DNA of 64,000 nt. Source: Paramacrobiotus metropolitanus. Its lineage: Eukaryota; Tardigrada; Eutardigrada; Parachela; Macrobiotidae. The notes beneath the pieces are model-generated. The model saw nothing but the letters and a program-made list of their open reading frames with translations, searched no databases and was not told the DNA's origin. Below, piece by piece: positions 1 through 64,000 of this stretch. The translations under genes were made by a program, and so were the position numbers. Positions within the stretch are counted from its first letter, which is position 1, and each line of letters opens with the position of its first letter. The stretch covers positions 4,420,720-4,484,719 of the forward strand of contig NW_026570221.1 of the NCBI RefSeq assembly GCF_019649055.1, read 5' to 3'.

Positions 1-412
1 GTTTCATCAAAATTTCTCATATTATACTTATTCTTGTTAATATTACTTTAAAAACACGCTGTGTTAAGAACGTTTTGTAATTCAAAGCACCAAATATAAT
101 ATGCGCTAAAGAAACGGAAACATAACGGAAACAAGGCGAAGTTTGTTGGGCCAGTCCCTGGGGCGCTATTGCGACCGCCGGAGGTGGCGGTACCGTGTGG
201 GGCGCTGGACCCCTCAGGGGCGACATTTTATTTTTCAAGGTGGGATAGTTTTTCCAGATCGAAAAAATTCGCTGATTCCGAATCTGCAATCGGTTTATTC
301 AAAAAACTGATTGGCGTGTGGGGTGTTGTCTAAAAAAGCCCCTGACTGTGTGGATCATGCGAACCGTTACCGAAGCGCTTATAACGGTAAAGCGGCTACC
401 ATGGCTTCAGGT
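1..412. other. Non-coding stretch, nothing recognised
   Basis: No supported gene is seen. Short open frames here have no recognisable domain or codon signal. It is the 3' flank of the minus-strand receptor gene. Confidence 0.4.
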
Positions 413-1201
413 TTAAACGTTTCGACTGCGGAGTGTACAGCGAAACATGCTTTTCAGTGATGTGCGCACATGTGGCAATGTCATGGCAATATAGACGGGA
501 TCCAGTGCCGCTTGAAGGTTGAGGGTCCCGGCGATTTCGTAGAACAAATCATTGTTATATTCTTCCATTAAGACCAATTTAAAGTAGATGGCATTGGGCA
601 GCCAGCCAACCAGTGCCGTGGCGGTCAGTTTCGTCAGAACATTGTAACTATTGGATGAGAGCAACGTCGTTGGGTCTTGGCCGCTGCCCCTGGAATCAGA
701 AGCGCCCACAGGAACGGTATCCCGCGGTGCGCTTGTCACCTGCTGCCGTTTACGCCGGCGCCGTAGCATAATGTACGGATAGCCGGCAAATACGAGGACT
801 TGCGGTAGCAAATAGCACCAAGTATCATTGAAGGCAATCAGTTTCCACTGTGGTGCATAATTTATGAGGCAGAATGGCCGTGCATCGATCTTCACACGAT
901 ACCACAGCGCATCGCGAATAATCTCCAGCAGCAGCAGCGCGTTAATGTACAGCCAGATGAACACGCAGAGGCCGATGGCAACGGCTTTGGTGTGGCGGTT
1001 GCGATAGCTGAGGAGAAAGTTCACCGCCCAGAGGCGGTTGACTGTGATGAGCAGGTGACAGTGGAAGAGGGCCGAATTGACGATAAAATTGGGGTACAGA
1101 TAATGCATGCAGCCAAAAAATGAAGTACTTATGGGTATTCCTATTCGGTAGAAAACTGAGTCTGGCGTCTGGCGAGATGCGCATGCATGTGTATGTAGCA
1201 T
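413..1201 (-). CDS. Partial class A (rhodopsin-like) GPCR, TM3-TM7 exon
   Basis: A seven-transmembrane receptor acting at the plasma membrane through G proteins; the ligand cannot be told. The open frame (262 codons) covers the end of ECL1 to the C-terminus. Visible landmarks are Cys31 before TM3 and, exactly 25 residues later, Arg56 in VNRLW, which replaces DRY; TM4 Trp83; the ECL2 Cys111 that would pair with Cys31; TM5 Pro133; GWLP at 199-202 in TM6 (CWxP-like); and DPVYIAM at 234-240 in TM7 (NPxxY-like), followed by a basic helix-8 tail. TM1 and TM2 are missing, so this is a 3' exon. The first in-frame ATG is probably not the real start; a splice acceptor (ACTCAG) ending at about 1156 is a candidate exon boundary. 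Upstream exons were not found. NRxxx and DPxxY variants are common in lineage-expanded invertebrate receptors. Confidence 0.75.
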   Translation of the reverse strand: MLHTHACASRQTPDSVFYRIGIPISTSFFGCMHYLYPNFIVNSALFHCHLLITVNRLWAVNFLLSYRNRHTKAVAIGLCVFIWLYINALLLLEIIRDALWYRVKIDARPFCLINYAPQWKLIAFNDTWCYLLPQVLVFAGYPYIMLRRRRKRQQVTSAPRDTVPVGASDSRGSGQDPTTLLSSNSYNVLTKLTATALVGWLPNAIYFKLVLMEEYNNDLFYEIAGTLNLQAALDPVYIAMTLPHVRTSLKSMFRCTLRSRNV

Positions 1202-1704
1202 ATATAGACTGTAGGTACTTAATAAATTACTTTAATAACGTACCGGTGCAATAACTCAATCGCATTGCAAATAACTTGTCTAATTATATAGCATTATATA
1301 AAAAATTATGGCTTGCTGTACAGGTGACCTTTTGGATTTCGCAAGGGTTTAGGCTGCGTGCACGAAAATCAATTAGGCTTTAACAAGAAATCTGGGAAAA
1401 CTTTTGTACGCTTTAAAAGGAAGGAATTCACACAGCCGCAACCCGTTCCCGGCGTCCGTGCAAGCAGCATCGGCTTACGAAAAAGCGTTAAACTTAACTG
1501 TGCACGATGTCGCATTACACAACAAAGGGCTGATACGCTTATCTGCAGTACAGGAAGGATGTTTTAGGCGGCATCGAATTACCCCTTATACAGGTATTTC
1601 GTGCTGCTTTCTCGTTTAGCTGTCTTTTGCACAAGTCCTTTTTATTGGAAGGGCGGGAGTTAGAAGAAGTAACAAAAAAAGCCGTCAACAGCAAAAATAT
1701 TTCT
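1202..1704. other. Expected location of receptor 5' exons; none recognised
   Basis: TM1-TM2 exons of the adjacent receptor should lie here or further right on the minus strand. I see no hydrophobic open segment of the right kind. Short frames on both strands look random. Confidence 0.3.
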
Positions 1705-2019
1705 ACAACGTATTTGCATGTCTTGGCATAACAACAGAAAACATTTATAATGAACAAACCCATCGTTGCTGTCTGAAATGCAGAAATAGATGGTAGTTCG
1801 ATATTTTGCGATCAAGGCAAGTCAAACCAAGAAACGATGGCTGCATCTCTTTGGAAAACACAACACAACGTATTTACACGTCTTGCATAAGAATAGAAAA
1901 CATTTATTATGGTCCAGTCTCTCACTGCTGGTTGAAATGCACAAAAACACGAGCAATAGAAGATGCTTCGATATTTCGCGGTCAAGGCTAAGTAAACCAA
2001 GAATTGATGGCTGCAACTG
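1705..2019. repeat. Two-copy tandem duplication, period about 160 bp
   Basis: Unit 1 starts at about 1705 and unit 2 at about 1865, each opening with ACAACGTATTT. They share CAGAAAACATTTATwATG-like and TCGATATTTyGCG-like blocks and both end with GATGGCTGCA. Divergence is moderate, so the duplication is not recent. No coding function is seen. Confidence 0.7.
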
Positions 2020-2142
2020 TAAGCTTAGAAAGAGTGGACACATCCACCTGCCTCAGATCAACATCCGTCCAGCAGCGCTCACTGCCATCCGGTCGGAAGC
2101 CACAAAACCTATATTATAGAAAACTGCGATAACCTACAAATT

Positions 2143-4786
2143 TTACGAGTAGGTTTTCAAACGCATAAACGTCACATACAGTTGAAAGATGCGTCGAATC
2201 GGATGCCATTGATTGGGATACTCCAACTTGTCCACCCATCGCTGACGAATGGAGCGTACCTGGTTGTACACCGTGGCATCAATCGGAGGATGATTTATCT
2301 CCGCGGCCAGTAAAAATTTCCGCAGCATACTGGCATCATCATGATTATCGGCATGCAGCGTCAGATACGGAATTGTGATCGGATTTCTCCCTTCATCTGA
2401 GATCCAACGAAAACCGGCTTCGTCCAATGGAAACTCCTCGGAAAACACACGCGGCAGAGTAATGCAAATACACTGCACCGTATAATTCCGCAGAACCAGA
2501 CGCCGGCCAACCGAGATTAGTTTGTGTAAACTGTGGCACTTCCAAGGACCGTCAGCTGGATCATCAGCATCTTCGTCATTTTGTTCCGATAAGGCGTACA
2601 GATCAGGATAATCCGCAAAACCGTCTCGAGCGACGCAGTCTTTGATAACGATATAGTGCAGCTGCATCCGTTTGACGGTTAGCAACGGTACCAACACTAT
2701 TGTGGAAACAGATATGGCAAAGTCGGAGAACGGAAGATTGCCGGTGAGAATAACGCTGGTGGTTGCGTCGGTTAGGGCCTGGTTTACGGCCCAGGTGAAT
2801 TTGTACATACTGTGGCATGAAGGCAAGGGCACGTGGAGCTTGAAGCATTTGCTTGGCTTGAGTATGGAGACGTCGATGGTAATGTGTCGGCTGGAGTCAC
2901 GGTCGGATAACAGCAAATACCACAATGCGCAAACCCTAAAGCAGACCCTTTTACCCTTTATTCTATGACGTTTTGCAGCCAGATGATGTGTATCCATAAT
3001 GAGACTTTAATCGGGAGACTGGAATGCATCTAAACCGTCTGGAATTTTCTTACAGCCCTAACTCCCAAACCAGATGTTGAGCGCACAAACGGTTTTTACG
3101 CCAATGTACAAGCCCGTCCGGAGTTAGAGCACGATAAAGAACAGCTAACGCATAATAAGCGCGATGTTAGCGCTTAGTCGATAGCCACTGCACAACAGTT
3201 GGCGCAACTCATTAATCTACAATATTCGCTGTTCTCTATCGTGCTCTAACTCCGGACCGGCTTGTACACACATTATCTGGCTGCAGAAAGTCATAAAAAC
3301 AAAGCAACAAAGCGCTTATGAGTTGTGAGTGCGCAAAAATTAAAATTTCGTGCACTGAACTTTACCGATTTCAACTCAAAATGACGCGCAATAACCGGCT
3401 GCTGTGCTATCACCGGAAAAAGTTTAAAAACTGGGACGCGTCATATAATTCGCCTATCTGTCCGACTCCGACCAAACTTACCATTATGGTAAATCTGTAT
3501 CTAAAGAACATTCTGAGCCATTATGGTGATAATATCATCTAAAACAAAGATGCCGTGAATTGTCGAACATTTTAAAGTTTTATAGCTTGGTCACTTTAGA
3601 TCTGACCAGCTTGATTTTGGTTCAGAATGTGTATGGGAATTTTTTTCATGTGATGGGGCGATCAGATAAGGAGCCGAATAAAACATTGAAATTATCTGCC
3701 CCACATTTGCTATCTTGAGAAAATGAATTTTTTGTTTATGAGAAAAAAAATGAGCAACATACTCGTTACCTTTTTGCTTTTGCTTGAGTGTACAGATCCA
3801 AACCTTGGAGAACGCGAGCCGTAGCTGAATGCACCAGATCACCAATCCTTCCGTCATTGCCTATAATTTAAATAAGCGACCTTCACTTTTTTAATGTTTC
3901 ATCCGATTGTGCAATATACCCGATAATACTAGGCGGATACCAGTAGCTGTATAAATAGAAGTAAGAAAATACCGAAAATTAAACCCTGTTCCTGGGCGCT
4001 CAATACAGTATCATTCAACAGAGACGGAACTGGATATAATTTCGCACAAGCTTGCGTTAATGTGTCTATATTCCATTCGGCCCGCTCACGAACGTCAATA
4101 GCACAGAGCTGGGCGCAGATAAAGTGCAGAGCATTCCCAGTGACAGCAACATGGATCCGACATGCAACGTAACTGTTACCCCAAGAATATCCTTCACTGG
4201 AAGGGGCTTGCGCGACTGTGTACAAACAATTACGTAAAGCATCCAGATTCAGCATTGTAATCATGCTGGCATTCGTTAAAGGCACGGTGAATTTGCGATA
4301 ATACAGATCGCTGGTCCCGTTGTACAGCGGCGGTCCATCGGCAGCAGCTTCAATCGGGATGGCAACCTGCCACAGATGGACCATCAAACGCTGCGGTGTT
4401 GCGTGATGCGGTTCCACGAAGAAAATACCAAATCGCGTTGTGGATGTCAGAAGCCGCGCCGATCGAAACACGTATGGTCCGTTCTCGCCGTTGCGCAGCG
4501 CCACCTGCACTGCAACACTGCCGTTTCTGGCCACTTCGTGGTCATATTCGTTGTTCCACAGCTGATCGCTTAAGAAGCGTTGCGCCCGGATGTGGCGGGA
4601 GTGGATCCAGCCGGCGGGAGCCGTTGTGGAATCGAAATTAACGAACATGCGGTCCTCGTCGATATCCTGCACGTATCCCAGCCACCACTCCCCGTTGTCC
4701 TGTTGCACCATCACCGTGTTCCCATAATTAAATTCGCGTGGTCCAGATGAGATGGCCCGGAAAGGATACGCAGTGATGGCATCCAT
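2143..4786 (-). CDS. 561-aa protein of unrecognised family, three exons
   Basis: Function unknown; I do not recognise the family with certainty. Exons 3985-4786, 3770-3860 and 2143-2935 (minus strand) join with matching phases. Exon 1 ends CAG-G before GTTTAA, exon 2 starts after TTATAG and ends before GTAACG, and exon 3 starts after CTTTAG. The sum is 1,686 bp, or 561 codons plus stop, with no internal stop. ATG at 4786 opens the frame. The N-terminal region (about residues 20-70) has a GEWWLGYVQDID segment, which resembles a small SH3/Tudor-like beta barrel; this is inference from pattern only. The rest is mixed alpha/beta, with an acidic EQNDEDADD stretch in exon 3. No signal peptide is evident. 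Exon 2 has helical character (VLQGLDLYTQAK). Intron 2 (834 bp) contains a MITE. It may belong to a lineage-specific family; a protein search would settle this. Confidence 0.75.
3109..3264. mobile_element. Tc1/mariner-like MITE flanked by TA
   Basis: About 38-bp near-perfect terminal inverted repeats (CAAGCCcGTCCGGAGTTAG... and its complement ending GGCTTG) bound a 156-bp element flanked by TA on both sides (TA at 3107-3108 and 3265-3266). It is non-coding. It lies inside intron 2 of the 561-aa gene and does not disturb the splice signals. Confidence 0.8.
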
Positions 4787-5959
4787 GTCCGTGCAAATGG
4801 GTTCTAGCCGGTAACGAAAATGAAACAGTGCAACCGTAGCGCCGACACTTTGGCGTATATGTCTTCTTAAAATCCTAGCACGTGCAGTAAAACTATATTT
4901 TCACTTGGTAAATTGTGAGGGTTTGATAGCAGTTGGAGGGCAAATTACTGCACAATCGGATTTGGAATAGAAAATGTAAAATGTAAGCGCTGGTGAATAT
5001 GAATGCGAACTCAAAGCGGGTCAGATGTGCGGCCCTTATAGAAATGTTCACTGGGAAAATCCGAATTTAGCATGAATAGCGGGGTCATATACTGGACGGT
5101 CCTGCGCACACGCATGAATAGAGTGAAGAAGGATGCAGGATGTGCATTGTGCACTGTACGGCAGCGTACAGGGCCAACTTAAAATTCCTGAACTATGGGC
5201 AGCTGAACGTAAGCACCACTTGCCAGGGCCCATACGGAAACTCCAATTCAAAAAAGCCTCATCCTTTGTAAAAACCTACAATACTACTATAATATACTTA
5301 AAAAAATATTTTCATCTGCAAAGGTCAATAGGGCGTGGCAAAAGCAGAACTTAAAGAATACATAAGACTACATGCTACTACATTGCGCTGGCTGCACTAC
5401 GTGCAGTGCACGTCGTGCACGCTGTTCCCCCAACTTTGATTTTGCAGTTGCGCTAGCAGTAGAGCTTTAGCTATCGTATTTCGATATAAGCGGAGTAACC
5501 GTGCCACCGCTATCAGATTATAAAATTTAAAAAGTTTTATCAAATATTGGTTAGTTCGGAAACAAACATTTAGCTCCGAAAGAACCACTTTTTAAAATCG
5601 AAGATTCGGATAGATACTTACAAAATAGCAAAAAATTTTTTTAATTTGGTTAAGCGGTGGCATGGATTACCGCATGCGTGCTTCACTTATGTACACTCCT
5701 CGAATCGGTCCACAGCTTCTTATGTTTGTTATTTCTTATTTTTTATGTATATGTTTCCTTATGTCTCCTTTTTATTGTTGGTTCAAACCTAAACGCAACA
5801 GATAAGCTCGCTTACACATACCGCCTGCAACATCACTGCCGACATCGGTAGAATCTCACAAGCAGATGACCTTTTACCTTGAAGCAAGCTCTCTATGCGA
5901 CACTTACTACTGGTTTCGTTAAGGTTTACAGACTACAAGAAAGCCATCCGGTTTTAATT
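4787..5959. other. Intergenic region between the 561-aa gene and the thioester pseudogene
   Basis: This is the 5' flank of the minus-strand 561-aa gene and the 3' flank of the pseudogene. No convincing coding exon is seen. There is a short GC-rich palindromic patch near 5390-5420 (TGCAGTGCACGTCGTGCACG). No promoter element could be assigned reliably. Confidence 0.4.
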
Positions 5960-8086
5960 TAAACGAAAGCACCGTAAAACAGCGGAGCATATAGGGAGCT
6001 TCGTCGTTCTTTGGGGTTGCAGTAATCATACACTAATCATACACGCTCTGGTTCTTCATATTATCCACTTTGTAGATGCGGTACATGGTCACCATGAAGC
6101 ACTTAGCGGACGGGCTCATCTGCAAAAGTATGATGTTGTCATGCGTTTGTAAGACAGGTCAGCCAAGCCGAGGCCAATACCAGCGAACCACGGCCGTAAT
6201 TACCTCGTCAAAGTACAGATTAAGCTGGGTGTCCTTGTTGATACGTACGGCTTTCGCAGTGCTTCTACCGTGTGCGGCAGTTGCTTAACCTCCTCTTCAT
6301 CAAACTGATAACCCGACAGTGCATTGACCTCCACAACCGCCATATTGCTACCACCATCTTTCAAATATCTGCAACATCTTCATTAGTAAGATTTGCTGAC
6401 CGCTGTAGTGCTGACCGACAAAATGTTTACCCGACAATCTGTTTGAAACGAGCAAAACGAAAATCGTAGTTATGGTTGAACACCGGCGAACTGTTTTCGA
6501 CATTATTTGGACATATAAGCTAATTTCCCAAAACCCAGTCAGAAAGAAAAATACTAAAAAGTCTGAGAAAAAACTTAGGAGGCATGAGAAACACTTAGGA
6601 ATTTAAGGAATTTTAATAATTAGGAACCAGTCTAACAAATAAGTTGCCGGACAACCAGATTCTTTTGGCAAAACGTCACTCAACAATATCACAGGAACGG
6701 ATTGTCGGATCGTCAGTGAAAAGTGTGAGTCAGCAATATGTCGGTCAACAAATTAGCAGGAAGCAGAAGACGGTCGGTGACTTGACTGTAAACCCACGAG
6801 ACGCAAGTGGTTGACAGACTACTGTACTCACGCTGCACAAATATTAAGCGGGAAACTTTCGCCGATGCGGTGGCGTATGTGACATTGAGATCAAACACCG
6901 TATCCTCTTTCCGCTCGACAACGTGATATGTCCAGCTGAAGTACGCTACGGCGACTCCGCTGCCTCTGGCATGGATTACGATATCGTCTGGTTTGGCCTG
7001 AAACTCAACTGACTAAGTCACTATAGAGGTTCCAGGAGTCACAGCAAAATCTCTTTTCTCAATTCCATCGGTAACATGGATGTGCAGAGATGGCGAGGTG
7101 TTGAACATGGCTGCAAACTCTGCTAACGCTTGTAGCGCCACCACGGTATCATAAAAAAGCTGGAAATATTCCGAAAAGACAGCTTTGCAAGGAAATCTGA
7201 CTATACGTACCGCTGTGGAATAGAAGCCACCTTCCGCATTCTGCTTCGATATCAACCAGTTTGCGATGTTCAGCGACGTGTTGAACTGTGAATTGGCCAA
7301 GTACGCCAATAAAGCGTAAGCGATGGCTTCCACATCTCTCGCAGGGACTGCGGGCGAATGCGAGGAGCAGTGACCATTATCATCGTCCGCTGTGACTGTT
7401 GTCCAGTGGATCATATTGGCGTTGTTCACCATTCGATCGTCCAGGAAACGAACCGCATCAGCTGCCTTGGAACTGTTGGCTTTAGTCAATGCGTACGCTG
7501 TAATAGCTAAAGCGTATAAATCATTCTTCACATTCCTCAACTGCGATTCCAGATATGTCAGCGCTTTCGGTAGCGCTTCGTCCAATAGGTCGACGCCCGA
7601 TTTCCCAGTGCTGTTGCACTGCAAAAACGCCAGAAGAGTGAACGCCGTCAAGGAGACAGCGTTGGCAGCGCCACCTGGGTTAGGTTTATCGATGAAATTT
7701 CCACTGTCTCCAAAAGATCCACTTTCCAACTGCTGTCCGAGGAGGTAATCTAGGGCGCCCCGAATAACCGTGTCGTCAATGATAGGCAGGAAGGCGGCAG
7801 CTTCAGCAAAGTCCCGCGCGACATACGCCGTCAGCCATGTGGAGCCCTTGGGGGTCAGATTGTCCCCACGTGCTGTAGGAATTGTCGTAGCGCCAGTACG
7901 TTAACTGCCTTTGATATCCTAGCTGGATGTTTTTCAGCAGCTGCTGTTGTTTCTCATAGATCACGGCTTGCGTGGTATCGAAAATCTTGTTTATTATTTC
8001 TTGTTCTTTTAAGACATAGACTGCACGGTTTGATTCTGAAATGTCCAAGACGCAGGTGTTTGAGTATAACATAGGAGTCTACGAAG
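5960..8086 (-). pseudogene. Thioester-containing protein / alpha-2-macroglobulin family, 3' half, disrupted
   Basis: In life this family makes secreted complement-like proteins that trap proteases or tag surfaces. The region encodes most of the thioester (TED) helical domain, for example YQRQLTYWRYDNSYSTWG, STWLTAYVARDF and DTVVALQALAEFAAM, then the receptor-binding domain (FDLNVTYATA, SNMAVVEVN, a terminal VYDY). A clean 51-bp intron sits at 7160-7210 (GTACGT...TTTCCAG). Lesions: a frame change at an extra C in a C5 run near 7854; an in-frame TAG near 7016-7018 where the family usually has Gln; a frame change near 6250; and an 11-bp tandem duplication (6023-6033 and 6034-6044) that breaks the VYDY terminus. 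One RBD exon junction (6832 to about 6369) also fails to join in phase. The GCGEQ thioester exon and all upstream domains were not found. ORF-like sequence at 8072-8346 could not be tied to the family. Confidence 0.8.
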
Positions 8087-8639
8087 AAGGCAGCTCGGGT
8101 CTCAAAGCCTGAATTTTGTGTAAAGCCGCTGGACTGCCTTCCGTTTGTGTCTAGGCAGCCATATCGCGTTGGCCAACTTGGCTGGGATTGGGGAAAACTT
8201 TTATGTTCTTGAATAGTAAATTTTTTGGACTTCAGCGGGAAATTAGTAAAAATGGCAACCGCCCAGGGAAGCGTTGTAACGTTAAATGGGTCAAACCACT
8301 GCGAACGACAGCTCCTTGAGAAATAGCTTTGAGCAATTGAAATCATCGAATTGCAGTTCGGTGCTCGAAGACTGTGTTACGTCTTGCTTTTCAAATCCTC
8401 TTCTATTCTTGAAGCCAAATATGGAATTTTGATAATTTATAGATTCATTAAAAACTATGGAATAATACGTGTGTAACCGTCCAAAACGTCCGGACGTCTG
8501 AGACGTCCGGCGGACGTTTTGGCGACTAAACCGTCAAAAACGTCCGGGGGCCGCCAAAACGTCCGCCGTAAATTTTGCCCACCCGATTTTTTTGTGTTTG
8601 CGTCGGATCGCAGCCGGATCGGTAATTCGTAGCCGGACA

Positions 8640-9130
8640 TTTCAGCCTGACCGGTAATTCGTAGCCGGACGTTTCTGCCTGACCGGTGATTCGTTGCCGG
8701 ACGTTTTGGCCTGACCGGTAATTCGTAGCCGGACGTTTCTGCCTGACCGGTAATTCGTAGCCGGACGTTCCTGCCTGACTGGTAATTCGTAGCCGGACGT
8801 TTCTGCCTGACCGGTAATTCGGACCCGGACGTTTCTGCCTGACTGGTAATTCGTAGCCGGACGTTTCAGCCTGACTGGTAATTCGTAGCCGGACGTTTCT
8901 GCCTGACCGGTAATTCGTCGCCGGACGTTTCAGCCTGACTGGTAATTCGTAGCCGGACGTTTCTGCCTGACTGGTAATTCGTAGCCGGACGTTTCTGCCT
9001 GACCGGTAATTCGGAGCCGGACGTTTTTGCCTGACCGGTAATTCGTAGCCGGACGTTTCAGACTGACTGGTAATTCGTAGCCGGATGTTTCAGCCTGACT
9101 GGTAATTCGTAGCCGGCCTTCTCTACCGGA
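8640..9130. repeat. 32-bp minisatellite in left arm, about 15 copies
   Basis: Unit CTGACCGGTAATTCGTAGCC + GGACGTTTCTGC, varying at a few positions (GAC/GACT, TCTGCC/TCAGCC, CGTAG/CGGAG). It lies just inside the left inverted terminus of the 8.5-14.3 kb element. Confidence 0.95.
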
Positions 9131-9379
9131 CCGGTGGTTTATAACAAGACGTTTCGACCTGACTGGTACGGATTTTTCTTCTTAATTTGGGCTTTAATCA
9201 AAACCTTTTTTCCTAGAACTTGGATTCTTACCTTATCTTTTCTGAGTTTTCACGCTTCTTTGCCGTTTCTCAGTTGTTAGGCCCCTGTACGCTTTTTGTG
9301 TACCTTATTTAAAACAAGTTCGCACCGATTTGCTTTTATTTATCTTAGATTTACATATTGCCGATATCTGAACCTCATA
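9131..9379. other. Inner edge of left arm, AT-richer, no gene seen
   Basis: A stretch between the minisatellite and the nested MITE. No coding sequence is recognised. Confidence 0.4.
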
Positions 9380-9968
9380 TACGGAACGTTTCATACCAAA
9401 AAAAAGCTGGAGCGTTTTTGTTTCTTCTTGTAGTCACTCTAGTCATCTGTAGATAATCTGTAGACGCCCTGTCATCCAGAAAAGCCTAAAAAACAGGTGA
9501 CTACAGCATGTCTGCAGTGGTGTCTAGGGTCTGTCTACGGATGACTCCCGGCATATTCACGATACAAGCCGAGCATCTAGCTGAACTTAGAAATGGCAGG
9601 CTGTATACAGCGTTAGACTTCAGCAGTCACCCTGTAGAAACCTGTATACATCCAAAAAATTCTGAGAAATTATGGGACTACAGTATGTTTACAGTGGTGT
9701 CTACGGATGACTTCCGGTGTGTACAAGCAGAGTATCCAGCTGGATCCAGGGAAGGCTGGCTGTATACAGTGGTCGACGGCTGTAGACAACCTGAAAACAC
9801 CGTTGTAGACATCCTGTATACATCCTAAGAAAACCTAACAAACCCAAGAAGCCAGGTGACTACCGATAGGACTACATCTTGCCTACAGCCAGTATATAGA
9901 TGTCAATTGTGAATACGAGAACAGAAAGAACAATTCGCTTTTTCTTTGGTATAAAACGTGCCACAGGT
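9380..9968. mobile_element. Non-autonomous TIR element (copy A) with TGTAGACA-rich interior
   Basis: Starts GGAACGTTTCATACCAAA and ends TTTGGTATAAAACGTGCCAC, giving imperfect inverted ends. The interior is a degenerate array of TGTAGACATCCTGTATACA-like words. A second copy with the same ends and interior lies at about 32,496-32,892. Both have lost coding capacity. Confidence 0.75.
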
Positions 9969-10405
9969 GTGAACGTGAAGGTTAACTTGTTCATCTTTTA
10001 AGGTTGACTCATTCGGAAACTAGTTGCAAAGAACTGGTGTTGAAATATTGAAAACTTGCACTTTTTCATTTGTCGGTTGATTAATTTCGTAGACAGCAAC
10101 ATTACTGGAGCATCAAGCAATAAAAATGGTGCAAAAGAAACAGTGGTCTACGCGTCTTGTGAATTTTGTCGTCGGCGTCTGGTCATGACTCTGGCAATGC
10201 GATCTCCTTGGCTCGCTGTGATTATGTCGAGTCCGAGCGCCACTTTTTCCTCTGGTTCCGATTTCTCTGCAAGGAAGTACCCATGTAAAAAAGTTATGCT
10301 TCTTTTCACTTCGACCGTCTTTACAGTTTTAAAATGTCGGTCATTAAATTTTATTGAATTGATCACGCAGTTTACTAGTTGGTCTGCCAATATATTTTTT
10401 CTCAC

Positions 10406-11938
10406 TTTTGCATTCGCTGCAGTTCCAGTTTTTCACTTTAAGTTTGCTGGGGTCCTGAGCCTTGACTTTGGTGACACAGGAACGATGAAAAACCTTGTTG
10501 CATTTCACGCATGTCCAGATTAGCTCTGCGTCATATAACAAAGGCATTCTGCAACGGCATATCAACCGTAACGAAACTTCGTTGGTTACGCCGGATTTGC
10601 TGCTTATCATTCTGGTTTTGCTCGGAAAAGGAGTCAGTTTCTTGCTATCCAGACACGTTACCAAATGATTTCTCATCACCTATAAAAATGTATCACCATT
10701 ACGGTCGAACGGTCAACAGAAATCAAAAGCGCAACTTTACCTTTTTATTGTATTCTTTTTACAGGGGTCGAATCCGTAGAACATATCCGTGAGGCAGGCA
10801 TTGCATAAATTCCAGAATTGTGCAGTTCATCTTCAAGGTTGATGTCTTTCCAGCGCAACCGCATGACGTCGGTTTGAGCAAACCGAAAGAGCGACGCGAT
10901 TTGCGACTCCACAAAAATGTCCGTATATGGTGTTAAGCAGTCGTAAACGTCCACAATATCTGAAGAGTCTCCATGATTATTTGATACAATGATCCATCTG
11001 GTGTCCGAAAGTTGCAAAAGCTGCGTTTTTCGACGTTCGTTTCCAAGGCCGATACCGCAGTCATGCCTCCGCAATTCGACAATAGAGTCAATGGTGTTTT
11101 TTTCCGGCGTCTTCTGGTTCTCGGAAATCAACAGGAATCGGTAGCATTAAGGCCGAAGGAAACTGATGATTTAGCAGCCATTGAACGGCTCTCATCACAT
11201 TACTTGAAACGAGCCCTCTTTCCTCACGTAATGCAATCCAATCCTCGTACGTAAGCATCAGACTTTCATGCACTTCATACCACAATACCTTTCTATCCAT
11301 TTCAGTTCCTAAAGAGAAGCTGCCGTTAAGTCATTGTTCTGTAGGTACCCTCTATACACATAATTGTCAATTTTATTTTAAGTTCTGTTCACAGGAAAAC
11401 TGTGCATTAATTGCGAAGGAGCCAAGGTTTTATACAGTATGGAAATCGAATCAGTATTATCTTTTAGGAACAACTCACTTTTATCCTGCTCAAGTTTAGA
11501 CAGTGTTGTTTTTGCGGTGAGTCTTTCCTTCAACACAAACCAGGCTTCGGGGTGAATGAAGTGCATGACTGATGCTTCCAGATTTCCAAGCCTGGAAAAC
11601 ATCAGTTGTTTCTTTTCCTTCGGCCGCAGCGACGATAGGGTGTGTATAACGCTGTCGGGTCGCAATGCTCCGCGGAATCCCACAAGATCGGCGTTGGTGA
11701 GTGTGTCGCTCAGTAGATCGAGCTCCAGCGCGTTTACGGATTGCTCGGTGAACATTTCTTTGAGGACGTCCAGTCCTGACAAGAGTAAATTACACTGTCG
11801 GATCGATACTTTGTCGTTTGAGGATGGCAGCGGTAAAGTTTCTTTAGGTGTGTCAAACGATTCTGCTTGGTTCAGCGATGCAACTGGGTTGGGTTGCTCA
11901 GATCCACTAAAATCTTGAACTGATTGCGGCAACAGCAA
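10406..11938 (-). pseudogene. Transposon-borne Ulp1-like protease plus PHD finger (copy 2), degenerate
   Basis: From 5' to 3': a helical region (11378-11938, with DKSELFLKDNTDSISILYK), a C48/Ulp1-like core (11300 to about 10760), and a PHD exon (10406-10679). The core has RWIIVSN where catalytic-His enzymes have HWxxVSN, VYDCL at the usual VYDSL position, and NSGIYA where the catalytic Cys motif DCGLYA should be, so both His and Cys appear replaced. Frame changes occur near 11,110 and just after GIYA (one base missing relative to an Asn-Ala-Cys reading). The PHD finger keeps CRCRMP, CVKC, FHRSC and CSEC zinc ligands. The intron after the last PHD Cys pair (GTGAG) is at the same place as in copy 1. 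In functional relatives the protease cleaves SUMO-like conjugates; this copy is unlikely to be active. Confidence 0.7.
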
Positions 11939-12174
11939 CTGGTTAGATGTTGTACCACTTGAGTTGCTGATCTCTACAAGTGCATGTTTGTTGTAATTAT
12001 ACAGCTCACTTGACCTTTCTGTAGGATTATTATCGCACAGTCAAAATTACAAAAGAAAAATGGAGGTCGGTTTACGGGTCGGTATGCATTAACGCATTTT
12101 GGAAATCGAGCTGTACATAAACAACTAAAGTAGATGAAGAGTAAATTAGAGCTATTCCGCCTACCAAACTCACT

Positions 12175-12718
12175 TTCATTGGCGCAAATCGAGCATTTCC
12201 AGCTTTTGTTACGATTCAGCTTATCCGTTTTCTTAGATTTTGAAACGCACGCTTGATGATACTCTTTTGAGCACTTCGCACATTTTACGGTCCATTCGAT
12301 GCTGTACATTTTTGGCATTCGGCAATCGCACATAATCGGGACCACTTCGGTAACCGCATCCCGCTTTGGCTTTACTGGTACGCTGGGGAAAAGCGTAAAC
12401 CGTTCCTCTTCTAGGCAGCGCAAGAAATGCGGACGCATGTCCTGTGTTGAAGTAAACAGAATTAAATTTCGTTTTCTAGACACAAATTGCATGTTCACTG
12501 TGAGCTAGAAGGTTACCTCATTGTTGTATTCTCTGGTGGCTGGATCAGCACCGAAACATCTCTCCACCAGGTTTGCCACGGAATACAATCCACAGTCAGT
12601 GCCGTTAGGCTGTGTCGGCATCTTTGGAATTATAATTTTGAAACTGTCTTCGGTAAATCGAAATACTGACGCGATTTGTTGTTTCATTACTTCTCCGCAT
12701 CCCAGCGATGGAAGACTA
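12175..12718 (-). CDS. Transposon-borne Ulp1-like protease C-terminus plus PHD finger (copy 1), partial
   Basis: Exons 12517-12718 and 12175-12441 join in phase 0 (GAG before GTAACC; ACACAG before GAC). The first carries QIASVFRF and PNGTDCGLYSVANLVE, so the catalytic Cys (DCG) is present. The second carries MRPHFLRCL, then a PHD finger: CDCRMP, CAKC, YHQAC, CSIC. A donor GTGAGT follows at the same codon context as in copy 2. The N-terminal protease half (catalytic His/Asp) was not found to the right, so the gene is truncated or its 5' exons are unrecognised. It lies head-to-tail with copy 2, 0.6 kb apart, implying tandem duplication or two nested elements of one family. Confidence 0.7.
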
Positions 12719-12744
12719 GTGACAAAATAAGTTAAGCTCAACAT

Positions 12745-13621
12745 GAGTCGGGAATACGGCCAAGCAATTTTGAAACTTCTCAGAGACCGTACGAGTTGTG
12801 TTATTATCTAAGTCGGTGTTCCTGAATCACTTTCGGAGTTTCATTTTTGCGGCCACATCCATGTTTGTTTCGTTAGTCTGTAAGCTCTCACTGCCAGTGG
12901 CGATTCCCACAGGCAGTGACAGCTTTTTATTTCAATAATGGAAACTTGCAATTTCCACTGTTGCGCCCAGGAACGTAGTTTGCTTACTAAATTATTGGCG
13001 ATTTAATCGGCATCGTCCAGTACACACTTAGTAATATGCCTGAACGAGATCATACAGAATAAACATTTTAAATTTTATGCACTGAAACGGAATCCATTCT
13101 GATTAGTTTTTTCGTCCGTCTAATACGTGCGTTAAAGGTGCATTAAAAAGCTGTTGTAGGCCCTCTAACAACCGCTGAACTTGAACGTAGTCTAAAAAAG
13201 GTTGTGGGTTGTGGCTATCCGGTAATATTTAATTACAGTACATGATAACTTAGTATGAGATAACGGGTTCTTTGGGGTGACTGCTACTTGATTGTAACCA
13301 GTCGCAGGATACGTTCACTATCAAACAGTTTTTGTGGCTGATGACTTTTGGCTTGATTGCTTTTTGTTTACTGAAACGTCTTGGGTAGTAAACGAAATTC
13401 TAGTTGCTTCAAATATGTATCGTCAATCGACATTTCACTTGTGTGTTGGCTTAAGATGTGGCGAGGGATTTCGCCACCGGGAATGTGGGACCAGCATCTT
13501 GTTCCTTGTGCATTAACAAGAAAATCACTGGTTCTCAGCAATAAGGTTTTACGTCTGTTTAGCTAACAAAAAGATTAACTGGAAGAAAATTTATCTTGTC
13601 CTAACTGATAATTATATCATC
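12745..13621. other. Interior of the element, no gene recognised
   Basis: The missing 5' part of Ulp1 copy 1 should be here. No HWxxV or VYDSL-like segment was seen on the minus strand. Confidence 0.35.
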
Positions 13622-13851
13622 ATGCACTGCGATCTGAAAGCTCTTCACACTTTCTTGACGTCAAATCGGTATCCAGATGGCCCGACAGACTCTCAAAAGC
13701 GTGCTATCCGTCGTCGCCGAGGAAACTTTGCCGTAATCGGAAGAAAGCTCTACTTTTCCGGCGGAAAATCGAAAGGGCCAGATGGTTGTGGATATCCTCT
13801 CGTTGTTTTTGACGACGAAGAAAAGATCCGGATTGCTGCAGAGTACCACGG
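13622..13851 (+). pseudogene. Integrase zinc-binding (H2C2-like) region fragment
   Basis: An open frame with LKALHTFLTSNRYPDG, QKRAIRRRRGNF, GRKLYFSGGK and AAEYHG resembles the lead-in to the H2C2 zinc-binding domain of Gypsy/GIN-type integrases (LxYL...R...F...GKLYY...HxxxxGH). It ends at a possible donor (G before GTATTT). The DDE core is absent downstream. It is on the opposite strand to the Ulp1-PHD genes, so it either came from another insertion or the interior is rearranged. Confidence 0.45.
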
Positions 13852-13985
13852 GTATTTGAGGCCTTTCTACTTGTTTTCTCTACTAGATTTTAGCTGAGCA
13901 GCCTTTCTGGTTTTGTTTCGAGATACTTGGCATCAGCATACTAATATATAGCCCTTTATATTGAAAATCTTACTCTAAAAGGCAA

Positions 13986-14120
13986 CTGTAACCGGCAAAA
14001 CCGTCCGCCCCCGAATATACAGTCCGGCAAAACCGTCCGTCCCCGAACATGCACTCCGGCAATACCGTCCGCCTCGAATATGCACTCCGGCAAAACCGTC
14101 CGCCCCCGAATATGCACTCT
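13986..14120. repeat. 32-bp minisatellite in right arm, about 4 copies
   Basis: Unit GGCAAAACCGTCCGCCCCCG + AATATGCACTCC, 31-32 bp. The region 13,985-14,270 starts CTGTAACCGGCAAAA and ends TTTTGCCGGTTACAG, so it could also stand alone as a 285-bp inverted-repeat element. Confidence 0.85.
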
Positions 14121-14271
14121 GGGGCGTGCACAAGATCGAATAGAGCATAAAAACCTGGGTGGGCAAAATTTCCGGCGGACGTTTTCTTGGACCGCCGGAC
14201 GGTTTTGCCGGCTTACAGGCAAAAGCGTCCGGCGGACGGTTCATCCGTCCGGACGATTTTGCCGGTTACAG

Positions 14272-14615
14272 ACGTGACCTGTAGAGACACGATGGCGGAT
14301 TCGTACATCGACGCGACCTCAAAGTGCGCTGGCGCAGCTGCCGAACGGGCTTTCACTGAGAAGATGGGGAAGTATAAGTCTCTTACGGATCGCTGTTATT
14401 TTGTCCCAGTTGCATGCGAGACATTTGGAACTTTTTGTGAGGAAACAATTGTCTTGTTAAAGGAGATTGGTAAGAAATTGTTTATGAGGACCGGCGAGAT
14501 TCGTTCTACCTGTTTTTTGTTTCAACGTTTGAGCTTGGAAATAATGCGTGGCAATGCTATGAGTGTTTTGTGTACAGTCCCATCTCATGTTAATTGGGAC
14601 AAATTCTTTATTTGA
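14272..14615 (+). pseudogene. Non-LTR retrotransposon (LINE) ORF2 C-terminal fragment
   Basis: In frame: DVTCRDTMADSYI, then an Ala-rich helix, CYFVPVACETFGTF, then FLFQRLSLEIMRGNAMSVL and a stop. This matches the C-terminal tail after the reverse transcriptase in a class of invertebrate LINEs (typical end FLRQRIxxAIQRGNAASVLGT). The 5' end abuts the inverted-repeat element at 14,271, so the LINE is truncated or was the insertion target. A homologous fragment lies at 63.6 kb. Confidence 0.65.
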
Positions 14616-14750
14616 GTGATTTTTATTGAGCGAAGCTCGCCATGGTGCATAATGCGATTAAAGTTCACTTTATAATAACTTTCTTGGTATCAAAAATCTT
14701 TCGATTTTTTCCTTATTCTTTCGAAATGTGTAAGACACAAGTGATTTTGT

Positions 14751-17700
14751 TTAGCATATGAGTCTTTGGAGAAAAAACCAGCTATCGGTCTCCACGGCTG
14801 TTTCAGCTATTTTGCGTTGTAGAACAAGTTGCCGTCTCTTGGTGGCTGGCCGTATTGCACAGGCCTGGTTACGGATAACGAGTTCTGTTTCCCCTTCCTC
14901 GGAAGCATCGAGTTCTTTTATCACTTCCTCGTATATATTTTCTAATGATTCCGGCGTCTTGCCCTGGGAAAATTTTTTGTTTTATCTGAATTTATTACTC
15001 GTAAGAATTCGCAAAATTTTGCTCAGTTTTCAACATCAAAGCATGGCGATTTGCAAGCCAACGAAAACACAGAACTAGGAATTTTCAGTACTGAATGGTA
15101 ATTTGATAACAAATTTGATAAAGCGGCTCCAGCGAAACCAAAATCATGAAATTTCTTACACAAAACCAAACAACTACAAAATTCTAAAACAATTTCGACC
15201 ATTTTCTCCTGCGATTGACAGTATAAGCGTTTGCTAAAAAACTGGCTTGCAAGTTTTCCCAGTAAATCCATTGCTTTTAATAGGTGGGTTTGACATCAAT
15301 AACTATTTTATCTTTACAATGAGCAATGGTTCCTTTGCCTTGCGCGGTAACATGTAGAAGATTGTTGGCGTTGATCTCGAAGGTGACATCAAACTTGCAC
15401 TCCCCTTTCTTCCGCGCCGGCAGGTTTGAAATGTCGAATCTGCCAATCTGATATTTGTCCAGAGCAAACCCGCATTTGCTCTGAAAGATTTTAAATGAAA
15501 CGCCAGTTTGATCATCCTTTGCTGTTACAAAAACTTTGGTGAAACTGCACGGGTACTCTGTCCTAATGGGAATTAGAACAGAGATGCTGCCGTCATATTG
15601 CTTCAAACCGTAGTAAAACGGCGTAGTCTCTTGAACCGTGATGGACAGGTTGTTATTTAGAAGGTAGGACTGCATTGCGGCTCCACGTGCAATCATCTCG
15701 TCAGGATTTACATCGGCGCAGACAATGTCGTCTCGGCCGAAGAAGCGCCCAAGGTGATGTCTCACAGCTGGCAGTTTGCTGCTACCACCAACCATGATTA
15801 CTTTACTAATATCCGCTGGAGAATAATCAATCGATTCCAGGGCTCGTTTCACCGGTTTAATGATGTTTTCTAGCAGTGATCCAAACATGCTATCAAAACT
15901 GGTCTTGGTAAGAACGGCTTCATATTCTCTGCCGAGTACTGATTCCAATGCATCAATGCTGTCTCGATATATTTGGGCATTCGGAACCGACAAAGCAATT
16001 TTTGCTTCTTCCGCAACAAGTTTCAGAGTGGCCAGTATTTTGCTGTCCTTTGAAAAATCACGGTTATGTTTAGCTTTGATGTCCGACAAAAAATACTTAA
16101 CGATCTCGTTGTCAAAGTCCTCACCACCCAAATACATGTCGCCATCCGTAGTAAGAACTTTGTATTTTTTCCGAGCAATAACCTCCATGATCGTTATGTC
16201 CAACGTACCTCCACCGAAGTCAAACACCATTACAGTGCACTGCTCATTCAGCATTTCGCCGTAGGCGATGGCAGCTGCAGTTGGTTCGTGTAGTAGGTTT
16301 ACATCACTGAAACCTGCTAAAGTAGCGGCCTTTACTGTCGCTGACTTCTGATGTTCCTTAAAATTGGCTGGAACGGTGATCACTGCCTTGGACACTGGTG
16401 TACCCAAGAACTGTCTTGCCCCTTCTCTTAATGAGCTCAATAAAGTTGCACTGACTTCTTCAGGACGGATATTCTTCTTCCATTCAGAGTTCCCTTCTGC
16501 GGACAACCCTTTTGCCTGTATACCGAATGAAGCAAATTAACAAAATAAAAGATAATATGAATTATGAAGTACACCGTAGTTGGCTGGCACTAAATGACCG
16601 CTGACACTTATCTGGTACTAAGCGGGAAACTAAACTCAACCAATTTTACCTCGTTGAAGACACAATCATAATTATCATGTTTTTACAAACATCACCGACT
16701 ACGTTAGTTACAGAGTACATGTGCTATTTTCTAACTGATAGTCAATAACAGATTTCATCACCTATTGGCTATTAATCTTCAATGACATTGTAGTAATTTA
16801 AAAATCTACCTCGTATGCATCGTTTACCGGGATGGCCCAAGATCAAAATGGGTGCAGAAAAACGTGAATACGTGTACAGTAATTTAACAGCATTTAATAG
16901 CAGTCGTTCTTACTTCATGCGCGTATTGAGTTTGAGCCATACAGTGGCGGTGTAAATTGTACCCAGTCTTGTCTAGTCATTCAAGAAAAAAATTTGCGTC
17001 CAAAATTTAACAAAGAAGCTTCCTTAAGGGGGACTCATTTATAGCAAGAACCGCATTTCTAAATTACGATTTTCTGTGCTGACTGTATCCTTGTTGAAGA
17101 AACATTCCTCTATTTGAAACAAGTGAAATATCGGAGAACGGATGAGTCTTTCAGTTCTTATGCATTTTTTTGCGAAGGCTGCCATAAAGACTTACAACAG
17201 GCGCTGCTGGCAAATTAACAGCGCGAGACTGATCGCCTGTAGCCGGCAGGAAGGTTGACGGGTTGATGGTTGACGCTCAATGAAGGTCATCAACCTTTTT
17301 GCCAGAGATAATCAACCTTTCCCTAAAGGTCATCAACCTTTCTGATCAACCTTTCTCTAAAGGTCGTCGTCGTAGCTGCACAACGTAAATAATCCATTTA
17401 TCTTTCTGCTCACTGCTTATCTGTCTAAGGTTTTTTAACACTTACTTTCTTAAAATTTCTGTTATCCATTGAATTAAAAATGGCGCCATGGTGTGCATCT
17501 GGAGACATTTTGGTCATATGAAATCACCATGCGTCGTAATAATAATTATGCGCTCAGAGTGGCCGAAGCCATACTGCAGGGACTTTGTGTTCAGTGCTGA
17601 GCACAAGTTCTCTTGCCGGCACACTGTCACATTACCGCTCTATCCCTTGAACCAGGTGAACCTATAGAGCCACATAGAACCACCATTAAGCAAATTTTCT

Positions 17701-20700
17701 TAATATTTTGTTAATGAGTGAGGTTGCGCTTGCTTCGATGGTGGCTCAACGGTGGTTCTATGTGGTTCCATAGGTGCCAGTTCTTATTACACCTAGGTTG
17801 TTGAATCCTAATTGGTTCAGAACCAAGTGAACCACTCGTGTCCTGGTCTATAGGTTCATTCCCATAGAACCTCTAATGTCCTAACTTGGACATTCCATGT
17901 TGCTTTTCTGTAGACTAGTGTTTTTAACTCAAAATATAGAACGTCAGTGCTTCGGGCATTTTGAGAGTAAAAAAAATAGCGTTTTTCCAGATCGAACAGA
18001 TTCTAGGGTCAAATTTTATAAATGGTGCCCGCCGCAAAGCGTCCTATGCTGGATGCCCAACTGCCCATTTCGTCTTACTCTACTCATTTCCGCTTTCTGA
18101 ATGCCGCCTGCTTGATACGGCTTAATTACAGCGTACTTTTGTGCCGCTAGTAATTTGGTCGGGATTAACAACTAAGATCTTACTAATTTTATCCTTTCAG
18201 TAAGACAGTTATAGACATGGAAGCGCAGTAGAGACATGCATTTTCGCATTAATGTACTACTCAGACTAGATAAAGTTAGTGTGTTTTACTCACAAATCAA
18301 AATGAAACAATTGAAATGTAGCTGACTGGTGGCATGGTGCTGTGAGGCATCTTCAGCACATTTAAGATAATGTTGTGTTTCTACTTTCTACGTGGTAAAA
18401 CCCGACCACCAATCTCCTGACCTTTGCAGAAAAGTGGATACCCCTTACAAAAAGGTTGATGACTTTTAGAGAAAGGTTGAAAACGTCTGGCAGAAAGGTT
18501 GATGACCTTTAGAGAAAGGTTGACGACGTCTGGCAGAAAGGTTGATGACCTTTAGAAAAACGTTGACGACGTCTGGCAGAAAGGTTGATAACCTTTAGAG
18601 AAAGGTTGACGACGTCTGGCAGAAAGGTTGATGACCTTTAGAGAAAGGTTTACCACGTGGGGCAGGAAGGTTGATGACCTTTAGAGAAAGGTTGATGACC
18701 TTCATTGAGCATCAACCATCAACTCATCAACCTTCCTGCCGGCTACAATCGCCTGTCTGCTTCCTGTCGAGCAGTCAGACGAGCGATGGTATTATTAGCC
18801 GTCTAGCGGTCAAGTAAAGCTGACCGCCGTCTAAAGACGTAGGAAATTGGATTTTGGTAACCTGTTTTTTTTTTGTATTTTGTAAAAGTGTGCCGATATA
18901 TCGGTAAGGTGATCAATTTGGCATCCTGGAGCACTTCAAAATTCATTTGAAATTCATTTGTTTGTGGTAGGCCGAAGTCCGCTTCCTACCATTGTGGAAA
19001 GTATGCTACACCAGCTGAGGCCAGTTCTGGCATGATTAGATACTGTTTGTAAAACAAGTATATTTAAATATGTGTTTTTCCACTTTTTAAATCTTAGAAT
19101 TTAAAATGCATCTGTATAAACACTACTGTAGTGGATGCGATAAAGTAAAAAGTATGCTATCTGATAGCACTTTTACTTTTGACATAACTATGATCTTGTA
19201 ATTGGCAATTTACAGTAGTTAAAACTTAAAAATGAAGGTATTTTATGTAAGTAATTATTATAAATTAACCCCCTTAATTCAATATATACAGGTCAGTGAA
19301 TCTCTTTGGTATAAAAGTTTAAGAAATTAAATGTTCTTCACTCTCAAAATCGGAAAAAAGCATTTTTCAAGAAACATTTTTGGCAGTTTTGCCAAAGATG
19401 TTTGATGATAAATAAAAATCAATTGTTCCATCTAAAAATTAGCTGTGTACGCTTTTTTTCGCAAGTTTTCCTATGTTTTCTTAAAATTTTTTGTTTTTTT
19501 TATGTTTTCAGTGTCACCTATTTCCACCCTAATAATAAGTAGATTATCCATAATTGTTGATAAATGAATGTTCATCGCGTAGCGTCATGAAAGTCGATTA
19601 CTGTAACGAGCGAAATAAGTACTCATATAACGCAATGGAGTCTGTAAAAGGCACATGTTCCACCGGTTACTGATTCGAACAGTTACTTGCGTAAACTAAA
19701 CAGCAAAAATTAAAAACATCTTTCTAATTTTAAAGCTATTGCAAGCTGTTATTCGTTAACCCCATTTTCATTGTTTAAATTATGCTATTGTTTAAATTTT
19801 GACTGTAAAGCAATGTGTCCATGCTTATCCCTTGTGTTAATTCGATAACTATAGCCTAATCCTATTAAAGTAATTTCACTTTGATTTTCCTCAGTATATT
19901 GTTATAAAAAAGCTTCCTTTTTTCTTTGATACTTCATTTTATGGTACGTTATTAAAAATTCTTTTCGTCTTTTATTGAAAACTATTACTGCGCAAGCAGT
20001 GTGACTAGTTAAACGTTAAACTACCGTTTTCTTGTCATAATGGACCTTCGTTTCGCTTTGTTCAATTACAGGTGTATTGTACAATGTTATCGGGACCAAT
20101 TTGCTTTCGTAAAGTGCTACACGTACAAAGTAATCTTGGTACTGTGATAGTCCATGGCGAGGGGTACGGCTACCACAATCTACATCGCGTTGTAGTAGAA
20201 TTAATCAACCAAAATTGAAAAAACAGCTGTTATCGGAGGTGGCAAACTGGAAATGCTCAACCCACGGGGGTCGCGGGCTACCCGTACTAGCTGTGTTTAA
20301 TGCGGCTCACTGCAGCGTTTTTACAAAGGGATTTTTCGTTCGTCGTTTGACAGCTCAATTGTTGTAGTATTTACAGTTGTTACATATGTAGCTACTAGGA
20401 GTACCTAGACTGATCAGACGCTTACTTCGCGAGGGTAATTTAATTACGCAGCAGTTACTTTAAGAAATAACTTCAAAGAAGTTCATCTGTACCTGTATGA
20501 CGGGCACGCCGCTGTCCTCAAATATTTTAAAGGGCATGCGCTGAATTTCACTTTGCACAGCAGGATCAGAATATCCGCGTCCAATCAATCTTTTGGCATT
20601 GCGAATTGTACTGTTGGCTTTCTTGGGACTCTGCTTTTTGGCAGATTTTCCGACGACAGTAATCCCGTTCTCTTCGTAACGCACCCAGCTAGGCGTAGTG

Positions 20701-20804
20701 TTGTCTCCTTCTTTGTTTTTTACAAGTTGGGCAACGCGATTAGGTCTCTGTACATATACACAGCAGTGTGTGGTGCCCAGGTCGATGCCTACTCCGTCAG
20801 CCAT
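14751..20804 (-). CDS. Hsp70-family chaperone, three exons, short lid, no EEVD
   Basis: An ATP-driven chaperone of the cytosol/nucleus by default (no signal peptide). Exons: 20493-20804 (ATG at MADGVGIDLGTT), 15295-16515, and probably 14751-14963. Exon 1 to 2 joins in phase 0 (ATACAG/GTACAG; TATACAG/GCA). All three signatures are present: IDLGTTHC, VFDFGGGTLDITI and IMVGGSSKLPAVR, plus VNPDEMIARGAA, so ATPase function is plausible. The substrate-binding beta domain follows to KIVID. Without exon 3 the frame stops after DVKPTY. The third exon (TPESLENIYEEVIKEL...) resembles the start of the helical lid and joins in phase 0 from a weak GTCAAA or GTTATT donor; that join is inference. Total about 581 aa against about 640 usual; the C-terminal EEVD is missing. 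Intron 1 is 3,977 bp and holds repeats. The sequence is clearly diverged from canonical inducible Hsp70. Confidence 0.85.
16516..17231. other. Hsp70 intron 1, 3' part
   Basis: Intronic; no coding exon is seen. It ends at the acceptor TATACAG. Confidence 0.6.
17640..17893. mobile_element. Truncated copy of the 41.6-47.9 kb foldback family
   Basis: Contains ATAGAACCACC and GGTGGTTCTATGTGGTTC words in both orientations and ends TAATGTCCTAACTTGGACAT, identical to the outer right end of the large foldback element. The matching left terminus is not seen. It is nested inside the 17.2-18.7 kb element. Confidence 0.7.
18440..18700. repeat. 43-bp minisatellite in right arm, about 5 copies
   Basis: Unit GAAAGGTTGACGACGTCTGG + CAGAAAGGTTGATGACCTTTAGA. 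Shorter, opposite-orientation versions of the same words are in the left arm (about 17,250-17,370). Confidence 0.9.
18754..20492. other. Hsp70 intron 1, 5' part, AT-rich, nothing recognised
   Basis: No exon or clear repeat is seen. A TATA-rich, low-complexity character prevails from about 19,000 to 20,000. Confidence 0.5.
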
Positions 20805-20896
20805 GATATGCTTCAACAGTTTTCAAAGCCAACGATTTATAGTTGCGAATCTTTATTACACTTTACTTTTGTGAAACTGCGACATGCGATTTTTGA

Positions 20897-20945
20897 GTTA
20901 TATATGTAAACAGCAGCGCAACTGCACGCTACTTGCTTTCCTGAA
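20897..20945 (-). promoter_or_regulatory. Possible Hsp70 promoter: TATA-like box and partial heat-shock element
   Basis: On the minus strand, CATATATAAC lies about 95 nt upstream of the Hsp70 ATG, and TTCAGGAA (inverted GAA pair, half of a heat-shock element) about 35 nt further upstream. A third GAA/TTC unit is out of the ideal 5-bp spacing. This is weak evidence for heat-shock control. Confidence 0.2.
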
Positions 20946-22030
20946 CGCGAAAACTGGCTTATATAATACTTCGCTCGCACAAATACTGGAAGTTGATACT
21001 AACCACCCATCAGGTTAGTGAGTAATTAGACAAAGAGCAAAATTTTCACTTGTCCCGCCTATCGGGAGCACGCTCACGGTTTTAAAAAAAGGTGCGAACA
21101 GCTACAGACTACAGTTACCCGATAACATTGCGCTCCACTTTGGATATGTGAACGCCTTATCTAACACTTCGTAATTCATGTTTCGCCGAACCCAGTTATT
21201 ATTAACAGATAACATTCCCATACCGATATCTAAGTTCTACCTTATTATTTGTGCATAATTGCGACATGCGCCTGCGAATGAATGGCGCTAGATAACAGAG
21301 TTCCAACGCACATTACTTACTAACATAAACCATTCTTTCGTGATCGCATTATGAAACCGGCCAAATTTATTGGACAATGCGCTATCTGCGACCTCTTACA
21401 CTTATCACTTGTTTATCCGTAAAACAGGCGTGTCAGAGTCACCTATTTTGTGCATTCAAGTTTCTCCGTATCTGAGTAACCCTCTGCACAAGTAGCTGGA
21501 TTCGAACGATTGATACTGGTTAACCATTTCTTTTAGCGATGTCCAAATAATTATGTATATCTAAATGGACGAAACTTGGAAGTGTCATCTTTTCAGCCTT
21601 CCAACGACGATTTCAATTTATCCTAGCAGCACGATTGTGCCGTTTTTCGTTGCGTTCAGCTAGCTTCACTGTCCATTGTAATACTGCAGTTCGACTTCGA
21701 TTGTACTTGGCATTTCCAAATTCCATTTAATCCCTGTGGATTTACACTGTAAGTTTACTAAATTTGCGAAAACTACGTATCAAGCCAATATAAAATGTGG
21801 TCATATATTTGTACGCGTATTTCAATAAAAAATTTGGTAATAAATTGGTGCTAGCGCGCAGCATTTGTCAATAGTGACACAGTACTACGTAGTACTTCAG
21901 ATAGTATCCTGAAACAGGAAGCATGACATGTCTGATAGAGTAGCAAACAGGCTGAGCAGTGAGCACAGGTGAATACTGACTTACGACTATTGACTCAAGT
22001 TACCAAGTGCATGGAATTGATAAGTGAATA
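20946..22030. other. Intergenic between the two Hsp70-type genes, first part
   Basis: No coding exon is recognised on either strand. Confidence 0.4.
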
Positions 22031-22491
22031 CTTCGCTTTTTCTCATATTCCGGTCACTTTGAGCGTATGGTTTCATATCTCAGTCACCGGTCACTGGTGC
22101 GACCACACATGTGACGCACTACTTGAATATGCTGCTGATCGCACTGCCTTTAGCGGCTTATTTTTGCAAGTTTAGCCACCCGTCAAATGTGCAGTTCGCT
22201 GAGCAAGCCCACCCCACCCTCACACTTTTCAAAGGTCCATTAAATTTCATTTGTAGAATTTTACAGACGGAAAGGCGCAAAATTTTGCGTCTCTCCCGGT
22301 TCAGAGCTTCTGTTATTTGTTCTGTTTCTCATAAAAATTTATTGATGTTTACGTTCAAATTTAATGAGAGAAGCCGTTTTTATAAAATTAATGTTCTCTG
22401 TTAACTTCGTTTTGTCAAGAAATTTAACTACCTGGTGACCGAAATATGAAACCATACACTCAAAATGGCCGGATTATGAGAAAAAGCGTAG
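22031..22491. mobile_element. Mariner-like MITE, 461 bp, TA-flanked
   Basis: Terminal inverted repeats of about 60 bp (CTTCGCTTTTTCTCATAwTC... / ...GAGAAAAAGCGTAG) with TA immediately outside each end (22029-22030 and 22492-22493). Non-coding. Confidence 0.75.
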
Positions 22492-22493
22492 TA

Positions 22494-24374
22494 TCTACAT
22501 ATAATAATAACGCAGTCTGTTGCCACTCTGTTGACACACAGGTTGCAAAAGCTGCAGCAGGAATATGTTAGAAAAATTTGTTCTATTAACTAAAATTTAA
22601 TATGTCCACACCCTTATGTGCAGATATGTCTTGCATCTGCAGCTCGCACAAGATGGCAAGCAATCACAGGTTCGACTTTTCCGGTGTCCACAGAAAAAGA
22701 CAGTCGTTTTTGTTTCTGTTTTTTTAATCGTTATCGTTTGCTGGAAAACAGACCATGCTGCGAAAAATAATAAAAACTCGTTAAAATACACTGACTTTGG
22801 TAAACTCCAACCGAAATTTTCATTTTCTTACGTTCATGTTCATCTGCGTATTTCACGTCCACTGCTGGCCACCTCCCGGGCCGGCTGAAAGCAATTCGCG
22901 AACCGAAGTTCAGTGCTGTAATAAAACACATATTGCACACGTAAAGGGCATATTGCACTTTAATTTTGCTTTTTTGGAGGGCATACTACAGACTGATGCA
23001 GTAATGATAGCACCAATAATTAAAAAACTGAAACCATGCGGTGGTTTCACGACATCCTCTTAGTTGCAAAAAAAATTGCAGAAAAGCAGAATGAGAGAGT
23101 TAGTTAATTAAATGTTTATTAAACGTTACGAGGGGTTTTAATGCTGAGAAATAAAACATCAGAAATATTTACTTTTAATGGGAAACAGGGACCTGTCTGT
23201 ACTATACGTAATCACAACCATTTCTGCCAAAGTCCAAGCAGTCACAATATCCAGTTGATCCAAAAGCAGTCAATGGAGATTAAGGAGGACACATGAAAAC
23301 TTCCGGTCAGTACACCAATAGCATCGATTTCTGAAACTAGTTCTGTGGTTCCAGCAATTATGTGTTCAAACTCGGAGGTTCCACTGTATGTAATTTTCAT
23401 TTGCGCTGAACATGTGTCATCTTGCTGACCAGTCAAGTTACTCAGCGGCAGAGCTCTTGTCATGCTCTTATGCATATAAGCTACGCCAAGTCTCTGTGCA
23501 GTTTTTTGTGAATTTACTATTTGAGTAGAACTATACCATTCCTATTGGCGCAGTTCCCATACGTGCCATTCTGGCATCGTGGTGTCCTGCTTGGCCGATG
23601 GTCAGAAAAAATCCGCAAAAAACAATTTTTCTTAATTAAATTTTTTTGTCGAGGAATGCCAAATTCGTACTCCCAGTTTGGTATTGGGAGTAAATTAGTA
23701 CTCACTTTCTTTTCTGGTACCCGCTGTTGGTAAGATAACGCCTGTTTATATTATGTAACCGCAAATGACAGTCCGTTTCCTAATTTTTGGTTCAGAAGTG
23801 AAAACAAGGGGTATGGCTTATGCATAGCCTTACAGAGAATGAGAATGCTTCGTCTCTGTGCGTTCACATACATGCATGCGGATTAAAAATCACTGGGAAG
23901 TGGTAGTTCAGGAAGCCAAGTGCACATACGCCATACAACCACATGGCACATGCACTGCAGTAAGTCTGCTAATTAAATCTGCAGTACGGGCCCGGTTAGA
24001 ACAGAAGCGGCATTTAAAATAATGTAGAGGCATGGATGCTTTCCCATTTGGTTTTTCATTAACTAGTAGTACCACATGTGCCATACGGATGACACATTCA
24101 GGCTTCAGCAGCTCAAATGCTTCATTCGCCTTTTAATCGTGACACATTTTAGGGGCAAGAAAAACTTCTTTTATGCACAAGTACAATACTATTATTATAT
24201 GTTATATGCTTTGATCACATGAAATGAAAATGCATCAACTGCAGATACGTGTTGTGAATATTTTTTTCGATGTATGAAAACTTTATAACGTATAACTGCT
24301 GGCGTTTTGCCGCCAGCAGTACAGATGTTGCACGTTAAAGGTGAAAAAATGACTCTTAATGTTTGCAAGGAACA
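22494..24374. other. Intergenic, 5' flank of the second Hsp70-like gene
   Basis: Short open frames only, with no recognisable domains. A 90-codon plus-strand frame around 22,616-22,888 overlaps minus-strand frames and shows no family signal. No TATA box could be placed with confidence. Confidence 0.35.
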
Positions 24375-26078
24375 ATGAGGCTAGGAGTGGAAATTGGATA
24401 TAAAAGCATTTCAGTTGCTGTGTATGAAGGTGGGGTGCCTCGTCTAGTGGCCAGCCTAGCACCTGGTGTTGCCTACAGTCAGGACCGTGCCGAGTGGTAT
24501 TTTGGAACTGAATCTCGCAGCTACAGGCGGGATGAACGGTTTTTATATATTCCCACTGTTAAGCATATGTTGCTGGCCTACGGACGTGGAGGAAAGGAAG
24601 CTATATTTCCGCTACTGATGAAACAGCTATTTGGATACGTCAAACGAGTTGCTGAAAATGAAACGAAGCGCCAGCTACGAGGGGTTACCGTAGTATTGTC
24701 ACATGGCTTGCAACATAACAGCGGCATCTGCGACCTGATTGTGGAATCATGGATTCAGAACGGTATTAACGATGTGCTGTGCCTTGCTGATACGTCGGGA
24801 GTTCTTTTAAGTTTTATAGCTCAGACTGCCGATCGGCAGGAATTTTCCAAAAGCGGAGAAGAAAGCTTTAATTTGATAGTGTGCAATGCGAATTTTGATA
24901 ACTTTCAGATGGACGTCTTTGAAGTTGCCCACGATAATTTTCTCGTCAAATATCATAGTGATAAAAATATTGTGTGGGGATGTTTCAGTAAGTTGCGCCG
25001 TCAGCTACTAAATATGATCCATGGTCAACTTCAGCAGGCCGGCATGCGTCCGTTGAAAGACGCAAAGAAGCTGGACATTGAGGCTGAATGGGAAGAGCAA
25101 CTCACGCTGTTCAATGACCCTTTTACACAAAAGATATCCATTCCTGCTGCTTTTCAGGACATTGAAACCGTTATAACGAAAACCACGTATGATCAAGCAG
25201 CAGTCCATTGCATTGCTGAAATCACTTGCTGCATAAAGCGTGAGTTAATGAAATTTGGAATCATGGATGCGAAAACTCCAGCAAGCTTTGGGAAAATCGA
25301 AATTTTATTGGTCGGAGAAAGTTCGAGACTTTTACCACTCCGCAACGCTTTAGAAAGCATGTTTCAAAAACCTCTTAACTCGAGGATTCTGAGTTATGTC
25401 GACGACGCTGAATGCTTTGGAGCTGCCATAGCGAGCTACCTCACTGGCAATATAGAATATTCTAAAGAGAATCACCGTTTTTTTCGTCTACAGGAAGGCC
25501 TGGCGTTTAACACGCACAACATTTTCGGAGCTTTAACACCTGCCGCGAACAGCCAGATTAAGATGGAAGAAGCAGCAAGCGATATTTTTGTGAATGAAAG
25601 GAAATCCCTGGTTCTGTCGGGCACCTTGTACATGGGTAACATAAAGGATGCAGTTGCGTTGCCTGGATCCAGTCTTGTACTTTCTACGAAGTTAGCGGGC
25701 AGTAAACAACTTCACTACATTGAAATTGAATATAAATCAGCCCGGCAAGATATCGTCTTCATGCGACTTATAATTGCCAAAGACGTGCAACTTATATTTT
25801 GGAATTCCGCTCAAGCAAAAAGAAGTTTCCTGCAGTTTCAAACTTCTTTCACGAACAGCAGGAGCATGGCCTGGGCTACATTATATTTTAAGGCTGATCG
25901 GGCAGACGAATACAGACTTTTTCTTGACGATTACCAAATCCGCCTAGGAGAGATGGTGAATACGTTTCCCGACGCAGTTAACGGTAAGCCTGCATGCTGC
26001 AGCTTCAAGTCGAGCCTCTCTCTGGCCGTAAAACTATATTGCACCATACTTTTACTGACCAGACTTTTAGACTTTTAA
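24375..26078 (+). CDS. Highly diverged Hsp70-like protein, probable pseudo-ATPase
   Basis: Single long exon, 567 aa from the ATG at 24,375 (MRLGVEIG). The Hsp70/actin fold is recognisable by order: MRLGVEIGYKSISVAV replaces IDLGTT; VTVVLSHGLQHN replaces VITVPAxF; LIVCNANFDNFQMDVFEV replaces VFDLGGGTFDVSIL; IEILLVGESSRLLPLRNAL replaces the adenosine motif VGGSTRIPxVQ; ECFGAAIASYL replaces AxGAAxQA. The GGG of phosphate loop 2 and the TT of loop 1 are gone, so ATP hydrolysis looks lost. The C-terminal 200 residues sit where the substrate domain would be but are barely similar. A possible 87-bp intron (GTAAGC at 25,984 to TTTTAG at 26,070) is frame-neutral and would leave the same Asp-Phe-stop end. 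It is head-to-head with the orthodox Hsp70 gene 3.6 kb away. Confidence 0.7.
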   Translation: MRLGVEIGYKSISVAVYEGGVPRLVASLAPGVAYSQDRAEWYFGTESRSYRRDERFLYIPTVKHMLLAYGRGGKEAIFPLLMKQLFGYVKRVAENETKRQLRGVTVVLSHGLQHNSGICDLIVESWIQNGINDVLCLADTSGVLLSFIAQTADRQEFSKSGEESFNLIVCNANFDNFQMDVFEVAHDNFLVKYHSDKNIVWGCFSKLRRQLLNMIHGQLQQAGMRPLKDAKKLDIEAEWEEQLTLFNDPFTQKISIPAAFQDIETVITKTTYDQAAVHCIAEITCCIKRELMKFGIMDAKTPASFGKIEILLVGESSRLLPLRNALESMFQKPLNSRILSYVDDAECFGAAIASYLTGNIEYSKENHRFFRLQEGLAFNTHNIFGALTPAANSQIKMEEAASDIFVNERKSLVLSGTLYMGNIKDAVALPGSSLVLSTKLAGSKQLHYIEIEYKSARQDIVFMRLIIAKDVQLIFWNSAQAKRSFLQFQTSFTNSRSMAWATLYFKADRADEYRLFLDDYQIRLGEMVNTFPDAVNGKPACCSFKSSLSLAVKLYCTILLLTRLLDF

Positions 26079-26401
26079 TAGTTATGCCGTATGATATGCT
26101 TTTACCCAGAGGAATTCTGGTAACAATACCTGCGCTTGTAGGCTTTAGTCTGAAGTAGTACGGTAGTGACCACAGTAATTACGTTGTCCATTAAAAGCCT
26201 CAGCCTACTGTAAATTAAACAATTTGTTTACATGCGGTTAACGGCCATCAGAATGTAGCACTACGCTAGCCGCAGAACGCGACTGCTTTGAAGCTGTCAG
26301 ATGTTTTACGCGCTACAGCCGAAGTGGGAATCCCACTTATGAGCAATGAGCAGTAAAGGTTGTCGAAAAGACACTCGCTCATCGTTTAAGACTTGGCCGC
26401 C

Positions 26402-29400
26402 TGTAGCCGGCAGATATATTGGCCTGTTGGCTGTTGGCGAGCCCGGCAGGAAAGTGGTTTTTCTCCCATAATTCTGCCGAACTGCGCCCACAAATCTGCC
26501 GACCCGACCCTATGTATTGCCTATGGGAACTCCAATATATCAGCCGAACCGGCGCAAAGTGAAATTTGATACCTTTGTTGAGCGCAAGCCTGCAATAGCA
26601 CGGCCGGGCTGTATCATGTACCCACAGGAGTTTTTTGCTAAGTGTGAATTCATGCACACTGCACAGATATCATCGCAAAACATAGTAAATTAATTAGATT
26701 TAATAAATCTATTTTTTTCCAAACAACTATTCTGCTTATACCTACAAACTGTGGATGGTGTATATTATCCTTAGACAGTCTTACATAAAAATTACCACCT
26801 ACTTTATTCGGCAATACCCACTACATAACAAAAAATGCCTGCGCGCTGTGCAACAATTAAAATGACTCATTTAAGCAATTGAAAAAACACCCAAAAACGT
26901 CAGTGTTAACCACTGCACAAACTAATTCTATATGCCTGCGCTTGATGCAACTGTAAACGAAATAAAAAAGTTTTATAAGAAGTATTAGTTAAAAATTGTC
27001 AACATATGGCAACATACTGTCAGTTTAACTGGTGGATGTCATGCAAAATTACACCCAAAATTAAAAAGTAATTTTCAAATAACGACCAATAGATCTGCCG
27101 AACTGCGCCAATATTCCTGCCGACCCGACCCTATGCGTTGTTTATGGGAACTCCAATATATCTGCCGAACCGGTACAACAGTGAAACTCGATATTCTTGA
27201 TGAGTGCTTGCCGGCTTCAACTGTCCGTGGGAGCCTTGCAGCTTGACATACTGTTGATTGGGATATTGTACCAGCGGGGATATTGTAACATCTCAACAGC
27301 TTTCAAATTTTTTAATGTTGCACATTCGAAAAGTTGATTATACACAGAACACATTTAATGAGATTCGGTTGTCATTTCCAAGGGGATAAAAAAAGGTTTG
27401 AAAAAGTGGGGATTTGAATAATTTGTGTAGTGGCTGGTTTATGCAGCTGAAAACTCGTGGCAAAAGGTCGCCGATGCCCAATTAGCTTTGATAGCAACAG
27501 CAACAACATACAAACAGCAACTAGATAGGTCTGAAAAAAGTATCTTGTAGAAATGTATATAAACTAGGCATATAAACTGCCGTAACAGCAGTTTAATGTC
27601 CAAGTTCTTGTGAAGAAACAGCCATTACAATAACCGTGTTAGTCTGTAATAATATATAGGTATTATTGTCGCTGACTCTCATCCAGTGTATAAATGAAAC
27701 TTGTTGATTGTATCATACATGATACGATGATAGCATAGTATTATGTCCATAGTAATACTTGGACGTATACGTATAATTCGTAGTAAATAGGTCCAAGTTA
27801 ATTAATTAACGAAACTGCATAATATGATCATGATTTCCGTAGTTGAATCTACTAACGGCAAATGCAGCACCCTGACAGGAAGACCGCCGCAAATTATTTG
27901 TTTAAGCTCAAATAGGTATAATAATTGTCAACGACAATGAACAAGCTTCGTTTATATACTGAATGATAACTTGTATGTAATTATTTTGTTGCAACACAAA
28001 TGAGTTTGTTGTCAACCATCGCTACTACAATTATTATACCTATTTGTGCTTAAACAAATTATTTGCGGCGGTCTTCCTAACATATACGTCCAAGTATCAC
28101 TATGTACATAATTATCGACCGAAGCAAAGCGGAGGTCCTCTATGTTCAAGAAAACAGGAGTTTGTGTCCGTCGGTCACGCACGTCGGTCACGCTCTTAAA
28201 CTTCTGTCGGTCACACCGACTAATGCGACTATATTGATAGTGAAGCCCTAAATTAATTTATCGATTGTTGCTTTTATGGATTATTTGGATTAAAGGTCAC
28301 GTTGAACCGGCGTGACGCAATACAACTTCAATAATTATAGGTTTCAAAAGGGCTTAAATTAGCAAGTCGCATTCTGTGTGACCACCAGAGCAGAACCGAA
28401 GGGGTTCAGCTTTGTGCCGCCCACTACCGTCGCAAAGGTCACCCGTTCGCTAGAAGTAAGCGAAGAAACGATGTGCCAGATGACGAAAAATCATCAAAAT
28501 ATCCGCCAAGCGAGAGGAGAGCGAATTTGTAGTCCGAGCAGCGGATCCAGTCAGCGCCGGGACCGGCAAGCGGCTGTCCGCAGACGCGCTATCGCACCGG
28601 CTGGACTACACCATAGCGCTAACCGAGCGCGCAAAGAATAGCTTGCGAGAAAGCGTTCCTCCATACTTCGAGTTTGTTTATCCCGGCCACTTTGAGTTTA
28701 CAGTTCCCGTTCCAACCACCGGACACTTAAGTTTACCCGCATGAACAGGCTGCAACCATTAAGCAGAGAAAACTATCACTCAAAAAAATGATTTAATCAA
28801 AAGCTGGGGCAGGCGCACCATTTCTATTAAACTTATAAAAAAAATATCAATAATGATGTCCGATATGCATTGTTCATCCTTTTATTACGGACATCACAGA
28901 TAGTAAAGAAACAGGCTGCTGCAACTTGATGTTTAATTCTGTTTCGGGCTTCGCTTCGGTCTTTTAGTGCTAGCAAACAGCGGTGCACTTCCCTAGTATG
29001 TTGCTCATATGTTGAAAACTATAAAGTACAGTAATGCTTTGTAAGTATTTAATTTAAGTAGGTAAACGCTTTTCTTTCGTTTACAGTTCCATTCGGGCTG
29101 GCACAAAATTACTGTTCTTCGTTTGTACACTTACTATTGCCGAATGAAATACGAAATAATTTTTAAGTCAAACTGTCTAAGGATAAAACTTACACCATCC
29201 ATAGATTGTAGGCATAAACAAAATGGTTATTTACTGTAGAAAAAATAATTAATATACTTACTCGATAATTTACTATACTTTTGCGATGATTTCTGTGCAT
29301 GAATGGACTCAGCAGAAACGCTCTCCTGCAAAGATCAGACACGGTGCAAGAGAAATCGCGCGCTTCTCTCTCTTTAATGCCGTTGCAATAAGCTTAGGCG

Positions 29401-29630
29401 GCTGTATGGTGAACATGATACAGCCCGGCCGGGCTATTGCAGACTTGCGCTCAACAAAGGTATCAAATTTCACTTTGAGCCGGTTCGGCTGATATATTGG
29501 TGTCCCCATAGGCAATACATAGGGTCGGGTCGGCAGAATTGTGGGCGCAGTTCGGCAGAATTATGGGAGAAAAACCACTTTCCTGCCGGGCTCGCCAACA
29601 GCCAACAGGCCAATATATCTGCCGGCTACT
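26402..29630. mobile_element. 3.2-kb element with about 220-bp terminal inverted repeats
   Basis: The left arm 26,402-26,625 and right arm about 29,418-29,630 are inverse copies (TGTAGCCGGCAGATATATTG... / ...CAATATATCTGCCGGCTAC). A third, partial copy in left-arm orientation lies at about 27,085-27,240. The right end lacks the final A of ACA. No transposase is seen, so it is non-autonomous or foldback-like. The outer 12 bp match the 17.2-kb element. Confidence 0.8.
27877..28078. mobile_element. 202-bp palindromic MITE nested in the 3.2-kb element
   Basis: Arms of about 50 bp, AGGAAGACCGCCGCAAATTA... and its complement ...GCGGCGGTCTTCCT, nearly perfect. No clear target duplication is seen. 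Confidence 0.75.
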
Positions 29631-29914
29631 GTATCTGCGGCACTGTACACGGGACACTGAACTACATTTTGCTCAAATTAAGTGCATGGCGTAGGTACAG
29701 AATTTCACCCTTGTATACCCTTGTATATTCTTCTTCTTACTTGTACCAGCAAATGTCATTTAGTTTACTTAAATTCAGATATGCGGCAGTTAGAACAACA
29801 GAACAAATTACAACTCTTATGGCTCTTTATATCATTGTTTATTTCTAAGCCTACAACTTATATTCAGACAAAGAAGGTGAATCTAAAGATGCATGGGCAT
29901 CCTCGCATACGTTT
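29631..29914. other. Short non-coding gap
   Basis: Nothing recognised between the long-TIR element and the next open frame. Confidence 0.3.
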
Positions 29915-30220
29915 GTGGCCCTGGTATCGGATCAAATGGACAGCAGCATTCCCATTACTGCGTCGATGGATGATTACAAGCCAAGCATAATTACGGTCAA
30001 GAAAATCAATACGGCTACCCGTACTGTCGTTGTTCAACGATGCCAGTTGTCCGCAAACGAAAAATTAATGAAAAGCGGCTATTATGTGGAATTGCCGCTC
30101 AGAAAGCAAATGGCACGTGCTGAACACGAGTTAGTTGTTTTACAGCTGGATCTTCAAAGTTGTATTCGCATTCGCTGTCCTGATAAGCAAACGGCTGCAC
30201 TCTGTGTGAAACAGTTTTAA
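29915..30220 (+). CDS. Possible exon of an unknown gene
   Basis: A 94-codon frame from ATG at 29,936 to a stop, coding SIPITASMDDYKPSIITVKK...YYVELPLRKQMARAEHEL...CVKQF. The composition is protein-like and no overlapping frame is better, but I recognise no family. No partner exons were found. It could be a relic exon next to transposons. Confidence 0.3.
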   Translation: MALVSDQMDSSIPITASMDDYKPSIITVKKINTATRTVVVQRCQLSANEKLMKSGYYVELPLRKQMARAEHELVVLQLDLQSCIRIRCPDKQTAALCVKQF

Positions 30221-31309
30221 CTTTTGCGACATCAGCTTTTTTCGGTGAGTATCCTTTCTACAAATATTTCAGAGTATTCATTAGGGTTAACTATTGAGTT
30301 TCACGCGTGCTACTTTATTGGGTTCAGAAATAAAATACGGTTTATCCATTTGAGCACGTTGGCGTTTTATTTCAAAACCACAGTACCAACATGTTAGCTT
30401 AAAAGGATTGTAGCCGACCGACAAACTTGGCGCCACATTTTGACCGGCATCGGTTTTGGGTTGCGTGGCTTAAATTTTACATATCTATCAAATGAGCAGC
30501 GTAAATTCGGACATTATTCGGTGACTAATAATTGTGCCCGCCTAAAATACTAGGAAATCGCACTCGCTTCTGGCGGGCACTGTATGACCGAAGCGTAGCA
30601 GTAAATTTATCAATAGCTTTTATCTACTTATGTATAAGCGAAAATCTGCAGAATGAATGTTGCGATTTTAAAATACTTATTTATATACAGTGTCCGTAGA
30701 GTACAATCATGTGACCGGTGTGGCCTCCCAGGCATCGCAGTATTCCGCTGTTCTCAGAATATGGCAGACGTCTTGAATCGGAGATTTTCGCCGGTCATAT
30801 TGAAAAACATTGTGTTAAACTAAAAAACGAAAGCTTTTTGGAGGGACACGTATTTACGGTTTCAGTTACGGTGAACTTCCTTCTGGGCCGGCGGATGCAT
30901 GGTTTCACCGGTTATAGATGTGTTTCTGGACAATTTTTACTTATTGCGGTTTTCAAATTTCTTTGAAGAATCAGGTGACGTCAAGTCTTGCTTTTACTCA
31001 ATCGCCATTCAAGTTGTGGCAGTAACTTTCCCGGCGAAAAACCAAAATATTTTCCACATGAACTGACTGTTAATGTGCATTCGCTCTCATACGGCGGGAC
31101 GGTACTAGAATTGGGCCTTTGTAGGATGTCGGTTGTGTGAGAACGGGCTGTAGCAGGCACATCCGGTGCGCTGTACCGCTCAGCTTAGCAGTCTCGAATG
31201 CCCGTGCAGCGGTTGTGCGGGAGCATGCCAGCTGGCCGTTCCCCTGCAAGCCGAACCCCCCAAACAACGGCCCCAAATTAAGGCTTCGGATAGACCGATA
31301 AGCCGGTTA
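30221..31309. other. No gene recognised
   Basis: Contains only short random-looking frames; the downstream (3') flank of the minus-strand retroelement begins at about 31,100. Confidence 0.4.
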
Positions 31310-32412
31310 GTGGTACTTCGTGGCGTATATAGGAAGCGTAGGCGTCAGATCTCCAGCGTCCGTGGAATGATGTTCATTAGCAGCTGCACTGGAAGCGGCC
31401 CCTACCCGGAAACTGTGTGGAGTAAATAAGTGACCGTTGGGAACCCCTGTAGAGCTGAAAATAACTCGCGAGTAAAAGCAGATCTCGTGACCGGAAGGCC
31501 GCCAGTGGCCAGGTACAGGGCAGTGTGCAGACATTTTAGACTATTCCTAAGTGCTAAGTAGTTCCGCATCGCCCGTACAGCCCAGACAGACCGACCAGAA
31601 GCTTGCAATGAAATCCGACAACCTTTGCGATATTGATCGGGTTTAGAAGACCGGAGGTATAGATGAACTTTTTCCTTCACGTATGACACATCCGTAAAAG
31701 AAATATAATGGCTGCCAGATGCTGGGATAATTTCACCGATGCGCAGAAAAGCAAAGAAACACAATGTAAACATGCTCCAGTATAACTGTTTTTCAAAAAC
31801 TGACAGAAGGGGAGATTTGTCGATATTAATTTTATTAATTTTCATATGATCGATGGTAATCGGCAGTCTGCGGTCAGTAACGGTACTGCAAAGGCGTTTG
31901 TAGCCGATCATGCATTTGCAAGATGTTCGGTGCGTTAAACTCAAAATTCAAATCACTTTCTCTGAACGCATTAAATAGAGCTGATAGATAAACTTTGGCT
32001 GACGAATACGACAAGCCGCTTTCAAAAATAAACGCCACAAAGCGTAATATGGTAGGTTTAGTAATATGCACGGAAGATAAGCGAAACTTGTTACAAAACT
32101 CATTAAACCTGTTTAACGCACTTTGATAAGTTCTTCGAGAAGACGGCGCAATATGGTTATGACACAATTTGTTGAGAGTCAAATCAAGAGAATTTAGCGA
32201 TGCATCAGGTGATAATCGTAAAGATCGCGCAAGATGATTTCCGGTACCACTGTTGGTTTCGGTTCTGCATTTGGTGCTAACATGAGAAATCGTGGCATCT
32301 GAAAGCGGGACAAAGCGTCAGCGATCTTATTATCGATACCGGATGTATGCTTAATCGTTAGTGTAAAATTAAATCGTGCTGCAACGGCCACCATTCGCCG
32401 CATAAGCCCCAA
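31310..32412 (-). pseudogene. DIRS/Ngaro-type retroelement: RNase H tail and tyrosine recombinase
   Basis: The first segment (32194-32412) has IKHTSGIDNKIADALSRFQM and APNAEP, typical of the RNase H end of DIRS-group Pol. Next comes a tyrosine recombinase: SSRRTYQSALNRFNEFC (N-terminal arm-type domain), AFLRIGEI (catalytic Arg box), PHSFRVGAAS (HxxR box), then in another frame RWRSDAYASYIRH (final W and Tyr box). So Arg, His, Arg and Tyr of the active site can all be seen, but in three frames with shifts near 31,920, 31,500 and 31,340. This group inserts by recombination rather than by a DDE integrase. The 5' part is cut off at about 32,412. Confidence 0.75.
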
Positions 32413-32495
32413 TACGATTCGGCTTCGTGACTTGTAACTCTCCCACGCTTGAGATACCTATGGGTGCCACCGTGTACATTAATTGTAATTTTATA

Positions 32496-32892
32496 TATGT
32501 GGAACGTTTCGTACCAAAGAAAAAAACTTGAACGCTTTTTTCCTTCTTGTCGTCACTGTAGTCATCTGTAGACTACCGGTAGACATCCTGTAGTCAACCT
32601 GTATACATCCTAAGAAACCAGGTGACTACAGTATGTCTACAGTGGTGTCTACGGGCTGTCTACAGTTAACTACCGGTGTATACTGTATACACGCAGAGTA
32701 TCAAGCTGAGCCTGAAAAGAGCTGCCTGTATACAGCGGCAGACATCCTGTAGACAACCTGTATACATCCTAAGAAACCAGGTGACTACCGATTGACTACA
32801 GGGTGTCTACAGCATGTATACAGATGTCTACTGTTCTACAAGGAGAGAAAAAACGATTTACTTTTTTTCTTTGGTAGGAAGCATGCCACAGG
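32496..32892. mobile_element. Non-autonomous TIR element (copy B)
   Basis: Ends GGAACGTTTCGTACCAAAG and CTTTGGTAGGAAGCATGCCA with TGTAGACA/TGTATACA-rich interior, as in copy A at 9.4 kb. It interrupts dispersed-repeat copy 1. Confidence 0.75.
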
Positions 32893-33002
32893 TGAATTCG
32901 GCAAGTATTACGATATTAGTTTCCGCCGTCATTGTTGCGATGCGCTATGATGATACATTCCTGCAAAGTGATTACAACACACCGTTACTGTGTTACCGAG
33001 TA

Positions 33003-33066
33003 GGCTAGTCGGAGCCTGGGATGCCGACACAGTATTGAGCGGTAGTATCCCACGCGCCGAGTAGCC
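33003..33066. repeat. Conserved stem-loop, copy 1
   Basis: GGCTAGTCGGAGCCTGGGAT pairs with ATCCCACGCGCCGAGTAGCC with three mismatches across a 24-nt loop containing GTATTGAGCGG. See copies at 49,924, 51,691 and 60,693. Confidence 0.7.
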
Positions 33067-34700
33067 ACTGGCGCTGTTAAACGGTGAAATTGATACTACA
33101 AATATTATTGCAAATCCACGTGCCGTTGATCAAGGATGTCAGAATAAATGTGGGGCCAGCTGAGCCGCTTGTTCGCGGCAAGAATAAAACGCTGTGTTGT
33201 AATGCTAGAGTTTTATGTGAATAAACAACCATCTAGTCGCCAGAGCGGGTCACATATGAGTTTTGTGTAAGTGCACTACTACGAGTACATGATGATCTCG
33301 AATACATCTCGTACATAACACATGTACATGATATATTATTATACATCTATTGTACACGTACATGAACATCTCGAATATTTAGTATGACACTACGTATATC
33401 TGGCCTGTTGTATCCCGGGAGTGCAATTCTGTACTTATTTCCAGCTCTTTGGTTCTAATCAAACAATTTAGCCAATGTGATATATGTACGTAGCGGCGGC
33501 GTATACAGTACTTCATTAATACGGCTGCTCGCTACGGAGCCAACCAGACAACTATTTACTAAACAAGGTGACAACAATGGACAGTAGATACGCCGGAAGG
33601 AAGCTCACCATGGCGTGAAGGACGAGGTACTCTGTACTAGTACGTCGCTGTACCACTACGTATAGTCATACACTACAGCCAAAAATGCCACTTTTTGTAT
33701 CTATATGTTTCTGCAAATACAGTACGAGTATAGAAAAAACTTGTCCCGAATCCCGAAATCCCAGCGCATCCATGCGCCGGGAGCATCGTCCTACTCAAGG
33801 GGCATCACTGTACTGTATGTACTCGTACAATACAGCCCCTCGATAACCGCGTTGGCCGGGAGTTACTCTGCTGTAGGTACATCGAATCCAAGTAGAGCAC
33901 CTCCAGCAGTAGCCATTAATGTTTTGAAGCGGCTACCGCGACAAGATTTTAAGCGACGACTTGGTCGATCACGCCAAAACAGATCTAGCTGCAGATCCGA
34001 GGTAAAAGTCACGAGAAACTTCTCTGGGACCGGCTGATCTGAAGGTTGTTTAGTTGCCGCATAAAGTAATCGTTCATACTGTTGACTGTGTTGGCTGCAC
34101 TACCGTATACTGTATGTACAGTAATACGTAATAGTGATACTGGTACGCGTTTATTTATTATTATTATGCATCAAATTACTATGTATTTATTTGTGCATAT
34201 TTTGTATCTAATTTTTAATGGCACTACTACGTATTTACTTCATACGTTATTAGTATTGCGGACCTGCGGTTATGTAATGTGGATCGAGAACGAAAAAACC
34301 ATGTGCTACAAATTTAACAGTTTTATAATTTAACAGGTTAATAGTTTTGACAGGAATATAATTTTTTCTACAGGTGTTGCTTTATTCGTAAACCTTGCGG
34401 TTCGACTTTGTTCTGCATGTGCAGTTATGCATTTCAGAACTGGCTAAGCCGTTATAAAAATCATTTATATCAGTTCCTGACAGATGGGCGCGCCGGAAGT
34501 TACGCTTACCGCCAACGAAACGGACAATTACGCGTTGAACGATAGTAAGCTGGCAAAAAAAGCGTTAAAGGAAAAAATACAAGTGTAACTGTACAAACGA
34601 AGCGTGTGCTAGAACGGTACAATCGATACGGATTTTTGCCGACAATCATTTATTTTCACCGACTACATCGTACTCGTACATGCAGACACACTCCTCGTAT

Positions 34701-36419
34701 ACCTTTACCCAGCGTCAAATCTGGTATTTCCTCTTCTACGAACTGAGTTTATCATGCGTTTCAGTAAAATAATTCAGTTGAAGATAAGTGTTGTGTTTTG
34801 GGCTGGCTGACGAAATAAATGACAGATAATTATCGTCGATTTTTCTGATATCCGTAACAAAGTTTCTCTGTAAGTGGTCGTAAGCAAGTCGTGTGCTTCA
34901 TGTGCTTTTCTGGAACGATTAAGTGTTTCATTTTCAACACAAGCTTTTTTGTACTTGAGTACGCTAATAAATTGCCATTTGAAAAATACAGATCCAGTGA
35001 TATTAGCAACTTCCGGTTCGAACTTGGAACTGGTTGAGACCTGTGGGTATAATCTAGTACGATTATCGTGATCTGGAGAGAGCGACACCACCTTCGAACT
35101 CGTATGGAGCTTTTCTGAGTACCTCGCAAGTACGAGTACGACATTTTGACTTGGGTACTATGCTTCACTGCCTTTGTTTTCATGGCCCCCTGATTGATGC
35201 TGGCATCTATGACTCCCCTGGAATTGCTTTTTTACTAAACTCGTCCTTTCGTCTTGTATTTGTTCATTAAAAGAAAGTGAGGCTGCGCATGCTCATTGTA
35301 GTAAATTTGGTAGGCAAGCATGCACGAAAAGTATAACTTTCGAGCACTCCCATACACGCATTGCTTCATGACATTCTGCCGACAAATTATTTCTATCAAT
35401 GGCGCGAAAACTGTATGCGGGCCCAGCGCTTCGGGTAATTAGTTATCTCATATGAAGGTTAGTAATTTTATTTCTAGTCATTCAGCGCTTGGGTGGTTGG
35501 TTATTTCATTTTCATCAAACTTATTTCGTCTGAACTCTGAAGAAAACAACATAATGATTATTCAATTACGCCTGGACGCTTGATTCAATTTCGTGGCGTA
35601 CAACTGCCACAACCCTTGTTTCGTTTTTCTACCGTACTGACAGCTTTGCCGGTCACAGTAAACGACGAAAATAATTATCTTTCACGAGATGTGAAAAACC
35701 TGCGGTGACAGTGACAAGTGCTGACCGCATACAAGGAACGTTCGCATTCTCGTAGCAAGCAAGTTTTGTCAAGCTGCTGTTCAGGAGTTCGTAGAGTATA
35801 AACTGTATTACGATTATGTCCAATAAGTAATCAAAGAATGGGATACCGCCTACGCGTTTAAATTCATCCAAGAAGCTGGTGTTGTAACCAGTACGGTATA
35901 ATGACTATCCTTATACAGATATAGAACCAGTCAAGAAATAAACTACAACGCCAAAACAGAAAAAACACGTTGCGCAGCATTAAACTCTGCAGTCTGCACA
36001 GCAGTTTTATAATGATTCACTACTGCAAAGGGGATGGCCATCAAAATATCACAAAGGTTACAAACGCAAGTATACTACGCATTTTATAATTATCAGATCC
36101 TACAATTCTTATCTTGGAGGCGCATCTGCATCACAAGCGTTCGAAGCACCTATCAAAGTGTTGGTGAAAGCTACCAAATTGGTAAACCTATTGCATTTGC
36201 ATGAGGGCCGGGGCACTTTGAAATATTAGTTCACGAACATTTATTACTGCGAGTATATGCTTATTTACAACTTATTGTTGCAACAGAGATAATGTATAAT
36301 GCAACATATGTGGTTACACAGTACATTTGCAGCACGACTTATTCACAATAGCTTTAATATTCCAGCAGCTCTAGCGCAGTTTTGCAGGATGGCGCTCACA
36401 ACAGCGAATTGTCGCCGAA
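34701..36419. other. Intergenic upstream of the LRR gene; nothing recognised
   Basis: Only short overlapping frames on both strands. AT-rich; no repeat boundaries identified. Confidence 0.35.
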
Positions 36420-38483
36420 ATGTTGTTGATAATGACGTTAGTCACGTTACTGCTCATCGACATTGTAACGGGCCTTCCAAATTCGGGCTGTGAGTACACT
36501 GAACGACACGGCAACCATGAGCTGTTGTGTTCCAGAAAAAATTTAGTTCTACGGTTCTATCCAACACATTTCTGGTGGATTCCACCCCCCTTGACGTCCA
36601 TATTATTTCTCTCGGTTGTCCCGCTGCCGGTTATTACTCCCGTGTTTACTGCAGTGTTGTATACCATGATATGTCGCCTTTGCCTTTCCGGGAAGTTTTG
36701 CGTACGGTGTCGTTTTATGGATTCACAGCCGCTAACGGCGGAAGAGCTCCCATTGACAAGCTCTTAGCGCATAATAAGCATAGTATTATATGGCTCGATA
36801 TTCGATACTCCCGAATCGGTTCCATTGATCGCGAATACTTTGCGGGCTTTAGAAATCTGGAGCAATTATATCTCCAGCATAATGACATTAGTAGTATTAG
36901 TGTGCACGCTTTTGACATTCTAGCCGGAGGAACATCAGCGCAGCCATCATTGACATACCTGTATTTGGATGGCAACGCTATAGAGAAATTTGACTGGAGA
37001 ACTCTGTTTCCCGTGAGAAACACGTTGGTGAGATTGAATTGGTAGCTTTTAAGGCAGTAGTCAGAGACATACTCACGAGCTTGCCGTTCGCACACAACAG
37101 AATCATTCAGAGTATTTTTTGCAGGCATTACTTCGTCTGGATAACCAAAGGCCGAAAATGCATTCCTTAATACTAAGCGGCAGCGCTTTCCCCACCTCGA
37201 TCAGCCAGTTGTCTATCAACGACAACGATCTGAAATCTATTCCCGATGGCGTATTGGACAGTATCGGATTAAACCTATCTTTGCCAACTCGTTGTATGCC
37301 ACTGGAAACAGTTTCTGTGCAGGATTCACCGATTGCAACTGCTGTGAAATGGCTTACTTCATGTCCTGGACAAAACAAATTGTTTTGAACATACAAGGAC
37401 GATGGAAATATGGCATCTTATCCTGTGGGTCGCAATCAGATCTGGAATTTAACAGTACAAACGCATTATTATACACTGGACCGGGCTGGTTTGACCACTG
37501 TAAGAATAAACTGTCTTCAGAATGATGAGAACGTTTTAGATTGAAATATCTGATTTGGAAGGTTAATTTCGGCACAGAGTGCTTGTTGCAGGTAAGTCTA
37601 TATTGGCAACTGTAACCAGCACAGCCATCTCGACAACGGCAACCACTACAACAGAAAACGCGAGTAATGGGAGCTCTCTGTGCCGTGAAACGAAACCTAT
37701 GGAAATCAATTGTTCAATCGGTCGGCTGTCAGTGTCGCAGCCTGATTTACAGCGTGCTGAGGGTACGAGCCTCATTTTTCGCACGGATCGTTCGTTCTCT
37801 TGCAAAATCAAGCTATACAATCTTCACACAATGGCGCTGGATTTGTTCAATTTCTCCGAGCAAGGGGATAACCAGCCCGAGCAGCAGGAAGTGATCAGCG
37901 TAGAATGTGCCAACGGAGTGCCCGTTCTCAGCTCGACTGACCCGGAACATTCGCACGCACAACAGCTTGTCTTCCGCTCTGATCTTACCAGCCAGTGCTT
38001 CGGAAACTTCACGGAATTCCTGAATTACATCGCCACCAACATAGTAACAGATCACAACAATTTATCCGTGACTACGGAAACCAACGAGAATAACTCTCTA
38101 ATGAGATGTGGATGACTTGTGGAGACGTTATTACCGCAACCTGCACTGAAGGATCGTTGGTATTCTCCCACACCAAAAAGACTGCTCAGCAAGCGAATGG
38201 TGTGATTATCCTGATTGATTTGTCATTCGACTGTCGCAGCACCCTGGTGGCCATTCATGAGCACATCCTGATCCAGGAAAAGACCACCGTGGAACCCACG
38301 CCGCCGGCGCTGCAATCGATTTCGGCAGTGTGCAGCAACGGTCACGTACTGGTCTCCGATGGACATCCGCGACGAACGAAGAAAACAACGATCGAATATT
38401 CAGCCAGACCAAGCAAGTTCTGCCGCGCTGCTTTTAACAAGTTTGTAGAGTATTTGTTCGGACTGCAGCGCGGTCTGCGCTGA
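36420..38483 (+). pseudogene. Secreted LRR protein with LRR C-cap and four cysteine repeats; three -1 frameshifts
   Basis: Exons about 36420-37012, 37125-37499 and 37592-38483 join in phase (CCC/GTGAGA...TTTGCAG/GCA; CACT/GTAAGA...TTGCAG/GTAAG completing the Cys codon). The N-terminus MLLIMTLVTLLLIDIVTG is a signal peptide. Then come LRRs (WLDIRYSRIGSIDREYFAGF, LEQLYLQHNDISSISVHAF, SLTYLYLDGNAIEKF, QLSINDNDLKSIPDGVLDS), an LRR C-terminal cap with CAG...CNCC, CGSQ, WFDHC, a Thr/Ser-rich linker, and four repeats of about 65-75 residues (IxCxxGxLx...FxxDxxFxC). Frame changes occur in an A6 run at about 36,535, near 37,270 and near 38,100; each reads as loss of one base. No transmembrane segment is seen. 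It would act outside the cell in binding or recognition. Either a recent pseudogene or assembly error. Confidence 0.7.
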
Positions 38484-38803
38484 GTTTCCGTGGTGTGTTC
38501 GGATTTGTTCGAAAATTTCTCGTTGCATTCTTGGGTTTTGCATTAGATTCTTAAATTGTTGTCATTGAAAAGCTCACTCGTTTACGTGTGTAGCCGGGAG
38601 AAAGGTGCGCAGGTAAAATTAACAGTGCCTGTTCACCGGAATCGGCCCCACCTTTGTGCTTGCTCACCTACGCTTTTCCCCCCAGTCATCCACCCTTGTT
38701 GCCGATGTGCTTTCGACATAATAAAAGAGAATGTTTGCTTGCAGATTGTGGTTATTATTTTGCGACACCAATGCATTGTCCATTACGAAAACAACAGCCA
38801 CTA
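38484..38803. other. 3' flank of the LRR gene
   Basis: No gene seen. Confidence 0.4.
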
Positions 38804-39211
38804 CTTCGACGAATTCCATATTCCGGCTCCCTATCAAGTTCGATCCCACATTCCGGCTCCCAGCTAGTTGAAAATGCTTTTAAACCCAATTTATTGGAAG
38901 CTTGGGCAAAATTGCTTTCTGACCAGAAAAATAATTTATAGCAATCTCAATAAGAAAGCAAAACAGCCTACTGGATGTTTTCACACATGCACGACACACA
39001 CATGCATTGATACCGTACAGGTGTAAAAAAATCGAGCTACTTGTTTTTATTGTTTTTCATTGCTATTGATATTAATATAATTGGTACACTAATCAGAAAG
39101 CAGTTTTGTCAAAGTTTCCAATACATTCAGTTAAAAGGCATTTTCAGAGAGCCGGGAGCCGTAATATGGGATCGGACTAAATAGGGAGCCGGAAAAAGGA
39201 ATTTGTCGAAG
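38804..39211. mobile_element. Mariner-like MITE, 408 bp, TA-flanked
   Basis: Arms of about 80 bp: CTTCGACGAATTCC...CCGGCTCCC and the inverse ending GGAATTTGTCGAAG; TA at 38802-38803 and 39212-39213. Non-coding. Confidence 0.75.
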
Positions 39212-39710
39212 TATGGTAAGCCGAGTACGCTCTAAACGTTGCAGGTAGCTTGAAATCTAAACTTTGTAGACACGCATCTCAGTTGGGCGGGAGCGCTTTC
39301 ATTGGCTACATTTACTAACTAGGAAAATGCACGTTAGCGTGCATTGGTAGACCTGAGCGCAGCTTAGTTTTACACGGTGCAAACTTTATTATCCGAAATA
39401 TTTTTGTGCACATATGTTTATTTCGAGGTTTGAGTCGAATCAAAGCATCAAGTTAAAGCACGAAATCATTCGTGGTAATGTGCTGTAAAAGTGCACGTAA
39501 TAGTAACTTCGTCATCGTTTAGCACTGTTGGTACTTAATGTATTTGTCATATGTAATGCACTTGTAATATGAATTACAAGCATTCGTTTCCTTATACAAA
39601 ATGTATACAAAACAAAATACAAAAAAATATATACAATTAATACAAAATATACAAAATGTTTTTCCTTATACAAAATGTATGTTTCCTTATACAAAAGTGC
39701 AAACAAAAGT
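39212..39710. other. AT-rich spacer, nothing recognised
   Basis: Contains short ATACAAAATGTAT-type direct repeats at about 39,590-39,690. No gene. Confidence 0.4.
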
Positions 39711-39718
39711 GTAATGTG

Positions 39719-40332
39719 TAGTGTTGGGTAGTAAAAGTCCTTGCCAATATGCTTATTTTTACTATCTGCTTTTGGAAGCTTACTTATTTTTACTTACTAT
39801 TTAAAATTTTTCGGGACTTTTACTTACTTTTACTTACTATTTCAATTTTTCTAAGGACATTTACTTACTAAATTAAAGTAAATTTACTAAATAAATGTAA
39901 TTAGGACTGAAAGTGTCGAATTGCGTTAGTTTCAAAGCGCTGAAAAGTACTGAAAATGGCGCAGAAAATTTTCTTATGCATTAATAGAGCTATACAGCCA
40001 TGCAGGCGCATACTGAAAAGTAAATACTGCTGCTTTTTAGGGCGGTAGGCTGTCAGCCAAATACTGCACACTCACTTTACCTGCGAGAGGCGGCGGCTAA
40101 CAATTTTACATAACGCTTGATAAAACGAATTAGTAAATAATTTAGTAAACGATTTTTATTTAGTCAACGCTAAACCTTAATATTTACTTACTTTTTACTA
40201 TTCCGGCAGCACATTTACTTACTTTTTCTTATTTTGTTTCCAAAACCTTACTATTTACTAGACTTTTAATATTAGGCGGACTTTTACTAAGTAAATGGCC
40301 GTTATTTAATTTTATTTAGTAGCACAACACTA
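39719..40332. mobile_element. Non-autonomous hAT element, 614 bp, perfect 8-bp target duplication
   Basis: Ends TAGTGTTGGGTAGTA and ...TAGCACAACACTA (inverse TAGTGTTGTGCTA). GTAATGTG flanks both sides (39711-39718 and 40333-40340). The interior is rich in TTTACTTACT. The 8-bp duplication and the (C/T)AGTGTTG ends fit the hAT superfamily. Confidence 0.85.
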
Positions 40333-40340
40333 GTAATGTG

Positions 40341-41349
40341 CAGCATACTCAATCAAAAACAGATTACAAGAAACTGCCTCGGCTATGCCTCCCCGTTTCT
40401 TGTGGTCTTCAACCACTTCGTGTGATTTCGAATGAATATTTATTAGCTAACATATCTATTTTGTCAAAACATGATTAGTACAGCGAATAATACAGATTTT
40501 ACATAACAATCAATTCATCCTTTTCTCAGCCTCGATTCCTCGAAAGCGTTCCCTTTGGTTGTACAGAAAATTTTTATTTTATCACCCTACCCGAAAACAA
40601 ACTTGAAATCTCATTGCCAATAATGTACGAGTTATCCTAATAAGTGAAAATGATCGTAATGAAAGGTCAGCCGTTTAAAAGATGAATGTTGTCAAATAAG
40701 ATTTCAATTTTGTTTTCACCAAGTGTTTTTTTTTTGACAACAGCCAGTATAATTAGCAAAATGCCTGCGCTGATTTACACTAATAAAAATGATCGAATTT
40801 AAACATAAAAAAAACATCCAAAATCGTTAGTGCCACTCATGGCCTTCGGACGTGCAGACAGTGTACCAAAAACGGCTGCTGCATTTCCACGGACTACAGC
40901 TAGACCAAGAACTTATTATAGGTAGAAGGACTGGGAAGCGATTCTGCAACGGTCGACTACCTCATCACTGTCGCATACATACAGAATGCACTGCTGTGCT
41001 ATTGCTTACCACAGAACCACAGATTTTTTTGTCCCTTTTTAAAGATATTTTCAGTTCTTTTCTCCTCTAAAGCTTTCTGATACTTTAACAGATCATATTG
41101 AATTTAGAAACCCAAACAAGAGGGGCTAGAAATAGAAGAAAAAAGAAATATACTGAGAAAACTGACAAAAACCGTAAAAAAAAACGCGCATCTGTCACCA
41201 TGGTAGCCACCCTCCCGTGTATGCGAGAGTGATGACGTCAAACGGTAGGTTACCAGTCCTTCTCACACTGTAGTAAGTACTTGGCTAGACTTAATCGTTG
41301 TCTCAGAAACAGCGGGTTTTTCCACAATGGATATTTTGGATATATTTCC
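40341..41349. other. No gene recognised
   Basis: Short random frames only. Confidence 0.4.
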
Positions 41350-41410
41350 ACATTTGCGAGCGTGGATTGCAGGCAGCAGGTTGCAGCCTGTAATCCATGC
41401 TCGCAAATGT
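41350..41410. repeat. 25-bp-arm hairpin
   Basis: ACATTTGCGAGCGTGGATTG... is followed after an 11-nt loop by its near-perfect complement ending CTCGCAAATGT (two mismatches). It could be a solo terminal palindrome or a structured RNA; no context decides. Confidence 0.7.
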
Positions 41411-41634
41411 CCTACCACTTCCAGACTTGACCACGCGAAGCCGTCTCGGACGATGCAACGACCGAAGACAGCCCGGACAGTAATTTCCGGAATGCGCCCA
41501 CGAGCGCTGGGGGATATCAACAACCTTCGTAAGCACAAAGAATCCCAGTCGGTGTTGCTAAACTTGCATAGAATGTCCAATTTAGGACATTAAGTGGTTC
41601 TATGGGGATTAAACCAACAGACTAGGACACAACC

Positions 41635-42218
41635 ACCTCAACAAATAGAACCACATAGAACCACAATAGAACCCATAGAACCGCAATAGAACCTTCATAG
41701 AACCACAATGAAACCACGTGCAAAGTCACAAACCGGCGTACTCCCATACTAGCCCTCTTTTCTGGCGCCCATAGAACCACATAGAACCACCATAGAACCT
41801 CCATAGAACCACCATAAAACCTCCATAGAACCATCATAGATCCACAATGGAACCGGGTACAAACTCACGAACCGGCGTACTCGCATACTAGCCCTCTTTT
41901 CTGGCGCCCATAGAACCACATAGAACCACCATAGAACCTCCATAGAACCACCATAGAACCACAATGGAGCCACGTGCACAGTCACAACCCGGCATGGTGC
42001 CATACTAGCCCTATTTTCTGGCGCCCATAGAACCACATAGAACCACCATAGAACCTCCATAGAACCACCATAGAACCACAATGGAACCACGTGCAAAGTC
42101 ACAAACCGGCGTACTCCCATACTAGCCCTCTTTTCTGGCGCCCATAGAACCACATAGAACCACCATGGAACCTCCATAGAACCACCATAGAACCACCTAC
42201 ATAGTCACAAGCCGGCAA
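41635..42218. repeat. Minisatellite, left foldback arm
   Basis: Higher-order unit of about 120 bp: three to five CCATAGAACCAC/ACCTC words, then a spacer with AAACCGGCGTACTCCCATAC and CTCTTTTCTGGCGCC. About 4-5 units. Confidence 0.9.
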
Positions 42219-43075
42219 TGCCGGCTTTTGTCGCAAACCGTATACGGCATCACCGTATACGGTATACTGTACGGTCAAACCGTAAGGATCCGTATAAAAA
42301 ATGAGTTCGGTAACAAGATTACCGTACGTAACCGTATATAACCTGGTTACGGTAATACCGTAACCGGATAAAATGTTTCCTACGGTAAGTTACGGCATGG
42401 CGCTTTTTAAATGAAAAAGTAAACAACAGTTTAAATGAAGTTGGTACCGGACCTCCTGTTCACGTTTATCGCAACTTCACTCTTGCCTTAAACAAAACAA
42501 TTGCATGCTGTAATTCAGTTTCAGCGCTCGTCACAGTGACCATATGCAAATTGACATATAAGGTAACCGTGTTGCTGATTTCAATAGAAACGCTGCGGTT
42601 GTTGCATTTCGTAACTGGAAGCACTTCCTTCAATCCCCTTACGTACTAACGATCCTTAGTACTGTAGCCTGACCTCTCAGTTATTTTAATATCGAGATAT
42701 GGTACTTTCGACTGACGCTGTGACGCATCTTAAGCGCACAATGTTTTAACTCGGTATTCTGAGTTAAGTTGCTTGCAAGTGTAAAATATGTCGAAAGTTC
42801 GTTTGCCACGATTTCCGACGAGGAGGGGAACGAGAAATCGAAGGTAAATGGAAACGCGGGCGTTTAAACTTACTTAACTTAAACACTTAACTTGCAATTT
42901 AACTTAACTTAAAAATAAAGATGCGGTAGTTTACCGTACCGTAATGGGCTGGCAAACTTTTGTACCGTAACCGTACAGACGCAGAACATGGCTGCCGTAA
43001 GAGCACCGTAGGCCGTAAAACGCTACGGTAAAACCGTACGTAAAGAAAGTTTTGTACGGTTTGAGACCTCTTGCC
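42219..43075. mobile_element. Nested insertion with TGCCGGC ends and accGTAccGTA-rich interior
   Basis: Starts TGCCGGCTTTTGTCGCAAAC and ends ...TTTGAGACCTCTTGCCGGCA; inverse over about 24 bp with gaps. It interrupts the foldback left arm inside GCCGGCA, which is seen on both sides (candidate 7-bp duplication). The uninterrupted arrangement is preserved in the right arm at 46,727. Interior rich in CCGTAACCGTA words. Confidence 0.75.
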
Positions 43076-43117
43076 GGCATGCTTCCATACTAGTCCTCTT
43101 TTCTGGCGCCCACTATA

Positions 43118-44344
43118 TACAAGTCAGTTAATACAGCTTTTTTTAGCTTTATTTTGATTGTTTATTGTATCTTGTACGACGCTTCTGTCAATTAATATGA
43201 ATTTTCGACTCTTATTGTTAAAATAGTACCATGCCCAGACGGCCAGACGTGTCATTACCGACATGACATTTTCAAACGACCAGTATTGGCCAGTGAGCAA
43301 TAATTTTCGGAACTTTGCTTCATTTTTTTATAGATCTTAGCAATTTTTTATCCTGTGATTTTTTTAGTATATCTGATGTAGGGGTGGCTGTACAGATTAG
43401 CAAGACCTCCGGGATCCAAGTTTGGTCAGTTTTGATCATGTCTGGTCGCCCTCTGGACCTCCGGATATGGCCAAGCTTACGGTTATATATTTTAAACTGT
43501 CGTCTAAGTTAACTTCTTTGAAATAAAACCAACAGAAACGACATATGACTATAACAACGGAACACCGAAATGAGCGGTCACCGAACTGAGTGCTGGTTGA
43601 GCAGAGCGTGAGCCGAAATATTTCCGCCGATCCGCGTCCCCTCATTGTGTACCCTACCGTCCCTACGAGCTTTATATGACAACGTCAGCGATCACGTGTA
43701 CCTATGTGTATTTATGGTGATGGGCTAAGCAGCACCCATGTGACCGAGAACTTTATTGCGCAAACGCTTGTGCATCAGATCTACTCTATGACTCGGCAGC
43801 AAGACCGCTGCTAAATAACGGACTGACTGCTGGAGCCTGGAGGCGTAAAAGCTTTCTTATAATATAATTATGGGAATGGCCGGTTCAGGTTAAGCACTGA
43901 AAGCAGTACTTCCGTTGTGGCTAAAATAAAATATGACTGTCAAAATGACAGGAAGTGATGTAAAGCTTGTGTAATATGCTCTGTGTGAAATGCCAATGAG
44001 GTACCCGTCCGCTAGTAGAACATGAGAGTAGGAAGCATGTCGTGACTCCATCACAATAAACGTTAACCGAAATGATCGCATGCCGCCGAAATGTAACGCA
44101 GCCAACGTAATCGGACGCGTTTGTCAGAAATACTTTAGAATCCCATGAATTATTTTAGATATTTTATTGCTCTGCGTTTTGGAATGGTTTATAGGTTCTC
44201 CTAGAATTACTTATGCTACTTTAATCGTGTTTGAGAAGCTTATGTTACGTGACCCTCACAGTTAGAATGTCGTCAGTGAAAAGTCGGTTTCTATCAAACG
44301 CTGTTCGCCAAAACTGTTATTTGTCGGCTAGTCATTTACGTAAA
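43118..44344. other. Foldback interior, no gene recognised
   Basis: Unique-looking sequence without recognisable coding exons. Confidence 0.4.
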
Positions 44345-44560
44345 ACGCACCCGGACAATTGGGAGTGGGACATTTCGCCGCACACAAACTCGACGCGCGA
44401 CTTTTCGCCGCGACGGCATTTCGCCGCCGGACATTCGAACGCTTGGACACTTCGGCTCGAGACATCATGCTTTTAGACACTTCATCTTTGCGACATTTCG
44501 ACGCAAGACATCTGGTCGCGGACATTTCGTTTTGGGACTTTTCGAACGATGCGAACAATC
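44345..44560. repeat. Degenerate GGACATTTCGCCGC repeats
   Basis: Irregular 14-22 bp words (GGACATTTCG, CGACATTTCGACG, GGACACTTCGG). Inside the foldback element. Confidence 0.6.
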
Positions 44561-44599
44561 GCCGCAAAACCAAATCACCGGGCCTAATTCTCACTAGGT

Positions 44600-44795
44600 T
44601 TTCAGTTTTTTAGGCTTGTTCTTAGTTTTTCTTAGGTTTCTTAGGTTTCTTGGGTTTTTCTGGTTTCTTTAGTTTCTTTGGTTTCTTTGGTTTCTTTGGT
44701 TTCTTTGGTTTCTTAGGTTTCTTAGGTTTTTTTGGTTTCTTTGGTTTCTTTGGTTTCTTGGATTTCTTAGGTTTTTTTAGGTTTCTTAGTATAAC
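44600..44795. repeat. Low-complexity GGTTTCTTT array
   Basis: Tandem 9-10 bp units. Open frames through it (Pro-Lys-Lys on one strand, Gly-Phe-Phe on the other) are by-products. Confidence 0.9.
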
Positions 44796-45539
44796 CGTGG
44801 ACTGTGAAAGAGTCCAGGACGGAAGCCCAGACTGACAGGACTCCGTGTAGTGTAGAACGTGACGTTTTAAGGAAGAAATGCACAACGCACGATATCTAGT
44901 CTACGTTATACACTTTATTAGCGTTCTCGATCATGGATCAAAACACACTGACGTTCATCCCACTCAGAGAGCCAAATTCCATCTGCTCTCGACAACTCTA
45001 ATACACTGCGCAGCAGTGAACACAATGAACGGCAGTAGCCGACCAATCAGAGAAGCGCTGCGTCACAGACGGCAGTTCCCCACGGAGTGGTGCAACGAAG
45101 CACTCCCGTAGTGCCGGTAGCGTCACGAAGGTGGACGCAAGGGAGCCATCGCCTCACATTAGGTTTTCTTATGTTTCTTAGGTTATGTACTTATGGTTTA
45201 TTTGGCTTGTTAGGTTTTCGTATTTATTTTTAGATTGTTCTCACGTAATTTAAGATCTAAAGATTTCTTTTCATTTTTTTATGTTCTTCTTGGTGTCGTG
45301 CGGTTAACTCACCCGGGACGGTAGACTTCGTGTGATCGATCTTATGGCGGTCGACGAGGTGTTAATAAGAATACTTGGAAAAGAGAGACATGATGGTGCA
45401 TTGGTGATAATGGCACTTCCAAAATTGTTTGAAAACAGTTCGTGCAAGATGAAGTAGAAACAGAAAAAAAGTTCGTGCTAACAATATTTATTCAGATACT
45501 TTTACGCTGCAGGATAAAAGTTTAGGCAGGTCCTGTTTC

Positions 45540-46240
45540 CGCCGAAATGTACTTTGGCCGAAGTGAATTGCGGCCGAAGTGAGTGGCGGCCAAAAAAATT
45601 TGGCCGAAATGAGCGCGGCCGAAATGAAAACGGGCGAAATTATCGGTAGCCGACGAAATGTCCAAATCCTATTATTTTTGAAATTTATTTAAAAATCGAA
45701 AACAAGTGCCATGAATCAGATATAAGAAATCTCAAATGACATATGAATCTGTATGTTGGAAGCCATAGTCGCGACCGATTACTTCGGCCGCATGCGAGTT
45801 CTATTCAGCCGAGGTTCACTTTGGCCAGCACTAATTTCGGTCACCGCTTGTTTCAGCAACAAGACATTTGGCCATCTTAAATTTCCCAGGTTCTCCTAGT
45901 TTTCGTATGTTGCTTCGGTTTTCTTAGGCTTCTTACGTTCTTTTTCGTTTCTTGGCTTTCTTAGGTTTTTTTGATGACTTAGGTTTCTTAAGTCATTCTT
46001 AGGTACAGTAATTCAGAAGAAGTTCTTTTCAATCTTTTGTTAATCTTAAGTTATTCAAAAAGTTATGGTACCATCGAAACTTGGTTAAATCGAAAGTAAC
46101 GTTTTCTTGCTCAAATTCGACCAAAATAACGTCGGCCGAAATAAACTGCGGCCGAAGTTATCGTCGAAGTGAATGGTGTCCGAAAAATTTTGGCCGAAAT
46201 GAAATTGGCCGAAATGAAAACGGCCGAAGTGATCGGTACC
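45540..46240. repeat. Two blocks of GGCCGAAATGA words
   Basis: Blocks at about 45,540-45,660 and 46,110-46,240 share the word order GGCCGAAGT, CCGAAAwATTTTGGCCGAAA and GGCCGAAATGAAAACGG, so they are ancient direct copies of about 130 bp. Confidence 0.7.
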
Positions 46241-46729
46241 TAAAAACAGCGCACCCATGATACGAATCAAGTATCAAAAAAGGAGGTGAATGTTCATTTC
46301 CGCCCGTAACGCGACACAAGATAAAGTCGTTACTGCGAACATTGCGGTACAGCAATAAGAATTAAATTATTCTTTTAATAGAACAGTAACGAACCGAATT
46401 ATGTCTTGCTTGTGGCTGAATTACTACAAGCTAGCGGAAGTCTAAGCACCGAATGCAACGAAGTCAAATGCAATGAAGTCTAATGCAATCATAAAATCAG
46501 AGTAAAATTTAAAGAATAACTGATGAAAATTGTTTCGCGCGAAGCCCACGCATGGCTTTATAGTAAATTGTGGGCCCCCCGACAATTCGCTGAGGACAAT
46601 CTCTCGCCGTTTTTGACTTCTTTAGCAGAACTAACCAACATGTTACTATGTTTAGGGAAATCTGTTGCACAAACCTTCCCGCCGCAGGGGGGCAAGCCCA
46701 AGGAGTGTTTGTAGTGATAAAACTGAAGC

Positions 46730-47940
46730 ATGCCGGCTTGTGACTATGTACGTGGTTCCATTGTGGTTCTACGGTGGTTCTATAAAGGTTCTATGGTGAT
46801 TCTATGTGGTTCTATGGGCGCCAGAAAAGAGGGATAGTTTGGGAGCATGCCGGGTTGTGGTTCCATTGTGGTTCTATGGTGGTTCTATGGAGGTTCTATG
46901 GTGGTTCTATGTGGTTCTATGGGCGCCAGAAAAGAAGGCTAGTATGGCAGCATGCCGGGTTGTGACTGTGCACGTGGTTCCATTGTGGTTCTATGGTGGT
47001 TCTATGGAGGTTCTATGCTGGTTCTATGTGGTTCTATGGGCGCCTGAAAAGAGGGATAGTTTGGGAGCATGCCGGGTTGTGGTTCCATTGTGGTTCTATG
47101 GTGGTTCTATGGAGGTTCTATGGTGGTTCTATGTGGTTCTATGGGCGCCAGAAAAGAAGGCTAGTATGGCACCATGCCGGGTTGTGACTGTGCACGTGGT
47201 TCCATTGTGGTTCTATGGTGGTTCTATGGAGGTTCTATGGTGGTTCTATGTGGTTCTATGGGCGCCTGAAAAGAGGGATAGTTTGGGAGCATGCCGGGTT
47301 GTGGTTCCATTGTGGTTCTATGGTGGTTCTATGGAGGTTCTATGTGGTTCTATGGGCGCCAGAAAAGAAGGCTAGTATGGCACCATGCCGGGTTGTGACT
47401 GTGCACGTGGTTCCATTGTGGTTCTATGGTGGTTCTATGGAGGTTCTATGGTGGTTCTATGTGGTTCTATGGGCGCCTGAAAAGAGGATAGTTTGGGAGC
47501 ATGCCGGGTTGTGGTTCCATTGTGGTTCTATGGTGGTTCTATGGAGGTTCTATGGTGGTTCTATGTGGTTCTATGGGCATGAAAAGAAGGCTAGTATGGC
47601 ACCATGCCGGGTTGTGACTGTGCACGTGGTTCCATTGTGGTTCTATGGTGGTTCTATGGAGGTTCTATGGTGGTTCTATGTGGTTCTATGGGCGCCTGAA
47701 AAGAGGGATAGTTTGGGAGCATGCCGGGTTGTGGTTCCATTGTGGTTCTATGGTGGTTCTATGGAGGTTCTATGGTGGTTCTATGTGGTTCTATGGGCGC
47801 CTGAAAAGAGGGATAGTTTGGGAGCATGCCAGGTTGTGACTCTGCACGTGGTTCCATTGTGGTTTTACGGTGATTCTATGGAGGTTCTATGGTGGTTCCA
47901 TGTCCATAGAACCAGTAAGTCACTAATGTCCTAACTTGGA
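46730..47940. repeat. Minisatellite, right foldback arm
   Basis: Nine to ten higher-order units of 110-130 bp: GGTTCTATGGTGGTTCTATG words plus a spacer GGGCGCCAGAAAAGA, GCATGCCGGGTTGTG. Two spacer types alternate (with or without TGACTGTGCACGTGG), which shows expansion by two-unit blocks. Long open frames through the array follow from unit lengths divisible by 3. Confidence 0.95.
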
Positions 47941-47957
47941 CATTCTCTCTAAACTTG

Positions 47958-48500
47958 TGGTCAAGGAGAAGGAATCCCGGTTGCCTTATTTAATGGCAAC
48001 GTGTACGGCTTGGTTTAGCAATCCGGCGGCGGCGTGGGAGATGGAGGTGCAGTGTAGAATGACTCAAGGCGGGGAAAATGGCGAGGCGACAAAGAAAACA
48101 GTCGACTGTAAGAACCACAAGATGGCTTCTCACTCAGCTCGGAACCATAGATATGTATTTTTGAAACACATAACAAATGTTCCGAGTTGATTGAGAGGTT
48201 AAAATAACTAACAGAGCGTAAAGAAACGAAAGGTCGGGGGTCATGGTAATCAAGGATTCTAATATTTAGGCAGTGTAGAAAAAGTAAACATTAGCAGTAA
48301 CGTACAGAACGGCAATGTGAGACAGGGAATTGTTGTTGAGAAAAGGAATCAGACTGATCGATCGAGTGTGTACTAGAAACGCGAAAAACAGCGCTATACG
48401 TATTAAGGAACAAGTGTGGAGGCAAATCAGATAGCATGAGCGGATATATCGCCCTTGTGAATCAGTAGCGATGAAGCTTGTCGCCCGTGAATCAGAGCAC
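47958..48500. other. Flank of the foldback element, no gene recognised
   Basis: A short open frame at 47,936-48,190 straddles the element end and is not supported. Confidence 0.35.
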
Positions 48501-49923
48501 GGTAGCTACAACAGCGGGGAAAAACTTATACAGTATGTGGCATAATTAGGAGGAAGTACAACTGTACAAGCATCATTAGTTCTCGCGGTATCTACCGTAC
48601 GAGTCGTTGTATGTGCTTCCAGCTCGTTTTGGTGATCGGTTCGCGCTGAAAGCTGTACTGCAGTTTTGGCTTGATAGTTGTTCCGGTTCGGACGTCCACT
48701 TCTGTAAAGTGGAAACTTGTAAACGTTCATAATGTCATGTAAATCGTTATTAGTACAAAATAATTACTTCTGTTCTGATGTAGTGTCTGCTTACAAAACG
48801 CTTGCTGCACAACGCAAGAATTTTTTGCTAGCTTCTGTTCGCTCGAATGCGCAAATTGTATTATGATAATACTATTTCATACTTATTAACATTTTATTGC
48901 TATAGGGGTTACTTTGATTTAGTTTGATCGTAATTTTGTTAACAAAAGCGTGATTTGCGGTTACTTATTGTTGATCGACGACGAACAGTTCTGCAAAAAA
49001 TTTGGGAAATTAAAGCTGTAATTTTTTCGTCGGACTGAGTTATGACTTAATCGCAACCTTTGCGGTTCCTCTGTGTGTTTCTTTTCGCAAAAGCAGTAAA
49101 AAACTTGAGAACTGACTAAATTTTTCTAGAAATTATTCAGTCGGTGCTGACCGATTGCTAATTTTGCGCCAATTACGCAAAGAACGCTTTTAAAATGGCA
49201 GAAAAAAAGCATTAAAGGCTAAAGTCGCTGTGCAAACAAAGCTCCCACGAGAACGATACGATCGGCGCAGATTTCTTGCCGATAATGCGTTATCGGATGA
49301 TTGCCACATGGATTCGCAATATATCACTGGCGACCGTCAAAATTGCTCTGAGCTAAAAAATATATTTAATGCACTGAATTGAGTTCGCCTTTTTCCATAC
49401 GTCTCTCTCGTATTGCGGGCTTCCGTGCAGTTCGAGCCGGCTGCTGCCCGCACCAGCACCATATGTCACAGTAGATGTCGTGGCCCGTCATTTTCCTGTT
49501 CCCCTGTCCTCGAACGTTCATAAACCGCTTAAAGGAAACTATGTTTTTCAGCGTTATTGAGTGGGATGGTTTTCAAGCAACGCACTGCCATCGCGATGCA
49601 AATTCTATTTGTTTTCCGAATGAAACTACGTTTTATTCCGTTTCGCCTTTTCCGTCTCATTCTACACACCGGCACGCATATCACTTCCGAGCTTCCGGAT
49701 GGGATATACGGAGGCGGGGACCATCTGGACTCTGGACTGGACTTCTGTCCCATCGAGTTGGCTGATATGACGATGGCCGTAATTCATTAACCGTGTTGTA
49801 CCGCCGTGTACCATAGTTATGATATGAGACACATTACGGTATATGATTCCGCCATCAACGTCGCGATGCGCTGTAATGCATTCTCGCCGAGCGATCACAA
49901 CACAATTATTGCGTTACAGAGTA

Positions 49924-49987
49924 AGCTAGTCGGGGCCTGGGATGTAGCCACAGCATCGTGTCGAGATATTCCAAGCACCGACTAGCC
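49924..49987. repeat. Conserved stem-loop, copy 2
   Basis: AGCTAGTCGGGGCCTGGGAT pairs with ATTCCAAGCACCGACTAGCC; loop contains CACAGCATCGTG. Confidence 0.7.
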
Positions 49988-50303
49988 GAGAGCGCTGCTC
50001 AATCGGGAATTCTACCGTCTGTGTAATGGACAATTCATACGCCATGAATCGCGGACGCCAGAATAAAAGCGGATCTAGCTGAACCGATGGTTTGGGGCAG
50101 GATAAGTGTACTGTATCCTTATGTTACGGATTGCTACGAATAAAATACTGTACTACTTTATCTATCGTTGACGGCGGGTCACAGAATTGTGTGTTGCATA
50201 GGTGCACGATGATGGCGAATATTTGGTATAATAAATGCGTATATCGCCAGGCATTTGCAGGCTGTTGTATCTCAGTGGCTAAATTTTATGCTTATTTCCT
50301 TAA

Positions 50304-50951
50304 GGGATTTGGCCCGGTACATAGCATTAAATTCGTGTACATCCACGGGAACTTTCGCTGTCGCGCACTCCCAAACACTTTTTCCATTGCTATATGGTAT
50401 TTTACAGCCAAATGACTTGTATACAGAGGCGTGAAGTCCGTTTTTGCGCGCAACATCCGGTTCGGCAGTTATGGCTGTTAGAAATTTCCAAAAAGTTTAA
50501 ATGCATTCAGGTGTACCAAAAGTCTCATTATGGACCGATCCCTTTCAGATTTTGTACGTAAATGCACATAACCATGAAGATCGTTCTTACACCGATCCAC
50601 TGTTCTAGTATGTTTTTCAAATTTTAAAATGAATTTCAAAAATTTTAAAATTCATTTTAAAATTCGAAAAAATCGTGTGTAAGTCTGGATCCGTGTAAGA
50701 ACACTCTTCATGGTTATGTGCATTACGTGCAAAAAGGATCGTCCATAAAGCACCTGAATGCATTAAACTTTTGAATTTTCTAATATAACTCCCGAACCGA
50801 TGTTGCGCGAGAAAATGGATTTCACGCCTCTGTATACAAAACCATTTGGCTACATAGTCAAAAGCAATTCAAAAAAGTGTTTGGAAGTGCGCGAAAGCGA
50901 ATAATCCCGTCAATGTACACGAATTTAATGCTATGTACCGGGCCAAATCCC
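50304..50951. mobile_element. TTAA-flanked foldback element, 648 bp
   Basis: TTAA at both ends (50300-50303 and 50952-50955). The ends GGGATTTGGCCCGGTACATA / TATGTACCGGGCCAAATCCC are perfect inverse, and the two halves are inverse copies over nearly their full length (about 300 bp each). TTAA duplications are typical of piggyBac and Kolobok groups. Non-coding; inserted in the dispersed repeat. Confidence 0.85.
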
Positions 50952-51690
50952 TTAAACCAAAGTCGGCTGCATTATCATGCATTTATTATGCATAAGTACA
51001 GCGATCACATAAAGTAATTAAATACATTTATTTAGCTTATTATGTATTCGTACTCCAGAATTAATATGTGCAGTGCATATTGTACAGTGTACAGTACAGT
51101 ATTATGTACAGTTTACTGTGTATATTGTGTACAGTGTTCAAGTGATATTGCTATGTATTTATTTTTAAACTTTGTTAGCGTAGCGGTTACGTATTGTGCA
51201 TCGAGAACGAAAATGAATATATATTAAATGGTTTAACACTTTCTCCATAAGCAGTAAAAGCAATTCAGAACTGCCTAGAGTATTCTAGAAATTATTTATG
51301 CCGGTGCTTGAGCGATTTGTGAATACTGTGATTCCCGTTAGCGAAGCGGTCAGTTACGCGATGAGCGATTTTATGCTGGCAGAGAGTACGTAGAGGATTA
51401 ATTTGTTATTAATTTGTCTACCGCTTTCTGTTGCTTCCTGTAAGTATTATCTTCACGCCGCACCGTTCCTTTCCGTCGGTTTACGCTAGCGCAGTTCTCG
51501 TGCGCCCCATCGAGCTGGCAGGCATGTCGGATGGCCGCGATTCTTCGCTTGATTATGACTGCACCGTGTACGTTAGGTACAATTTGATAAATACATGACA
51601 TTGCGGTATAATTTCCGCCATTATCGTCGCGATGCGCTATGGTGCATTCTCGCTGAGCGATAACAACACGCCGATACTGCGTTACCGAGT

Positions 51691-51756
51691 TGGCTAGTCG
51701 GTGCCTGGGATGTCAGCACAGTATCGAGCGGTTGTGTCCCACGTGCCTACTAGCCA
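51691..51756. repeat. Conserved stem-loop, copy 3
   Basis: TGGCTAGTCGGTGCCTGGGA pairs with TCCCACGTGCCTACTAGCCA, with G-T wobbles and few mismatches; loop contains CACAGTATCGAGCGG. Confidence 0.75.
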
Positions 51757-52639
51757 CGGGCGCCGCTAAGTGGTGACATCTGGAATATTATTGGAAAATT
51801 CAACGCGCCATGTATGGATCATGGAAGCCAGAATAAATTAATGTGGAGTTAGTGGAGTCTATTGTTTGCCGCAATAAAGCGCTGTGTCCTTAAGTATGTA
51901 CCTATGCCTCTGGAGGCCGTTTTATCCCATGGGTAAAATTCTATACGTATTTCTAAACAAGGGTTGGCTGCGCTGTCCTGTATTTTTTGGTGTAAAACTT
52001 TTACATAAGAATACTGATCTTTTTTATGTATTTATTTATTTATTGTGTTTTGTACTACATATCCATATTATATATTTATCAAAAAATGGTACTCCTCTCA
52101 GCTATGTACAAGACCTTATGCTTTGTAAGTGTGGATCGAAAATGAAACGAAAAGAATAAATGGTGTACTACAAATGTCGCGAATTTAGAATTTAGTATCC
52201 GGACTTTGCTTTATTCAGTTTGTAACCTTACGGATCGGCTTTGTGTTTCCTTCTGCATGTGTAGGTAAAAAACATTTTAGAACTGACTACTGACTAGATT
52301 TTTATAGAAATTATGTATGCCGGTTCTTGGCCAATTGGGCCACCGGAAGTTGCGCTTGCCGCAAACGAAGCGGACAATTACGCGATGACCGATTGTTAGC
52401 GGGAAAAAACGAAAAGTATTAAAGGCAAAAGTTCAACTGTACTGTGCAACTGGACAAATGAAGCGCTCACGAGAACGATCTATTATCAATTCAGTCTTTT
52501 TTCCCGAGAGTCGTGTTGTTCTCATCGACTGCTTTGTACGTACAGTGGCAATCGTATACCAGGCCATTTCAAACGGTCAATATGGATCGTTTTTCCCCAG
52601 AAATGGAGAGATGGCACGAGTTAGGGCATCACAATTGAA

Positions 52640-53390
52640 CCGTACCGACACTGTATCCTATTCGTATCCACGGTACCGGCACTGTATCCTATGCGTATCC
52701 ACTGTACCGACACTGTGTCCTATTCGTATCCACGGTACCGACACTGTATCCTATGCGTATCCACTGTACCGACACTGTGTCCTATGCGTATCCACTGTAC
52801 CGACACTGTATCCTATTCGTATCCACTGTACCGACAGTGTATCCTATGCGTATCCACTGTACCGACACTGTATCCTATTCGTATCCACTGTACCGACAGT
52901 GTATCCTATGTGTACCCATTGTACCGACACTGTATCCTATTCGTATCCACTGTAACGACACTGTATCCCGTGCGTACCCAATGTACCGACACTGTATCCA
53001 CTGTACCGACACTGTATCCACTGTACCGACACTGTAATCACTGTACCGACACTATATCCAATGTGTACCCACTGTACCGACACTGTATCCTATTCGTATC
53101 CACTGTAACGACACTGTATCCCGTGCGTACCCACGTACCGACACTGTATCCACTGTACCGACACTGTATCCACTGTACCGACACTGTAATCACTGTACCG
53201 ACACTATATCCAATGTGTACCCACTGTACCGACACTGTATCCTATTCGTATCCACTGTAACGACACTGTATCCCGTGCGTACCCAATGTACCGACACTGT
53301 ATCCACTGTACCGACACTGTATCCACTGTACCGACACTGTATCCACTGTACCGACACTGTATCCACTGTACTGATTTCAGTGTCAGTGCA
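52640..53390. repeat. Minisatellite, left arm of KDZ element
   Basis: Unit of 20 or 31 bp: TGTACCGACACTGTATCCAC, with or without the insert TATTCGTATCC/TATGCGTATCC. About 30 units; a block of about 160 bp is itself repeated (52.96-53.10, 53.10-53.27). Confidence 0.95.
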
Positions 53391-54247
53391 CTGATTTTTT
53401 GTGCCAATGTTCTGCATATATATGTATAGTATCTTGTGATTAAGTATCGTCCCCGAGTTGCTAAGGTCTTGAAACTGCATTCGGAAGCTGATAAATGAAG
53501 CAAATTTCCAAGCGCTTATAAATAAGTGTATTATTAGACTGTATGTAAGTATTAAGTGTCGCATTGCGCAAGGCAAACTAAGGTGACTGCAAAAGAGTTA
53601 TCATACGGAACACCTGCATAAGAAGTATCTGGCCATCAAGAACGTTTTCCTGTGGCACAAATCCCTGATGAAAAGGAAAACATCGTTTGCCAGTGATTCC
53701 GCGCTCTTGTCTGCCAGTTTATCATTCGTTCAGACGGAATGTTTCGGATGGTAAGTCACTGAATAACAAACTATATAAATTTTCAAATTGTATTTTCAGA
53801 CTATCAACAAGGCAAGCGATACAGGATAGGACGTAACCTACTGGCCAATACTCGGCAACTAAATAAATTAAAATTAGCGACTACTCTGTTCACAACCTTT
53901 TACTTTGTTTACTACATTTCGCACATCCTTTCAATCGTTTTCTTTATGTATATAGACACTACCGATCGCTTTGTTCACAGCCTTTCCTGAGTGATATCCA
54001 ATTAGTTACGTATTTGAATTTATATACCCATTTTCAATAATTTGGCGTTTATTAACGAGCCATTCTCAGTATAGCAAGCGCAGGTCTTTTTACAATTTTA
54101 ATCTTCCCAATACCGCTACGGATAGGAGCACGTAATTGACGCAATCAAGAGATCCGAAGCACAAATTTTATAGTTAGCTGCATGCAACAGTCCATACGTA
54201 ATTAATAAACACTAATCCAGAACATGTGATATCGAAAACCCACAATG
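53391..54247. other. Left interior of KDZ element, no gene seen
   Basis: 3' flank of the transposase gene. No coding exon is recognised. Confidence 0.4.
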
Positions 54248-55920
54248 CTATTCGTCTTCTGAGTCTGATAACTCTAATTCAACATTTTCCATGTTCTCTA
54301 GATAGGCATTTCTGCGCAGTATAAGGCGATGCAAAAAAAATAATTGTCTGTGCTTCGGCATTTTAAACAAAGCATGCCGAAATCGCCCCAGCCAGCTGAA
54401 AGTTTTCTCGCAGCTTTGAGTGTTTGTAGATGCTAAGTTGGGATATGCGTCGCTTATCTTCTGCGGATTGTAAGTGGTTTTGCACTCGTGACCAACATGA
54501 TTTCCAAGGTGAAACCGGTCGATGACCTTTGTCATTCCTTCCGTCCAAAGCTTGTTATACGGCTCCGGAAGTGGCAGGTCTTGCTGGGCGCCTTTCAGCT
54601 TATCAAGATGACACATGTTATCGTAAGCTAAGAAATATTTAGGCCAGTCCGGCTTTGGGACATTTTTTAGCGTAAGGTATTTCCAAGCCAATAAAATCAG
54701 GAATACTTGGGAAACCGATTCCGACCTTCAAAAACAACCTTTATTATGGGCTGTCACTATGCTTTTACTGACAGTTTGCTCTAATAAACTAGACAATCTT
54801 CATGCCCGTCGCACTGGAGCCCATTTTCGAAACTTACTTGTAGATTGGTGATAATAAATCAATATGACCGCCAGCACGAACTACAGCAAAGTAACCACGC
54901 GATCTGACAGGCTGCTTCTTCGGTTGTCCCAGGTTTTTTTGGCACGGAATACCATCGTCCATGCAGTTTTCGAAGACATCGTTTTGACTGGAGGTGGGAG
55001 GAACCATCCGGTTTGACTTCAGGCTTCTTATCAGCACACCGACGCCTGCGTCAACCAAAATTGTCAAAAGGCAATAAGTTAAAGTTATTAAATTTAGAAC
55101 GGAAAACCTTGCAGGTGCAAATCCTGAAACCGCCTATTATTTGGCAGTCCGCGTTCTGTAGCCAAAGCGTCATGTTGTTCGCAAAACAAGGATCCCAGCT
55201 TCCGAAGTGGTTGGTTCGTGCAAACATCAGGATAGTTAACTAATTTGATGTTGTCAACTGTATTCTAAAAAATTTCAGTCGAAGCTAGTTTTTAGTTAGT
55301 TTTCCTTCTTGTATCACAGTTGTTACTTACATCTTGGACCATGGCACAGATTGCGAAGTGATTGTTCCAGATTGCGTCAGCTGACCACACTACCCCACAT
55401 CCTTTGCTCTGACACAGTGAATTATGCGTATGAGGGTACAATGTTTCGCAACGTAGCGCTTCAAGTACGGGCAGGACTTCTTCCAAATTAAACTGATTGG
55501 AAAACCGAAAGTCCATCTGAAGCCTCCGCAGTTCTAGCTCAATTTCCTGTCGAATGAATACTTCTGATGCGTGCTTTCGCGAGAACCCTGAAAAAATATT
55601 TTACTGTAATGATGCTTTTCAGTAGTTTTTAAAGCAAATATACCATTTCTTCCAAACGCTTCGTTGTAAGTTTCCGAAAATCCTCGGTAGGTAGCGTGGC
55701 ACTGCAATCTGATACATGTTTGCTTATTACGCGGATAGAACAGCTAAATACAACGCACTTACATATTCTGCACAAAAAGCTGATACAATTTTTGCGTCCA
55801 GAATGTTTGCAACGAGACGCGAATAAGATCTTGAGGTTGTTGGTAAAAATGATATCTTCCACTGGCTCCGCAAGTTCCAGCGTCGTTGTGAGAATAAATT
55901 TCTTGAAATGGCAAATTAAG
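54248..55920 (-). CDS. KDZ (Kyakuja-Dileera-Zisupton) superfamily transposase, multi-exon
   Basis: A cut-and-paste transposase acting on the element's ends. Five 3' exons join perfectly in phase: 55644-55701 (CHATYRGFSETYNEAFG), 55331-55587 (FSRKHASEVFIRQEIELEL), 55108-55264 (NTVDNIKLVNYPDVC...GSLFCEQH), 54838-55045 (RMVPPTSSQND...SPIYK) and 54248-54725 (SESVSQVFLILLAWKYL). They give 385 codons with no stop. A 5' exon ending at 55,763 (VANILDAKIVSAFCAEY) fits in phase 0; the start is unresolved. Introns are 56-112 bp. Family hallmarks are Cys/His zinc ligands (CxxxxxxxxxSLFCEQH), YDNMCHLDKL holding a likely catalytic Asp, and TQSCEKTFSWLGRF holding the likely catalytic Glu, then an acidic tail. 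The family assignment is from memory of metazoan KDZ proteins. Confidence 0.75.
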
Positions 55921-55942
55921 TTACTTTTTCGCAGATGAAACC

Positions 55943-56695
55943 ATGGTTTTGGGTTCTTCAGCAAAAGAAACTGAACCGGATACTTCAGACGATGAAGGCG
56001 TAGATGGTACTGCTTCTGCGACGTTGCAGAACTCTGCAGATAATAAAGCCAGTCGGAAATCGGTAAGCAAGTTCAATGGTTGATTAATCGTTAAAATTTT
56101 TGTTTTGCAACATCTTACATTGATCAAGCAGATTAACCGGTACAGTTTTGAGTTTTTTGTACTTAGGACATTGTGAGAATATGCACTTCACAGCCCAGTG
56201 TACCCATATTCGGCACGGACAATTCTTCCAGAGAGGGCAACGGAGCGGACGGGGTTGATCCGATTCTCGAAGCGCTTAAGCCTATTATTACGTCAAATAG
56301 TGAGTTCTGCAATTGCAACTTGATAGCTTTGCGCTTCATCTACAAGTAAACGTTTTGCAGACAATTTGCCAAAAACTGCCGTGGCACTGGGAGAACGTTT
56401 TGCAAATCTGAGTGGAGAGCTTCTGCAAGATGCTTGCGCCAAATGTTATGAAAAAATTCCGCAGCTGGGATGTGCATCTGAATCTACTGCTGCAAGTTCT
56501 TCATTGTCCAATTTTTTTTCCTGTTCCACCTGTGGTTTGCACTTTCACGAGGCCTGCATTAATGTTCCATCAATGAACACGCGCCATGGGAAGAAGCAGC
56601 AAGTTCCAGCGGAGGGCGAGTGGAAGTGTCCATTTTGCGCAACGAACTCGCGTAAACGTGCTGCGAAGAACACCGGAGGCCCACGTAAAAAGTGA
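55943..56695 (+). CDS. PHD-finger protein encoded by the KDZ element, 195 aa, three exons
   Basis: Exons 55943-56062, 56167-56299 and 56361-56695 join in phase (TCG/GTAAGC; TTAG/GAC; ATA/GTGAGT; TTGCAG/AC) for 195 codons plus stop. The N-terminus MVLGSSAKETEPDTSDDEGV is acidic and disordered. The C-terminal half is a PHD-type zinc finger with CAKC, then C, FSCSTC, FHEAC and WKCPFC in Cys4-His-Cys3 order, followed by a basic tail (NSRKRAAKNTGGPRKK) that could bind DNA or act as a nuclear signal. PHD fingers usually read histone H3 tails, so a role in chromatin targeting is a reasonable inference. It is transcribed away from the transposase gene with almost no gap, which suggests a shared promoter or overlapping 5' ends. 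Confidence 0.75.
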
Positions 56696-56979
56696 ACACC
56701 CGTCGCTGTTGCTATTATGCAGTGTTTTAGCTCTTTATTTTAATATACGATAATTTAAAATGTGACCTTTAAACAGCCATTATGTTTAAAAGTATATATT
56801 TCGAACTGATTAGTGTTTTATTTATTAGACTGAAATATTCGCATTCAAACAAAATCTTTTGCTTAATTCAGACTTGGAATAGTCGTTATGTACTGAATGC
56901 AGTTTCGCCATGTTATGAATTTAATCGACATCCTTGCAAATGTTTGTTTCTCATTAAATCAGCACTGCAAAGGCACGAT

Positions 56980-57200
56980 ACAGTGGATACAGACTGGGTA
57001 CAATGTCGGCACAGCGGGTACAAGGCAGATACAGTGGATACAGATTGGGTACAATGTCGGTACAGCGGGTACAAGGCAGGTACAGTGGATACAGACTGGG
57101 TACAATGTCGGTACAGCGGGTACAAGGCAGATACAGTGGATACAGACTGGGTACAATGTCGGTACAGCGGGTACAAGGCAGATACAGTGGATACATATAG
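56980..57200. repeat. Minisatellite, right arm of KDZ element, 51-bp unit
   Basis: Four copies of GATACAGTGGATACAGACTG + GGTACAATGTCGGTACAGCG + GGTACAAGGCA. Its words are the inverse complement of the left-arm words, so the two arrays are in opposite orientation. Confidence 0.95.
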
Positions 57201-57247
57201 CTTACAGTAATTCATGGATATCACTTCAGTATCCAAGGATGCCCTAA

Positions 57248-59250
57248 TCGTTTTAATGTATTGGATACAATGCTAGTGTATCCAATGGGAATTTGGCAAG
57301 CCCAAATAGAGGTACTCTATGGAGAGCAGAAATGTCGCCTTCAGGCTTAAACCGCGAACCCTGTGTATATAGAGCTGGTGCAGAAGTGATACCGGCTGTG
57401 TACATTTTTTATTATTTTGCCATTTTATCACATGGTGCACAGAATTTTTAAAAAATGTTTATCTGAAAGTCGTCCTACTTTTGAACGCACCCTTCAGGAT
57501 GGTCCAGTCTTTTCAGTCCTGTAATTCAGAACGTTTTCTTTGCCAACCCTGAGACAGCTTTCAAGAAACAGAATACCCATACCCAACTCTAGGCTATCAG
57601 AAAATGTGTTTAGTTAACATAAGGCATTTTTAAAAAATGTATTTGATCAGCGTAACAACCTGGGTGGCGCGCCCTCTGTAATTTAAACCAGCGAAAAAAT
57701 ATTGTGTCCAGCAGTGATTTTTTCACCACAAAATAATATGTCAAAAAAACAATGCAAGAAGGCATAGAAGTACGCGAGAGTGAAAATTTCTGCGTTTGTG
57801 CTGTACCGGCACACTTTCTATATTAGAGCAATCAATGCAATGTAACAGCGCGCCTCACAATTGATAATGACAAAAATTAATTATTACAGTGTACATGGTA
57901 CTTGATTTACCTTATTGTTTTAACATATCTAATGGTAATAGCATAGTGAAGTTGTTTAATATCTGCAAAAATTCCCGATACTTCCGAAGTTTATTGCAAA
58001 TGTGCAATGTTATTTTGTTACATATCTGTATTATCTTGGCGCAAATGCGCCATCCACACCACCGGTATTACCACACAGTATCATGCTTGTTAAGTACCTG
58101 CAGTGTAACCAAAAATATAAGTATACAATACACAGCATTTAAACTTTAATTAGATGCAGACCCGGACCACCTTTAAAAGCAGATAAAATTTCGACTTTAG
58201 AAAATGCTGTGTAAGTATAATTAAGAATCATTGCAGGGCTGATTAATTAAACAGGCTCTTCTACAATATGATTTTGGAGGGCTTTGCGTCGACTTTGGAA
58301 ATACAATCTCTGAACGGGGTTGCTTTTTCGTTGCATATGCTGACATAGGCGGTGTATCGAGCATATTACGCCTCCGGAAGTTGTGACCGATTGGCCGTTT
58401 CAGCAGGGACAATGTACTACGGCAGCATCATGCTGTATTTAAAACTGATTAGTTTTGGTCAACACATCATTTTGTTTCAATACACCGCATTATGCATACA
58501 ATGCACCGCGAGCTCCACTGCTCCGATCATAAGGCATAAGCGGCGTCAGAAAAGGTTAATACTGCATAACAATTCCCCGTACATAATAAATACTGTTTTT
58601 CATGCATACACAGTGTTCTTACTCAGTGAACAATAAAATTAAACACCTTTCCCGTACTAACTCTATATACTTGTACCCGGCGTTAACAAGGGACGCCGTT
58701 AACAGGCAAAACAAGAATTAATCGAACCGATCAATCGGGGGAAAATTTTCTTTGCGGATAAAAAGGAGGTTGAAATATAATGTGCACGCAGGAAGCTGCA
58801 AGATGCTTACAAGCACCATGCAGCCATCTGCGTGCACATTTCTAGGAGGGGGGATGCCGAAATACAGCCGGATCCGCAATCGTGTAAGTTCCGGCACAGT
58901 AAAATAAATCCCGCAATTACAACAGCTGTCGCCATCCGATAACATTACGAAACTGCAGATCAGCAGTAGAATCTGGCGCGGATAACAGAATTATAGAGGG
59001 CTTATATATGTATATTACATTTTCTTATGATGCCATAAGTATGCGCATAATTTAACAAGGCGTCCGTCCCACAACGTTGTGGCAGGAAATGCGTGGCGGA
59101 CCTGCGGTTACCGACATGGCGAGAGAAACCCTGTACCGTATCCATGAAACGATGCTAAAGACAGTACTGTACGAAATCATAATAATTATGGAAGGAAGAC
59201 GTTTGTACATACAGTGTATAAGTACACTGTATGTACATTTTTAACGGTAG
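57248..59250. other. Intergenic, nothing recognised except a small hairpin
   Basis: Short frames only. A hairpin at about 58,780-58,841 has arms TGTGCACGCAGGAAGCTGCA and its approximate complement. Confidence 0.4.
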
Positions 59251-61450
59251 TAACGATACTATCGTTAAAAATTTATTCGTCGCGGTGTCTACCATACAAG
59301 TGCGTGTCGTTGTACAGTCTGTACGCTTCCATCGCGCTTTTGGTGCTTATTAATCGGTTCGCGCTAAAGGACCTTTGATCGGTGCATCACTGGATTTGAT
59401 GGTTGTTTTGGTGAAGGGGTTCAGTTAACCTGCCGTTCGTAAGAACGTCAGGTCGAGTAAATCGTTAAAATTGCTGTACACGCTTGTATAATGTGCTGCC
59501 TGCACGCCGCATTAAATTATTACAAGCTTTTGCCCGTCCGAATGTGCTGATCTTTTCCATAATGGTACTACTATTCTGTATCTGTTTTTTTTCACTGTAG
59601 CGGTTACTGTGTTCGTAGTTTTGCTGACAAAAGCGGTTACTTATTGTTGACCAATACGGAAAAGACAAGATCGAACGATCTCCTACAAATTTGAGAAAGT
59701 TTTAGTTTTTTCTGCATGCTGAAGTGTTCGCAATCTTAACGGTTCAGATCCGTGTTTGATTTTGCATAGGAAGTAGAAAAAGGCAGAACTGACGAAATTT
59801 CTCTTGAAGTTATTTATCACGGTGCTTGACCGGTGGCGGAAGTTGGGCTTCCTGGGTAGCGAAGCCGACAATTACGCGATAAAAGATTTTAAGATGGCAT
59901 AAAAGGCATTATAAGGGTCAAGTTCAGGTACAGAGTACAACTGCCCACAGTTTCCACGAGAACGATATAATCAGTGCAACAACACTTTCTTGCCGAACCG
60001 GGTTGTTTTCTTCGGCTGATTCGTACCTGGACTCGCATTATATAACTAGCTACTGTACTGTCAAAGTTGAGTATTATATTGCACTGAACTGAGCTATTGC
60101 AGTCTTTCTTTCGTACGTCTCTTTTGTATCGCGGGATTCCGTGCATTCCGTGCATTCCGAGGCGGCTGCTGCCCGCATCTGCACTATGTCAAAGTTTACG
60201 TATCTGTAGATGGTTCGTCCCGTCATTTCCTTGCTCGCGATCCTTTTCCGGCTTGAGACCGCTCAAGCGGTCCTAAGCCGCTCTAGTCGACCATGTTTTT
60301 CAGTGTTATTGAGTGAGGTGATTTTCACGTAGCGCATTGCCATCGCGCGCTGCCGATTTTTCTCTCGTTCGGCTTTCCGGTAAAACAACGTGCCATTCCC
60401 CTTTTCCATCGCATTTTCCCTTAGGGAAAGCGTGTTGCATACCCTCACATGTAACACCACCAAGCTGACGGATGCGATATGCGACGAGTGACATGCCTAG
60501 GCTCTGGACTTCGACTTCCGCCCATCGAAGTGGCTGGCAGGTCGGATGGCCGTGATTCGTGTGTGATTATGGGTGCCACCGTGTATAATTAATATAATTT
60601 TTACGGTATATGTTTCCGCCGTCAATCGTCGCGATGCGCTGCAACACGTTCTCGCCGAGCATTTATAACACACCGTATCTGCGTTTAGGAGTTGGCTAAT
60701 CGGGCGGTGGAATGGCACCACAGCATCGAGCGGTAATATTCCATTGGCCGAGAAGCCAAGGACGCCGCTAAATTATGAACTTACTGCATATTTCCTGTAA
60801 AGTTTGCGAGAAATTGGTGACTACTATATACGCTCATGCTGTTAGTGTTGACTGTGGAGAACACCGGTAAATTGCTGTACTGATGTACGTACGGTAGTTA
60901 GTGCAAAGATGGTTGCACTACCGTCTACCATGTATTTATTATGCAAGAATGTGATAATGTAACGTGTTTATTTGTTTATTTAATATGTATTTGCTTGAAG
61001 GTAGTAGTTTGTATTTATTAACCATGCGACTACCTATTTATTTTTATACTTTATCAGTACTTGTATAGTAGCCACGTATTGTGAATCGAAACCAAAAGAT
61101 TAAATGGTATGCTACAAATTTTACAAATTTAAAATCTTGTATCTGGACTTTGCTTTATTCGTAAACCATACGGTTTGGCTTCGCCTTTTTTTCTGTACGT
61201 ACTTGGAGTTGAATTAAGCATCTCAGGAATGACTAAATTGTTATCGAAATGAAATTGTGTAAGTTACGCTTACCGACAACAAAGTGGACAATTACGCGAT
61301 GAACGATAGGAAGCTCGCAAAAACCGGATTAAAGGCAAAAGTGCAGATGCAGCTGTATTGTACAAACGGAGCGCTCGCTAGAACAGTACAATTAATTTTA
61401 ATACGGACTTCTCGCCGACAGTCATGTTATTCCTATTAACTGCTTGGTAT
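59250..61450. repeat. Dispersed repeat family, copy 4
   Basis: Same block order as at 48.5-52.5 kb: CGCGGTGTCTACCATACAAG (59.28), GACAATTACGCGATAAAAG (59.87), TTTTTCAGTGTTATTGAGTG (60.30), GGGTGCCACCGTGTATAATT (60.57), CGATGCGCTGCAACACG (60.63), stem-loop (60.69), GGACAATTACGCGATGAACG (61.29). The start and end blocks are alike, as in copies 2-3. Confidence 0.7.
60693..60758. repeat. Conserved stem-loop, copy 4, degraded
   Basis: TGGCTAATCGGGCGGTGGAA against TTCCATTGGCCGAGAAGCCA; loop CACAGCATCGAGCGG is conserved though the stem has more mismatches. Confidence 0.6.
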
Positions 61451-61614
61451 ATACAAACGCACTCGTGTGCCATTGCCAACCATCAAAATCTCGTATTTTC
61501 GCTCCGTTAAAGTGAGTTTGTCAGCGCGGTCCAGTAAAACAACACTGTTGGAAAACCCTGCATGCCACTGTGGGCGAATGACACAGGGAGCGGAATCGCC
61601 AGCATTTTGGCATT

Positions 61615-61665
61615 CCCCATCCGAAAACGTTGCAGTCGGATTGACTGCAACGTTTGTGGATGGGG
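61615..61665. repeat. 23-bp-arm hairpin
   Basis: CCCCATCCGAAAACGTTGCA + GTC, 5-nt loop, then GACTGCAACGTTTGTGGATGG + GG; two mismatches. No context to assign a role. Confidence 0.75.
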
Positions 61666-63615
61666 TATGAAGAAATGCAGATGCGGAATGCTTGACCGAA
61701 TTAATAACATCACCCATCGAACAGCTTGCTACGCACGACCTGAAGTCACTTCAGCGCATTTGTTATCGAATAGGAAATCTTGCTGCCGCGGCGATGAGCC
61801 AGCGGATGTAGCGGTTTTGCTCCGTTAGTATCAGAAGAGGATTAAACGGAAACACTCGCGTGCTTTTCGTTAATTATCAGCGAGTTGGTAAGATGAACCG
61901 TATACACTTATGCGATAACCGGTAAGCACCGAGACCGAAGAATTCGCGAGATGATCGGTTATTGTGGAACAACTATTTGGTTTGTTTGTTTATTCTGTTT
62001 CAGTAGTCTTTATTTTAGCTTTATAGTTATTACGTTATGGAAATGGTCATATTATGTGCAAGAAACATCGCGGGAATTAGTACGAAGTCTGAAGCGAGTC
62101 GACTGACAAGATACTACAAGTACATACTACACTACAGTATACAGGTATTAACATTCTGTACATGTACAAGTCAGACTACAAATTGAGCATAAATTGAAAC
62201 AGCGAAAAATACAAAAACACGGTTCACGCCAAACTGTAGTGCAGTGGCGCTGACAGTGCGCTAATTTTGCTGTACCTGTTCCTTTATATCAACAGTATAT
62301 GCTCCATTTGTCTGGCTTGTACATGTATTCTTATTCTGTGACCTGTTTGTGAACTGGCGTATGCTAACATGAATGCTGTCATAAAGACTGCTTTAAATTG
62401 TTGCGGCAATCGTACCAATGAATCAGCACCGCTCGTGCAAGTGATCGTCATAGTATTGCGACAACGTGATGGTCTCACCAGGATCCCGGTTTAATTTGAA
62501 ACGAATTTGTACTACTCGTAGGCGAGAAACAAGTGGAGCAGTCCACAGATGAGCGGAAAGCCAGTGTTGAGTGTGCTACCACTTGCGACTTTACAAAGTG
62601 GCTTACAGCGCAATTAGTGCTGGCAAACTGTCTTATCGGTCTGGTTAGATTTTCCCGAGGAATACGTGAAGTGTCCCTCTGCAGCGGGCCCAGTATCCCC
62701 CGTATTCCACCGGTATTCTTGCGTGTTATGCCTGCATTCCACATGTATTCTGATTAAGAAAAACAAAAAATAAGAAAAGTAAGGAACCAAAATACCAAAA
62801 TACTTGTACTGTATTCAATAATGTACCTTCAGTGCTTTTTTCCGGGCAGTGCCAAATCGTCCATCGCATAATTAATCGTATGGATGTATGTAGCTACTAG
62901 CAACGCCAAAAGTCGGCACTGTTGTAGAGCTGCTGTGATACAGTACATAATAATTCCAATCAACAAATGTAATATGTCATTACATATACCAGATTTATCG
63001 AATCATAAACCCTGGGCTACAAATGTTGGTACGCCCTTAGGCCGGAGGGCTTCTATTGTGGGGAGGGCGGCCTATAATTCGATAATTACGGTAAACACTT
63101 TCCTAGGCATTAATTACGACAAATTATACAAAGACTGAAAATAAACCATCAATCATTTTTTTTTTCCTAACGAAAAAGATGCCTTATTCTAAATAAGACA
63201 CAGCAAGTCTGTGTCTCGGTTTCTCCAATTAGTTAAATCAACTAATGGTATGAAAAAAAATCTTGAAGTCAGTATCCTTAAGTACCGGTCTACGAAGCTT
63301 GAGTAAGTCAGACAGTCAAAAAATGGCAGTTGAATGGATTCCTTGGGGCTTGGATCGCATCTGTTGGCAAACTGCGCTCTGTTTTGGCATTGCCGACAAA
63401 ATTCTGCTTAATTTATAAAACTGTTTACGCCCGGAACTTACATTATGGGCAGGCACAACAAATAAGACATCAACGAAAAAGGCTATCGTCTCGCTGGTAC
63501 CGGTATATAGTATATAAAATTGCAGCTTCTTTCATTAGTCGCATTGTAATACAGTACAGTGCATAAAGAAATACATCGCGTATTACACAAGTAAGAAGAA
63601 AAGCAATCCTTGATG
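61666..63615. other. No gene recognised
   Basis: Short frames without domain signal; no repeat boundaries found. Confidence 0.4.
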
Positions 63616-64000
63616 TCATTGCCGTTCAGTTAATTTAAGGGCAAAATACACATCTTCCTTCTCAACCATGTCACTAAAAGTACCGAGAACAGATACTGCA
63701 TTTCCTTGCTGAATCTCGATACCAATCCTCTGACGCAAAAACTCTCCTGAGCGAGGGTTGCCTGTATAGTCACAAATCTTTCTTGACAAATCTTTAAAGA
63801 ACTTTTTCGACAGCGGTCCAAATGTTCCCGTAGTTTCGAACGCCAGCGGTTGAACGATATAGCGATCTGCCAGCCCGCCATGCTTTCCTAACTTCCGACT
63901 TTCCCGTATTTCCGCTGCACTCCCCGGCACCGTAAGTCTGGCCGATGTAAGTTTGGGCAAATGTGTCTGCCACGGTAACATCCCACACTAGCGGCTTCCA
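63616..64000 (-). pseudogene. LINE ORF2 C-terminal fragment, frameshifted, runs off the window
   Basis: Frame 1 at the window end has WDVTVADTFAQTYI; after a shift near 63,940 the next frame has RKLGKHGGLADRYIVQPLAF, GNPRSGEFLRQRIGIEIQ and GNAVSVLGTF to a stop at 63,616. This is the same C-terminal tail as the 14.3-kb fragment. The upstream reverse transcriptase, if present, lies beyond 64,000. Confidence 0.65.

Follow-up and report, generated by a model that had tools for sequence, protein, structure and literature searches.

The window, i.e., the whole 64,000-nucleotide stretch of Paramacrobiotus metropolitanus DNA analysed here, carries an element of the KDZ (Kyakuja-Dileera-Zisupton) type at positions 52606 to 57321. 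In general terms, the following parts can be differentiated in it: (i) the 3' exons of a transposase gene, on the minus strand; (ii) three exons that end in a PHD finger, on the plus strand; and (iii) a minisatellite arm just inside each end.

Ends, target site and minisatellite arms

The element reads 5'-GAGAG...CTATG-3' at its termini, and a TTAGG-like motif is located at positions 16-20 from each end. Its limits were set by sequence comparison at the points where homology stops, i.e., at both ends with the sister copy C97 and at the right end with the sister copy C74 (whose own left end was located by its motif and its duplication). The target-site duplication, CAGAAATG, lies at 52598-52605 on the left and, as an exact match, at 57327-57334 on the right; it is 8 bp long and exact once 5 additional bp on the right (GAGAG on the plus strand, 57322-57326, between the right terminus and the duplication) are counted. 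In C60, a related site at another genomic location that carries no element, the stretch corresponding to CAGAAATG occurs once and the extra GAGAG is absent. In the element C103, GAGAG likewise follows the right terminus.

The original prediction had placed the element at 52621-57247, between 10-bp exact inverse ends (TTAGGGCATC), and had proposed a search for further copies with these ends, as well as an empty-site comparison to define its limits. Such copies do exist, the sister copies having both ends in common, and the related site C60 provides the ends together with the 8-bp target duplication; according to C74, C97 and the empty site, the true ends are 52606 and 57321. The TTAGGGCATC pair sits inside these termini and is ruled out as a terminus by the comparison with the sister copies.

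Among the 13 elements with both ends delimited, 10 show exact 8-bp duplications (that of the window being counted with its 5 extra bp) and one, C24, has a duplication with one mismatch; no matching duplications were found for the other two, C103 and C135. The right end of a further element, C44, was searched for and not found. The terminal inverted repeats of the window family are short as well as imperfect; clearer ones occur in the C58 group and in a third family. When the end signature was defined as GAGAG or CATAG followed by TTAGG at positions 16-20, with one mismatch allowed, a search of 12 pieces (other lineages and C32) returned one match, which lies away from any array and was taken as chance; as far as seen, this signature marks the clade of the window copy.

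The left arm (52642-53364, plus strand) consists of 23.5 copies of a 31-bp unit, and the right arm (56970-57195, minus strand), inverted relative to the left one, of 4.4 copies of a 51-bp unit. The two arms are about 70-75% complementary, and the best inverted match between them reaches 124 bits versus 21 bits for the direct one, which bears out the predicted tandem arrays in opposite orientation inside the ends. Inverted tandem arms are present in all 15 related elements tested, with repeat units that vary from family to family. Arms and genes are separate in some elements, as in the window's own second element (arms without genes) or in C97 (arms present, with part of the PHD gene kept), but many others join transposase, ATPase, PHD finger and arms.

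Transposase gene and internal deletion

On the minus strand, four transposase exons (55587-55331, 55264-55108, 55045-54838 and 54725-54248) have GT-AG borders and are joined in phase. The first of them contains a candidate first D (SADAIW), and the last exon of the gene (54248-54725) contains a candidate second D (AYDNMC) and a candidate E (SCEKTF) of a DDE triad. Upstream of them lie an exon at 55644-55708, whose acceptor was picked by eye to continue the CxC5 frame of the relatives, and a CxC5 exon remnant at 55763-55869, from which the CxxC part and everything further upstream have been deleted. Of the transposase exons originally predicted, the four 3' ones do join in phase; the 5' exon does not hold as drawn, its frame in C74 and C58 being that of CxC5, which is cut here. 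A 5' exon frame ending in AEY was rejected, as the frame that matches CxC5 in the relatives differs from it. The query used in the search for relatives took its first 22 residues from that rejected frame, and the matches that start before residue 30 are those of the window, C74 and, weakly, C103 (from residue 21, with three stops).

Regarding its affiliation, the joined transposase protein of the window copy matched no Pfam family, but an exon of its relative C58 scores 26.9 bits on the KDZ profile PF18758 (cut-off 26.6), and the window counterpart of that exon is 67% identical to it; the KDZ similarity originally expected of the joined protein itself is found in this sister exon. When the transposase exons of five relatives were scanned, C58 passed the KDZ cut-off, C7 remained below it (18.1 bits), and C43, C420 and C50 gave no KDZ match. 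Besides, C65, C129 and C515, which are matched by the window transposase, pass the KDZ cut-off. The CxC5 zinc cluster scores 34.2 bits in C74 and 27.0 bits in C58 (cut-off 26.9). For the candidate triad, 11 loci were supplied for comparison, and the exon lies outside one of them (L035); among the loci aligned at each position, the E is present in 10 of 10, the first D in 7 of 7 and the second D in 8 of 10. The remaining two are misaligned there, probably across an intron. The three residues may be catalytic. From these profile matches, the transposase is assigned to the KDZ superfamily by homology through its sister elements.

Compared with C74, the window copy lacks about 4.3 kb (131652-135944 of C74) at 55870-55882 (plus strand), a junction filled by 13 nt that are the same as 56599-56611. 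The deletion has removed the 5' exons of the transposase and most of the second gene. It may have resulted from aborted gap repair after excision, a process that fits a filler identical to part of a PHD exon. The element had been described as apparently intact, and a complete KDZ element of two genes, one of them a self-standing gene for the PHD finger, would agree with the ATG at 55943, with the open 195-aa frame of the PHD exons and with the open 3' exons of the transposase. Nevertheless, the middle of the sister C74 is 4.3 kb longer, which refutes intactness; besides, the junction interrupts the CxC5 exon, and the PHD exons are in phase with upstream exons in both C58 and C74 (one C74 donor having been read by eye). 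The reading as a whole is very unlikely.

ATPase and PHD-finger exons

The plus-strand exons are located at 55935-56062 (an acidic linker, whose start was set by eye; the ATG at 55943 is probably internal), 56167-56299 (spliced in phase) and 56361-56695 (the PHD finger and the stop). Joined, they encode 195 aa that match the Pfam PHD family (PF00628) with 24.1 bits (cut-off 24) and, in consequence, the element does carry a PHD finger, as predicted. In the sister elements, the second gene lies on the other strand from the transposase, and its product is a P-loop ATPase. In C58, seven exons with six GT-AG joins run from the ATPase through the PHD exons in one open frame; in C74, the PHD exons are also in phase with upstream exons, one donor having been read by eye. 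Since the ATPase and PHD exons of C58 share one open frame, the 195-aa stretch is probably the C-terminal remnant of a larger ATPase-PHD gene lost here: the three exons and the finger of the predicted divergent gene stand, while its status as a self-standing gene is not confirmed.

A quite possible, although less probable, arrangement is that of two neighbouring genes on the same strand, one for the ATPase and one for the PHD finger, which would turn the fuller element into a three-gene one. The exon joins are read from sequence, the window offers a start codon close to its PHD exons, and the ATPase core and the PHD finger lie about 2 to 7 kb apart, depending on the lineage, all of which would agree with it. 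Against it, all six GT-AG joins of C58 hold one frame, for which simple reckoning gives a chance of about 1 in 700, with splice sites that were chosen by the analyst.

The ATPase family is recognized by a Walker A motif and an invariant P-x-x-x-HD motif, both present in all eight ATPase rows compared. The second Walker A glycine is replaced in three of the eight; in the clade of the window copy this residue is a tryptophan and, for this reason, ATP hydrolysis is doubtful in that clade. Searches of Pfam, PHROGs and PDB gave no family for the ATPase: no Pfam family exceeded its cut-off, the PDB matches extend mainly over the P-loop (best E 0.00091, to Midasin), and the match with TniB is a weak P-loop one (E 0.013; 15.4 bits, cut-off 22.4). 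As neither an AAA+ nor an SF3 assignment was returned by the Pfam and PDB profiles, the predicted product is classed only as a P-loop ATPase.

At 21 of 30 ATPase loci there is a related transposase at a distance of 15 kb or less, in divergent orientation in every case; at the other nine, no transposase was found within 15 kb. A PHD-type finger lies downstream at 18 of the 30 loci; it was not found at three loci searched over at least 4 kb nor at four searched over about 2 kb, and five were outside the search. In the controls, the wider PHD-type motif used gave no match in 850,038 shuffled bases and none in 11 pieces where none was expected. The fingers of C92 (29.4 bits), C9 (27.9), C335 (31.0), C7 (31.0) and C22 (24.4) pass the Pfam PHD cut-off of 24; those of C58 (21.8) and C32 (22.4) fall below it, and that of C50 gives no PHD match. 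In these last three, the C1 model outscores PHD (26.0, 25.1 and 19.1 bits for C58, C32 and C50, respectively), yet remains under its own cut-off of 26.5.

PHD fingers are common host domains, and two other PHD-like genes are found in the window, so the PHD and ATPase genes might be taken for host genes captured by chance beside KDZ copies. This is very improbable: gene order and orientation are kept in lineages that share 37-43% identity with the window in their transposase exons, and PHD dN/dS values are mostly well below 1, i.e., 0.09-0.25 in seven of nine pairs (which are not independent), with 0.45 for C171-C7 and saturation for C50-C420. The corresponding values are 0.05 for the transposase and 0.03 for the ATPase (one pair each).

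A probable two-gene KDZ transposon and its possible counterparts

Altogether, the window very probably holds an internally deleted KDZ DNA transposon, a non-autonomous derivative of a two-gene form. In that fuller form, the transposon has (i) a KDZ transposase that bears a CxC5 zinc cluster and residues resembling a DDE triad; (ii) a divergent gene for a P-loop ATPase, continued in phase by the exons of a C-terminal PHD finger; and (iii) minisatellite arms in inverted orientation, located next to the inner side of inverted ends that are short and often imperfect, with 8-bp target duplications outside. To move the element by cut and paste, the transposase would bind its ends and possibly its arrayed repeats as well; the ATPase-PHD protein would help to choose or prepare a chromatin target. 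The window copy, with its ends and arms present, could presumably move only with proteins supplied by other copies.

What is known here is the KDZ element. According to the matched excerpts, 8-bp duplications are found in a Dileera element (PMC12730594) and in Cryptococcus KDZ1, which is about 11 kb long and has CxC1 (PMC12810828); the Pristionchus Zisupton has a multi-exon transposase, with no duplications detected (PMC9297572); and the Kyakuja families have 7-bp duplications and no TIRs (PMC12730594). The likeness thus extends to the transposase domain and CxC cluster of the sisters, the 8-bp duplications, the size of about 11 kb and the multi-exon transposase. By contrast, the divergent ATPase-PHD partner and the minisatellite arms appear to be new: the KDZ descriptions compared mention neither, and no ATPase gene, PHD gene or such arms are described for KDZ elements in the titles and abstract openings among the matches listed. 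The TET+ KDZ elements of fungi also combine a KDZ element with a chromatin- or DNA-mark gene (PMC12730594), but their cargo, as excerpted, is a dioxygenase instead of an ATPase with a histone-reader-type finger.

A PHD finger together with a minisatellite is, in turn, the description of Rehavkus (PMC6446971), a MULE-type element. In the excerpted part of that source, Rehavkus is listed with 9-bp duplications, one ORF, a PHD finger inside its transposase and a minisatellite before the 3' TIR. The element studied here has 8-bp duplications, arrays at both ends and a separate, divergent PHD-bearing gene on the strand opposite to the transposase, and its sisters match KDZ and CxC5; the Rehavkus identity was rejected on these grounds, and is the least probable of the readings considered.

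Two other systems resemble the proposed KDZ transposon in having a second protein. RAG1/RAG2-type transposons pair a recombinase with a PHD-bearing partner, the PHD of RAG2 binding H3K4me3 and amphioxus protoRAG being, in the excerpt seen, without PHD (PMC8355894); judging by the Pfam matches of the sisters, the transposase family is a different one, and the PHD-bearing partner here is an ATPase. In IS21 (IstA/IstB), Tn7 (TnsB/TnsC) and Mu, a P-loop ATPase gene is likewise paired with the transposase, and this dedicated ATPase governs the choice of target; according to PMC11208146, AAA+ ATPases of this kind act as regulators of both site selectivity and catalysis. These systems are bacterial, and the sole link found is the weak TniB match mentioned above (15.4 versus 22.4 bits). 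It is tentatively conceivable that the KDZ transposon is a eukaryotic counterpart of such transposase-plus-ATPase systems, in which the PHD finger would read a histone mark, the ATPase would assemble on or remodel the target, and the arm-bound KDZ transposase would insert the element. If so, the KDZ families of one genome might be tuned to different chromatin, because the PHD finger varies between lineages.

What appears to be an ATP-binding motor domain joined to a chromatin-reading finger is an unusual pairing, which may help the element to choose its landing site. The inverted arms are, besides, a source for dispersed minisatellites in the genome. Several diverged families of this genome share one plan and differ in their PHD fingers and arm repeats, which provides a natural experiment on both parts. 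Should the ATPase gene and the chromatin reader indeed be joined, the choice of chromatin by a eukaryotic cut-and-paste transposon would become directly testable.

Ends, target site and internal deletion of the window element

The genome searched amounts to 169.8 Mb, and the window sits on its contig C1. When the window element is aligned with its copy on contig C97, homology begins at GAGAGATGGCACGAG (52606); at the right, alignment with both C97 and the copy on C74 shows homology stopping at ...GGTACTCTATG (57321). C97 informed both ends and the C74 alignment the right one; the left terminus of C74, located after the alignment step, is identical to that of the window element. The 10-bp inverse repeat originally proposed as the ends falls inside these true termini. 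The target duplication, found on both flanks, is GGCTTCCC for C74 and AGCTTCTC for C97; for the window element it is CAGAAATG, the right copy being preceded by five extra bases (GAGAG). These five bases, which also open the left terminus, stand after the right terminus CTATG both in the window element (57322-57326) and in C103.

A related unoccupied locus, C60:548028-548247, was found for the window element and aligns over its joined flanks (78% over 421 columns). The corresponding target stretch occurs there once, though with some different letters, and GAGAG is missing: C60 is an empty site. The window element's flank belongs to a mild repeat, and the genome holds four other partial matches to it.

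As originally predicted, the sequence does contain the inverted tandem arrays, the PHD exons and the transposase exons that join in phase. The element itself, described as apparently intact, is not: C74 131652-135944 has no counterpart in the window copy, and the following parts went with it: (i) the CxxC part of CxC5, the cysteine cluster of the transposase 5' exon; (ii) the transposase 5' exons; and (iii) the ATPase exons. The deletion site holds instead a 13-nt filler identical to 56599-56611 of the PHD exon, a match whose chance occurrence inside the element has, by simple reckoning, odds of about 1 in 7,000. Aborted gap repair leaves copied filler at deletions.

Transposase and divergent second gene, a probable ATPase-PHD fusion

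A whole-genome search with the joined window transposase gave at least 122 exon matches from the 102 candidates, out of 131, that received a score. Among the matches listed, the closest copy is C74 (last exon 97% identical); C74 and C97 are further copies with the same termini as the window element. The window protein alone has no Pfam match, and the KDZ assignment comes through relatives: the KDZ profile is passed by C65, C129 and C515, all three matched by the window transposase, and narrowly by the C58 exon (26.9 vs a cut-off of 26.6), 67% identical to the window's over the compared exon. The C7 exon scores 18.1, and the exons of C43, C420 and C50 have no match to the Pfam KDZ profile. Upstream transposase exons of C74 and C58 pass CxC5.

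In fuller copies, a second gene with Walker A and P-x-x-x-HD motifs lies on the PHD strand, with the transposase on one side of it and the PHD exons on the other. In C58, exon joins made from sequence give seven exons running from the ATPase core to the PHD finger in one open frame, with six GT-AG borders. The C74 gene carries an in-frame stop and a frameshift; by eye, its linker exons are in phase if one donor is placed one base further on than the automatic choice. An ATPase search of the genome returned 54 matches, grouped into 30 loci. With one representative per locus set against 56 of the at least 122 transposase matches, a transposase lies within 15 kb at 21 of the 30, divergent in every case (21/21); the nine unpaired loci have no contig with a transposase match closer than 15 kb among the matches listed.

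Of the 30 loci, 18 have a PHD-type finger downstream, on the ATPase strand, a count that includes C74 (finger broken) and C137 (found by similarity, not motif). The search came up empty at C121, C7:2291075 and the plus-strand C9 locus, and over about 2 kb at C41, C110, C301 and C65; it covered all loci except C186, C63, C216, C9:1092508 and C11. Pfam PHD is passed by the window copy, C92, C9, C335, C7 and C22, and not by the fingers of C58, C32 and C50; taken by itself, the C58 finger scores below cut-off for both PHD (21.8) and C1_1 (26.0 vs 26.5). Control scans with the wider PHD motif, over 850,038 shuffled bases and over 11 pieces expected to lack it, gave no hits; the window has two extra hits, both within a distinct gene pair that is itself repeated.

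Walker A in the window's clade has tryptophan for its second glycine (TWKS, TWKT, SWKT), against GK in the other lineages; ATP hydrolysis in this clade is therefore doubtful. The fingers of C92, C56, C150 and C335 have a tryptophan before Y-H, an H3K4me3-cage position; those of the window and C58 lack it.

Related families and further features of the window

A second family comprises five elements of about 9.2-11 kb (C58, C130, C138, C103, C137), with the same GAGAG...CTATG termini as the window element, 94.5-99.6% identity to C58 in the main aligned blocks and an 84-bp arm unit. The third family ends in AGAATGTCCAAGTTAGGACATTA, found at 55 sites genome-wide (none for the reversed control pattern), and has arm units of 105-118 bp in C22, C43, C24 and C135. 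Arm units vary by family; the second and third have short GGTTC-like motifs in common. A scan of the window and seven other loci for such ends, allowing one mismatch in TTAGG and requiring an exact 8-bp duplication, returned seven elements in all, and none in 100 shuffled window copies. Of the 13 elements delimited at both ends, ten show an exact 8-bp duplication and C24 shows one with a single mismatch; a matching duplication is lacking at C103 and C135. Inverted arm matches beat direct ones in 15 of 15 elements tested (cuts approximate for C44, C103 and C135; C92 ends outside delimitation). The right end of C44 was looked for and not found, the left array alone was seen in the fetched part of C50, and the fetched parts of C420 and C7:2284500-2308500 hold no long array. 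At C9:864813-891429, two KDZ elements have their ATPase-PHD sides toward each other.

The window holds a second KDZ-type element (41567-47949) with (i) ends CATAG.../...CTCTC and a TTAGG-like motif at positions 16-20; (ii) the duplication TAAACTTG on both flanks; and (iii) inverted arms at 41644-42196 and 46729-47903. Nothing in its interior convincingly resembles a transposase, ATPase or PHD gene. Minisatellites and two minus-strand PHD-like genes (near 10559 and 12330, the latter with PHD 19.5, below cut-off) lie between inverted repeats of 84 and 37 nt at 8467-14275; related gene pairs occur on C252, C84 and C58:166331-168589, and this stretch is perhaps a different transposon. Two short-minisatellite pairs (17283-18699 and 32556-32831), with units reverse-complementary by eye, are perhaps small non-autonomous elements. 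Two ORFs (15277-16506 and 24363-26078) look Hsp70-like, going by inspection of their translations alone.

Selection and known systems

For PHD, dN and dS (given as dN/dS) are 0.226/1.54 in C58 and C32 (a few non-coding codons included), 0.232/1.41 in C130 and C32, 0.013/0.068 in C58 and C130, 0.061/0.48 in C92 and C56, 0.052/0.42 in C150 and C56, 0.008/0.034 in C92 and C150, 0.018/0.19 in C9 and C38, and 0.063/0.14 in the weaker pair C171 and C7; C50 and C420 are saturated. The ATPase gives 0.036/1.36 (C58, C32), and the last transposase exon 0.008/0.155 for the window element vs C74, saturated vs C58. In these few, short and non-independent comparisons, transposase, ATPase and PHD all look maintained, the one weaker pair being for PHD.

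KDZ elements with chromatin-related cargo (TET/JBP) are already known (PMC12730594), as is the combination of PHD and minisatellites in Rehavkus (PMC6446971). Among the top-ranked literature search results, none showed a KDZ element that combines a divergent ATPase-PHD gene with inverted minisatellite arms on both sides. The divergent gene pair is reminiscent of transposase/ATPase pairs of bacteria, IS21 among them (PMC11208146), and the partner's PHD finger of that of RAG2 (PMC8355894). The ATPase-PHD protein may help target choice.
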